Notes under the pieces: generated by a model
Told to the model about the DNA's origin: nothing
What the model saw: only the letters and a program-made list of their open reading frames with translations
Database searches by the model: none
Source of the DNA: Pagrus major
Lineage: Eukaryota; Chordata; Actinopteri; Spariformes; Sparidae
Assembly (NCBI RefSeq): GCF_040436345.1
Contig: NC_133220.1
Span: 3,713,423-3,777,422 of the forward strand
Direction: 5' to 3'
DNA: 64,000 nucleotides
Shown here: positions 1 to 64,000 of the stretch, piece after piece
Layout of the letters: each line of letters begins with the position of its first letter
Position numbering within the stretch: the stretch's first letter is position 1
Translations under genes and position numbers: made by a program

Positions 1-378
1 AATTTGAGCTTCTGGATTGCAGCAGTTGCTTTAATGAAACCATGTGAGAAGTGAAGAGAAACCACCACAGTGGAGCTCAAGTATTTTATTTAAGGACAAT
101 TCTGAAGAAGTGTCGAGGGAAAACTTCTATTAATGCTGGTAAACAACATTTACGGTGTTACTTTGTAGATATTATAACACATTTATCAATAATAGTGATA
201 CTGTTGGACTTTAAAAGCAGTGTGTATGGTTTGGTGAGGGCATATTTTGAGTTCTGGTGGGCTGGTTTTGTAAGACAGACGTGGCAACCCTGCGACACCT
301 GACATCTATTTTACTGCATCTAGAAAGACGAGTTCACCCTCTGAAATATTGACAGACAAACTTCAGACCGATCATATT
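1..378. other. Intergenic, nothing recognised
   Basis: AT-rich sequence with short random open frames only. I see no splice-flanked exon, RNA gene or known repeat here. Confidence 0.4.
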
Positions 379-714
379 AAAGGAGCACTGAAGAAACGTT
401 CATGAGCAGAGAAAGATCTTCATTAACTGATTTATTTTCTGCCCAAACAAACTAAATCTCTCTTTGAATAAACAAACTGACCTTAAATACAACACAACTT
501 ATACTGTTTTACTTTGTTTATATGTGGCGGACCCTGCCACCTTTCTAGCCTCAAACAGTGTTCTGGGACCTTATTTTCCTCTGAGAGCAGCTTGTTTACT
601 CACTTATGGAGAAAATACATATTTCTCAGTTTGTATTGATTATTACTCATTAATATTATAAATATTAAAATTCTGAGTTTGAACTTCTTCTCACAAACTA
701 CACAGTGCTCCTTT
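379..714 (-). mobile_element. MITE-like element, copy 1
   Basis: The element is bounded by perfect 12-bp terminal inverted repeats, AAAGGAGCACTG on the left and CAGTGCTCCTTT on the right. Its interior, reverse complemented, matches segments at about 1691-1885 and 28114-28418, including the shared string GGCAGGGTCCGCCAC. There is no coding capacity, so it looks like a non-autonomous DNA transposon. The superfamily is not determined. Confidence 0.7.
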
Positions 715-839
715 ACATGTAACAAATGTGAACTGAAGTTAATTTACCTTGGCACTGTGACAGTCGGATGACGTCACTGAGTGCACGTGTAACAGGTAGT
801 TAACCAGTCAGGGAGTTACTGACTGAAACAGCCTCTCCG

Positions 840-1335
840 TCACTCTGATGCTGTCAGGTGTCCTCGGGCTGTGGTCTGTTGTGATCGCTGTTCACTTCTG
901 ACGTCTGCAGGAAGCCTGTGGGATTATTCTCACCTGGTGCAGGTGTCGAGGAGCTGCTGTCGCCCAGCAACACTTTATTCGCGACAGTTAACGGCTGGTC
1001 GCGTGAAGTTCGCCGCTAGCCGCCGCTAACCGCCGCTGCTAACCGCTGCTAGCTAGCACCGCCTGCTCTGAGCGGCCGCACCGGGACAACACGCCGGGAT
1101 TCAAAGCTCTGCCGGCGGCTCTGCAGAGCTGCTGGTCGGTGTCTGGCTGCTGACGTCGACTGGGGAAATACTCGGACAGCAACACGGTGAGAAACAGGGA
1201 ACATGCGGCAGCTGACAGCTCAGTTTCACTGCTCATCCAGGAGCCGAGGAGCCGCATCACTCGGTGTCTGCTCACTCCGTCACCTCTGGTCGTTATTTCA
1301 CATCTTAACTCTTCATCATCCTCCAGTTTATTTCT
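840..1335. promoter_or_regulatory. CpG-rich patch, possible relic promoter/5' exon
   Basis: This stretch is much richer in CG dinucleotides than its surroundings and contains a run of CCGCTAAC/CCGCTAGC-type repeats around 1010-1060. A short part (ACTTTATT, CGACAGTTA, TGAAGTTCG order) resembles the 5' untranslated region before the signal-peptide exons of blocks A and B. That suggests a decayed promoter of block 0. No signal-peptide exon is recognisable, so this is inference. Confidence 0.3.
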
Positions 1336-1690
1336 AATGTGAGGTCCTGACTGACAACTGTGTGTGTTTGATCCTCACTGTGCTGTTAAAGGAGGTCAGT
1401 GTGTCTTCAGTCGTCGTGTCATTCATCATGAACTGTGTGTGTGTTGAGAGGACGTCTTGTTTTCATACAGCGCCACCTGCTGCACTGCTGTGGTTAACTA
1501 CATGTATAATAATTAACTAGATATATCATAATGATTATTAGACATGTTATTGGCTTCAAACTGACTTTTCAAAAAGCTGCTAACAGTCGTGATGAGTTCA
1601 TGAAGGTTTTCTCCATCTGTGGTTAAACGTTGTTGGTTGTTCTGCTTTGTTTTAACTGTGTTACACTGCAAACTCAGCTTCAAATGCTTT

Positions 1691-1885
1691 AAAGGGACAC
1701 GATGTTTGGAGAAGACATTCACACTCAGTATTTTAATATTTACAGCATTAATGAGGTAATAATACAAACTCAGATGTATTTATTTTCTCCATCAGTGAGT
1801 AAACAAGCTGCTCTCAGAGGAGAATAAGGTCCCAGAACACTGTTTGAGGCTAGAGAGGTGGCAGGGTCCGCCACGTATAAACAAT
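1691..1885 (+). mobile_element. MITE-like element, copy 2 (truncated)
   Basis: Truncated copy of the element at 379-714. It starts AAAGGGACAC and shares the core through GGCAGGGTCCGCCAC. The 3' end is lost where the block 0 intron sequence resumes. Confidence 0.55.
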
Positions 1886-1889
1886 TCAA

Positions 1890-2680
1890 GTATCAAGGTC
1901 TTTTTCACACTTTTGCTGGACTGTGTTACATCTAAACAGTCACTACAATATGTTTCTGAAAGCATTTTAGGCAGCAATGGGCAGAGTAGTGACAGACTCT
2001 CGGTTCATAGTTGCACCATCGGGTTCAGACAGTTTGATCAGAGTTTGGTGAGATGATCCTCACACGATACAAGAGAGACGGCAGCTTTGTCTCCTTCTCA
2101 ACATCTGACTGTATCTTTGTGTCCGTGCATCAACAGTCTGTAGTTGATATGACAGCCCTGAAATCTGAAGGGTGACGTGTTTTGGCAGAGTTTTGCAGGT
2201 AAAAAGGTGAGGGGGCTCTGGGTGCAGGCAAAATAGAGAGAAGTTTAACATTGTTCATTTGTGTTTAGCACCAACATTGTAGTGACACAACGCTGGTTGT
2301 AAATCTAGTGTGAGCCTCACATTGTGCTTTTCTGCTTCTCTCCTGTCTTCTCTCTTAAACACAGTGTTTCAGTCAGTGACGGGATAAAAACAACATGATT
2401 ACATCACTAGAGCCTTAGTTATACTTGATATCTCACAGTCCAGTAGTAAATGCTGTGCTGCCCTTAATAAGCTGCTGTTTATATTGTGTTCACAGGTGCA
2501 TCTCCAGAGCCGGCGCTGGAAACATCCTTCCTGCTGAGGAGCCTCAGGTCTCAGAGAGAGGAGGCAGCTACTGTGTTACCCTCAACACCACTGTGACCAA
2601 GACAGGACGCTGCCGCTGTGTAGCCACACAGGAGGACATTAACCATCAGACTAGTGCTGAAACCTTCCTGATTATCAGTG
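1890..2680 (+). pseudogene. Block 0: relic of a butyrophilin/B7-like Ig gene
   Basis: From about 1910 the sequence follows the intron before the C-type Ig exons of blocks A (from about 10017) and B (from about 26637) almost base for base. The exon relic is 2496-2680, between an intact CACAG acceptor and a GTGAG donor. It is 185 nt against 276-279 nt in the intact copies. About 94 nt covering the first conserved Cys and the Trp region are gone (not a multiple of 3), so reading in phase 1 goes out of frame. The later half still encodes the AGNILPAEEP and RCRCVATQED segments in another frame. No V, linker or membrane exon is seen nearby. A non-functional duplicate remnant. Confidence 0.8.
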
Positions 2681-2780
2681 GTGAGTTTTCTGTCTCAATG
2701 TTTTACTCACAAAATTATTTTAATTGTTCATGTGTCATTAGTTTAAAGTATTTTAGACACCCTGAGACACACTAAGTTTT

Positions 2781-4650
2781 GTACTCTCTGGTGGGGCAAC
2801 TTTTAATCATGATGTAACGATGGTAAACAGCTCAGTAGTCGATGACCGTCAGCCAGCGATGGATGTTGGCCCATTGGCCCAACACTGTTGTTGGCCTGAA
2901 TACATCAGCTGTAAGGAGTTTCTACACTCTGAGAAATATCTTTACCAAATATCTTTAGCTAGGGCTGGACGATAAATCAATATTATTGATTAATTTGAGT
3001 TTGTGGTTTAGAAAGATTTTTAAAAATGAAAATTGGTTTTCTCTTTAACTTCCTCCGCCGTCACTCCCCCTGGACTCCTGTAGTTCATAGTGGCCTCCGG
3101 CCTGCAGTACGAGCACCAGGCTAACTGTTTCACCATGTCGACAGTTTTTATGCTATCGCTAAGCTAGCAGCTTAGCATTCCCTCCCTCCTCTTTATTTTA
3201 CCGCCTCTTTACGAGTTCTCTGTCCCGATTGGATAAAGTGGGCAGGGATACCAGAAAACGTCTTTTGTCTTTACTTACTGACCAAACCCTCTGACAGTGA
3301 TTACTGTTGGAGTATAGAGCTATTAACACTTATTTTAATTGGATAAAATAACACTTACAGCAGCTTTAATAAATGTTATGGTTGATCTCAGGTCCTGAGA
3401 GACTTCAGTCTTAAAGAACCACCTGATTTAAAGGACGACTGAGTTTGCATATCACTCAGCATATGAAGCCTTTGTCAGGCTTTATTAAATAAACTGAATA
3501 AACACAAAGTTATTGCTTTATAATCACGTCCTGCTCCTTCTCATTATGTTAACACATAAGACAGCAGCATCGCTGAGTTATTTTACAGTGAACCCTTTGG
3601 TCGGAGGTGGAAGAAGTACTCAGATCCTTTACTTAAGTAAAAGTACACACACAACTCTGCTGAGTGAAAGTGAAAGAACAGAAGTTTCATCAGCAGATTA
3701 AAATTGAAAATACTTGTTCTGCAGTAAAATGTCTCTTGTGACTGATATCTGATGCTATGTGACATTATTAGATGTTAATACTGATGCATCAATGTTAGAG
3801 CAGCATTTCAAGATTCAGTACTTTATTGCCATCAGCATGACTGATAGGAATTTGTTTTGGTGAGCTCACTCAAAGCACAGACGAGACACCACACACTCGT
3901 AAAAAACATAGAAGCAGAAACACAAACACGAGCACCTGTAGGACGGATTAGCAGCGACACCATCAGATAAAGTGCTTCAGTGCACGAGTGCATCATAAAT
4001 ACATCTGCCAGCTGCCCTGTTGTTTAAAACCTATTGAGTGACCTCCAGTGCTGAGCAGAATGTGAAGAAGGGATACAGCTTCAGGATATGTGCTTTTTTA
4101 AAATCTGGCTGTTCTAGCTGTAATTATTTTGAGTCTTTTGTGAGAGGAGAGGAAATTAAGAAGGCTGTTAGCTTGATGGGACGGGTCCTTTAAAAACCAC
4201 AAGGCCTTTTTTTGTTATCACACCTGATCCATTTCCACGAGAGCAGGGAGGTCACACCCAGTGACTGTTGAAGCAGTTCCTGTTGGTCCACCAGTTTCTG
4301 AGATGACGTCATGGGACGCTGAAATAAGGCCGATTTCTGCAGGACCCAATAACATGAATACTACACAGAACTACATTAATCTGTTACTTTCAACAAAATG
4401 TCCAAATCACCTTTATAGATCAGTGAAACAGTCTAGATCTTTAAATAAACGCATGTCCTTGGACTCAGGGATCAGCAGGCAGACACAGGATCATAGTCTG
4501 ATTTATTATGAGACAGGAATAAATATTTTAAATAGTAGACTCAGTCAGTTTCTTGGTGAACCACACTTTACATTAGTGTTAAAATAATGAGGGGACGTGT
4601 AGATGTAGTAATAATAACTACAGAGCTCACTGCTCAGACAGTTTCTATAA
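2781..4650. other. Intergenic, dispersed teleost repeats
   Basis: No exon recognised. Around 3113-3180 is a fragment like the GCTAACTGTTTCACC repeat that recurs in the tail array (for example 28796). Around 3598-3660 is the common fish motif GTACTCAGATCCTTTACTT, also present inverted near 49870-49980. The open frame 4261-4587 has no family features. Confidence 0.4.
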
Positions 4651-4903
4651 GGAAGGATCAGCTCCGCCTCAATGTGACATCATGCAGCAGTTAGTCAGTT
4701 TCCTGCGCAGCACCGAGCCACAGACATCAGCTCAGAGGAGGAAGAAGAACAAGGAAGTTAACGTTTGGTAAACTTGTCAGCGTGCCGAGACCTTCTCACA
4801 TATATTTACCGAATATTAACGTATTTACGGATGGGATAAGCGTTATACTGGACTGTGCGGTGTTCAGCTGCTGTCCACTAGAACTTTATTTGGGACATTG
4901 GAC

Positions 4904-4911
4904 TATAAATA
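4904..4911 (+). promoter_or_regulatory. TATA-like box of block A
   Basis: TATAAATA lies about 95 bp upstream of the block A start codon. The aligned sequence in block B (about 11197-11204) reads TGTAAATG, so B lacks this box. Assigning promoter function is inference. Confidence 0.35.
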
Positions 4912-5005
4912 TCTATTTAACGACAGTTAGCGGCAGGTTGGCTTCTCGAGAAAACATGAAGAAGTTGTTCTGGTGTGAAGTTCGTCCTCTGCCTTCAGCT
5001 TCAAC

Positions 5006-5072
5006 ATGAGGACATCTCTGGATCTTTGTGTTTGTCTGCTGACTCTGTGTGGAACAACACTTGGACAAACCG
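5006..5072 (+). CDS. Block A exon 1, signal peptide
   Basis: The ATG opens 22 codons plus one base, followed by GTAAGA. The encoded peptide is short and hydrophobic with a Gly-Gln-Thr end, as expected for a cleaved signal. This is the only ATG that gives a signal peptide in phase with the V exon. Confidence 0.85.
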
Positions 5073-8000
5073 GTAAGAAAGGTGATATTTACTAGTACGT
5101 CACGACCTGTAACTTCCACTGTAGCGTAGCATAACAGCTACATGTGTTATAGGAGGCACCACCGTGTGTCTGGTCGCTACGTTATTTATTATTTTAATTC
5201 TCCACCTTATTTTGTGTGTCGACTCATGAACTAATTTAATCACCGTTGGTTCTTTTCAACTTTAATCTTTGTAAGATTAGTTTAACTTTCGTCTGTTTCA
5301 CTTTTGTCTAATTTCAAAATAAAAGCGAAGAAGGTGAATTCACATTCTTCAGGTCAGTCTGTCAATAATGAATGAATCAATTAATAAACAAACAAATAAA
5401 TAAATATAACAATCTGACAAAATAAAACAAAATTAGTAAATGTATAAAAATAATTAAACTAATCATTAATAAGTAACTCCTGCCTGTAATTTGTATTTTA
5501 AAGATTGTGTCTTTGAGTGTGAACACTTTGTCATCTCAGTTGTGTGAATAATTAGTCAAACTTAGTAATAAAAGATAAAGTTGGAAACATCAAGTGGACC
5601 TAAATGACAGACTGTCATTGAGAGTCTTCTCAGAGCATTTACACCCCAGAGTTCACCACAGTATCATATATTTTCACTGTGTGCCTCTAAATTAAGACTG
5701 GAATTAAAAGGAAATTCTGTCTCCACTGACCCATTTTAGTTCAGAAGGACAGTTCATGTGTTCACAATGTCACAGACCCAACAGCAGGACAATATGATGT
5801 AGGATTTCAAAATTAAAGCCCTTTAATATTTCATAAATGGGTTGTGTTTTCAGCTGACTTCAGATTGATATTAAAACTAAACTTGTCAGCAGTGGTACAG
5901 TGTTTTATTATTTCTTTATCTGTTATAAAAAAGGACAAACCATCAGATAAACCAGCTCATTTAACTAAAACAGAAAAGCAAAGGAAACATCAGTGAATGA
6001 CAGATTTTGGGGCCCTCAGTGTGAGGTCCTGACTGATAACTGTATATTTGTTTTTATCCTCACTGTGCTGTTAAAGGAGTTCAGTGTATTTTCAGTCGTC
6101 GTTTCATTCATCATGAACTGTGTGTGTGTTGAGAGGACGTCTTGTTTTTATACAGCGCCACCTGCTGCACTGCTGTGGTTAACTAGATCAATTCAATACT
6201 GAATTACAGGTGAATAGTTATTTGTTATAATTCATCATTAATAATTATTAGACATGTTATTTTCTTCAAACTGGGACTTTTCAAAAAGCTACTAACAGCA
6301 AATAGTCGTGATGAGTTCGCGAAGGTTTTCTAGTGTTTCCCACCTGATTTCATGAGACTATGGTGGGTGGACCTCGGACCCTTTCAGTCAGTACTGGAGC
6401 ATATCATAACTTATGTGATCATAACTTATGTGATCATAAATTATGTGATCATAAACAAGAACGTTCAGAAAATATCAAATCTTAAAATAATAAAGTATAA
6501 CACTGCTTTGAGCTTGATGCCTGGTGATGAGTCCAGTCATCACAATAGTGCACAGCTATGACTGTACATGAGAGATCTGTCATGCTATTAAGAGACGTGA
6601 AAATATTTCTGTGTTTTGGATCATAATGAAACTGTGGTGGGCTGCTTCGGCACTTTACTGAGCAACTGGGCCAAGTGAGAATGTGCCAAGCTGTTCTACT
6701 TTGATTCAGCCTTTTACATTTGTGCTCACTGTTGGACTGCAAACACACTTATTCAGTGATCACAACTTCATATGCCTTCACTTAATTCTTGGTGATTTCT
6801 GTTTATACAACTATACAAGCAAAACTTGATCACCAACATTTAACAGAATCACAGACACTGAGCTCAGATTTCAGCCGAGAGTCTCATGTTTACAATATTC
6901 TAATCTTGTTAATGAAGAGAAATGTGTTTGTGTTGTGTTGTGTTGTCTCATCCGCTGTGATAATATGCACATGTTTCAAACTGTGAACTCTCTGAGTAAG
7001 AAGTCAGAGTGTAAAGAAAGGCTCCAGGTTGTCCAGCGCTGTGAATATCTCTCTGGACAGTGTCAGGGTCTGTCAGCTGCAGTGCAGCAGGTCAGAAGCA
7101 GCTCCAAACACATCAGAAAATATCTCTCTTCAAAGGTTCAAAACACAGTTTTCATATCCAGGTCATCCAGGTTTGATGATGTCATCACTGAAATAACACA
7201 GACTGATTTATCAAAGCTGTCTCCTGAGGGAGAATATTTCAGGAGGTGTGATGTGGAGGAAAACTTAAAGCCATAAATCATTTGGTTACTAACTACCATG
7301 ATGTAAACTGGTGTTTCAGAGCAAATGTTTTCACCTGACGGCTCCGTTGAACATAATGATTAAATTTACTTTATTTTTCAGGTCCAGGTGTCAAAGTGGT
7401 CGTGGAAGAAGACAGTGATGCTGTTTTACCCTGTTCCCTCAGCACCAAGGAGGACATCACAGGACAGGTCTTTGACTGGAGGAAAGATTTTCAGAAGAAG
7501 GTGTTCATGTATGATTCAGGCATTCATTACAATAACGGCCGTCCAGGTCAAGATGAGCAGTTCATAGATCGAGTCTCACATTTTCAAGATCAACTGAAGA
7601 ACGGCAACGCCTCCATAAAGATCCAAAACACAAAGATGGCCGACAGCGGGAACTACAGCTGCTTTTTTCCACATCTTCAGAGACAAACAAGCTACATTGA
7701 GCTTGTTGTTGGTGAGTGCTTTCATTAAACAGTTAATGTGAGTTAATGTGTAATGTGTAACAGTAATGTGTTTCCTGACTGGAAACATCCCACACTGGCT
7801 GGTTGGATCACGGCCCTGGACAGGAAGGCTCTGCAGCGGTTTTCTTCTCTGATGCATCTTCTCACCGTTTCAGTTATCAGATGAGGTGTTAATTCACACA
7901 ACAAAGGCCACATATTTAATGAGGGATGTATAAACTATACCTGCAGCTCCCTCATTAAATATGTGGCCTTTGTTGTGTGAATTATCACCTCAGCTCATGT

Positions 8001-10867
8001 TTTCCTCACTCCACTTTAGATATTGAAAAATGAATCCATTAATAACATATGACAAGTTCATAATCTCACCCATTCACTGTGCAAAAAATAATGTTCTTAT
8101 TTATCTTTCAGAGCCGATCTTGAAAAACCGATCAGGAGAAATCCCAGGTGAGTGATGATGTCACTGATCTCTGCACCTGTCAGGTGTGCTACAACTCTCT
8201 GTGCCCCAGTATCACTCAAAGGTTTTGATACAGTGACTCCATGTAGACGTGTTGTTCTCACAGTGCAGCAGGTTGACATGAGCAGAGGGACAACCAGCAG
8301 CTGCAGGTTAACAGACATCATGTCAGCTGATCGCTTCAGTGAATCAGCTTTCATTTGGTTCTTTAGTCATAAATAAGGGTGTCACGATTTCGATTTGAAA
8401 TCGAAATCGATAGAAATTAATTCACAATCTCGAACTTCGAATTAAAAAATAGAATCGCTCTGGTCATTATTTCAACTCAACTCCCCTGTCTCCTCTCCTT
8501 TCTGCCCCGGAGCTGAGCTGTATCACAGGCTGATACAGAAAAAGAGCGATTGACTGACCCAGTAGCTCACAGCTCACTCGCTCTCCCTCCCAGCATGTAG
8601 AGCCCCTCCCTTACCTGAGAAACTCGCACTCCGTGGCGCACACTCTGGGTGACTGACTCAAGTGACTCAAGTGACTCGAAAACCCAATTCACTTTAGTAA
8701 GTGACTCATACAAACTCGAGTCAGTAAAAGGAATCGAGTATACCATCACTACTCTCGCTCGCCCACTCACACCTGACGCACCTTGTGTCCAACTGTTGGA
8801 AATAGTTTGTTAAGACACTTAATTGTTCAGAGAAGACTGTGGACATGGCTGTTTTATTTTTGTGTTTGTTTTGTTGTGAACTTGAATGTCGTCTTCTGTG
8901 AAGAAGACTGCCGTTACAAAAGAGAAACTAGATGGCAGGTTATTTTGTTTAAGTTTCCAATTGACTGAAAATATAAGATTATTGTTACATTATGTTGTTA
9001 ATAAATGTTTTAAATTTGACAATGTAGTGTGGTACATTGCGAACAAAGGTCAGATATTATATTGCATAAAAGTCTAGTCTAAAGATGGCGTAGCAACCTG
9101 TGCTTTAAAAAAAATAAATGTAAAAATTGAGAATCGAATCGAACCGTGACCTTAGAATCGAAAATTGAATCGAATCAAGGATTTGGAGAATCGTGACACC
9201 CCTAGTCATAAAGGTCTCCACAATTATTTTATTAGATGTAACATCAGAAGCATTTTAACCTTCTGCTAAAAATGTGTCAGATTAATAACTGAGAACTTTC
9301 TGAATCCTCACTACAGACACACATGCATGATTATAATGTTACTGATCTCTACATCTGCAGTGTTTATCAGCTGTTGAGACACAAACACAAAGTTCAGTCT
9401 GATCTACTTGATGTTGTTCAGTCCAGCTTCTGTTGTGACTGTTAACATCAGACTGTAAATACACCATGATCCACTGTTTCTATAGAGGCAGTTGCATTCA
9501 AACTGTCTTCAGCAACATTTTGACTGATCGCGTGAAGCTGATGTTGCATCTGAGCTTAAGATACTTTTTATTCAGACTGGTACAGAACAGTGAGTGTCAA
9601 ATTGCAATTATAACTGAAAGATGTTTTTCTAATAATTATAAGAAACTTCTTGTGATTTCATGAGTTTTGATCAAAAGCGATCAATAAGCTATGATTCATA
9701 TTTGATTTCCACTTCACCTGTGTAAAAAGTTAACTTCAGTGTAGGGCTGCAGCTAATGTTTCCATTATTAATTAACCTCTTATTATTTTATTTAAATTAA
9801 TCCATTAATGGTCTATAAATCAAATCATTAAATTAAAGGTCTCAGGGTCCAATGTGCCTTTTTCTCCTTCACCGTCTCTCCTCCAAACATGTTGCTGCTC
9901 ATTGTGGCCAAACAACTCTGCTTTGAAATGGCTCCAAGTGACTTTCCTGACTTGTTCAAATCAATAATTAACTCTTTCTTGTTCTTTACAAGTGGGTGTA
10001 AACTGCTGACCACGACTGTGTTACATCTAAACAGTCACTACAATATGTTTCTGAAAGCATTTTAGGCAGCAATGGGCAGAGTAGTGACAGACTCTTGGTT
10101 CATAGTTGCACCATCGGGTTCAGACAGTTTGATCAGAGTTTGGTGAGATGATCCTCACACGATACAAGAGAGACGGGCAGCTTTGTCTCCTTCTCAACAT
10201 CTGACTGTATCTTTGTGTCTGTGGATCAACAGTCTGTAGTTGATATGACAGCCCTGAAATCTGAAGGGTGACGTGTTTTGGCAGAGTTTTGCAGGTAAAA
10301 AGGTGAGGGGGCTCTGGGTGCAGGCAAAATAGAGAGAAGTTTAACATTGTTCATTTGTGTTTAGCACCAACATTGTAGTGACACAACGCTGGTTGTAAAT
10401 CTAGTGTGAGACTCACATTGTGCTTTTCTGCTTCTCTCCTGTCTTCTCTCTTAAACACAGTGTTTCAGTCAGTGACGGGATAAAAACAACATGATTACAT
10501 CACTAGAGCCTTAGTTATACTTGATATCTCACAGTCCAGTAGTAAATGCTGTGCTGCCCTTAATAAGCTGCTGTTTACATTGTGTTCACAGGTGCATCTC
10601 CAGAGCCATACATCAAAATAAATAATGCTGCAAATGGGGTGCTGCTGCAGTGTGAAGTTCGAGGAGCTTTTCTAAAACCTAAAGTCGAGTGGCAGGACAG
10701 CGCTGGAAACATCCTTCCTGCTGAGGAGCCTCCGGTCTTAAAGGGAGGAGGCCGTTACTACGTTACCCTCAAGACCACTGTGACCAAGACAGGACACTAC
10801 CGCTGTGTAGCCACACAGGAGGACATTAGCCATCAGATTTATTCTGAGATCTATGTGGTGTTTAATG
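5006..10867 (+). CDS. Block A: butyrophilin/B7-like receptor exons (signal, V, linker, C), no membrane exon
   Basis: Exons by my model: 5006-5072, 7382-7711, 8112-8147 and 10592-10867, all GT-AG and all phase 1. The product starts with a signal peptide (MRTSLDLCVCLLTLCGTTLG). A V-type Ig domain follows, with Cys40, Trp55 and the DSGNYSC116 signature, then a short hydrophilic linker and a C-type Ig domain (LLQCEV ... VEWQD ... GHYRCVAT). Such proteins sit on the cell surface and act in immune recognition; the family is clear, the orthologue is not. No transmembrane exon follows before the block B promoter 440 bp downstream. The product is therefore either truncated or secreted, or the last exon splices on to the block B V exon, which keeps frame and would give V-C-V-C. 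Confidence 0.8.
6403..6456. repeat. 15-bp tandem repeat
   Basis: The unit ATCATAACTTATGTG occurs about 3.5 times with one-base variation. The same array is at 20833-20886 in block B. Confidence 0.7.
6935..7276 (+). other. 113-codon open frame of unknown status, duplicated in block B
   Basis: I recognise no domain. The frame is rich in Ser, Lys and Gln and ends at a TAA about 105 bp before the V exon acceptor. The copy at 21357-21698 differs at only about 2 of 342 bases, which is no better than the surrounding intron, so conservation does not prove coding. No splice acceptor clearly introduces it. Confidence 0.2.
7382..7711 (+). CDS. Block A exon 2, V-type Ig domain
   Basis: 330 nt, phase 1 to 1. 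It encodes a complete V-set domain: VLPCSL in strand B, FDWRK in strand C, and MADSGNYSCFF in strand F. There is a possible N-glycosylation site at NAS. Compared with the block B exon at 21804-22133 there are 21 base differences: 15 amino-acid replacements and 3 synonymous codons. Confidence 0.9.
7883..7991. repeat. Inverted repeat (hairpin), about 44-bp arms
   Basis: Left arm 7883-7926 and right arm 7948-7991 are reverse complements with one mismatch, around a 21-nt loop. Only the inner part of the right arm (CTCATTAAATATGTGGCC) has a counterpart in block B, near 23300. Probably a small foldback or MITE remnant. Confidence 0.75.
8112..8147 (+). CDS. Block A exon 3, 12-codon linker
   Basis: 36 nt between CTTTCAG and GTGAGT. 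It encodes EPILKNRSGEIP in phase with the flanking Ig exons. Equivalent exons are at 23419-23454 (block B) and 58566-58604 (minus gene, one codon longer), which supports this very short exon. Confidence 0.8.
8374..9204. mobile_element. hAT-like non-autonomous element, copy 1
   Basis: An 831-bp insertion flanked by the 8-bp duplication GTCATAAA (8366-8373 and 9205-9212). Ends read TAAGGGTGTCACGATT and, inverted, TAGGGGTGTCACGATT. The uninterrupted target is in block B near 23672-23679. The 8-bp duplication and GGGTGTCACG ends fit the hAT superfamily. The interior shares about 350 bp with the copy at 24085-25055 but differs in the middle. No transposase survives. Confidence 0.85.
9828..10013 (-). 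pseudogene. Tc1-like transposase remnant (block A)
   Basis: On the minus strand the frame contains KELIIDLNKSGKSLGAISK, typical of the N-terminal helix-turn-helix of Tc1/mariner transposases. A deletion joins it to a later piece (the CLATMSSNMFGGETVK frame, antisense to the LFGHNEQQHVWRR-type motif). A longer relic of the same insertion remains in block B (25240-26301). Confidence 0.65.
10592..10867 (+). CDS. Block A exon 4, C-type Ig domain
   Basis: 276 nt, phase 1 to 1. It encodes Cys of LLQCEV, Trp of VEWQD and the tyrosine-corner Cys of GHYRCVAT. It is 3 nt shorter than the B exon (27216-27494) and differs heavily in the first strands (YIKINNAANG against HITVLYQTKD), although the preceding intron is about 99% identical. 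The donor GTGAGA is intact. Confidence 0.9.
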
Positions 10868-10874
10868 GTGAGAT

Positions 10875-10940
10875 TTCTTTCCTCTCTCTCTCTCTCTCTT
10901 TCTATCTCTCTCTCTCTCTCTCTCTCGCTCTCTCTCTCTC
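10875..10940. repeat. (CT)n microsatellite at the duplication junction
   Basis: A CT-rich run begins 7 bases after the block A C-exon donor. Similarity to the block B sequence after its C exon stops here, so this may mark the breakpoint that removed the membrane and tail exons from block A. Confidence 0.7.
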
Positions 10941-11308
10941 ACCACATATCATGTAGTTGACCAATCACGTGCAGCTTGGACAGAGAAAAGAGATGGTTCC
11001 GACCCGATCGTTCACTTCAGAGCCGGTGTGGCTCTAAGACTTCACTACTCCGCTCAGAGGAGGAAGAAGTGATCGGATGACAAACTTCTCACGTATATTT
11101 ACTGAATATTCACGTATTCACGGATGGATTAACGTTATACTGGACCTGGTGCTGTTCAGCTGCTGTCCACTAGAACTTTATTTGGGACCTTGGACTGTAA
11201 ATGTGTCTTTAACGACAGTTAGCGGCAGGTTGGCTTCTCGCCGTCGTCAGTTAAAACATTGAGGAAGTGGTTCTGGTGTGAAGTTCGTCCTCTGCCTTCA
11301 GCTTCAAC

Positions 11309-11375
11309 ATGAGGACATCTCTGGATCTTTGTGTTTGTCTGCTGACTCTGTGTGGAACAACACTTGGACGAACCG
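11309..11375 (+). CDS. Block B exon 1, signal peptide
   Basis: 67 nt, differing from block A exon 1 by a single Gln-to-Arg change near the end. The donor is GTAAGA. The 5' flank (11054-11308) is clearly more diverged from block A than the downstream introns are. Confidence 0.85.
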
Positions 11376-14300
11376 GTAAGAAAGGTGATAATTATTAGTA
11401 CATCACGACCTTCGACTTACTTTCACTTTCGTCTCACTGCGCTCCAGCCAGCGCCCATGTTTATTTGCGATTCGTTCATATACTAGGTATTACGGTAACA
11501 ACTGATTTCAAAATGTGGAAATTTGTCTTATTTGTGAGATATCTGAAATAATCTTCAGCAAATACCAATTGTCTTTTAAGGATTTTATTCTTTATAAAGA
11601 AGGTTCAACAATCAACAGAGTGGCATGCGGTCTGAAGAAAGAAGAACAAGATGAGACAGTTGAGAAACCTTTTTGTTAGAAGAAAGGAGTGCCCTGTGTC
11701 CTTCTCATGTCTGTACCAGGTTCCGTTCCCATAACAAGAGGCACATATCTCTCTTTGTGCAGACAGTACAAAAACTCAAGGATGTGGGAAGAACATAGTG
11801 AGGACAATGTAAGACATAATAATGATATAAGAACAATATAGTAATACAATTTTCCATTACACTCCTCCCTTTTGATCATACATTGATCACTTTAAGTATA
11901 TACAAACTACACACAAGACATCAAACCTAAAAATTCCCTCAGGATTCAATTTAAGTTATCACATATTGTGAAGTTGAAAAGCAATAATAGCTGTTTTTGT
12001 GGAACATAGACATTCCTAGTATTCATTGCAAGCTGGGAGGAGGCAAGACACATGTAAATTACTGATTATGTCATGTGATTATTTCCAACAAAAATATAGA
12101 ACACTGCATATATTTGATTCTTAAGCAAACACCGACTAATAAAATAGATCAACACATCTTAAAGAAATTTATCATGCTAAAATAGATGCAGGGACGCAGG
12201 CTCGCTCCTCTTCAGCCCCTGCGTTTTGCACGCATAGAGGGGGCCACTACCTTGGAGAGGTTACTAGCACGATCACAAGGTAGTATGATGTCATCTTCTG
12301 CTGCAAATCCCTGAGTTGATCTTTATTCATCACATATTTTATGATTAGAAATGAATAAACAATAATCACAAAAGTATAGCTGTGTAACCTTGACAAATGA
12401 GGCATGATGAGTTTGTCGTTGTGCGTGCAGTATAATTGACATACTGCATCCACAGATTCTTTAAGAGCCATTCAGGGGCCCTGCCTGGTCCATAGGGGTC
12501 AGAGGTCAGATGTCTTTTGGTTCTGTGTAGAAGTGCAGTGTTGTTGTGAATAGTAGTGTTTTGTAAGACACCTTTGCTGGGATGAGCCCATAATATGGGT
12601 ACCACTATGATGACAGTGATCCCCACAAGACAGCACAAGGTGCCTCGGAGACCGCACATACCTGGCTGTCTGAATGGGTGCCACGGACGTTGTCGTCTTT
12701 CCATGTTGCACACCGGTGAATCAGTGCTTCGATCAATCAGCACTCCGAAAGTTGTTTCCTCCCACAGTATGCCAATACTGTGACCGTCTGCTTCTCTTCC
12801 TGGCGTTATGAACACTCCTGGTCCTCAGCGTGTTGGGGAGTTGGGACCTTCCTGCAGTGGCTGGCGTGTACCCAGGTGGCTCTCTCAGCGATTTTGACGG
12901 CGGTGTGGGTGGTGAGGAGGACCTGGAACGGGCCGTTCCACTTTTTGGACCTCCAGTGTTTTCGCCTGAGGTCACGAACCACGATGTAGTCGCCTGGAGT
13001 AAGGTTGTGGAGAGGATAGTTGGCCGGAGCAGGAAGGGCGTCCTTTACCTGTCTGTGGATTTGAGATAAAGCAGAGGACAACGTCTGGCAATATTGTAAC
13101 ATATCCTTTTCACAGAAACAGGTCTCAGGGAGTGGTCTATTAACAGGCCCTACTCCCAGCTCAGGAGGCCTGCCGAAGAGGATTTCAAAGGGACTTAGAT
13201 TTGTGCGTGCTCTTTTTCTCATTCTCATGTACATTAACACAATCGGCAGGGCTTTAGTCCATGAGAGACCTGTTTCTTCACAGCACTTTGCAAGTTTTGA
13301 TTTCAAAGTGCCATTTTCTCTTTCCACTGCACCCCCACTTGCTGGATGGTAGGAGCAGTGTTGTCTCAAGTCAATCCCAAGAAAAACTCCTAGCTGTTTA
13401 ATAGCTTCACTCACAAATGGTGTACTATTATCACTACTTATTTTCCTGGGGATACCCCATCGTGGTATCACACACGTCAACAGGGCCTTGGCCACAGCAG
13501 CGCTGTCCTGCTTTGAGGTGGGAAACACCTCAACCCATTTGGAAAACATGTCAACCATCACAAGGCAATATTTTTTGCCTTCACTTGGGGTTAGTTCAAT
13601 GAAATCCATCATGACATGTTCAAAAGGTCCCTCTGGTTGTGGATGTGCTGCTTGTGGCTGTCGTGTAGTTTTACCTGCATTATGTGTAGTGCAGATGTGA
13701 CAGGATTGACAAAATCTTTGAGCATAGGCTGTAAAGCCTTTTGTGAACCAATGTTGTTTTATCAGATCAAACATTCCCCCTTTTGACACATGGTCTTGAC
13801 CATGCGTCAATTTGGCAAAATGTGGAAAAAAGTGTTTTGGTAAACATGGTTTACCGTCAGGTCCGTGCCAGATGCCGTTAGTGTATGTACAGTCGTATGA
13901 TCGCCAGATTCGTTTTTCATCAGCAGTAGAAAGTTGTTGCATGGCTGTGAGAGAAGCGCTAATATCTGTGTGTGTGTCAGAGTCAGAAGCACTAGTGTCT
14001 GTGTGTTTTTCAGGGTCAGAGTGAAGCAGGGTGTGTCACTCCCTGTTTTCCGGCAGCAGCTTTAGCAGCGGCGTCTGCTCGTGCAGTTCCTGTAGAAACT
14101 GAATCACTGCTGTTAGTGTGAGCCTGACATTTACACACAGCAATGGCTCTGGGCAATAACGCAGCATCCAATAATGCAGAAACTTTGTCACCATTCAAAA
14201 TAGGCTTTCCATCAGATTTCCTGTGCTTCCATAGAGTACCAAAATCATGCAAAACGCTGAAAGCATAACGACTATCAGTCCAGATCGTTACTGATTTATC

Positions 14301-17300
14301 TTTTGCTAGTTTACAGGCCTCTGTGAGAGCAACTAACTCTGCAGCTTGAGCAGAGTAGTGAGGCGGCAAAGAACCTGATTTCAAAGTCTCATGTAGTGAG
14401 ACTACAGCGTAACCAACCTGGTTTTTACCAGTTTCTGGGTTACGGGATGCTGAGCCATCAACAAACAAAACAAGGTCAGGATTAATGAGTGGAGTTTCAG
14501 ACAAATCGGTGCGAGGAGTGCACACCTCGTCCAACACAGCAACACAGTTGTGATTTTCACCCTCCCCCTGAGTGGGAAGCAAAGTAGCAGGGTTAAGAAC
14601 AGTACACCTTTTGATCTTGATGTTAGGCATGTCAAGCAAAACAGTATTGTATCTTAGCCATCGTGCTGTGGAGAGATGTGATGTTTTCTGTTCAAGCAAA
14701 ATTAGAGAAACAGCATGAGGAACAAGGAGGGTCAGGTCTGAATAACCTACAATATCCCTTGAAGCCATAACAGCTTTTTCTGCTGCTGCTACAGCCCGGA
14801 GACAACGTGGCAGCCCAGCAGCTACAGGGTCAAGTTTAGCAGAAAAATAAGCCACAGGTCTAAGTCTCCCCCCATGATCTTGGAGCAGCACTGATGTCAT
14901 ACATGCATCCCTCTCATCAACAGTCTGTGTGAATGGTCTGGTCGGGTCAGGTAGCCCTAAAGTAGGTGTGGTCTGTAGAGCTAGTTTCAGGTCGGTGAAG
15001 GCCTTTTCAGCCTCAGGAGTCCATGTCACTAAGTCATGTGATTGTAGACTTTTACCATGCACCGTGGCACCAAGTGGTGCTTCTAACACTGCATAGTTAG
15101 GGATGAACGTTCTGCAATATGAACACATTCCCAGGAACGAAAGAACTTGTTTTTTGGTTTTAGGCCTGGGAATGTTCTGAATTGCCTCAACACGATTGGG
15201 TGAAAGGGATTTCCCGTCGCTGGAAATCTCATGCCCCAAAAATGTGACCTTTTGTCGGACAAATTGTAATTTTGACAAGCTCGCCTTGTGGCCCTCGCTG
15301 GCCAGATGTTTTAGGAGTCGGATCGTATCGCGTTCGCATTGTTCTTTTGTTGGCGCACAAATCATAAGGTCGTCCACATACTGCAAAAGTGCAGAGCCTT
15401 CAGACAGAGCCAGAGACTCTAGACTTTTCCGCAACGCGTCGTTGTAAACAGTAGGGGACTCGCAATAGCCTTGACACAGGCGGGTGAACGTCCAAAGCCG
15501 GTTTTGGAATGAAAACGCAAACCAGAACTGGCTATCTGGATGAACAGGAACACTGAAAAATGCATTGGCCAGGTCCACCACCGAAAACTACTTAGAGTCT
15601 GGTGGGACTTGTGACAAAATTGTGTAAGGATTAGGAACTTGAGGAGCTCTTGGCTGTACAGCATCATTTACTACTTGCAAGTCTTGTACAAAACGCCATT
15701 CAGTTGGTTGACCTTTGTCTCTTATTTTCTTCACAAGAAAAATAGGAGTCCTCACAGGAGAAGTGTCACATGGCACAATTACTCCTGCCTTTTTCAGGGA
15801 CTCAAAAACTGGAGTTATTCCTTCAATAGCCTCAGGTTTTAATGGATATTGATGTTGGCAAGGTCTGTAATCAGATTTGGGGGTGATCACCACTGGTTCT
15901 GCTGTTTTAATTAGACCAACGTCATGTTTTCCTCGAGCCCACAGAGTCTTAGGGACTTCCTGGAGGGCTGGGATGGCTGCAGCCTCAGTCTCTGACAGAA
16001 AAATGTGTGAGGATGTCATAAGTGGATCTAACTGAACTGTTCGTTGTGTGTGTGTGGTTGCAGAAAAAACCTTTCTAAATGCATGCAATTTCGGATTGTA
16101 AAACACATGTGGGTCATCTGTGGGGTCCCACTTAGTGGCTGATCTACATGCACGTGCAAAAAGACCCAAATCCTCCCATTTGTCAGTGCTTGCTTTTGCA
16201 AGTGCAATGTGCGGTGCAGAGTTATTGACACAATACTGCTGTTTTTGAGCGGGTGTAAGTTGCACAGATGCAATGCATTTGTTTTCTGTCCAACAAAGAT
16301 GTGTGATACACAATCGTTCATTTTTGTATCTGTCATCATACCATTTCTTTTCATACTGTCTATCTGGACCCACTGAAACAAAAGATGTACACTGAAGTGA
16401 GTCATCTGGCATGTACTGCATGTGTGTGTGTCTGGTGAGCCAAGAGGTGTGTGTTTTCTGGCCTCTTCCAAAAATAGACTGCTGATATCGCTCTGTGGTA
16501 GCTTCCACTGATAAGCATACAACAGCTGATCAGGGCAATATTTTACAAACAACTGTGCATTTTCATGAGGTTTTATGACTTGAACACCATCCGGTGTGGA
16601 AATAAGAGTTATTCCCAGTTTGCACATGAGATCTCTGCCCAATAAATTTATAGGGCAGCAGTCTGACAACAGAAATGCATGTTTGAAGTTTGTGCTGTTT
16701 TCATCGGAGCATTTAAGAGGAACAGTAAAATGTTCACGTACTACTTTACCAGAAGCACTTGCAGAGTTGACAAAGCAGCCTGACATTTTAGGAGAGCTCA
16801 GAAACTCCTTTCCTTTGATCACTGAGTGTGTGGCACCAGAGTCAACAAGGAAAGAAACCATTTTGTCATTCACGGATAGAGAATATGTTGGCATTTTCTT
16901 AAAGGCATTCTTTTCATATTTCACATATGTACCAGTTGGAGGTGAACATTTTGTTTCAAGGAAGGTTATTGCATCACATAACAATTCAAACGTGTGATCT
17001 GTAGTGTGTGATGTGGGTGCGTTACCAGTCTCCAGATGCGTCGGGTGAGTCAGAGTAGAGAATGAGCCGTCCGGTCGCACCCCCCTTCCCTTCTCTCAGT
17101 CCGCCTGGCTGGAGATCGCAGCCAGGGTCTTGGTGCAATCCCTGGACCAATGTCGTTTTTGTTCACATCGGAGACACACTTCTGGATCATAATAAGAGCG
17201 TCTCCAGTCACCGTACCCTCTGTGACCGCGTCCTCGCCCTCGTCCTCGTCTTTTGTCATTATAGCGGCCTCGACCTCTCGTTGGGGCAAAGTGATACATG

Positions 17301-20300
17301 GTCATTGCTGCCATATGCAGCTCTTTCTCAGTCTTTTCCTTCTTCTCTTTCTCCTCTTCGATGACCCTCTCAGCGTGCGTAGCATGGCGTCTGACTTCCT
17401 CCAATCTCTGGTTCTGCCAGCCTATACAGCTGAGCTTAGTTGCTGCACGGATGTCAGGGCTCAAGCCTTTCACGTAACTGTCTCTTAAGTGAGCCTCCCA
17501 GGTGGAGACAGTGTCACCAAGAGTTGCTGGTTGTTCGAGCCCACTGTAAATGTTGAATATGTCAGCGAGACGAACGTGATATGCAGCCACTGTTTCACCT
17601 TTCGCCTGTACGCAGTCAGAGATCTTAGTAGAGTCCATCTGAGGTGGGAAGGCAGCTGTAATTACTGTATACAGAGAGGTAACAGCATTTCTATAGCCCT
17701 CATTGTCCTCGTCTTCCCAGTCATGATGTGAGCGGCGCGTGTCGCCACTTGGAAACTTTCCTGAAATCTTTGACCAATCTGCTGCTCCCATTTTCAGGAT
17801 TAGCAGGCGTTTCAGTTCAGGAAGAGTTGGGCTGAATTCTCGACAGAAAAGTTCTAAGTCCTCAGCAAATTTCTTTCCACATGTACTCGGTTGTGGCAGG
17901 TGTGCCATGGCCTCTTTCACATCAGCGTCAGACCAGGGGCGGAAAACCATCTGGACACCCCGGGCTCCTGCCACCTCCACCATAGGATAGATGCCGGTGG
18001 CTCCTGTCTTATCTTCCTTGTTGGCCCTGCTTCTGGTGTAAGGTCGAGGAGTAAGAGGGGAATGTTCTCCGAAGTTTGCAGCAACAGATGTGGTTTTGGG
18101 TTGCTGTCCTTTGTTGGCACTGAGCTTTGCATCCCCTTGTTTGCATCCAGCTTCGCTCATATCTGGTTGGGGAGTAGACGTTGACCGTTTCTGGTCGTCC
18201 AGGTATGGCGGTGGTGCTGGAGACCGTAGTGGCGGTGGTGGTCTCGGCGGTGCTATCGGTTGGACAGGAGGGGCGCCGTCGAGGTCATAGTCCACTCTGA
18301 GACACTGAGGCATTGGACCTGGAAGTGGGGGATACAGAGAAGAAACCGATTCTGAGAAGACAACTCTGTTCTTTTCTCATCATTTGCACTTTTCTTTTCC
18401 TTCTCATTTTGACCATGTTTACGTCTCTCCCTGCATCCACTTTCCTCTTTCCACATACTAAAGGCTTTCAAATGCCTTTCGACCTCCCCCAGTTTTTTAT
18501 GTGACACTTTTCTTTTTGCTTTTATCTCTTTTATTTTAAAATTAATCTTCTCCTCCAACAGATTCAGCTGTCTCATGCTGAATGTCCCTCCACAGGGAAA
18601 ACCAAAATCTCTCACCCAGACATGTAAAGGCTCTATAGCCACACTACCATAATTAACTTTCATGTAAATTATGTTTGGGGCAGCCAGGTCTGGTCCTACA
18701 CCAGCTTCCTGGTTTTTGCTGGATTTACCTCCCATTGTTCTACTTGTCACTCGTCCCAGTGCACTTTATATTTATCCTTAAGACCCGGTCGTCACCGTGA
18801 ATTCAGTTTGTTTACGCTACAAATTCTGAAAAAAAGCAGCCAACCAGCGGTGGTAACCTTAAGAGACCCCTTGTCTCCACCTGGTTCCACTCGGCCCTGA
18901 GTTGGCCCCCAATCCAGCGGTAAAACAGCTTAATAGGAAAAAACACCTTTTCTTCCTATTAGCTCCGGCGTTCCCAGAACCCGGTATTACTCTGCCCTGA
19001 ATTGGTTCGAGTGATCAACAGAAATCCAGCAAAAATTACTAATCTACTTAATTTAATTTAATTTATTTTATTTTTTTTCTCTTTTTCCCAAACAATATTA
19101 TAAATTATTTATTCCCTATTTTTCTCTTAAAGAAGTTTAATTTATTTCAGTATCTCACCGTTCGTTAGGCAACGTGGTCCTTTTTCCCTCAATAAGGATT
19201 CCAGTGATGACGGTCCGGGGCCTCAGCGGTCAGTCCTCTCGTCTCTTAAAATTTTTTTTTTTTCTCGAGGTAGAGGCTGGAAGAAGTTTCCCCCAGGCTG
19301 GCCAGTCACCATCCGCTGCAGGCTCCAGATCCTGTCACACAAGGAATCCCACTTCTGACACCAAATTGTTGTGGAAATTTGTCTTATTTGTGAGATATCT
19401 GAAATAAACTTCAGCAAATACCAATTGTCTTTTAAGGATTTTATTCTTTATAAAGAAGGTTCAACAATCAACAGAGTGGCATGCGGTCTGAAGAAAGAAG
19501 AACAAGATGAGACAGTTGAGAAACCTTTTTGTTAGAAGAAAGGAGTGCCCTGTGTCCTTCTCATGTCTGTACCAGGTTCCGTTCCCATAACAAGAAGCAC
19601 ATATCTCTCTTTGTGCAGACAGTACAAAAACTCAAGGATGTGGGAAGAACATAGTGAGGACAATGTAAGACATAATAATGATATAAGAACAATATAGTAA
19701 TACAATTTTCCATTACAAAAATAAAAGCGAAGAAGGTGAGTTCACATTCATCAGGTCAGTCTGTCAATAATTAATCAATCAATTAATAAACAAACTAACA
19801 AATGAATAAATATAACAATCTGACAAAATAAAACAAATTTAGTAAATGTATAAAAAGAACAAAACTAATCATTAATAAGTAACTCCTGCCTGTAATTTGT
19901 ATTTTAAAGATTGTGGCTTTGAGTGTGAACACTTTGTCATCTCAGTTGTGTGAATAATTAGTCAAACTTAGTAATAAAAGATAAAGTTGGAAACATCAAG
20001 TGGACCTAAATGACAGACTGTCATTGAGAGTCTTCTCAGAGCATTTACACCCCAGAGTTCACCACAGTATCATATATTTTCACTGTGTGCCTCTAAATTA
20101 AGACTGGAATTAAAAGGAAATTCTGTCTCCACTGACCCATTTTAGTTCAGAAGGACAGTTCATGTGTTCACAATGTCAAAGACCCAACAGCAGGACAATA
20201 TGATGTAGGATTTCAAAATTAAAGCCCTTTAATATTTCATAAATGGGTTATGTTTTCAACTGACTTTAGATTGATATTAAAACTAAACTTGTCAGCAGTG

Positions 20301-23300
20301 GTACAGTGTTTTATTATTTCTTTATCTGTTATAAAAAAGGACAAACCATCAGATAAACCAGTTCATTTAACTAAAACAGAAAAGCAAAGGAAACATCAGG
20401 GAATGACAGATTTTGGGGCCCTCAGTGTGAGGTCCTGACTGATAACTGTATATTTGTTTGATCCTCACTGTGCTGTTAAAGGAGTTCAGTGTATTTTCAG
20501 TCGTCGTTTCATTCATCATGAACTGTGTGTGTGTTGAGAGGACGTCTTGTTTTTATACAGCACCACCTGCTGCACTGCTGAGCCTCCTGTCGTTGTGCAC
20601 TGCTGTGGTTAACTAGATCAATTCAATACCAAATTACAGATAAATAGTTATTTGTTATAATTCATCATTAATAATTATTAGACATGTTATTTTCTTCAAA
20701 CTGGGACTTTTCAAAAAGCTACTAACAGCAAATAGTTGTGATGAGTTCACAAAGGTTTTCTAGTGTTTCCCACATGATTTCATGAGACTATGGTGGGTGG
20801 ACCTCGGACCCTTTCAGTCAGTACTGGAGCATATCATAACTTATGTGATCATAAATTATGTGATCATAAATTATGTGATCATAAACAAGAACATTCAGAA
20901 AATAGAAAATCTTAAAATAATACAGTGTAACACTGCTTTGAGCTTGATGCCTGGTGATGAGTCCAGTCATCACAATAGTGCACAGCTATGACTGTACATG
21001 AGAGATCTGTCATGCTATTAAGAGACGTGAAAATATTTCTGTCTTTTGGATCATAATGAAACTGTGGTGGGCTGCTTCGGCACTATACTGAGCAACTGGG
21101 CCGAGTGAGAATGTGCCAAGCTGTTTGATTTAGCCTTTTACATTTGTGCTCACACAGACTGCAAACACACTTTTTCAGTGATCACAACTTAAAATGCCTT
21201 CACTTAATTCTTGGTGATTTCTATTTATACAACTAAACAAGCAAAACTTGATCACCAACATTTAACAGAATCACAGACACTGAGCTCAGATTTCAGCCGA
21301 GAGTCTCATGTTTACAATATTTTAATCTTGTTAATGAAGAGAAATGTGTTTGTGTTGTGTTGTGTTGTCTCATCCGCTGTGATAATATGCACATGTTTCA
21401 AACTGTAAACTCTCTGAGTAAGAAGTCAGAGTGTAAAGAAAGGCTCCAGGTTGTCCAGCGCTGTGAATATCTCTCTGGACAGTGTGAGGGTCTGTCAGCT
21501 GCAGTGCAGCAGGTCAGAAGCAGCTCCAAACACATCAGAAAATATCTCTCTTCAAAGGTTCAAAACACAGTTTTCATATCCAGGTCATCCAGGTTTGATG
21601 ATGTCATCACTGAAATAACACAGACTGATTTATCAAAGCTGTCTCCTGAGGGAGAATATTTCAGGAGGTGTGATGTGGAGGAAAACTTAAAGCCATAAAT
21701 CATTTGGTTACTAACTACCACGATGTAAACTGGTGTTTCAGAGCAAATGTTTTCACCTGACGGCTCCGTTGAACATAATGATTAAATTTACTTTATTTTT
21801 CAGGTCCAGGTGTCAAAGTGATCGTGGAAGAAGGCAGTGATGCTGTTTTACCCTGTTCCCTCAGCACCAAGGAGGACATCACAGAAAAGCTCTTTGACTG
21901 GAGGAAAGATTTTCAGAAGAAGGTGTTCATGTATGATTCAGGCCTTCATTACAATAACGGCCTCACAGGTCAAGATGAGCAGTTCAAAGGTCGAGTCTCA
22001 CATTTTCAAGATCAACTGATGAACGGCAACGCCTCCATAAAGATCCAGAATACGAAGATGGCCGACAGCGGGACCTACAGCTGCTTTTTTCCAGATCTTC
22101 AGAGACAAACATTCATCATTGAGCTTGTTGTTGGTGAGTGCTTTCATTAAACAGTTAATGTGCTGTATGACAGGCAGTCATAGTCACATGTTATTAGGAT
22201 ACAATAAAGGTAACTGTATTCTGCTAGTTACAGAAAAAGAAGTAATCAGATTACTGATAAGTTTTGTAAAAAAAAATATGGATTATTGTCAGGATTACCA
22301 TTTTAAACAGTAACAGTAATCAGTAACACCCCCAGGACTGAGTGCTCAGCCCCTCCTGTTCACACTGTGACTCATGACTGCATGAGTGAACAGTGTGGGG
22401 CGGCTGTGGCTCAGGGGTAGAGCCAGCTTCCTGTTATCGAAGGTCGCTGGTTCGATTCCCCTGGTCTGCACGTCGAAGTGTCCAAGAAACTGAACCCCTG
22501 AATTACCATAAGTCGCTTTGGACAAAAGCGTCTGCTAAATGTAAATGAACAGTGTGACTGTATTGAGTTCAAGAGAACTCTGCTGTGACGTATGTGGACA
22601 CCACCACCATCATCTGCCACCACAAAGATGAGAGTTCATATCAGGAGAACATCAACAGTCTTGCACAGAGAAAAATCTACTGCTCTACTGCTTCCACCAA
22701 AATTAGCAGGTCAACACAGGTTTTTAAACGCAGGTCAATCCACTACAAATCACCTATTGACCCCATTCCCACTTCACGCTGGGCAAGGCAGCCCGTCTGA
22801 TTTTTATCTGAAGCGTTACGTTGTACGTCACTGAGGTCACGTTTCACATCACGAATGCACCATAACCAGGGAACAACTCCAGTTAAAGTAAACACAAGCA
22901 GTAGGCAGCATGGAGGCCGTGACGATGTCATGTTGATCACCGGTTTGTGTATTTTAATAAAATGTATTTTACAAACTCAACGCTGACTGAATGATGTTCG
23001 AGCACCTGCACATCCCAAATTCCTTTGTAATTAATGTGGCAACACCAGGTGTTGATAACGTATCATCACTTTGCGTGGCGGGAAAATACGTCAGAATTTA
23101 GCATGTTCACCCAGGTCTTATGTCTTAGATCAAAGCTGAGCTGAGCCGAGGTGATAAAAACCCATGTCTACTGCAGAGACGATTGACGAGTGTAAATGCA
23201 GAGTTCACTCATTCCCATTGCAAACAAAAGCCTGATCTTAGTGGGTTTAAGTTGGATATTTGACCAGTGGGAACGGGGTGAGCAGATTCCTGAGACAGCT

Positions 23301-26300
23301 CCCTCATTAAATATGTGGCCTTTGATGCACAGAAAAATGAATCCATTAAAAACATGTAACAAGTTCATAATCTCACCCATTCATTGTGCAAAAAATAATG
23401 TTCCTGTTTATCTTTCAGAACGGCTCTTGAGAGACCGATCAGGAGAAATCCCAGGTGAGTGATGATGTCACTGATCTCTGTACCTGTCAGGTGTGCTACA
23501 ACTCTCTGTGCCTCAGTATCACTCAAAGGTTTTGATACAGTGACTCCATGTAGACGTGTTGTTCTCACAGTGCAGCAGGTTGACATGAGCAGAGGGACAA
23601 CCAGCAGCTGCAGCTTAACAGACATCATGTCAGCTGATCGCTTCAGTGAATCAGCTTTCATTTGGTTCTTTAGTCATAAAAGTCTCCACAATTATTTTAT
23701 TAGATGTAACATCAGAAGCATTTTAACCTTCTGCTAAAAATGTGTCAGATTAATAACTGAGAACTTTCTGAATCCTCACTACAGACACACATGCATGATT
23801 ATAATGTTACTGATCTCTACATCTGCAGTGTTTATCAGCTGTTGAGACACAAACACAAAGTTCAGTCTGATCTACTTGATGTTGTTCAGTCCAGCTGCTG
23901 TTGTGACTGTTAACATCAGACTAAATACACCATGATCCACTGTTTCTATAGAGGCAGTTGCATTCACACTGTCTTCAGCAACATTTTGACTGATCGCTTG
24001 AAGCTGATGTTGCATCTGAGCTTCAGATACTTTTTATTCAGACTGGTACAGAACAGTGAGTGTCAAGTTGCAATTATAACTGAATAAGGGTGTCACGATT
24101 TCGATTTTAAATCAAAATCGATCGAAATTAATTCACAATCTCGAACTTCGAATTAAAAAATGGATCGTTGATGCTGCCACGCCCCCACGTCACGTCCGGT
24201 CGGCTTGCCAAGGGGAAAACACACACGTGTTGAAGTGCTGCAAGTCAACCTCCTCTAACTTAGCTACTAGCTAAGCCGGTAGCTATTAGCTACAGCCAGT
24301 CAAACGATAGCATGGTGTTACACCATTCCTGTTCGGCTCCTGGACCGTGGTCGGGAAGCACAGGGGAGATGATTTCCTCCAGGGCCGAAGTTTCTGTTTA
24401 CCTTCGGGGTGAACCCCCTTTCACGTGTTAAGCTGGTGGGAAATAACACCAGGGAGCTTTGCTGTATGTTGAGGAGCCGTCGCCTTTATTCAGCCAAACT
24501 GCAGCCTATATTGTTCACTTTATTGCTGTCGCTGCTGCTGCTGCTCCTTTCGCTTCTCCTTCCTCTCCCATTCATTCACTGTCCGCACATACGCACGCTC
24601 CCTCTCTCGCTCGCCAACTCACACCTGACGCACCTTGTGTCCAACTGTTGGAAATAGTTTGTTAAGACACTTAATTGTTCAGAGAAGACTGTGGACATGG
24701 CTGTTTAGTTTTTGTGTTTGTTTTGTTGTGAACTTGAATGTCGTCTTCTGTGAAGAAGACTGCCGTTACAAAAGAGAAACTAGATGGCAGATTATTTTGT
24801 TTAAGTTTCCAGTTGACTGAAGATATAAGTTATTGTTACATTATGTTGTTAATAAATGTTTTAAATTTGACAATGTAGTGCGGTACATTGCGAACAAAGG
24901 TCAGATATTATATTGCATAAAAGTCTAGTCTAAAGATGGCGTAGCAACCTGTGCTTTAAAAAAAATAAATATAAAAATCAAGAATCGAATCGAACCGTGA
25001 CCTTAGAATCGAAAATTGAATCGAATCGAGGATTTGGAGGATCGTGACACCCCTGTAACTGAAAGATGTTTTTCTAATAATTATAAGAAACTTCTTGTGA
25101 TTACATGAGTTTTGATCAAAAGCAATCAATGAGCTATGATTCATATTTGATTTCCACTTCACCTGTGTAAAAAGTTAACTTCAGTGTAGGGCTGCAGCTA
25201 ATGTTTCCATTATTAATTAACCTCTTATTATCAGGGTCCAATGTGCCTTTTTCTCCAAACCCAAAGATTTTCAGTTTACAGTGACATAAAGTAGAAAGTG
25301 GTCATGTTTGGTCAGTGGTGATCAGCCTTTTCTGACAAAAAGTCATTTTCATTATTGAAAATAAACTTTTCTCTGATTAGATGAAACTATGGTCAAAACA
25401 AAGCTGATTTTCTGGTTACGTTTCTTGTAAAGAAACAGAATGAGGTAGTCGCTGTCTTTCACATCTTATTACATGCAGACCTGCAGACTGTGCAGTCAGG
25501 GCAGGATTAGGTGAAGACATCAGCACTAATAACAATCACCAGGCAGAAATGTTGGACTGCTTTCCTGATGTACTGCTGTTTCCTATTCCCCTGAGAGGAA
25601 GAGACGAGTTTCGTCAGTTTAACTGGAACTTTGTCTCTGCTGCAGAAAGATGGAAATATTTTGGTAATTCTAATATTTGTTTAGTCTTTAGACTTTTAGA
25701 TGTTTCTTGGCCATTTTCACCTCAGTCACATTCTGTTGATAATCATCCACAAGCTTCTGGTCGTCCTGGCTGAATTTTAACCCCTCCTCTTGAAAGAATC
25801 GGGAAAATTCAACTACATGTGTTGGCTTCCTGGCTCTGACTTGTTTCTTCAGTATAGTCCACATGTTCCTGAGTTATCCAGTCCTTTACCACTTGTGATG
25901 TGTGTTTGGATCATTGTCCTGATGGATCACCCAACTGCACCTAAGAGCCAAATCTTCTGGCTGATGATTTTAGGTTTTACTAAAGAATTTGGAGATGATC
26001 TTTCTTCATTATTCCATTTACTTTCTTTAGAGCAGCAGATCCACTGACAGCAGAACGGCCTCACAGCAGAACACTACCAGCACCATGCTGGACAGTAGGT
26101 TTGGTGTTCTGAGGTTAAAGGCTTCACCGTCTCTCCTCCAAACATGTTGCTGCTCATTGTGGCCAAACAACTCTGCTTTGAAATGGCTCCAAGTGACTTT
26201 ATTGACTTGTTCAAATCAATAATGAGCTCTTTCAGATCAATACTGAGCTCTTTAGACTTTCCCTTTGTAGTGTTTGTGGCTGAGTCTAATGGCTGCATCA

Positions 26301-29300
26301 AACAAGTCCAGAAAAGTCAGCAGCTGTTGTCAATCAGAATCACTCAGAAGAAGTTAAGATGCTACAAAGAACATTTGATTCACACAACTTTCTATAATCA
26401 TCTAAACTGATTGTTCAAGTTACTGTATGTATATTTATGATCCAGCAGATTTGGTCACATTTTCAGAAGACCGATAATAAATTCAGTTTTGAACCAAACT
26501 TCATGAATGTTTTTAGTGACAAAGTAGTCTGTGTTCCACTTATTCATCACAGAAACATGAGAGCTGTAGAAATCATTGGAGCTGAAGGCTGCCATGATGA
26601 ACATGTTCTTTACAAGTGGATGTAAAGTGTTGACCATGACTGTGTTACATCTAAACAGTCACTACAATATGTTTCTGAAAGCATTTTAGGCAGCAATGGG
26701 CAGAGTAGTGACAGACTCTTGGTTCATAGTTGCACCATCGGGTTCAGACAGTTTGATCAGAGTTTGGTGAGATGATCCTCACACGATACAAGAGAGACGG
26801 GCAGCTTTGTCTCCTTCTCAACATCTGACTGTATCTTTGTGTCCGTGGATCAACAGTCTGTAGTTGATATGACAGCCCTGAAATCTGAAGGGTGACGTGT
26901 TTTGGCAGAGTTTTGCAGGTAAAAAGGTGAGGGGGCTCTGGGTGCAGGCAAAATAGAGAGAAGTTTAACATTGTTCATTTGTGTTTAGCACCAACATTGT
27001 AGTGACACAACGCTGGTTGTAAATCTAGTGTGAGCCTCACATTGTGCTTTTCTGCTTCTCTCCTGTCTTCTCTCTTAAACACAGTGTTTCAGTCAGTGAC
27101 GGGATAAAAACAACATGATTACATCACTAGAGCCTTAGTTATACTTGATATCTCACAGTCCAGTAGTAAATGCTGTGCTGCCCTTAATAAGCTGCTGTTT
27201 ATATTGTGTTCACAGGTGCATCTCCAGAGCCACACATCACCGTACTTTATCAAACAAAGGACTTGTCGCTGCTGCAGTGTGAAGTTCGAGGAGCTTTTGC
27301 ACAACCTGAAGTCGAGTGGCAGGACAGCGCTGGAAACATCCTTCCTGCTGAGGAGCCTCCGGTCTCAGAGAGAGGAGGTCGTTACTACGTTACCCTCATC
27401 ACCACTGTGACCAAGACAGGACGCTGCCGCTGTGTAGCCACACAGGAGGACATTAGCCATCAGATTTATTCTGAGACCTACGTTTTTATCAGTGGTGAGA
27501 TTTCTTTCCTGATGGTTTAGTCATCAAATCATTTTCATTGTTCACATGTTATTACATTTACATTCAATTGTTGTTTCTGTGGAGTCTATGTTCAGGGTAA
27601 CAAACATGATATGCAGCAACATTCTGAGTTTGACATTTACTTCTTGTGATGTGTTTCAGAGGACTCATCCAGAGAAGTGGAGCAGTGGAGGTTGGCAGCC
27701 ATACTCCTTGCTGTGGCTGTTGCAGTTTTAGTTCTGGTTGTTGCTGTAATGTGCTGTATATGTAAGTTTATATCATGTATTACACCAACATATCCATCAT
27801 GTGCAGACATCAACATTACAGATACATTGTGTGATACTTTCACGTCCAGACAGTTTGTTTCTGTCGCCTCAGATTTGAACCCTTCTGTTTATTTACATGA
27901 GGCCTCTGGTTCTAATACTGACTGATTAAATTAAAGTTAATCACTTAATTCACTGAACTTCCATCAGACAGACCTGAACATCACTCACTCATGTTCTTTG
28001 TATAGTTCACAAGTGAACATTTGAAAGTGGAGGCTCTACATCCTGAAGCTTTCTGCTGATAAACGTAATTGAGACAAACAAAAAGGCTCATCTAGATACA
28101 AATTAATACCTTTAAAGAGGCGATATGTTGTTTTGTAGAAGTTCAAACTCAGAATTTTAATATTTACAATATTAATGAGTTAATAATGCAAACTGAGAAA
28201 TATGTATTTTCTCCATAAGTGAATAAAGAAGCTGTTCTCAGAGGAAAATTAGGTCCCAGAACACTGTTGGAAGGTAGAAAGGTGGCAGGGTCCGCCACAT
28301 ATAAACAAAGTAAAACAGTATGAAATCGTTTGTTTATTCAGTCATAAAAATAAATCAGTCAATGAAGATCTTTGTCTTCTGATTAAAAGTCTTTCACAAA
28401 ACTACAGAACGCTCCTTTAATCCAGTTTATCATTTAATGAATGATGCTTTGGATTAACTCTCAAAATGGTTTGGTAAAAGACATCTGACTGCAGAAACGG
28501 ACTTAAAACAGACGCACTGGACTCGTTTTCCAGATCTGTAGCTTTAACACTTCTGGTTTGAATGTTGTAGGTCTGAATATGTCAGGCTGTAGCCTTTAAA
28601 GGGACAGTTCAACACTTTAAGTAAAACCCTTACCAGTGTTAGCTTCTTTCACAGAGACTGATGGCTGATTGATTCCACTGTTACATGTCTGTCTGTTGAT
28701 TGTGGAGTTAAACTCAGGAGGTGGTTAGCTTAGCTTAGCATAAAGACTGGAAGCAGAAGGAAACAGACTAAAGTTAGAAATACACCTTCAGCACCAGGCT
28801 AACTGTTTCACCCTGTTTATGGGTTTGATGCTAAAGCTAGGCTAATGGCTTCCTGATTCCATCAGATTCCATATTGATAATGAATGAATTGATTAAGTTA
28901 TGAAGCCAAAGAGCTGAACGTGTTCTGGTATCAGCTCTGTGACTCACAGCTGTTGGTGCTCATTATTAACACTCAGGTATCAAAGTGCTTCATTTGGCAG
29001 CAGAGTGAGTTTGAATTGGATGTTTATAATAATCCTAATATGTAGTGATGAAGCTGAAATCATGACGTGTCATTAAATGTGAGACGGTGATCTAATGTTA
29101 TGTTTGGTGGTCGACCTCAGTGTAACATTGAACATTGAGATTCTTCTGTAAAACAATGAAAGTAAAACTGATGATTTTGCAGGTTATTTTGTGTGGACAA
29201 AGCTTTCTGATGATGATGACGTAAAGCAGCCAGGTAAGTCAGACTTTCAACAAATCCCTCAAAACACACCTCTTCAAAACTTCTTACAATCACCAAAGAA

Positions 29301-32300
29301 GTTTGTTCTCCTCCTCCACTTTCTGATATGTTCCCTTTACTCACAGATTAATTTTCTTTTTTGTTGTTTCCTTTGTTAAGTGACTTTAGTATCTAGAAAA
29401 GCACTATACGTTTAATGTATCATTATTATTATTTACATTACATAAACTTGAGTCACTTTTTTGAATAAATTGTACTTTTCTGAGTAGTTTATTACAGAAT
29501 ACTTTTACTTGAGTAGATTGTCAGCTGGTCCCAGGTCTGCTGCTGCTCTGTTATCTACCACAGCCACGCCTCCACATGACATGAAGCAGGATAATGACTG
29601 AAGCTACAGCAGGAGTTTGGCTTTCTAATAACGCTAACCGCTAATATTCACAGACGCATTAACAACACACAGTACAATGAGCTGCAGAGCATCAGAGAAC
29701 AGAGCTGACACTGAGCTGACAGAGAGCAGTAAGCATGGCGGCAGGAACGAAGGGTGCAGAGGTGCTGCAGCTCCCCTAAAACAAGGCATTATTAAAAACA
29801 CTGATCGATAGGAGTGATCAGACTTGTAGCAGAGACAGAGAGAGAGAGCTCATATGTGGACGAGCAGGAAAGAGGGACAGAAGTGTCCACAGGACTTAAA
29901 ACTGTTGTTGATCATGAAGCGTAAGATTTCTCTACAACTCTGTGATTTGTCAGTCAGGGTCTCTGTGACCAACAGGAAGATCAGCGTTATATTCGCCCCT
30001 CTCCTCTATGAAACGTCTGTATCCTCACTGAGCTGCATTATTATAAACTATGAGGCTGTTTATTCAGGCAGTAACGTGCGTCTCTGTTGAGCCGGTCACA
30101 AGTGAACAGCTCGTCAGTTCCCAGCTGACATTCAACGTCTCAACGTTCATCTCCAGTGACTTGTGATCAGAGGTCACTTCTCTGCTCTGTATACATCACA
30201 TACATACACATACATCAGTGGAAGAAATGAAACTTTGTCTTGTGCACAAAGAATAAAGAACTTCTTCTAAAACCTGCTGAATTAACGACAAGACCCAAAT
30301 AATTAAGGATTCATCATAGTGAGCGTCTCACAAAGTTGATAAAGTTTGTCCAAACTCAACAACTTACAAAACTGAGTGATTTTATAAAGGAGTCTGGTGA
30401 GTTTCTCTCCCTTTTCATCCTCTTCTCTCTCTCTTCATCTCCTTGCTGTAGTATGTTGGTGTTGTAGTTTGCCGTCTGTTGTAGTGCAGGACGTCCTCAA
30501 ATTGTTGTTAATAACTATTTAATATAAGTTTTACTTCTACTTGAGAACTTATTTTTGGCTACTCTACCCACTGAATATGTATTTCTGATTCTGGAGTGAA
30601 CTGTCCCTTTGAGCCAGTTCATCATCTGACATGAGATACTTTACATTAATACTTAGTAATATAAAAGTTGACTTGATGTAATGTAAACTTTTGTTTTGTT
30701 TTCTGCACATTCTCATCTGTGGAAAATGCCTCCTCCAGATGGTCCAGATGAAGACTCGAAAGGTAAGTCACCTCTCACAATGTTTGTTCATAACAAATTA
30801 CATTTACTCAACTTTCAACAAATCCCTCAAAACACACCTCTTCAAAACTTCTTACAATCACCAGAGAAGTTTGTTCTCCTCCTCCACTTTCTGATATGTT
30901 CCCTTTACTCACAGATTAATTTTCTTTTGTGTTGTTTCCTTTGTTAAGTGACTTTAGTATCTAGTAAAGCACTATACGTTTAATGTATCATTATTATTAT
31001 TTACATTACATATACTCGAGTCACTTTTTTGAATAAACTGTACTTTTCTGAGTAGTTTATTACAGAATACTTTTACTTGAGTAGATTGTCAGCTGGTCCC
31101 AGGTCTGCTGCTGCTCTGTTATCTACCACAGCCACGCCTCCACATGACATGAAGCAGGATAATGACTGAAGCTACAGCAGGAGTTTGGCTTTCTAATAAC
31201 GCTAACCGCTAATATTCACAGACGCATTAACAACACACAGTACAATGAGCTGCAGAGCATCAGAGAACAGAGCTGACACTGAGCTGACAGAGAGCAGTAA
31301 GCATGGCGGCAGGAACGAAGGGTGCAGAGGTGCTGCAGCTCCCCTAAAACAAGGCATTATTAAAAACACTGATCGATAGGAGTGATCAGACTTGTAGCAG
31401 AGACAGAGAGAGAGAGAGCTCATATGTGGACGAGCAGGAAAGAGGGACAGAAGTGTCCACAGGACTTAAAAACTGTTGTTGATCATGAAGCGTAAGATTT
31501 CTCTACAACTCTGTGATTTGTCAGTCAGGGTCTCTGTGACCAACAGGAAGATCAGCGTTATATTCGCCCCTCTCCTCTATGAAACGTCTGTATCCTCACT
31601 GAGCTGCATTATTATAAACTATGAGGCTGTTTATTCAGGCAGTAACGTGCGTCTCTGTTGAGCCGGTCACAAGTGAACAGCTCGTCAGTTCCCAGCTGAC
31701 ATTCAACGTCTCAGCGTTCATCTCCAGTGACTTGTGATCAGAGGTCACTTCTCCGCTCTGTATACATCACATACATACACATACATCAGTGGAAGAAATT
31801 AAACTTTGTCTTGTGCACAAAGAATAAAGAACTTCTTCTAAAACCTGCTGAATTAATGACAAGACCCAAATAATTAAGGATTCATCATAGTGAGCGTCTC
31901 ACAAAGTTGATAAAGTTTGTCCAAACTCAACAACTTACAAAACTGAGTGATTTTATAAAGGAGTCTGGTGAGTTTCTCTCCCTTTTCATCCTCTTCTCTC
32001 TCTCTTCATCTCCTTGCTGTAGTATGTTGGTGTTGTAGTTTGCCGTCTGTTGTAGTGCAGGACGTCCTCAAATTGTTGTTAATAACTATTTAATATAAGT
32101 TTTACTTCTACTTGAGAACTTATTTTTGGCTACTCTACCCACTGAATATGTATTTCTGATTCTGGAGTGAACTGTCCCTTTGAGCCAGTTAATCATCTGA
32201 CATGAGATCCTTTACATTAATACTTAGTAATATAAAAGTTGACTTGATGTAATGTGTACTTTTGTTTTGTTTTCTGCACATTCTCATCTGTGGAAAATGC

Positions 32301-35300
32301 CTCCTCCAGATGATCCAGATGGTCCAGAGGAAGACTCGAAAGGTAAGTCACCTCTCACAATGTTGGTTCATAACAAATTACATTTACTCAACTTTCAACA
32401 AATCCCTCAAAACACACCTCTTCAAAACTTCTTACAATCACCAGAGAAGTTTGTTCTCCTCCTCCACTTTCTGATATGTTCCCTTTACTCACAGATTAAT
32501 TTTCTTTTTTGTTGTTTCCTTTGTTAAGTGACTTTAGTATCTAGAAAAGCACTATACGTTTAATGTATCATTATTATTATTATTTACATTACATATACTT
32601 GAGTCCCTTTTTTGAATAAACTGTACTTTTCTGAGTAGTTTATTACAGAATACTTTTACTTGAGTAGATTGTCAGCTGGTCCCAGGTCTGCTGCTGCTCT
32701 GTTATCTACCACAGCCACGCCTCCACATGACATGAAGCAGGATAATGACTGAAGCTACAGCAGGAGTTTGGCTTTCTAATAACGCTAACCGCTAATATTC
32801 ACAGACGCATTAACAACACACAGTACAATGAGCTGCAGAGCATCAGAGAACAGAGCTGACACTGAGCTGACAGAGAGCAGTAAGCATGGCGGCAGGAACG
32901 AAGGGTGCAGAAGTGCTGCAGCTCCCCTAAAACAAGGCATTATTAAAAACACTGATCGATAGGAGTGATCAGACTTGTAGCAGAGAGACAGAGAGAGAGA
33001 GCTCATATGTGGACGAGCAGGAAAGAGGGACAGAAGTGTCCACAGGACTTAAAACTGTTGTTGATCATGAAGCGTAAGATTTCTCTACAACTCAGTGATT
33101 TGTCAGTCAGGGTCTCTGTGACCAACAGGAAGATCAGCGTTATATTCGCCCCTCTCCTCTATGAAACGTCTGTATCCTCACTGAGCTGCATTATTATAAA
33201 CTATGAGGCTGTTTATTCAGGCAGTAACGTGCGTCTCTGTTGAGCCGGTCAGGCTGTAACCTTTAACAGTTCAACACTTTATTTAATACCATCACCAGTA
33301 TTAGACTCAGGAGGTGGTTAGCTTAGCTTAGCATAAAGACTGGAAGAAGAAGGAAACAGACTAAAGTTAGAAATACACCTTCAGCACCAGGCTAACTGTT
33401 TCACCCTGTTTATGGGTTTGATGCTAAAGCTCGGCTAATGGCTTCCTGATCCCATCAGACTCCATATTGATAATGAATGAATTGATTAAGTTATGAAGCC
33501 AAAGAGCTGAACATGTTCTGGTATCAGCTCTGTGACTCACAGCTGTTGGTGCTCATTATTAACACTCAGGTGTCAAAGTGCTTCATTTGGCAGCAGAGTG
33601 AGTTTGAATTGGATGTTTATAATAATCCTAATATGTAGTGATGAAGCTGAAATCATGACGTGTCATTAAATGTGAGACGGTGATCTAATGTTATGTTTGG
33701 TGGTCGACCTCAGTGTAACATTGAACATTGAGATTCTTCTGTAAAACAACGAAAGTAAAACTGAAACCGTTCAGAGCAACTTTTCACTCTCCATTCTTGA
33801 CTGTTTGAAAACAGACTTTTAAAAGATGATACAAACATTAAAATCTGCACCAAAATCATTTCTGTGTGATATAAAAGTTGACTTTCTATAATGTAAACTT
33901 TTGTTTTCTGCAGTGTCTGTGGTGCAAATGCCTCCTACAGAGGATTCAGATGAAGACTCGAAAGGTAAGTCCCCTCTCACAATGTTGGTTCGTAACAAAT
34001 TACTTTTACTCCACTTTCAACAAATCCCTCAAAACACACCTCTTCAAAACTTCTTACAATCACCAGAGAAGTTTGTTCTCCTCCTCCACTTTCTGATATG
34101 TTCCCTTTACTCACTAATTATTTTCTTTTTTTGTTGTTTCCTTTGTTAAGTGACTTTAGTATCTAGAAAAGCACTATACGTTTAATGTATCATTATTATT
34201 ATTTACATTACATATACTTGAGTCAGTTTTTTGAATAAACTGTACTTTTCTGAGTAGTTTATTACAGAATACTTTTACTTGAGTAGATTGTCAGCTGGTC
34301 CCAGGTCTGCTGCTGCTCTGTTATCTACCACAGCCACGCCTCCACATGACATGAAGCAGGATAATGACTGAAGCTACAGCAGGAGTTTGGCTTTCTAATA
34401 ACGCTAACCGCTAATATTCACAGACGCATTAACAACACACAGTACAATGAGCTGCAGAGCATCAGAGAACAGAGCTGACACTGAGCTGACAGAGAGCAGT
34501 AAGCATGGCGGCAGGAACGAAGGGTGCAGAGGTGCTGCAGCTCCCCTAAAACAAGGCATTATTAAAAACACTGATCGATAGGAGTGATCAGACTTGTAGC
34601 AGAGAGACAGAGAGAGAGAGAGCTCATATGTGGACGAGCAGGAAAGAGGGACAGAAGTGTCCACAGGACTTAAAAACTGTTGTTGATCATGAAGCGTAAG
34701 ACTTCCCTACAACTCTGTGATTTGTCAGTCAGGGTCTCTGTGACCAACAGGAAGATCAGCGTTATATTCGCCCCTCTCCTCTATGAAACGTCTGTATCCT
34801 CACTGAGCTGCATTATTATAAACTATGAGGCTGTTTATTCAGGCAGTAACGTGCGTCTCTGTTGAGCCGGTCAGGCTGTAACCTTTAACAGTTCAACACT
34901 TTAAGTATTAACATCACCAGTATTAGACTCAGGAGGTGGTTAGCTTAGCTTAGCACAAAGTAATGGAAGCAGGAGGAAACAGACTAAAGTTAGAAATACA
35001 CCTTCAGCACCAGGCTAACTGTTTCACCCTGTTTATGGGTTTGATGCTAAAGCTCGGCTAATGGCTTCCTGATCCCATCAGACTCCATATTGATAATGAA
35101 TGAATTGATTAAGTTATGAAGCCAAAGAGCTGAACATGTTCTGGTATCAGCTCTGTGACTCACAGCTGTTGGTGCTCATTATTAACACTCAGGTGTCAAA
35201 GTGCTTCATTTGGCAGCAGAGTGAGTTTGAATTGGATGTTTATAATAATCCTAATATGTAGTGATGAAGCTGAAATCATGACGTGTCATTAAATGTGAGA

Positions 35301-38300
35301 CGGTGATCTAATGTTATGTTTGGTGGTCGACCTCAGTGTAACATTGAACATTGAGATTCTTCTGTAAAACAACGAAAGTAAAACTGAAACCGTTCAGAGC
35401 AACTTTTCACTCTCCATTCTTGACTGTTTGAAAACAGACTTTTAAAAGATGATACAAACATTAAAATCTGCACCAAAATCATTTCTGTGTGATGTAAAAG
35501 TTGACTTTCTGTAATGTAAACTTTTGTTTTCTGCAGTGTCTGTGGTGCAAATGCCTCCTACAGAGGATTCAGATGAAGACTCGAAAGGTAAGTCCCCTCT
35601 CAGCAATGTTGGTTCGTAACAAATGACTTTTACTCAACTTTCAACAAATCCCTCAAAACACACCTCTTCAAAACTTCTTACAATCACCAGAGAAGTTTGT
35701 TCTCCTCCTCCACTTTCTGATATGTTCCCTTTACTCACTAATTATTTTCTTTTTTTGTTGTTTCCTTTGTTAAGTGACTTTAGTATCTAGAAAAGCACTA
35801 TACGTTTAATGTATCATTATTATTATTTAACAATTCATCATAGTGAGCGTCTCACAAAGTTGATAAAGTTTGTCCAAACTCAACAACTTACAAAACTGAG
35901 TGATTTTATAAAGGAGTCTGGTGAGTTTCTCTCCCTTTTCATCCTCTTCTCTCTCTTCATCTCCTTGCTGTAGTATGTTGGTGTTGTAGTTTGCCGTCTG
36001 TTGTAGTGCAGGACGTCCTCTAATTGTTGTTAATAACTATTAAATATAAGTTTTACTTCTACTTGAGAACTTATTTTTGGCTACTCTACCCACTGAATAT
36101 GTATTTCTGATTCTGCAGTGAACTGTCCCTTTGAGCCAGTTAATCATCTGACATGAGATACTTTACATTAATACTTAGTAATATAAAAGTTGACTTGATG
36201 TAATGTAAACTTTTGTTTTGTTTTCTGCAGATTATCATCCGTGGAAAATGCCTCATCCAGATGATCAAGAGGAAGACTGGAACGGTAAGTCACCTCTCAG
36301 CAATGTTGGTTCGTAACAAATTACTTTTACTCCACTTTCAAAAATCCCTCAAAACACACCTCTTCAAAACTTCTTACAATCACCAGAGAAGTTTGTTCTC
36401 CTCCTCCACTTTCTGATATGTTCCCTTTACTCACAGATTAATTTTCTTTTTTTGTTGTTTCCTTTGTTAAGTGACTTTAGTATCTAGAAAAGCACTATAC
36501 GTTTAATGTATCATTATTATTATTTACATTACATATACTTGAGTCAGTTTTTTGAATAGATTGTACTTTTCTGAGTAGTTTATTACAGAATACTTTTACT
36601 TGAGTAGATTGTCAGCTGGTCCCAGGTCTGCTGCTGCTCTGTTATCTACCACAGCCACGCCTCCACATGACATGAAGCAGGATAATGACTGAAGCTACAG
36701 CAGGAGTTTGGCTTTCTAATAACGCTAACCGCTAATATTCACAGACGCATTAACAACACACAGTACAATGAGCTGCAGAGCATCAGAGAACAGAGCTGAC
36801 ACTGAGCTGACAGAGAGCAGTAAGCATGGCGGCAGGAACGAAGGGTGCAGAGGTGCTGCAGCTCCCCTAAAACAAGGCATTATTAAAAACACTGATCGAT
36901 AGGAGTGATCAGACTTGTAGCAGAGACAGAGAGAGAGAGAAAACAGACTTTTAAAAGATGATGCAAACATTAAAATCTGCACCAAAATCATTTCTGTGTG
37001 ATGTAAAAGTCGACTTTCTTTAATGTCAACTTTTGTTTTGTTTTCTGCAGATTCACGATGGAGAAGGCGTCGTCGTGGTGATCCAGGGATTAACTCATCA
37101 GGTAAGTCTCCTCTCAGCAATGTTGGTTCATAACAAACGACATTTATTTCACTTTCAACAAATCCCTCAAAACACACCTCTTCAAAACTTCTTACAATCA
37201 CCAGAGAAGTTTGTTCTCCTCCTCCACTTTCTGATATGTTCCCTTTACTCACAGATTCATTTTCTTTCTTTTTTGTTGTTTCCTTTGTTAAGTGACTTTA
37301 GTATCTAGTAAAGCACTATACGTTTGATGTATCATTATTATTATTTACATTACATATACCTGAGTCACTTTTTTGAATAAACTGTACTTTTCTGAGTAGT
37401 TTACTACAGAATACTTTTACTTGAGTAGATTGTCAGCTGGTCCCAGGTCTGCTGCTGCTCTGTTATCTACCACAGCCACGCCTCCACATGACATGAAGCA
37501 GGATAATGACTGAAGCTACAGCAGGAGTTTGGCTTTCTAATAACGCTAACCGCTAATATTCACAGACGCATTAACAACACACAGTACAATGAGCTGCAGA
37601 GCATCAGAGAACAGAGCTGACACTGAGCTGACAGAGAGCAGTAAGCATGGCGGCAGGAACGAAGGGTGCAGAGGTGCTGCAGCTCCCCTAAAACAAGGCA
37701 TTATTAAAAACACTGATCGATAGGAGTGATCAGACTTGTAGCAGAGAGACAGAGAGAGAGAGAGCTCATATGTGGACGAGCAGGAAAGAGGGACAGAAGT
37801 GTCCACAGGACTTAAAAACTGTTGTTGATCATGAAGCGTAAGATTTCTCTACAACTCTGTGATTTGTCAGTCAGGGTCTCTGTGACCAACAGGAAGATCA
37901 GCGTTATATTCGCCCCTCTCCTCTATGAAACGTCTGTATCCTCACTGAGCTGCATTATTATAAACTATGAGGCTGTTTATTCAGGCAGTAACGTGCGTCT
38001 CTGTTGAGCCGGTCAGGCTGAAACCTTTAACAGTTCAACACTTTAAGTAATACCATCACCAGTATTAGACTCAAGAGGTGGTTAGCTTAGCTTAGCATAA
38101 AGACTGGAAGCAGAAGGAAACAGACTAAAGTTAGAAATACACCTTCAGCACCAGGCTAACTGTTTCACCCTGTTTATGGGTTTGATGCTAAAGCTAGGCT
38201 AATGGCTTCCTGATTCCATCAGATTCCATATTGATAATGAATGAATTGATTAAGTTATGAAGCCAAAGAGCTGAACGTGTTCTGGTATCAGCTCTGTGAC

Positions 38301-41300
38301 TCACAGCTGTTGGTGCTCATTATTAACACTCAGGTGTCAAAGTGCTTCATTTGGCAGCAGAGTGAGTTTGAATTGGATGTTTATAATAATCCTAATATGT
38401 AGTGATGAAGCTGAAATCATGACGTGTCATTAAATGTGAGACGGTGATCTAATGTTTTGTTTGGTGGTCGACCTCAGTGTAACATTGAACATTGAGTTTC
38501 TTCTGTAAAACAATGAAAGTAAAACTGAAACCGTTCAGAGCAACTTTTCACTCTCCATTCTTGACTGTTTGAAAACAGACTTTTAAAAGATGATACAAAC
38601 ATTAAAATCTGCACCAAAATCATTTCTGTGTGATGTAAAAGTCGACTTTCTGTAATGTAAACTTTTGTTTTCTGCAGTGTCTGTGGTGCAAATGCCTCCT
38701 ACAGAGGATTCAGAGGAAGACTCGAAAGGTAAGTCACCTCTCACAATGTTGGTTCGTAACAAATTACTTTTACTCCACTTTCAAAAATCCCTCAAAACAC
38801 ACCTCTTCAAAACTTCTTACAATCACCAGAGAAGTTTGTTCTCCTCCTCCACTTTCTGATATGTTCCCTTTACTTGCTAATTATTTTCTTTTGTTGTTGT
38901 TTCCTTTGTTAAGTGACTTTAGTATCTAGAAAAGCACTATACATTTAATGTATCATTATTATTATTTACATTACATATACTCGAGTCACTTTTTTGAATA
39001 AACTGTACTTTTCTGAGTAGTTTATTACAGAATACTTTTACTTGAGTAGATTGTCAGCTGGTCCCAGGTCTGCTGCTGCTCTGTTATCTACCACAGCCAC
39101 GCCTCCACATGACATGAAGCAGGATAATGACTGAAGCTACAGCAGGAGTTTGGCTTTCTAATAACGCTAACCGCTAATATTCACAGACGCATTAACAACA
39201 CACAGTACAATGAGCTGCAGAGCATCAGAGAACAGAGCTGACACTGAGCTGACAGAGAGCAGTAAGCATGGCGGCAGGAACGAAGGGTGCAGAGGTGCTG
39301 CAGCTCCCCTAAAACAAGGCATTATTAAAAACACTGATCGATAGGAGTGATCAGACTTGTAGCAGAGACAGAGAGAGAGAGAAAACAGACTTTTAAAAGA
39401 TGATGCAAACATTAAAATCTGCACCAAAATCATTTCTGTGTGATGTAAAAGTCGACTTTCTTTAATGTCAACTTTTGTTTTGTTTTCTGCAGATTCACGA
39501 TGGAGAAGGCGTCGTCGTGGTGATCCAAGGATTAACTCATCAGGTAAGTCACCTCTCACAATGTTGGTTCATAACAAATTACATTTACTCCACTTTCAAC
39601 AAATCCCTCAAAACACACCTCTTCAAAACTTCTTACAATCACCAAAGAAGTTTGTTCTCCTCCTCCACTTTCTGATATGTTCCCTTTACTCACAGATTAA
39701 TTTTCTCTTTTTGTTGTTTCCTTTGTTAAGTGACTTTAGTATCTAGAAAAGCACTATACGTTTAATGTATCATTATTATTATTTACATTACATATACTTG
39801 AGTCCCTTTTTTGAATGAATTGTACTTTTCTGAGTAGTTTATTACAGAATACTTTTACTTGAGTAGATTGTCAGCTGGTCCCAGGTCTGCTGCTGCTCTG
39901 TTATCTACCACAGCCACGCCTCCACATGACATGAAGCAGGATAATGACTGAAGCTACAGCAGGAGTTTGGCTTTCTAATAACGCTAACCGCTAATATTCA
40001 CAGACGCATTAACAACACACAGTACAATGAGCTGCAGAGCATCAGAGAACAGAGCTGACACTGAGCTGACAGAGAGCAGTAAGCATGGCGGCAGGAACGA
40101 AGGGTGCAGAGGTGCTGCAGCTCCCCTAAAACAAGGCATTATTAAAAACACTGATCGATAGGAGTGATCAGACTTGTAGCAGAGAGACAGAGAGAGAGAG
40201 AGCTCATATGTGGACGAGCAGGAAAGAGGGACAGAAGTGTCCACAGGACTTAAAAACTGTTGTTGATCATGAAGCGTAAGATTTCTCTACAACTCTGTGA
40301 TTTGTCAGTCAGGGTCTCTGTGACCAACAGGAAGATCAGCGTTATATTCGCCCCTCTCCTCTATGAAACGTCTGTATCCTCACTGAGCTGCATTATTATA
40401 AACTATGAGGCTGTTTATTCAGGCAGTAACGTGCGTCTCTGTTGAGCCGGTCAGGCTGAAACCTTTAACAGTTCAACACTTTAAGTAATAACATCACCAG
40501 TATTAGACTCAGGAGGTGGTTAGCTTAGCTTAGCACAAAGTACTGGAAGCAGAAGGAAACAGACTAAAGTTAGAAATACACCTTCAGCACCAGGCTAACT
40601 GTTTCACCCTGTTTATGGGTTTGATGCTAAAGCTCGGCTAATGGCTTCCTGATCCCATCAGACTCCATATTGATAATGAATGAATTGATTAAGTTATGAA
40701 GCCAAAGAGCTGAACATGTTCTGGTATCAGCTCTGTGACTCACAGCTGTTGGTGCTCATTATTAACACTCAGGTGTCAAAGTGCTTCATTTGGCAGCAGA
40801 GTGAGTTTGAATTGGATGTTTATAATAATCCTAATATGTAGTGATGAAGCTGAAATCATGACGTGTCATTAAATGTGAGACGGTGATCTAATGTTATGTT
40901 TGGTGGTCGACCTCAGTGTAACATTGAACATTGAGATTCTTCTGTAAAACAATGAAAGTAAAACTGAAACCGTTCAGAGCAACTTTTCACTCTCCATTCT
41001 TGACTGTTTGAAAACAGACTTTTAAAAGATGATACAAACATTAAAATCTGCACCAAAATCATGTCTGTGTGATGTAAAAGTCGACTTTCTATAATGTCAA
41101 CTTTTGTTTTCTGCAGTGTCTGTGGTGTAAATGCCTCCTACAGAGGATTCAGATGAAGACTCGAAAGGTAAGTCCCCTCTCACAATGATGGTTCGTAACA
41201 AATGACTTTTACTCCACTTTCAACAAATCCCTCAAAACACACCTCTTCAAAACTTCTTACAATCACCAGAGAAGTTTGTTCTCCTCCTCCACTTTCTGAT

Positions 41301-42732
41301 ATGTTCCCTTTACTCACTAATTATTTTCTTTTTTGTTGTTTCCTTTGTTAAGTGACTTTAGTATCTAGAAAAGCACTATACATTTAATGTATCATCATTA
41401 TTATTTACATTACATATACTTGAGTCCCTTTCTTGAATAAATTGTACTTTTCTGAGTAGTTTATTACAGAATACTTTTACTTGAGTAGATTGTCAGCTGG
41501 TCCCAGGTCTGCTGCTGCTCTGTTATCTACCACAGCCACGCCTCCACATGACATGAAGCAGGATAATGACTGAAGCTACAGCAGGAGTTTGGCTTTCTAA
41601 TAACGCTAACCGCTAATATTCACAGACGCATTAACAACACACAGTACAATGAGCTGCAGAGCATCAGAGAACAGAGCTGACACTGAGCTGACAGAGAGCA
41701 GTAAGCATGGCGGCAGGAACGAAGGGTGCAGAGGTGCTGCAGCTCCCCTAAAACAAGGCATTATTAAAAACACTGATCGATAGGAGTGATCAGACTTGTA
41801 GCAGAGAGACAGAGAGAGAGAGAGCTCATATGTGGACGAGCAGGAAAGAGGGACAGAAGTGTCCACAGGACTTAAAAACTGTTGTTGATCATGAAGCGTA
41901 AGATTTCTCTACAACTCTGTGATTTGTCAGTCAGGGTCTCTGTGACCAACAGGAAGATCAGCGTTATATTCGCCCCTCTCCTCTATGAAACGTCTGTATC
42001 CTCACTGAGCTGCATTATTATAAACTATGAGGCTGTTTATTCAGGCAGTAACGTGCGTCTCTGTTGAGCCGATCAGGCTGTAACCTTTAACAGTTCAACA
42101 CTTTAAGTGATACCATCACCAGTATTAGACTCAGGAGGTGGTTAGCTTAGCTTAGCATAAAGACTGGAAGCAGAAGGAAACAGACTAAAGTTAGAAATAC
42201 ACCTTCAGCACCAGGCTAACTGTTTCACCCTGTTTATGGGTTTGATGCTAAAGCTAGGCTAATGGCTTCCTGATCCCATCAGACTCCATATTGATAATGA
42301 ATGAATTGATTAAGTTATGAAGCCAAAGAGCTGAACATGTTCTGGTATCAGCTCTGTGACTCACAGCTGTGATTGCTCTGTGATCATTATTAACAGTTGA
42401 GTTTGAAATAGATGTTTATAATAATCCTGACAGGAAGTGATGGAAGCTGAAATCTTGACATAATTAAATGTGAGTCAGTGATTTAACAGGTTGAGGATTT
42501 ATGTTTGGTGGTCGAGTTCAGAGTCGTCTTTAAAACACACTGACTGAAACCATTCAGATAAATCTTTCACTCTCCATTACTGACTGTTTGAAACAGACTT
42601 CAGAAAGATGAAACAAACATTAAAATCTTTGTTGTTCTGTTTAATATAAAGGTTGATTCTGCATAATGCATACTTTTGTTTTCTGCAGGTGCCCATGGAG
42701 GTGGAGGAGGTGATGATGGATGTGATGAATAG
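11309..42732 (+). CDS. Block B: butyrophilin/B7-like transmembrane receptor with expanded tail exons
   Basis: Core exons: 11309-11375 (signal), 21804-22133 (V), 23419-23454 (linker), 27216-27494 (C), 27660-27761 (transmembrane), 29183-29233 (first tail exon) and 42689-42732 (last exon, stop TAG 42730-42732). These sum to 909 nt, a 302-aa receptor. Between the last two lie nine further small tail exons, 30709 to 41167, all phase 1, so any subset keeps frame. The V domain has Cys40, Trp55 and YSC116; the C domain ends TGRCRC. The protein should be a type I surface receptor. No ITIM or ITAM is visible in the tail; it is mostly acidic and Ser-rich, with Arg-rich alternatives. An endogenous retrovirus on the opposite strand fills most of intron 1. 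The orthologue is not determined. Confidence 0.8.
11514..11861 (-). repeat. Retroviral 3' LTR
   Basis: 348 bp. Read on the minus strand it begins TGTAATGG and ends TTCCACA. An AATAAA signal for minus-strand transcripts lies at 11584-11589. It matches 19370-19717 with about two substitutions by eye. Confidence 0.93.
11862..11873 (-). other. Polypurine tract
   Basis: On the minus strand AAAAGGGAGGAG abuts the start of the 3' LTR, the expected place for plus-strand primer generation. Confidence 0.85.
12366..12735 (-). pseudogene. env: Truncated env remnant
   Basis: The minus-strand frame extends 12366-12815 and overlaps the integrase end in another frame, as env does in gammaretroviruses. It encodes a hydrophobic leader (about 20 residues, CLVGITVIIVVPILWA) and the start of a surface subunit with several N-glycosylation sites. 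It then stops. Only about 500 bp remain before the polypurine tract, with no recognisable transmembrane subunit, fusion peptide or immunosuppressive-type region. The product could not work as an envelope protein. The start is taken at the Met in MERRQRP (about 12702), though upstream Mets exist. Confidence 0.7.
12806..13942 (-). pseudogene. pol: Retroviral integrase segment of pol
   Basis: A continuous 378-codon frame. It has an N-terminal zinc-binding HHCC pattern (His47, His51, Cys78, Cys81), the catalytic core Asp of MMDFIEL (residue 113), Asp of SSDNSTPF and Glu of ERENGTLK, and a C-terminal GPY/F-like segment (KWNGPF). It is in a different frame from the RNase H segment, which ends at 14016, so one frame change separates them. 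Within itself this segment has no stop. Confidence 0.85.
14016..15581 (-). pseudogene. pol: Reverse transcriptase (palm onward) and RNase H segment of pol
   Basis: A 521-codon frame containing the RT palm with YVDD at about residues 68-71, then connection and RNase H with DGSAS, AAELVAL, TDSRYA and ARADAA, the four acidic catalytic positions. It is in the same frame as the upstream piece (15588-16508) but cut off from it by a TAG at 15588-15590. It ends with a frame change to integrase. Confidence 0.85.
15588..16508 (-). pseudogene. pol: Reverse transcriptase N-terminal segment of pol
   Basis: Carries the fingers region of RT (PVRTPIFLVKK, EWRFVQDLQVVND, VPNPYTIL) and ends at a premature TAG immediately before the catalytic VDLANAFFSV region. 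It lies in a different frame from the protease segment; the frame change is near 16500. Confidence 0.8.
16500..17095 (-). pseudogene. pro: Retroviral protease segment, in frame with gag after a TGA
   Basis: The frame directly continues gag after its TGA at 17096-17098 and contains the aspartic protease motif LVDSGATHS and the flap-side ILGRDLM-like INLLGRDLM. Past about 16500 the frame reads nonsense because the true pol frame shifts. The arrangement fits translation by stop-codon suppression, as known for gammaretroviruses; here the stop is UGA, not UAG. Confidence 0.8.
17096..18735 (-). pseudogene. gag: gag (matrix, capsid, nucleocapsid), frame-broken
   Basis: Starts with MGGKSSKNQ at 18735, a likely N-myristoylation signal. 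The matrix frame (to 18253) and the capsid/nucleocapsid frame (about 18313 to 17096) differ, with a frame change around 18250-18400 near a Pro-rich stretch. The second part contains a capsid-like region and one CCHC zinc knuckle (C-x2-C-x4-H-x4-C, 17135-17176) after an Arg/Gly-rich run. Gag ends in TGA 17096-17098. Confidence 0.85.
18736..19345 (-). other. Proviral leader (untranslated)
   Basis: About 600 bp between the primer-binding site and gag. It should hold splice donor and packaging sequences, but I cannot point to them with confidence. Confidence 0.4.
19346..19363 (-). other. Primer-binding site, tRNA-Leu type
   Basis: The plus strand here reads ATCCCACTTCTGACACCA, matching the 3' end of a leucine tRNA with CCA as I recall it. 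It sits 6 nt from the 5' LTR on the minus strand. Confidence 0.7.
19370..19717 (-). repeat. Retroviral 5' LTR
   Basis: 348 bp with TG...CA ends. AATAAA for minus-strand transcripts is at 19440-19445. Two differences from the other LTR were seen (ATAAAC against ATAATC near the left end, and AGAAGC against AGAGGC in the middle). Confidence 0.93.
19718..21803 (+). other. Block B intron 1, part right of the provirus
   Basis: Follows block A intron 1 from about 5317 with few differences, including the 15-bp tandem repeat (20833-20886) and the 113-codon open frame (21357-21698). No exon recognised. Confidence 0.6.
20833..20886. repeat. 15-bp tandem repeat, block B copy
   Basis: Same array as 6403-6456, with the second unit changed to ATCATAAATTATGTG. 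Confidence 0.7.
21804..22133 (+). CDS. Block B exon 2, V-type Ig domain
   Basis: 330 nt, phase 1 to 1, CAG acceptor and GTGAGT donor. It keeps the V-set Cys, Trp and DSGTYSC signature. Replacements relative to block A include GQV to EKL, RP to LT, ID to KG and SY to FI. They cluster in short runs while both flanking introns are nearly identical. Confidence 0.9.
22398..22545 (+). mobile_element. tRNA-derived SINE
   Basis: 148 bp flanked by the perfect 11-bp duplication TGAACAGTGTG (22387-22397 and 22546-22556). It has a box A-like TGGCTCAGGGGTAGAG and box B-like GGTTCGATTCC, then a body and the tail GCGTCTGCTAAATG. That tail also occurs in the 3' end of the LINE at 62334-62347, which suggests the SINE uses such a LINE for mobilisation. 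Confidence 0.9.
22557..23418. other. Block B intron 2 remainder
   Basis: Sequence absent from block A, probably an old insertion of unknown type, followed from about 23290 by the shared CTCATTAAATATGTGGCC segment and intron end. No exon seen. Confidence 0.4.
23419..23454 (+). CDS. Block B exon 3, 12-codon linker
   Basis: 36 nt encoding ERLLRDRSGEIP between TTTCAG and GTGAGT. Four residues differ from block A. Confidence 0.8.
24085..25055. mobile_element. hAT-like non-autonomous element, copy 2
   Basis: A 971-bp insertion with 8-bp duplication TAACTGAA (24077-24084 and 25056-25063) and ends TAAGGGTGTCACGATT / CAGGGGTGTCACGATC. The empty site is in block A near 9614. The right half matches copy 1; the left-middle (24165-24600) is different, so the two copies are distinct subfamily members or internally rearranged. 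Confidence 0.85.
25240..26301 (-). pseudogene. Tc1-like transposon relic (block B)
   Basis: On the minus strand 26301-26170 encodes a Tc1-type N-terminus (KGKSKELSIDLKELIIDLNK, then KSLGAISK). Downstream pieces read as degenerate later transposase segments in changing frames, including LFGHNEQQHVWRRDGEAF. Many stops make it inactive. The equivalent insertion in block A is largely deleted. Confidence 0.7.
26637..27215 (+). other. Intron segment before block B C exon, present in three copies
   Basis: Almost identical to about 10014-10591 and 1912-2495. No exon. It ends in TTGTGTTCACAG before each C-type exon. Confidence 0.7.
27216..27494 (+). CDS. Block B exon 4, C-type Ig domain
   Basis: 279 nt, phase 1 to 1. 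It has LLQCEV, VEWQDS and then TGRCRCVAT, where the usual tyrosine two residues before the conserved Cys is replaced by an extra Cys (block A has GHYRC). Donor GTGAGA. Confidence 0.9.
27660..27761 (+). CDS. Block B exon 5, transmembrane segment
   Basis: 102 nt, phase 1 to 1. A short hydrophilic stem (EDSSREVEQWR) is followed by about 22 hydrophobic residues rich in Ala, Val and Leu ending in VMCCI. The donor GTAAGT splits a Cys codon. Without splicing the frame runs on to 27925, a possible intron-retention tail that I consider less likely. Confidence 0.88.
28114..28418 (+). mobile_element. MITE-like element, copy 3
   Basis: Plus-strand relative of the element at 379-714, with decayed ends (AAAGAGGCG ... 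GCTCCTTT) and the shared core GGCAGGGTCCGCCAC at about 28286. Confidence 0.6.
29183..29233 (+). CDS. Block B tail exon 1
   Basis: 51 nt between TTTTGCAG and GTAAGT. With the split codon it encodes C-YFVWTKLSDDDDVKQP, an acidic membrane-proximal segment. Its sequence is unlike the later tail exons, but the DNA after its donor is the same LINE fragment. Confidence 0.7.
29245..29440 (+). mobile_element. 5'-truncated LINE 3' end, first of the array copies
   Basis: Just after the donor the sequence encodes QIPQNTPL in one frame and KSLKTHLFKTS in another. The latter resembles the C-terminal KRLKTHLFRLHLDTA of the LINE at 62.6 kb. It ends with an (ATT)n tail. Copies follow the other tail-exon donors (about 30785, 32365, 33985, 35610, 36305, 37125, 38750, 39565, 41190), so the insertion predates array growth. 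Confidence 0.65.
30709..30762 (+). CDS. Block B tail exon 2, acceptor mutated to AC
   Basis: 54 nt by homology to 36231-36284, encoding DSHLWKMPPPDGPDEDSK. The acceptor reads TTTTCTGCAC, not TTTTCTGCAG, so normal splicing to this edge should fail. An AG inside (CTCCAG, 30737-30738) would leave a 24-nt exon, 30739-30762, still phase 1. Status uncertain. Confidence 0.45.
32280..32342 (+). CDS. Block B tail exon 3, acceptor mutated to AC
   Basis: 63 nt, like exon 2 with an in-frame 9-nt expansion (DDPDGPEEDSK end). The acceptor is again TTTTCTGCAC. An internal AG at 32308-32309 would give a 33-nt phase-1 exon, 32310-32342. Confidence 0.45.
33914..33964 (+). CDS. Block B tail exon 4 (V type)
   Basis: 51 nt, TTCTGCAG acceptor and GTAAGT donor, encoding VSVVQMPPTEDSDEDSK. 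The SDED segment fits a casein kinase 2 type acidic phosphorylation site (family knowledge; function is inference). Confidence 0.65.
35537..35587 (+). CDS. Block B tail exon 5 (V type)
   Basis: Identical in sequence to tail exon 4, with intact splice sites. Confidence 0.65.
36231..36284 (+). CDS. Block B tail exon 6 (P type, intact acceptor)
   Basis: 54 nt encoding DYHPWKMPHPDDQEEDWN, with a proper TTCTGCAG acceptor. This shows what the two AC-acceptor copies upstream should look like. It carries one of the few tail tyrosines. Confidence 0.65.
37051..37101 (+). CDS. Block B tail exon 7 (Arg-rich)
   Basis: 51 nt encoding DSRWRRRRRGDPGINSS, strongly basic in contrast to the acidic neighbours. 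Intact CTGCAG acceptor and GTAAGT donor. The preceding spacer is truncated (0.8-kb module). Confidence 0.65.
38678..38728 (+). CDS. Block B tail exon 8 (V type)
   Basis: 51 nt encoding VSVVQMPPTEDSEEDSK; one Asp-to-Glu difference from exons 4 and 5. Intact splice sites. Confidence 0.65.
39493..39543 (+). CDS. Block B tail exon 9 (Arg-rich)
   Basis: 51 nt, the same peptide as tail exon 7 except Gly-to-Arg-type drift at one codon (GATCCAAGG against GATCCAGGG). It is part of the 2.44-kb higher-order duplication. Confidence 0.65.
41117..41167 (+). CDS. Block B tail exon 10 (V type with stop)
   Basis: Splice sites are intact, but the Gln codon of VSVVQ is TAA (41128-41130). If spliced in, it ends the protein at ...VSVV; if skipped, translation reaches the last exon. 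It could be a decayed copy or a regulated alternative C-terminus. Confidence 0.55.
42689..42732 (+). CDS. Block B last coding exon
   Basis: Acceptor TTCTGCAG, then GAHGGGGGDDGCDE and TAG at 42730-42732, in phase with all tail exons. A 3' untranslated region with a long GT repeat follows. No clear nearby AATAAA. Confidence 0.7.
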
Positions 42733-42769
42733 AGGCCTCCAGTGTCTCTTTGATACCTTTATCTGTTGT

Positions 42770-42774
<5 letters not shown>

Positions 42775-42837
<63 letters not shown>

Positions 42838-42842
42838 CGTGC
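42775..42842. repeat. (GT)n microsatellite
   Basis: About 68 bp of GT with a GTGC end, inside the presumed 3' untranslated region of block B. Confidence 0.95.
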
Positions 42843-45800
42843 GTATAACTTACAGCCTCATGAGAGACGTTGTGATCACTTGTTGGTCAGACTGAGTTGT
42901 TGTGATAAATCTACAGCCTCGTTAAACTCGACAACTCTGATATCAACAAAGATTTAACACGTTTCACACAGATCGTTTTTATTACAGCGGTTTTGTGTTG
43001 ATTTATTTAAATATGTACAGTCGCTGTGACTCAACATGATTGTTTCAGAACTCTGTATTTTTTGCTTTTAATGTTTTATTTTTTGTATTTTAGTTACTTG
43101 ATATAATATCTTGTTTCTTCATCCCACTGTCTTCCTCATTGTATTTACAGGTCACAGGTTTTATGAATGATCGTAATGATTGTTTCCAATATAAATATTT
43201 AATTATCTCCAAGAGGTCAAAGAGTGGAACCAAACCCTGAATCAGGTGACCTGTCTCACCAGAAGACCCCTGGTTCTTGGGCTTTATTTAAAATATATAA
43301 TGTAATGTGACCATGTAGTGGCTTTAAAAGGACAAAACTACAGCTGGATCAAGTAAAAATAACAGGACAAAGAATTCTGGAAGGAAGAAATTGGGTCTGA
43401 AGGAGTTAAAGAGTGTTTACAGGAAGCTTCATCAGAAAACACTGATGTCCTGAGTGGTGATATTATTATAGAAGAAGTTAAAAAGACTGTAGGAAAAGCT
43501 TAAAGAGGAGACCTGGAAGAGAAGATATTAACATCTCAGTGCCTGGCAAATACACATTCATCATCAACCGTCATCAGAACCAGATGTTTTGCATGTTTTG
43601 TAGGCTTTCAAAAGGCTTTTGATGAGCAGCTGGATTGTAGAAATCCAGACCTTGTATAGTTTCCTCCACCAAGGACGTTATGATGTCACCTGTGTCTGTT
43701 TGTGTGTCTGTTTGTGTGTCGGCTGGTTTGTCAGCAGACTTACACAAAAACAGATCTCCATGAAACTCAGATGGAGGATGTGTCTCGGCCCAGAATAGAC
43801 CCCATTAACTTTTGGTGTGGATCCATGAAGGGATGGAGTCAAGAAGTTTTTCTCACTTTCTTAAATATCGTACGTTTTTTGACATTTTTTTAATTTCTCA
43901 GGGAACAATGTGCGGATCTTGGTGAAAACAAATCAGGCGTATTTAGGCGGCTGGTATCTACGAGTGAGGACAAAACTAGAATTGAGAAGAAAGAAAGAAA
44001 TTTCACTTTCCATGATTTCAGGACTACAAAGGATTTTGAGTGGATTTATATAGATTAACTTGCCTCTAAGTGTTTGGACGTGTGGGTGGATTGTAGAAAT
44101 CCAGGCCTTGTTTAGTCGCCCAGTTGATTTTATTCGGATCAATAATTGATTTTCTGACTTGTTCGATGCACCTTTTGGAGATAAACAAGGTGAAAACCTT
44201 TCTCCAGCTCGTTTTGTATTATTATATCTGTCTACCAGAGTTGTTACAGTCCAACACAAATGATTGCTGTTTGTAGATTTGTGTATATATTTGTGTATTC
44301 ATACAGGAATAATGCGTCGCTGCAGTTGAGACTCGGCCTTATTGTTACATTATGTTCATTTATTCAGAAGCCAAAGATCTTCAGTTGCACACAGAGCTGG
44401 TATTTGTGCTGTGACCATCGACGTCGGTGAGGTCAGAAATATTCAGGAGCACAAACGTTTGTGTGAGGATGTGATTTGGGGGAAGTGAGTCTGATTCAAA
44501 CGTTGGTCCTCGCCCCCCCTCTGTTGGGTTTATGGCAGTTATCCAGATGTGCTGCCATACGCTCACCTGTCTCTATTCCTGCACTGAGGTGCAACGTGAA
44601 GATGTTCCTGAATGTAGCTGCATGTGTGTGAACAGTGAAAATCACTGGTGGTGCCTTAAAAGACATTCAGTCATTTACTGTCTGTACAGGAGGCTTCTGG
44701 ATTATTTAATACAGAAGGTTTTTTTATTATTTGTGTTGGTTTTGTCGTCATTGATGGTCTGAAGGTTTGATTGTTAGCGGTTCTTAAGTCGCTTCACTGT
44801 TTCTTTATTAAATGTAAATGCTGCACTTTGTTCCTGCCTTGTATGAATTTACGGTGTCTGGATGTTATTACTGTTTTTGAAATGCTAAAGTGTTACGAAA
44901 GAGTCTTTGAAGACAAACTTGCATCTTTTCAGTTCAGCTGGTTTAAACTAAATACATAAAACAAGTTATAGAAAGTAGTTTTGTGTTCATTTTATGAGTA
45001 AAAGTTAAACAATCAACAATCATGTTGTTGGGGCATTGAGCAGCTCTTTCAGCAGCAGACTCTGACACCTACTGTCTAAGAAGAGGCGCTACCGCAGATC
45101 ATTTATCCCCACAGCCATCAGACTGTTCAACTCAAGCACTACATGAACAATCACTTTCCAATCACTTGTTTGCTTTTGTAAATGTCTTGTGTTTTTCTAT
45201 TCATTTTCTATTTAATATTTCTATGCATATTTTTCTGATTCTTACTGGTACTGTTGCATCTCGAGCTGTTGTAACGTGAATTTCCCCGTTGTGGGAATCA
45301 CTCTGAATATGAAGCTGTGTCAGCGCTCGTCACTCGCTTTAATAAACTGAATTAAGCCAAAAGGTTGAGACTGTGGTTGATAATCATTTCCTGTTCATTC
45401 TCATTGAAACTGCATCAGTTACTTTACACTGGACTCTTTGGTCAGTGGTGCAGGAAATACTCAGATCTTACAACACAACACAAAGAAACTCCTTCATGAT
45501 TAAAGTCCTGCATTCAGAGTCACTAAAGGAAAAGTACAGAAGTAGTAGTTTAGTTTCAAAAGTAAAATGTCCCTTAGGACCAGTAAATGTTATGTTATGT
45601 ACACGCACGTTCACACCCACACCTACATGCATGGGCACGCATACACACATCCATGTGCGCGCACACACACACACACACAGTGCATTCCAGTCCACATATG
45701 GGACCTGTTGTACAATCTAAGGTTGAATATACAGTAACTTTTATGTTTGGGCTGGTAAATACAGTAACACAACAATCCTCAGCAAAGTCCACTAACACAC

Positions 45801-46340
45801 TTCATAGAAGAGAATAAAGGTTTTACATAATAAGTGGTGCCAAGGTTACAGCTGTACATAAACAGTCATGTAGAATATCAACTGCCTCATTGGCACATAT
45901 GTTTTATGTGCAGCCTACAATATAACCTAATAAACAAAGACAACTAAGTCCAAATCAAACAGTGCGTCTCACGCTCTGCCACAGCTGACCGACCTCCCGC
46001 TGAGTTCGGGCTGGATATCAACAGACTCTGCAGACTGTTTCACCAGCAGGCTGAATGACAGAGTACAGTGTTCACATCGACTTGGCGCCAGCTTAACTGC
46101 GATGTATACAGCTGGGACCGATGACTTTCAGTGACCATTTGAACGGAGTGTGGAATGAAGGAAATACTCGATAACAAGTGTCACAAGTTGGGATCCTCTA
46201 ACCGCTCCTCCAGCACATCTGGACCCTCGCCAGTTGAAATGAACACCAGTTAAGCTGTCACACCGGTCGGGGCGCAGACTTCCTCGGGTCACAACACACG
46301 ACATATGGCGAGTGGCTACAGGAGGCAACCAGCCCCCCCT
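42843..46340. other. 3' flank and intergenic region
   Basis: Holds dispersed repeats: about 43660-43950 is a common teleost repeat (ACACAAAAACAGATCTCC type); 45008-45365 is a LINE end; 45600-45680 a CA-rich microsatellite. No splice-supported exon is visible; short open frames here look random. Confidence 0.45.
45008..45365 (+). mobile_element. LINE 3' end fragment
   Basis: Encodes KKRRYRRSFIPTAIRLFNSS then a stop, resembling the C-terminus of fish non-LTR retrotransposon ORF2 proteins. A 3' untranslated part with TTTCCCCGTTGTGGGA follows, ending near AATAAACTGAATTAA. Related tails occur at about 51700-51760. Confidence 0.6.
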
Positions 46341-46928
46341 CCTCACACCTGAGCTGCTGACTCCCCCTGGCTACCTGACGCCCTCCCCTCCTAACACCTG
46401 AGCTGCTGACTCCCCCTGGCTACCTGACGCCCTCCCCTCCTAACACCTGAGCTGCTGACTCCCCCTGGCTACCTGACGCCCTCCCCTCCTAACACCTGAG
46501 CTGCTGACTCCCCCTGGCTACCTGACGCCCTCCCCTCCTCACACCTGAGCTGCTGACTCCCCCTGGCTACCTGACGCCCTCCCCTCCTAACACCTGAGCT
46601 GCTGACTCCCCCTGGCTACCTGACGCCCTCCCCTCCTCACACCTGAGCTGCTGACTCCCCCTGGCTACCTGACGCCCTCCCCTCCTAACACCTGAGCTGC
46701 TGACTCCCCCTGGCTACCTGACGCCCTCCCCTCCTCACACCTGAGCTGCTGACTCCCCCTGGCCACCTGATGCCCTCCCCTCCTCACACCTGAGCTGCTG
46801 ACTCCCCCTGGCTACCTGACGCCCTCCCCTCCTCACACCTGAGCTGCTGACTCCCCCTGGCTACCTGACGCCCTCCCCTCCTCACACCTGAGCTGCTGAC
46901 TCCCCCTGGCTACCTGACGCCCTCCCCG
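46341..46928. repeat. 49-bp minisatellite, 12 copies
   Basis: The unit contains CCTGAGCTGCTGACTCCC and recurs exactly every 49 bp (46351, 46400, 46449, 46498, 46547 and on). Copies alternate between TAACACC and TCACACC junctions; the one at about 46743-46791 has two extra substitutions. Confidence 0.95.
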
Positions 46929-47719
46929 CCCACAGAGCGGTGCAGCCGGACGCGCTGCTCCTCTCTCCGCCATCAGTCACAGCTGCACCCGATCAGCCAT
47001 TAAGGAGCCCCGCTGCTGACGTCACACACCAGGTGTCTCCCCTCATCTCACCACACTATGACACCACATTATACTGTGATCTCAAACCAAATCTGAGATC
47101 CTAACACACTACAAGACACCATTTTACAAGATCTTACTAACCATCTTCCCCGGGTGAGTCTGTCACAACGTTTAATCGGAAAAGCACCCGTTGAAACAGT
47201 CTCCCTCTTTTTTTTATAAATCCGGGGTCCTGACTGTTTATGATGTAGCCTATATATTTAATTGCATATTATTAATTTTAATTTCTATATCCACAATTAT
47301 CCCTATTGATTTAAATCAGTTTAAACTAAGTTTAAATTCAGTTAAACTGAGTTTTACCAAACTGAGATTAATTTTAAATGATGCAACGGAGCTCTGCTTA
47401 ATTTTAAACCTGGATTAACTCATTTTAAACCTAGTTTTACTAATCTCTGATTAGAGCTAATCTTAGATTATTGATATATATATATGATATTTAATTAGTT
47501 TAATGACAAACTGAAACTTTATTGACTTGGAAAATTATCTTTTAAACTGAAAAACATATGTGAGATTCATGACACAATTCAAACAGGATCAATGAATTAT
47601 TTGTCAAATTTATCTGTTGAAATCTTCTGAAATTAAAATCACTTTTATTTCTTTGATCACAGTTTGAACACAGAAACATCAGAAACAGTCACAACACACA
47701 GTTTTGACATTTTTCATGT
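46929..47719. other. Intergenic gap between convergent genes
   Basis: A short GC-rich part (46929-47050) is followed by AT-rich DNA with many TTTAAAC-type runs. No gene seen. Confidence 0.4.
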
Positions 47720-47725
47720 TTTATT
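47720..47725 (-). terminator. Candidate poly(A) signal of the minus-strand receptor
   Basis: AATAAA on the minus strand, about 1.4 kb beyond the stop codon at 49149. It is placed well for the 3' end, though other AATAAA-like motifs occur between. Confidence 0.4.
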
Positions 47726-48099
47726 CAAACGTTTGTACAGAAATGATGAAGCGCTGCCTGAAGTGACATGAAACACTACAAGTGCATCATCAGTGAACAA
47801 CAGAAACATCAGTGTGTAACTGGACCTGACAGACTGCCTGAGCACCTGGAAACATAATAAAGAACCAACACAGGCTCGTCCCAAATAATGGCAACACATA
47901 TAAAAGTCACATTATATTTACTTGTAGCTACAAAGTGTTCACACTGACTGACAGTGTTAACAGCAGCTTTAGTTCAGTGAAGTCTGATGGTTTTAAAGCA
48001 CATGTGGAGCTCAGTCAGGAGCTTTAAGCGCTACAAGCAGTCTGATAATATTTGGTCAATAGACGGCATTTATACAGCACTGCTGCCCTCATTCATCCA

Positions 48100-48143
48100 T
48101 TCACTCACTCACTCACTCACTCACTCACTCACTCACTCACTCA
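48100..48143. repeat. (ACTC)n microsatellite
   Basis: About eleven tetranucleotide units, within a longer dispersed teleost repeat (about 48050-48190). Confidence 0.9.
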
Positions 48144-49148
48144 CACCGATGGCAGTGAGCTACCATACAAGGTGCTGGTCTGACCAACTAGAGACGCATC
48201 AGATAATCAGAGTATAAAAATAAAAGAATAAAAGCAACATAGAACAGAGTGAAAGAGCTCGTCTTTGTCCTCAACAACATTAATAACAGAGTCAAAGTTT
48301 GTTTGGTCATTTTTTCTCTTAAAGCTTCACAAGAGTGGAACTGAATCTCACCAAATATCAGAATTCAACACAAACTTTTCATTTAATTCTCACTGAACAG
48401 AACGATTCATTAATAATCAGCTCTGTCAGCATTAAAGGCCACCTGCTCTCTCCTGTTACAGGTACACGTCACTGTGCTGCATGAGGACCAGCTCTTATTG
48501 TGGAGGGCTGATAGTGATGTATATTAAGGTGCATGTTAAATAAAACAATAAACAAAACAAAATTAAACTACTTTAACAACTCCTGAGACAAAACCGACAG
48601 GTTTTTTAATGTGGTCAGTCAGTGGAGGTGAATCAAACGTATCAGGTAAGTGTTACTGCTGAACACTGTTCTTTACAAATATACTCAACACAATAATAAC
48701 ATAATAAAAATGAAATAAAAATATGTTCTGAATGTGTTAATTTTCATTCATAATTATCACAGAATTGTGGAAAGTACATTTTTACATAATTACTCTCATA
48801 TGGACCCTCCCCGATGTTGTTACCATGGTTACGCCCTTGTGTCTGACTGACACGCCCAAAACTCGTTAAAAGAAATGCAAAGTAATGATCACCTCAGTCC
48901 AAATCTCTGTCTTCTGCATGAAAGTGCAAACAACCTTCATTTTCACTTTGCTGCATCTCAACCCTTTAAACTGACTTTAAAACAGGTCTTAACCCTCAAA
49001 CTGCCTGAAACAACCAGTCAGAACATCCTCACCATCATCCAGCATCGTCTGAAACTCAAACTGGTTCTTATAATGTTTAACTGTTACAACTCACACATAC
49101 AGCAGCAGCAAACTTCACAGCACATGCAAAGAGAGTTACATTTCTGGA

Positions 49149-49213
49149 TCAGCTGGATTCTTTCAACGAGGTCGATGAGTTGGGTTCAGATTGAGGCTCT
49201 CGCTTCTCCTCGT
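49149..49213 (-). CDS. Minus receptor, last exon (tail)
   Basis: Acceptor CTTCCTGCAG on the minus strand, then DEEKREPQSEPNSSTSLKES and a final Ser before TGA (49149-49151). It is in phase with the transmembrane exon. Confidence 0.85.
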
Positions 49214-52200
49214 CTGCAGGAAGGAAAACAAAGTTACATTCAAGAAAATCCCAAATGTCTTGAGTGTAAATATCAACAGAACGATTCATGTCAGAGATAA
49301 AACAACTGTCAAGACTCTGAACATGAGATACAGATAAAGAATGAGTTGTGTTGTCTGTTTATAATTAACATGTCGATTCAATGTTTAATCTTACCTTCTG
49401 CACGATTTAGCTTGTTGCGAATCTTGCGGTAAAGCACAACAGCAACTACAGCAACAACACCAACAACAACTAAAAGGAGGCTGACAGCTACAAGAGCAAT
49501 AACCAATCCAGCAGACGACCCTGAAACAGATAGAAAGTGAGTGCATCAGTCAGAACGTCAGTGCAGATGATAAACAGCAGACTGGACCTCACAGCTCACA
49601 CAGAACAACTAAAGGTGAGTCTGCTCCTGAAATCTGAACTTGTTTCACATGAAAACTCCACTGGGATGAATGTGAGCAGGAACAGTGATGTGAGCTCTGA
49701 TCTCAGGTCCAGTTTCCTCCTGCTGGGCTCCACAGCTCAGAGGCTGCTTCTGGTTCTGGTCCCAGCAGTGAAGAAATAAATGGACTTAGTTACAGTCCAT
49801 CACTTTGATCTGACAGTAAAAACACAGGATCATCTGATAAAATATAAAACTTCTTCACAATACTTTTACTGATACTTTTACACTTTTACTCAAGTGGACT
49901 TTTACTTGTAACAGAGTATTTTTACTTTGTGTTTCTGCTACTTTCACTGCAGTAAAGTATCCGAGTACTTCTTCCACCACTGACTACTGTCCAGAAACAT
50001 GAAGGTTAAAATCACTGTGAGCTTCTTGGTGCTGGTCGGCTCCACAGTTATTGGGCCTGATGGGAGCAGATCAACACACAGTCTGTAGATTATTGAAGTT
50101 GAGTCTCAGTAGAAGACTGAAGTTTTCACTCAGTTTGAAACATTTTTAACATTTTTAAAATCTGATGAGGATCCTTTAGATCTGATTAATAAAAAGTGTG
50201 ACTATATGTAATGAGAGGGACTTTTTACAGTGTAAAATGAGCCTGGTGCTGCCCTCTAGTGGACAAACTGTGTCATGAAGACTCTGATTCTCAGTCACAG
50301 TCAAACATCAGTAAATGTTGGAGGTGCTGAACATTTCTTCACTCCTGGTTTCAGGCTCAGACAGAAGAGGAAGACTCCTGCTCAGATGTATAAACCACAG
50401 TGTTACAGTTCATCTCATGTTTTCATCTTATTTTCACTTTAAGTCAAAACTTAATGCTGGATTTTAAGTTAATTCATCTTGTAATTAACCAACTCTGCTG
50501 CAGTTAATGAATAAAGTACCAGGAAGCTGTTTGTCATGTTGGACCTTCACTGCAGCACAACGGTTATAATTACAAGTTTACATCGTCCAGTAAAAACTGC
50601 AGCTCCACAGCCTTTATGTTCAGTGTCATGAAGAAGTATCTGACTCCTTCCTGATTTATTCCATGTTTGTATATTTGTCACATTTAATTGTTTCAGATGT
50701 TCAAACAGAATCAAATATGAGGCAGAGACAACCTGAGTTAACACAAAATACAGTTTCTAAATGATCAATTTAATTATTGAAGGTAAAAACCAGGACGACA
50801 AAGTCTTTTTTAAATCATTGAACACTAAGAATGATGTCACCATTAAGAGGCACATGGGTTTCAGCATGAATGAAGGTGTTCAGGCCCTAAATCACACCCT
50901 GCTTCTTCATCTATTTTACTGTCACTGGGACCATAACTGACTAAATGAACATCATGTTGAGTTGAAGAAGACTTGAAACTAGAGACTGAGGCCATGAACT
51001 CATCAGGAGACTGTTTACTGAGGGAATAAATCAGGTGAGAAGCAGCTTCCACACAATCACACCTCTTTCTGAGCCCAGTGGAGTCGCCCCCTGCTGGTCG
51101 GTAGAAAGACTGCAGGTTTAAGGCACTTTCACACCTGAAGGCTTCGACTATATTTTATACAGTCGATGATCGGGACTGTTTTAAGTTTAAAAAGCTTTAA
51201 GTTGATAAAAAAAAGATCACAACTCACTAAAAAATTATCTTGAATTGACATCACATGAGATTTGTTGTCTGATATATTTTTTATTTCACTAAAGTCAGAG
51301 AAAAAATGTGTTTTAAAATATGAAACATTAAGTGTTTAAAAGCTTTTGTTTGAGTCTCTGACAACAACTCAGATTAACAAACATTCAGAGACAGACGGGT
51401 ACAAGTACTCAAGTACTGAGCTTATAATTGTACTCTAATTTATGCAACTTTATACTTCTACTTCACTATATTTCAGAGGTAATATTGTACTTTTTACTCC
51501 ACTACATTAATCAGACAGATAAAGTTACTAGTTACTTTGATCTAAACTCATAAAATATAATTTATGTAGAGTTAAAGTTTGCTCCTAGTTTTCAGTCTGA
51601 GTTCAGTTTGTAGTTGAGAAATAAAATAATAAAGTCATCAGTGAGTAAACTCTTCTCTTCCTGTCTGAGTGTCTTCATGGTGTTTGTTGTGTGATTCATG
51701 TGTAACTCGGCTGCTGTAACGCTGCAGTTTGTCATTGGGATTAATAAAGTCTCTCTCTAATCTCTCTAATCTGAACAGAGCTCACAGTGACGCCTCTCTG
51801 ACGGCTTCACTCTGCTGTTGCTGTGCTTTCTGTCTCCAGGGCTGCAGACCTGTTGGGAGCTTCATCAGCAGCAGGGGACACACCTGGGCCTGATGTGCTC
51901 CATGTATAGAAATCCTTCAGAACATCTGCTCACACATCTTTGTGTCGGGGCTTTTGGTTTCCTTTGGTTTGTTTTTACAGCTCAACATCCACACAGCACA
52001 TCTTCACTCATCCACTGCTGCACTACTGACTGCACTCACTCCTCCAGCTGTTTGTGTCTTTGTTGTAAATAAGTCACTGTGTTGTTTAGTTCACTGTGTG
52101 TCTCCTGGTTTGTCCCAGTCTGAGAGCTGCACTGTTGTAACGTGGAACTATCATTTTTTCAATTACATGATTATTTTTCTTTTCACACTTTCACTTAATT

Positions 52201-55200
52201 TTTGAAAACTAATATTATATGAAAGATTAAAATGCCACTGACCACTCATGTGCACATAAATGTAAGCATCAGTTCGATGGTTGATTGCCTCCTGAGTGAC
52301 GACACAGCTGAAGTTGTCGGTCTTGGTCACAGTAGTTTGGAGGACGATGTCGTAGCTGTCTCCTCTTTCCCTGACTTTTGGTTTCACAGCAGGAAGGATG
52401 TTTCCAGAACTGTCCCTCCACTCAACTTTAGGATTTGGAGAAGCACCAACAACTTCACACTGCAGCAGAGACCAGTCCTTTGTTTGGTCAAGTATTGTGA
52501 CAGACGGCTTTGATGCTGCACCTGTGAACATGATAGAAAGAAAAGATGACATTAGATTTAATTTCAGCATCAGAAATGTAATATTGGGATGTGTTTTGTT
52601 CATCACATCTCTGCTTGTTGATTAGAGCTTAAGAGAGTTTAAGATTAAAGAAAAACACAAGAAACCAAAAAGTAATAAAAAGCATGATGAGGCTCAGTTA
52701 CAGCTCCCAGCATTATTCAACAGAGGATCATATTTCAGACACGTTTAACTTCTACAAAGAGTTTGTAACTATTTACAACTAAAACACTTTTTCTGACTCA
52801 CATCATGACAGAAACACATCAACAGTGAAGACTTTACAGCAGCTCCTGAACTTTTACACATTTGTTGGGCTTAAAAAAAACATTAAAGGACATCATGTGA
52901 ACTTTGTTGTCTATTTACATTAAAGTAATAAAGAAAATGTGCTTTGAAATGTGAAACACAGGGTCATTAAAAGCTTGTCCCCTTCTGTTAACAGGGCTCG
53001 GGTGTGGCCACTTTAATAGGAACACCTGTACAATCTAAAGCAGGGCTGAGCAACATATACAATATATACTGTTGTCATGATGTGAGACTATATATTGTCT
53101 TAGATATTTGATATTCTCACATGGTGATATATCATAACTGTTGTCTGTTCCAACACAACTGTTCTGACTTTAACTTCACTTTTATGATGAATTAATGTTC
53201 AGTTTGTGTCGACACTGTCATCGAGGTGTTAATGAAATAAAATCTTTATCACTGAGCTCGTAGTTAGTGACGTGTTGAACTGGACTGTATTATATTCAGA
53301 CGTGTTTCTAATATTCTGACCCATCATGTTTGTAAACAGGGAGGACAAAAAAACAGAAACACCTCTCAGTGTGATGTAGTTCAGTACAACACCACCTTTA
53401 ATAATCCGTTTAACCAACGTTCTTTCGTTTTTTCGTTTCAAAACCAAATTTAAAAAACGGAAAAACAAGTTTGTGTCACAGTTCAGCTCTGCCTCACCAC
53501 TCTGCACCTGCCTGCTTCAATCTGCCAATCAGACACACCCCTCTCATCAAGCCAACTCCACTCACCTGTGCTCCCTGCTCTGCTCTGGCTGCATTTAAGC
53601 TCCAGCTCCACTCTCACTCATTGCCAGATTGTTCTAGATGCCTGCACCAGACTCTCCAGCGATTTTCTGCCTGATCTCCCGGTTCCGACCCTGCTTGCCT
53701 CTGACTATCCTGCCTGCCCGATCTCCTGGATATTACCTCAGCCTTCTGTCTTCGACCACGAGTTTCGCCTATCCCCTCCTGGTTACACACCTGCTCGGCT
53801 CTGCGGCTACACAGCCCACCACTGGACCTGTCTGCCTGCTAGGTAATCCACCTGTTGCCAGCTTTGCTTTCAGTCAGCGACGCCAGACTCACTCCTTCAC
53901 TGATCTCGCAGATCACTGTGAGCCAAGACTTTTCTCCCCATCACTGTATAAACTGTTTAAGACTCCGGTGATAAATAAAAGTTATTACCGACTGATATCC
54001 TGTCTGCCTGTGCTGCTTTTGGGTCCTCACCATACCCGTGACAGTTTGTTTTTCTCTTTTAAACCCAGAACGAAAAAACAGGACAAACAGAACAACACAA
54101 AACCACATTTTGTGCCTGTTATTCTGTTTTAAAACAAAAACAGAATAACATGAAAATTAAGTTTTTGATTTTTATTGTTTTGTTATTTTGATGTTCTGAT
54201 AATTCGGGGAATGTTGGGAGATGTTTGGGAGTCAGAGGCGCAGGAAGTGAAGGGAACTGGTCTGGAGATGAAGCGTCTCTGCAATGACAAACTGTGTCTT
54301 TGTCCGGGGAGTCGCGGCTCAGCCTGAAGCCTGAATGTGATCATTACTGATTAAAACACGTGATACTGAACAGCTACAAGGAGGAAAACAACAGAGGCGA
54401 AATAAAAGAGACGAGGAGGTCCGATCCGTTACCAGGCAACCAGAAGATCCTTTGTAGCACTTAACGTCCGCTACACTACCGGAAGACAACACAACACATT
54501 TCTATTTCAAAATAAAAGCATTTGTTATTGTAACCTATTACTATAATTATTAATCTGTTGTCAGAGAAAAATATTTACAACAATATGTAGGCTAATGTTT
54601 TCATACTATCACATTTATTTTTACCTGTATAGGCCTCAGGTAGCGATGAGGAAAATATATATGGCTGCACATCTGTCAGCTGCACTGTCAGCAGCTGTAG
54701 CTGCACCATGCAGACATGTCTCACACTTTATTTTGGAGGCTCAGGACGGACTAGGTCATGACTGTATTCAGGCCCGGTTCTAGACTGTCTTGATTGGGGT
54801 CAGTAAGAAATGTTGATGGTCACCAGATGCTACTGTGTTGATGCCATAGGGATTAGTGTTGTTAGTGTCTGATGTGTGTAGTCTGTCCACCAGCCTGTGG
54901 TACCGACCCAAACGTAAACATCGCCGGTCAGCTGTGATTTCATCGATAAAGCGATATTGACTAATTTTTTTTTTAGATTGACGGAAATAGCAAAGACTAA
55001 TAAATGTCTGATTTCAACGTAATAAAAGGTCGTGACAAGCATAATATAAAGACGATGTCACCAAAGAGGCAGATCACCACCACACGGGTTTGTCAAACAT
55101 TAGACAGGGACTTTACACATGAACATTTGATGAATGTCATTACCCGCTATATCCTGTTCGGCCATGGTGGCGCAATGTAAAACTTATATTTATGTTAATT

Positions 55201-58200
55201 TAACACACACATCCTTAGAACACAACAGGACACAACCACAACACTCAGAACATGTACAGAAAGTAATAAAACGACACATATCTGAACAATAACAGCCTCA
55301 TGAGTGTCTGACATCACACTCCCATGAGTCATTGCGCCACCTCGCCCTCACTGACTGTAGCTGGTGCTGCTCCAGTCACTACAATGTTTTCTGTTTAAAT
55401 GTGAAGCTACAATGTTATTGGCATTGTACATTTTAAATTTTAAATCACTAACGTGTGTTGTTTAAAGGGTTGAGAGTTGAAACCCGCTTCAGAGCCGGTC
55501 CGGAGCCTGCAGCTGTGAGTGTTGTATCCTTTGTTCATTATTATTTATTTAGAAATCATTATTTATTTATGGATTCTATTTCATGATTTACATTCAGATA
55601 GCTTAAATATATCAGATAGATAATATTAAAATACAGAGTAAAAGTAAAGTTATTTCCACACATGATTTCAGTTGAGTTCAGTATGAGATGTTACACATTT
55701 AGACCACAAGGGGGCGCTCGGTCTGTTTAACGTCAGCTGAGAGGAGGTTAAAGTTCGAACCGTAGAAGAAGAAACAGTCGGTTGGAAAACGTTGGAAGTC
55801 AGAGATTGTTTTACTGTTAGTCGTCGTTTTTATTGAACTGTGATCGTCTTTTTCATCAGTAAACACCCGAAAAGACATCGAGAAGTCCTGCTTCGTTTTT
55901 TTCATAGAAGCTGCAACTAGTTCCCACAGTGAGGTCCCATGCGGCGGAGCGGGACAGAGACAAACTGCAGCAGCTGCCGGTGGGACGATGCTACTACTAG
56001 CAGCTGCTAGCAGGCAGGCTAACAGCTGCTAGCAGGCAGGCTAACAGCTGCTAGCAGGCAGCTAACAGCTAACTAGCCTGTGGCTAACAGCTAACTAGCC
56101 TGTGGCTAACAGCTGCTAGCAGGCAGGCTAACAGCTGCTAGCAGGCAGCTAACAGCTAACTAGCCTGTGGCTAACAGCTAACTAGCCTGTGGCTAACAGC
56201 TAACTAGCCTGTGGCTAACAGCTAACTAGCCTGTGGCTAAAGCTGTGTGCAGGTCCCGTGGTATCTGATGTGATGCTAACAGAGAGAAGCTGCTACTGAC
56301 TGTGTGCAGGGCGCAAGAGAGAGAGAGACCCCGGCTCTGATGGCAGAAGAGCCTGTGATTACTCTGAGCAGCGTTTATGGGAATAAATTACAATATAATA
56401 TATTTGAATATACTTTTCTCTTTCTTCTATTCTTCTCTGCATAAGGCTGAAGTGCAGTCATTCATTCTGCCTGGAGAGTCTGCGATCTCAACTTTCCCGC
56501 TCACTTCCGGCGCCTCTGACTCCGCAAACATCTCCCAACATTCCCCGAAATTTCAGAATATCAAAATAACAAAACAATAAAAATCAAAAACTTAATTTTC
56601 ATGTTATTCTGTTTTTGTTTTAAAACAGAATAACAGGCACAAAATGTGGTTTTGTGTTATTCTGTTTTTCCTGTTTTTTCGTTCTGGGTTTAAAAGAGAA
56701 AAACAGAAAAACAAACTTGTTTTTCCGTTTTTTTAATTTGGTTTTGAAACGAAAAAACGAAGGGTTCACGGATTTTTAACTGTGACCTCAGTAATAAACA
56801 CACTTTCATTTACACATTTCAGACAAAGTCGACACAAACTGAACATTATAAAGTTCATAAAAACAGAGTTAGTGGCAGAGCTGCTGTATTAAATTACAAT
56901 ATATGTTTCAGGACTAAGAGTTTCTCTCTCAGTGGACACAGTTTCTCTGATTAATGAACTAAATGAACACATGAATCAAGTGTATGTGCTCATATTGTAG
57001 TCATGTATCATCACAGTTGTACGTCGTCATATCCAACATGAAGAAAATAATGAATGATGTAAATGATCCTTAAAGGTGAATTCAGACTGAACACAAAAGT
57101 TGATTTTATTCCAGTTAATTTAACAGCTGGAGAGTTTTTACAGTGAATGTTTCAGCAGCACAAACATGAACTCCACTTCTTCTTCTTATTTCCATCCAGA
57201 ACACTTTTATCTGCTTTTTCTATTTTAAGTCTCAGAGTTTCTTCAGTTTGAAACAATTTCAACATGAACAGACTTTGACCTGATTACCTGTGTGTTCAGT
57301 CTGAACTCATTATAGGACAATTCAAATTCTTTGAAGACTAAAACGCCACTGACCTGTCAAGCGCACAGCGGTCACAGTAGCAATCTGATGGCTGATCGTC
57401 TCCTGCGTAGCTACACAGCGATAGTTGTCAGTCTTGGTCACAGTAATGTTGACAGTGATGTATGAACGACCTCCTCTTTCTGAGATTTGAGGCTTCTCAG
57501 CATTAAGATCGTTATTATCACTGTCCTTCCACTCTACTGTAGGAAGTGGATCACCATGAGCTTCACACTGCAGCAGCGCCCAGTCATTTGTTACATCAAG
57601 TGTCTTGATATTTGGCTCTGGAGCTGCACCTGTGAACATCATAGAAACAACATATTTAAAAGGATAATTGTATTATAAAAATTATTGGGATTATCTGTAC
57701 AGTGTGCAGAGAAAAACAAGGAACAGAACAATAGAAAAGCACAATATCAGCCTCATTAACATAGTTCAGCACTTTTCAAATATTTTCAACTTCCTTCAGT
57801 TTGAGCTACAATTAAAAAACTGTATTATAAAAAAATTAAAGACTGAATGGTCAAAGGTAAACACACCTGATGTGTCAATGGGTCTCAATCATGTCAGTAA
57901 GAAATATTTTAATTAAGATGCCTGAATGGAAATTAGCCATAGAATTTATTGAAATTCTGCTTGAAAGCCAACAGAAGGTTGTGACACATTAAACTTGTGT
58001 GTTTTTATATATTTTCATAGTTTAATTCTGTCAAACGAGGCTGGACTAAATATTAGAAACACCTCTCAGTATCTCAACACACTACACAGACAATGCAGTT
58101 TAACAGAAACACAAACTACAGTCTCCAAACTGACAATAAGACTGAATCAACATCTCTGAACAGTTTCAACACAATCTGATCATTAAAACCTTCATGAAGA

Positions 58201-61103
58201 TTAATTCCTGGTCTGTTTAATGAGACTGGTGAGTTTTATCTGTGTTACCTGATAAACTGGAATATTGAGTGTTTATAACTTTGAATGTGTTTTTGTCACT
58301 GAGATGATCAAAGCACAATATTTACAGTTTCTATTGACTGTCATTATAAATATAATATAAAGGCAGTTTTTAGTGTAAATCTTTAACACTGACACAAACT
58401 GAACAGATGTTGTTGTCTCCAGATGTGTAACACAGCAGAATGACACACAGAGGTTCAGCTCAACAGATGTGAGTGTGTTGAATGATACTGAGGCCTGTGG
58501 AGCTGATGACAGCCATTTTCTATCAATGAGAGCTGGAGAGTGACGTCATCAGAATCAGGACTCACCTGGGATGTTTTCACCTGTTCTGTCTCTTAAGACT
58601 TGATCTGAAAGGAAAAACAAACACATGTTAGATTGTTTTGAAACAGACAGGTAATACTGTGTAAAAGTCATGTTTCATCTACTATAGACGGCTGAAATTT
58701 CATTGTACAGAGACATAATCTGCAGCGTGTCTCTGATATCTGCATGTTTGATACAGAGGTCATCTCTCCAGATGTGGCTGCAGCTCTGTGGGCTCGAGGC
58801 CCTGCCAGATGTGTATTCTGACCACAACAAAAGTCCATCTGGGACTCTTGAACCAGTCGCAGCAGTAAATGAGCGGACATCTTTAACTGTTTAATGAAAG
58901 CACTCACCAACAACAAGCTCAATGATGAATGTTTGTCTCGGCTGAAGATTTGGAAAAATGCAGCTGTAGATCCCGCTGTCCGCCATCTTTGTTTTTATTA
59001 TCTTTATGGAGGCGTCGCCGTTCTTCAGTTGATCTTGAAAATGTGAGACTCGACCTTTGAACTGCTCATCTTGACCTATGTTGCTGTTATCGGAATGAAT
59101 GCCTGAATTATAAAAGAACACATCCTTCTGACTTTCATCTTTCCTCCAGTCAAAGGTCTGTCTTGTGATGTCCTCCTTGGTGCTGAGCGAACAGGGTAAA
59201 ACAGCATCATCATCTTCTTTCACGACCACTTTGACACCTGGAAGATAAAAACATGTGTTACTCAGTATGTTAACATGCAGAGTCATCAGGAAACAAAGTC
59301 AGATAACAACTTTACACACCACAACAATAACTCAACACCTGTTTCCTCTAACATAATAGTTTTGGTTGTGTCGTGCTTGTACTGACATATTTTAAGTATA
59401 TTTAAAGATGTGGTCTACGATTTGATAGATTGATCATTATTATTAACATTATTTAGATGGTGGTTATGGCCCAATAGTGCGACCTACACAATGTGAAGAG
59501 TAAAAGGAACCAAATAAATCCATTTTCTCTAGCGACTGCAAAACTGAAAAGAAATTGACCAATAGGAGCCATCTGGTCCAAATGGCTCCTATTGGTCAAT
59601 TTTCCCATCCAATCCCCTCGCTCACTCTCCTGCTCCTGGTCACGACTCGTCCCGACCCACTTCCGCATTTGAAACTATGAGGGAAAGTAGAGCGACAGTA
59701 GCAAGTGGCCTCTGCTTGCTCCACCGGCAAAGGCTGAAAGAAAACGCAAGTCTGTCACTGAAAAGGCAGACACAAAGCGGAGATGTGACATAAAGAAGGC
59801 TCAAACCCGAGTAAACATCGGGTCATCGTTTGAACGGTGGCGAAAGCTCTGTGAAGATCTGGACCTGAAAAGCGATGCTGATACAGCGGCGTTTCTGTTG
59901 AACAGGTAATCTTTCGTCTTTATTGTGGATGTTGTGACACAGATAACGTTCATGCTGATGCTCATGACTGTGAAAGCTGCCGTTAGTTTGTTTCTGTTAT
60001 TAGACGCCACCGAAACAATTTCTGTCTCTGCAGTATTGTCAACACTTGTTTACTTGTTCGACGGAGACGTTAGCTTCTATGTTAGCATTGCAAGCTAACA
60101 TTGCTATCACACCAAATCAGCCTATTTATTTGCTCGTGGCAGCTAAATGAAGCAGCAAGTGAAAAGTAAATGAAACCCTCCGCTTCACGTTGGGGTTTCA
60201 TTCATCCTGTCTGGATTTATTTCTCCATAAAAACCTCCTCCCGGTCACTACTCAGCTGTTCTGCTGACCCTCCTCCCGGTCTTGTCCGTTTGTTTTCAAC
60301 GAAGCCTTTGCTAAATCAGGATGATGGATTATCATACAGGCATTACGATGAGTGATTACGGTTTAAGGGCACGTTTGTGTTGCGGTCATGGTGCTAATGA
60401 TGCTAATGACGTTATGCTAGCTTGGCTGTGGAGCTGAGCTGTGGACATTGTAATGACTTACAAGATTTATGTTAGTTTCAACGTGCATTGTTGTAATTTT
60501 CCCTATGAATCCGACATCATTACTCTGCATTCAAAGCTGACGCTATATTTGGTTTCTGCCGGCTTGTTGCTGGAGGGTGTGTGTGTGTGGGGGGGGGATA
60601 GTTTTTCAAATATTTCTCAGACAGTAGCTTTAAGCTGTACAGTATAGTTTATTAGGTTTTTGTTATTGAGCCTTGTGTTTGAATGTTACAAAATGTATTG
60701 AGCTGGAAACTCTTCAGCTTTAAAACACCAGGAGAAGTTGTAGTTTTATTCATGTCAGATCTTGATTTATTGGACTGGATTCAAAGACACAACTAACCAC
60801 CAAACTATCCTGTTCCTCAGCTGCAACACACAGGTTGTTTTTAACTTTGTAATTCAAATATGTTCACTGTACTTTCTAAAGGACATCAGATTAAAGCTTC
60901 ACATGACGCACACACACACACACACGTACACGTACACAAAATACACGCACGCACGCACGCACACTGCTCCACCCACCACATCCGCCCGACCACACACTAA
61001 CTGAATAAACTCGAGCTGCTACGCTTCATCGATTACTTCTATAACTATTATATTAATCATCAATTATTTTTATAATCGACTCGAGTTCAGACAGAAAGTC
61101 AGA

Positions 61104-61141
<38 letters not shown>

Positions 61142-61582
61142 TAGTGATGACGCAACATCACCTCAACAGAAACCTGTGAGTGTCTGCTGCAGGATGGAGA
61201 CGACGCACACGCACACGCACACACACACGCGCGCACACACAGCAGTGATGACGACATCATTACAGAGCATTTCGAGATTAAAACTCAGCATCATCCAGCT
61301 GTAATTCTCCTGTAAACGATCCGATCAATACTACCAATGTGTGCTGATGATCAGGGTACATGTGACGTCACAGCGCGCTGAGCAGGTGTCTTGTACGCAC
61401 TAAAGCAGGAAGCAGCTGATGAACATCCCGCATGTTTCCGCATTGTTCCGCTGCTCAGATGAAACAAAGTGAGAATTAAAGACTGTCAGTGAGTGATGAT
61501 CAGTTTTCTTACCGTCTCCAGCAGCAGACGTTTCTCCAGAGCAGCTCAGCAGACAGAGACACACGAGAGGAAGAAGCTCCAT
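49149..61582 (-). CDS. Butyrophilin/B7-like V-C-C transmembrane receptor
   Basis: Exons on the minus strand: 61513-61582 (signal), 58908-59237 (V), 58566-58604 (linker), 57354-57629 (C1), 52243-52521 (C2), 49395-49520 (transmembrane) and 49149-49213 (tail). They total 1185 nt: 394 aa plus stop, all phase 1. The signal is MELLPLVCLCLLSCSGETSA. The V domain has Cys39, Trp54 and DSGIYSC116. Both C domains have the Cys and Trp pattern (NYRCVAT in C1, NFSCVVT in C2). The hydrophobic span is about residues 337-361, then a basic YRKIRNK stop-transfer. The tail is short, Glu/Ser-rich, ends KESS and has no ITIM. It is a type I surface receptor, in opposite orientation to block B. The two C exons could be alternatives; using both keeps frame. 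Confidence 0.85.
49395..49520 (-). CDS. Minus receptor, transmembrane exon
   Basis: 126 nt, phase 1 to 1. Starts GSSAG, then about 25 residues of Leu/Val/Ala/Ile, then LYRKIRNKLNRAE. GT-AG boundaries (TTTCAG and GTAAGA on the minus strand). Confidence 0.9.
49521..52242 (-). other. Minus receptor intron 5
   Basis: Contains the inverted fish repeat with ACTTCTTCCACCACTGAC near 49870-49985, a related TACTCAAGTACTGAGC stretch near 51390-51540, and retroposon-like tails near 51700-51760 and 52120-52160. No exon recognised. Confidence 0.5.
52243..52521 (-). CDS. Minus receptor, C-type Ig exon 2
   Basis: 279 nt. GAASKPSVTILDQTKDW, LLQCEVVG, VEWRDSSGNILP, NFSCVVTQE. Closer in sequence to the block B C exon than C1 is. 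Donor GTCAGT. Confidence 0.9.
52522..53402 (-). other. Intron part with dispersed fish repeats
   Basis: About 52980-53050 carries the common GGCCACTTTAATAGGAAC motif and 53060-53130 an AT-rich TATATATTG repeat. No exon. Confidence 0.4.
53474..54043 (+). mobile_element. Solo LTR in the foldback left arm
   Basis: 570 bp starting TGTCACAG and ending CCCGTGACA, flanked by the 5-bp duplication GTTTG (53469-53473, 54044-54048). TATAAA at 53947-53952 and AATAAA at 53974-53979 indicate plus orientation. The intact target is visible in the right arm. The TGTCAC/GTGACA ends and 5-bp duplication fit a Ty3/gypsy-type LTR (inference). Confidence 0.8.
54260..56499. other. Foldback interior
   Basis: Partly CpG-rich, with a G-rich patch near 55692 (AAGGGGGCGCTCGG) and the 22-bp minisatellite. 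It may contain captured promoter-like host DNA. No open frame with a recognisable domain. Confidence 0.4.
55995..56242. repeat. 22-bp minisatellite with two interleaved variants
   Basis: Units CTAACAGCTGCTAGCAGGCA(GG) and CTAACAGCTAACTAGCCTGT(GG), both 22 bp with occasional shortening, alternate in blocks about 11 times. Confidence 0.85.
57354..57629 (-). CDS. Minus receptor, C-type Ig exon 1
   Basis: 276 nt. GAAPEPNIKTLDVTNDW, LLQCEAHG, VEWKDSDNND, NYRCVATQE. Acceptor TTCACAG, donor GTCAGT on the minus strand. Confidence 0.9.
58566..58604 (-). CDS. Minus receptor, linker exon
   Basis: 39 nt encoding DQVLRDRTGENIP between CTTTCAG and GTGAGT on the minus strand. Homologous to the 36-nt linkers of blocks A and B. 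Confidence 0.8.
58908..59237 (-). CDS. Minus receptor, V-type Ig exon
   Basis: 330 nt, phase 1 to 1. VLPCSL, FDWRKD, MADSGIYSCIF. Same length and layout as the block A and B V exons. The acceptor is CTTCCAG and the donor GTGAGT on the minus strand. Confidence 0.9.
59552..59602. repeat. Perfect 21-bp-arm hairpin containing two CCAAT motifs
   Basis: Arms 59552-59572 and 59582-59602 are exact reverse complements around a 9-nt loop. Each arm holds GACCAATAGGAGCCAT, so a CCAAT box points in each direction. It lies about 90 bp upstream of the exon-like frame at 59691. Confidence 0.85.
59691..59905 (+). other. Plus-strand exon-like open frame in intron 1 of the minus receptor
   Basis: The frame starts after a TAG and runs to AACAG followed by GTAATC, a possible donor. 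It encodes PPAKAERKRKSVTEKADTKR, then RVNIGSSFERWRKLCEDLDL and KSDADTAAFLLN. I recall RVNIG..F.RWR..K.DA..A.FLL segments in many uncharacterised fish proteins linked with mobile elements; I cannot name the family. No initiating Met in frame. Confidence 0.35.
60905..61245. repeat. CA/CACG microsatellites
   Basis: Three clusters: 60908-60962 (CA then CACG), 61108-61140 (CA), and 61203-61240 (CACG/CA mixture), within intron 1 of the minus receptor. Confidence 0.9.
61513..61582 (-). CDS. Minus receptor exon 1, signal peptide
   Basis: ATG at 61580-61582 (minus). 23 codons plus one base, then GTAAGA. An upstream in-frame Met (61648) would prefix a non-hydrophobic stretch, so the MELLPLVCLC start is preferred. 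Confidence 0.85.
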
Positions 61583-62306
61583 AGTTGTGATGTCCTCTGA
61601 GGACTTCACCACACTGATGGTGTCTCTATATGACGGAGCTTCACACACTCCTCAACACCCTGACTGGTTCATCACAACCTGTTTCTGTTTCTCAGCCTGC
61701 AGGCAGTGAGAGCTGCAACACTTCCGGTACAATCCTTCACAATAAAACGGCAAAAGCGTCATCACCATATATTTACACTATGACTCATGCATACCAGCAA
61801 ATTATGTGTGAATTTGTTGGAAATACAGTTAAAGGACCAGTTCACTTAAACAAAACAGAAACTCAGTCATCATCTCCTCCCTCATGCTGATGTAAAGTCA
61901 GGCGAAGTTTCATAGTCCACAAAACATTTCTGGAGCTTCACTGATGTATTTTATGTTGTGGAACAAAACATACAAATCTCTTGAGCTCATGTGTTAACCA
62001 CAGACGATGTTTCAGGTATTTAACCAAAAGCCCACTGACTTTGAGAAGAGGGGACGAAACATGCAAAAATGCATCATTATGATTAATAACAAAACTTATT
62101 TCTGGGTTTAAAGACTCATTCCTGCAGCACTATGTGGAGGCTGTTCAACAGGGAAGACAACAACTCCCAAGTTCCCACGCTGCTTCACAACACCGTCAAA
62201 CTAAGTCTTTATCTCACTGGTTAGATTGAGAGATTCCTCGCGGCAGAAGTTAATACTGTGTGTTTAAACTCAGTTCAGTTGAACATATTGACACAAAATG
62301 TTGATA
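61583..62306. other. Upstream region of the minus receptor
   Basis: Presumed promoter side. CACTTCCGG near 61719 fits an ETS-type site (inference). The remainder shows no gene. Confidence 0.35.
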
Positions 62307-64000
62307 CATTTGCATTTACATTTACATTTAGGGCATTTAGCAGACGCGTACATTTGTCACAAGAAAGAAAACACAACATATCACCGTTGATAAAGTAGAA
62401 AAGATAGAAAGAATATTTAAGCCCTCTTCTGAGCAAAGTAGCTGCTATTTATCAAGGATACCTTTCATAAGTGCTACGATGTAAGTGCTAGAGTTAGGAA
62501 CATACAAGTGCATATGATGTTTGGGTTTTTTTTGCTTTTTTTTGGGGGGGGATTGGGGGGTGGGGAGGGAGTCATGTCATGCTATGCGGTGTCGAGGTGA
62601 AGTCTGAACAAGTGAGTCTTGAGTCTTTTGCGAAAGATGGCTGTCCTGACATTGGTCGGGAGTTCGTTCCACCACTGAGGTGCCAGAACAGAGAAGAGTC
62701 GGGATTTCGCTGGGCGGTCTTTGTTTGCTCTTGGCGATGGCGGTACCAGCCAGCCAGCTGTTGTAGTAGAGTGAAGTGCTCGCGCAGGGGCGTGTGGTCT
62801 GATCAGTGTTTGGAAGTAGATGGGTGCAGTTCGGTTGACGGCCTTGAAGGCCAGCACCATGGTCTTGAATCTGATGCGGGCCACAACAGGAAGCCAGTGG
62901 AGGTCACAGCGGAGGAGGGGGGTCACATGGTAGAGTTTGGGTAGATTGAAAACAAGTCGCGCTGCAGCATTCTGGATACGTTGCAACGGTTTAGTCGCAG
63001 AGCCTGGGAGTCCAGACAAGAGCGGGTTGCAGTAGTCGAGGCGGGAGATGACCAGCCATTGAACCAGGAGTTGCGTCGCTTCCTTTGTGAGGAAAGACTG
63101 GATCCTGCAGATGTTGTAGAGGGCAAATCTGCAGGATCGGGCCACCGTGGTGATGTTGGGGGTGCAGGATAGTCCATCGTCGAGGATTACACCCAGGTTC
63201 CTCGCAGTCAATGAAGGCGATACCGTGACGTCCTCAACAGTGACTGACAGGTCCAAGTAAGGGCAGTCTTTCCCCCGGGATGAAGAGGGGTTCAGTTTTA
63301 CTAAGGTTGAGCTTGAGATGATGGGCAGTTGTCCAAGCGGAGATGTCTGCCAGACATTCTGAGATGCGCGTGGCAACGTGGGTGTTGGAGGATGGGGGAA
63401 AGGAGAGGAACAGCTGGGTGTCGTCAGCATAACAGTGGTAAGAGAATCCATGTGATGCGATTGCAAAGCCGAGTGATCTAGTGTATAGTGAAAACAGAAG
63501 CGGTCCTAGTACTGAGCCTTGAGGGACACCAGTTTCCAGGGAGCAGGGTTTGGACAAGGAGCCATTCCACATGACCTGAAAGGTTCGTTCTGTCGGGTAT
63601 GATGCGAGCCAGGTTGAAGCAGAGTCAGCGATGCCAAGTTTGGCCAAAGTGGAGAGGAGGATTTGGTGGTTGACTTTGTCAAACGCAGAGGATAAGTCGA
63701 GGAGGATGAGGACTGACGAGTGGGACAAGGCTCTGGCGGCCCGGAGCAACTCAGTCACTGTGAGGAGGGCCGTCTCAGTGGAGTGAGCAGTCCTGAAGCC
63801 TGACTGATTGGGGTCAAGGAGGTCGTTTTGCGAAAGGTAGGAGGACAGTAGGTTGTAGACGGCACGTTCCAGGGTTTTAGAGAGAAATGAGAGAAGAGAT
63901 ACAGGTCTGTAGTTTCGGATGTCAGCCGAGTCTAGAGCGGATTTCTTTAGGAGTGGCTTTACTGTAGTTGTTTTGAAAGGAGCTGGAAAGGAGAGGTGGT
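62307..64000 (-). mobile_element. L2-like non-LTR retrotransposon, 5' end beyond the window
   Basis: On the minus strand the sequence enters from 64000 inside the reverse transcriptase (RNYRPVSLLSFLSKTLERAV; NDLLDPNQSGFR). It continues with LSSAFDKVNHQILLSTL, TGVPQGSVLGPLLFSLY and the catalytic YADDTQLF (frame to 63234). It then changes frame to 63466-62582, which ends KTHLFRLHLDTA. A G-rich run at 62546-62575 and the 3' tail with GCGTCTGCTAAATG (62334-62347) and ATGTAA-type repeats follow. The frame change and the window edge mean this copy is at least partly inactive. Confidence 0.88.

Follow-up and report, generated by a model that had tools for sequence, protein, structure and literature searches.

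Immune receptors have been studied mostly for variation in their outer, ligand-binding part. A butyrophilin-like gene of Pagrus major raises the question of whether the opposite end of such a receptor is varied too: behind its transmembrane exon lies a series of small exons, each beside near-identical intron sequence. Are these exons real coding cassettes of the cytoplasmic tail, or passengers of an expanding intron repeat? We examined the window, a stretch of 64,000 nucleotides (C6:3713423-3777422) of one genome (786 Mb in 25 contigs), together with 120 kb of flanking DNA on its left and 100 kb on its right. Our comparisons point, with moderate confidence, to coding cytoplasmic-tail cassettes; recombination between homogenised introns would have multiplied and reordered them while the exons themselves were kept divergent.

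As read from the window sequence, the receptor gene, on the plus strand, opens with a signal-peptide exon at 11309 and closes with a stop codon at 42732 (Table 1). The first-pass annotation had assigned it to the butyrophilin/B7-like class, and domain searches bore this out. Pfam recognised an N-terminal V-set domain (48 bits, cut-off 26) and a second Ig domain of the butyrophilin type, C2-set_3 (32.1 bits, cut-off 27), and the best sequence matches in the PDB were CD276 and BTN3A/BTN1A1, with the CD276 and BTN3A alignments spanning both Ig domains. The gene shares an IgV plus C2-set_3 ectodomain and a single transmembrane segment with mammalian BTN1/2/3; unlike them, it has no C-terminal B30.2 domain of the classical butyrophilin kind, a short terminal exon closing the coding sequence at 42732. 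The only plus-strand ORF of more than 150 aa in the whole window (53638-54129) lies past the receptor stop, and neither AATAAA nor ATTAAA occurs between 42730 and 44500. Intron 1 holds a recent provirus-like insertion with 348-bp direct repeats at both flanks (99.4% identical) and with RT, RNase H and MLV-type integrase domains recognised by Pfam, each in separate ORFs; a gag-type zinc finger scored below the Pfam cut-off.

Table 1. Features of the receptor gene, its tail-exon array and its plus-strand paralogs, in window coordinates (negative values lie left of the window start).
Feature	Position	Strand	Basis or remark
Signal-peptide exon MRTSLDLCVCLLTLCGTTLGRT	11309..11375	+	donor GTAAGA, phase 1; paralogs headed by similar signal exons, 83-100% identical
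Provirus-like insertion, intron 1, antisense to receptor gene	11514..19717	-	direct repeats and domains
IgV exon	21804..22133	+	sequence, Pfam V-set
Spacer exon ERLLRDRSGEIP, 36 nt	23419..23454	+	sequence
IgC exon, butyrophilin C2-set_3 type	27216..27494	+	sequence, Pfam
Transmembrane exon	27660..27761	+	sequence
First tail exon T0 YFVWTKLSDDDDVKQP	29183..29233	+	sequence
Intron block P, reference copy	29244..30098	+	follows each of ten tail exons; truncated in three introns
Intron block Q, reference copy	30099..30655	+	precedes B-class exons
Tail exon B1	30709..30762	+	acceptor AC, not AG; in-frame internal acceptor would leave 30739-30762 (24 nt)
Tail exon B2	32280..32342	+	acceptor AC, not AG; in-frame internal acceptor would leave 32310-32342 (33 nt)
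Intron block S, reference copy	33252..33865	+	precedes A-class exons, partly T0; shortened before R; partly diverged before terminal exon
Tail exon A1, acidic class	33914..33964	+	sequence
Tail exon A2, acidic class	35537..35587	+	sequence
Tail exon B3, AG acceptor intact	36231..36284	+	sequence
Tail exon R1, polybasic class	37051..37101	+	sequence
Tail exon A3, acidic class	38678..38728	+	sequence
Tail exon R2, polybasic class	39493..39543	+	sequence
Tail exon A4, acidic class	41117..41167	+	in-frame TAA 41128-41130
Terminal coding exon GAHGGGGGDDGCDE	42689..42732	+	stop TAG 42730-42732
Signal exons of paralogs a, b, c, d	-103080, -68883, -48239, -20320	+	sequence
Terminal exons of the five genes	-90630, -53658, -39059, -2123, 42689	+	

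After the transmembrane exon come ten small tail exons (T0 plus nine) between 29183 and 41167, and then the terminal exon at 42689. This layout was as first described: the tail exons are 51, 54 or 63 nt long, all ten lengths are divisible by 3 with phase 1 at both ends, every donor is GTAAGT (10/10), and the introns between them measure 643-1576 bp. Three classes recur behind T0, and the exons line up as T0 B B A A B R A R A followed by the terminal exon. Class A is acidic and Ser-rich (VSVVQMPPTEDSDEDSK; net charge -4), class B reads D.H.WKMP.., and class R is polybasic (DSRWRRRRRGD; net charge +4 or +5). An exact-pattern search of the whole genome returned three matches, all inside this array.

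The further claim that any combination of these exons keeps the reading frame did not survive. A4 carries an in-frame TAA, and B1 and B2, whose acceptor sites read tgcAC, would need internal acceptors; in both, the first downstream AG lies 30 nt inside the exon, in frame. Given the lost acceptor AG, the DSHLWKMPPP stretch of the B1 and B2 copies may be non-coding. The array therefore offers six fully intact cassettes after T0 (A1, A2, B3, R1, A3 and R2) rather than ten interchangeable ones. Inclusion of A4 would truncate the tail, and mRNA decay would not be certain to follow, since the A4 stop is only 37 nt upstream of the last exon junction and decay obeys a 50-55 nt rule.

Similar arrays occur in four more plus-strand paralogs (a, b, c and d), none of them more than 103.1 kb left of where the window begins. 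Each has an IgV, an IgC and a transmembrane exon (in gene d the acceptor of the latter reads TTTCAG/AGTACTTATCC), tail exons set in P/S intron modules, and a terminal exon; a pattern search found the spacer exon in c, d and the window gene (f) and matched none in a or b. Tail exons number three in a, two in b, three in c, three in d and ten in f, which makes the window array the largest of the five found in this tandem family. These 21 exons are 45-63 nt long, although four B-class copies would be 24 or 33 nt if internal acceptors were used; all 21 have a GTAAGT donor and 17 an AG acceptor. With every length divisible by 3 (21/21) and 20 of 21 exons open, the four additional arrays strengthen the original idea of an array of frame-neutral tail exons and speak against a chance pattern. 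The exons without an acceptor AG are all of class B (B1, B2, b2 and c2), are spread over three genes, and have their first downstream AG at +30, in frame, in 4/4 cases. On reading by eye, the IgV exons of genes a and c have also lost their usual AG, and the next one, 6 nt on, keeps the frame. The Arg-rich class, assigned by eye, is represented by six exons in genes a, c, d and f, four of the five, and so is not the accident of a single copy. The C-terminal peptides read in the phase-1 frame (GFLLLRS, GFL, GAQ, GFPLLGSLTQN and GAHGGGGGDDGCDE) are distinct in each of the five genes, so the end of the tail varies as well.

Just upstream of the window gene lies a truncated paralog (5006-10869, plus strand) with a signal exon at 5006, an IgV exon at 7382 and an IgC exon at 10592; no transmembrane or tail exon was seen between these and the next signal exon. 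Its transcripts might encode a secreted product or be spliced into the next gene. Partial IgC exons missing their 5' part recur at 2515-2682 in the window and at -22165 and -106412, the first of them behind a 594-bp intron block that is 99.5% identical to the block preceding the intact IgC.

Tail-exon arrays are an already known kind of structure in butyrophilin relatives, and larger ones exist. The first-pass view that an array of such size is undescribed fails on the chicken BG genes, also of the butyrophilin family, whose cytoplasmic tails are built from 13 to 36 small exons in phase 1, about 21 nt long (sometimes 18 or 24), with a split first codon and in 57 sequence groups; selection on tail variation and alternative splicing or read-through are reported as well (PMC4046983, PMC5938342). 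A few cytoplasmic heptad repeats are also described for mammalian butyrophilins (PMC4046983). Like the BG region, our locus is a tandem cluster of butyrophilin-family Ig receptors with many small phase-1 tail exons that form sequence groups and vary in number among paralogs. BG genes have heptads of a presumed coiled-coil, one IgV and 13-36 exons per gene; here we found neither 21-nt heptad exons nor a single-IgV ectodomain but exons of 45-63 nt without 7-residue units, IgV plus IgC, and 2-10 tail exons per gene, Pro/acidic or Arg-rich in most, each inside a homogenised module of about 0.7-1.6 kb. What sets this locus apart is the length and chemistry of its exons, the host group, the large and homogenised modules, and how strongly the tail exons contrast with the introns. 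Among the matches listed by literature searches that were thin in subscription journals, there was no report of tail-exon arrays in fish butyrophilins, and those listed on introns more conserved than exons included nothing that describes this arrangement.

The chicken genes, in which exon number varies from gene to gene (PMC4046983), also provide the precedent for an alternative to which we assign a substantial minority share of our belief. All intact cassettes may always be spliced in, array length would then be a copy-number trait, and diversity would lie between genes or individuals as in chicken BG. Such a constitutively long tail would fit the uniform GTAAGT donors and pyrimidine-rich acceptors; it sits less easily with the mixed acceptor states and with the A4 stop, which, near the 3' end, would truncate the tail of the window gene. 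Under our preferred reading of amplified and reshuffled cassettes, alternative splicing could perhaps include them to varying degrees, and it is plausible that one receptor would yield many tails by splicing.

The introns of the window array are assembled from three blocks, P, Q and S (Table 1), and copies of P are 97.4-99.0% identical to the reference. Although these modules had been described as LINE-containing, none of five module ORFs had a Pfam match (E 0.1), which leaves coding-level LINE content unsupported. Of six distinct intron gaps, two are divisible by 3. Introners (intron-generating elements) were set aside, because the exons themselves are repeated and every phase is 1.

Exons do not share this uniformity. 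When the 21 tail exons were compared pairwise (210 pairs), identity averaged 0.739 in the exon, 0.866 in the upstream 40 bp and 0.950 in the downstream 190 bp, with shuffled tail exons giving 0.626 under the same gap-permitting alignment. Exon identity was lower than that of the downstream flank in 202/210 of these non-independent pairs and lower than that of both flanks in 167/210. R2 and A4, for example, agree at 22/51 exon positions, at 92/95 aligned bases in the 100 bp upstream and at 283/298 in the 300 bp downstream (45/50 plus 238/248). In ten chosen pairs of nearest homologues, exons were 7-22% different, with 54 amino-acid-changing against 6 silent codon differences; the exon rate exceeded the flank rate in 10/10, with Fisher p <0.05 in six and >0.05 in four. 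Between B1 and B3, 8/8 differences change the amino acid. A related pattern, ASSET, is known from snake toxin genes, where paralog introns are highly similar beside exon segments that differ strongly and alter surface charge (PMC2474615). There the contrast lies between genes for secreted toxins; here it lies between exons of one intracellular tail as well as between paralogs.

These comparisons bear directly on a second alternative, which we regard as unlikely: that the exon is a decaying by-product, taken along when a tandem repeat residing in the intron expanded by unequal crossing-over, most copies being skipped or dying and the tail being effectively T0 plus the terminal exon. The stop in A4, the lost acceptors of B1 and B2 and the high, recent identity of the modules are compatible with decay. 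So are the within-class copies of the window (A1-A4, R1-R2), whose exons are no more conserved than their introns and so give no sign of purifying selection on each copy. Neutral copies, however, should diverge as introns do, and neutral drift after duplication would not yield tail exons several times more diverged than the introns on both sides. Lengths divisible by 3 and intact donors in all 21 exons of five genes also speak against it, as does a lost B acceptor that is common to three genes and leaves its first AG in frame at +30 in every case.

In variability the inner tail roughly equals or exceeds the outer domains: the ten chosen tail-exon pairs are 7-22% different, IgV 6-14% and IgC 7-13%. 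IgV exons differed by 5.9-9.9% and the 300 bp upstream by 1.0-2.3% (6/10 pairs; the four gene c pairs, with a non-homologous upstream flank, were left out), and IgC exons by 6.8-12.9% against 0.7-3.1% upstream (6/10 pairs, leaving out four gene b pairs on the same ground). On the 3' side the 300 bp after IgV were 3.0-17.2% different (six pairs without gene c) and the flank after IgC 5.2-9.0% (10 pairs), both near or above exon level in most. Transmembrane exons, for which dN/dS and flank values exclude the gene d rows, showed no clear excess over their own flanks. An ASSET-like arrangement of similar introns and dissimilar exon segments was thus found at the tail exons and was weaker or absent at the transmembrane exon and the 3' side of IgV and IgC.

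The truncated gene differs from the window gene at 35/276 positions in IgC and 3/578 in the preceding intron (Fisher 4e-15), and at 21/330 in IgV and 48/2057 in intron 1 (Fisher 2.6e-4). Over ten non-independent pairs, codon differences were 219 changing to 22 silent in IgV and 200 to 44 in IgC, and dN exceeded dS in 8/10 IgV pairs and in 8/10 IgC pairs, by a margin that was often small in IgC. Even silent sites in both domains tend to be more diverged than the homogenised introns just before them, and amino-acid selection is therefore probably not a sufficient explanation by itself. Introns have probably been homogenised around exons that were held apart, or exon segments have been exchanged or old ones retained, or both.

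Several marks in the array are relevant to recombination. The last intron is about 98% identical to the other copies as far as about 42370 and about 78% beyond. This diverged stretch is a family property and not local noise, as the terminal blocks of genes a, b, c and d (in d, the last 231 bp only) match the one at 42400-42690 with 92.2-99.7% identity. The P/S join recurs at the same block coordinates in five window introns and the join of P to the shortened S in two, as expected if each join arose once and was then amplified. R2 has a mixed pattern of similarity: it matches R1 at 50/51 exon bases and 100/100 bases upstream, while its first ~396 aligned bases downstream show 4 mismatches to B2 and 14 to R1 (Fisher p 0.018, uncorrected, for a contrast chosen after looking). 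Extending the comparison to 640 bp gives 8 against 17 mismatches, with B3 no more distant from R2 than B2 is; at 1400 bp the contrast has weakened to 21 against 30 difference columns. That the array is an assembly artefact, a repeat collapsed or expanded from mis-joined alleles, we consider very improbable: a 13.5-kb run of near-identical modules is hard to assemble, but the window contains no N, the modules can be told apart by their junctions, deletions and private substitutions, their non-identical copies and varying unit structure argue against a simple assembly duplicate, and four paralogs carry separate arrays.

The T0, R, A and B classes probably share a common ancestor. Among 15 comparisons by shuffling (p uncorrected), the number of 1000 shuffles that reached the observed score was 2 for T0-B1, 0 for T0-B3, 1 for B1-R1, 2 for B3-R1, and 0 for both B1-A1 and B3-A1; support was weak or absent for T0-R (18), A-R (31), T0-A (54) and the comparisons of the terminal exon (39 to 679), which these tests tied to no tail-exon class. 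As they do tie T0, R and A to B, we rejected the idea that the tail exons are unrelated captures from elsewhere.

Returning to coding cassettes reshuffled by recombination, we propose the following mechanism. Because all tail exons found share the same phase, have lengths divisible by 3 and lie beside near-identical intron modules, unequal crossing-over or gene conversion can add, remove or exchange a module and normally leaves the frame intact. Recombination between modules would shift cassette number and order. The introns around the tail exons have been homogenised and the exons have not; selection for differing tails would hold the exons apart, and the mainly amino-acid-changing substitutions between nearest pairs are consistent with such selection. 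The cell-internal end of the receptor thus looks like a part being varied. If expressed, the array could be used to ask whether hosts under pathogen pressure vary the output of their receptors, and it would be a clear natural example of exons that remain divergent amid homogenised introns.

With cassettes included to varying degrees, the destination of the receptor or its intracellular binding would be set by the two charged classes, the acidic and Ser-rich A exons and the polybasic R exons. The R cassette would presumably act as an Arg-based ER-retention signal or a phosphoinositide contact, and the A cassette as a putative CK2/acidic-cluster sorting motif. A trafficking switch is the function we prefer, given the opposite charge classes and the splice-dependent Arg ER-retention motifs known elsewhere (PMC9830214). 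In TMEM63B, a small in-frame exon of 39 nt (exon 4) adds an Arg-based (RXR) ER-retention signal, as shown experimentally, and the same text cites a splice-dependent RXR cassette in the GluN1 C-terminus (PMC9830214). TMEM63B has a single cassette of demonstrated function; the window gene has repeated cassettes with a putative role.

A bolder reading, which we hold only tentatively and think rather doubtful, is that the locus forms a germline system in which hypervariable, frame-neutral cassettes of opposite charge, set in homogenised and reshuffling-prone intron modules, would be read out by combinatorial splicing. If this were true, one receptor family would vary its signalling or trafficking output and not only its ligand binding.

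We also rejected the idea that the minus-strand relatives, which lie on both sides, carry an array of this kind, since in the two members with resolved tails the tail is a single short exon. To the right of the window gene we found no P, Q or S block, and on the minus strand only one 45-bp piece of S. One of these relatives (window 59298-49149, minus strand) consists of IgV, two IgC exons, a transmembrane exon and one short tail exon; by tblastn and by-eye reading, its last exon, DEEKREPQSEPNSSTSLKESS, recurs almost unchanged at the end of a sister copy near -33171. The tails of the two are almost the same although their transmembrane regions are only 60% identical. The window also contains a GC-rich minisatellite at 46332-46934 (49-bp unit, 12.3 copies, 97% matches) and, at its edge (63237-63998, minus strand), an RVT_1 domain (124 bits) that is possibly a retroelement fragment.
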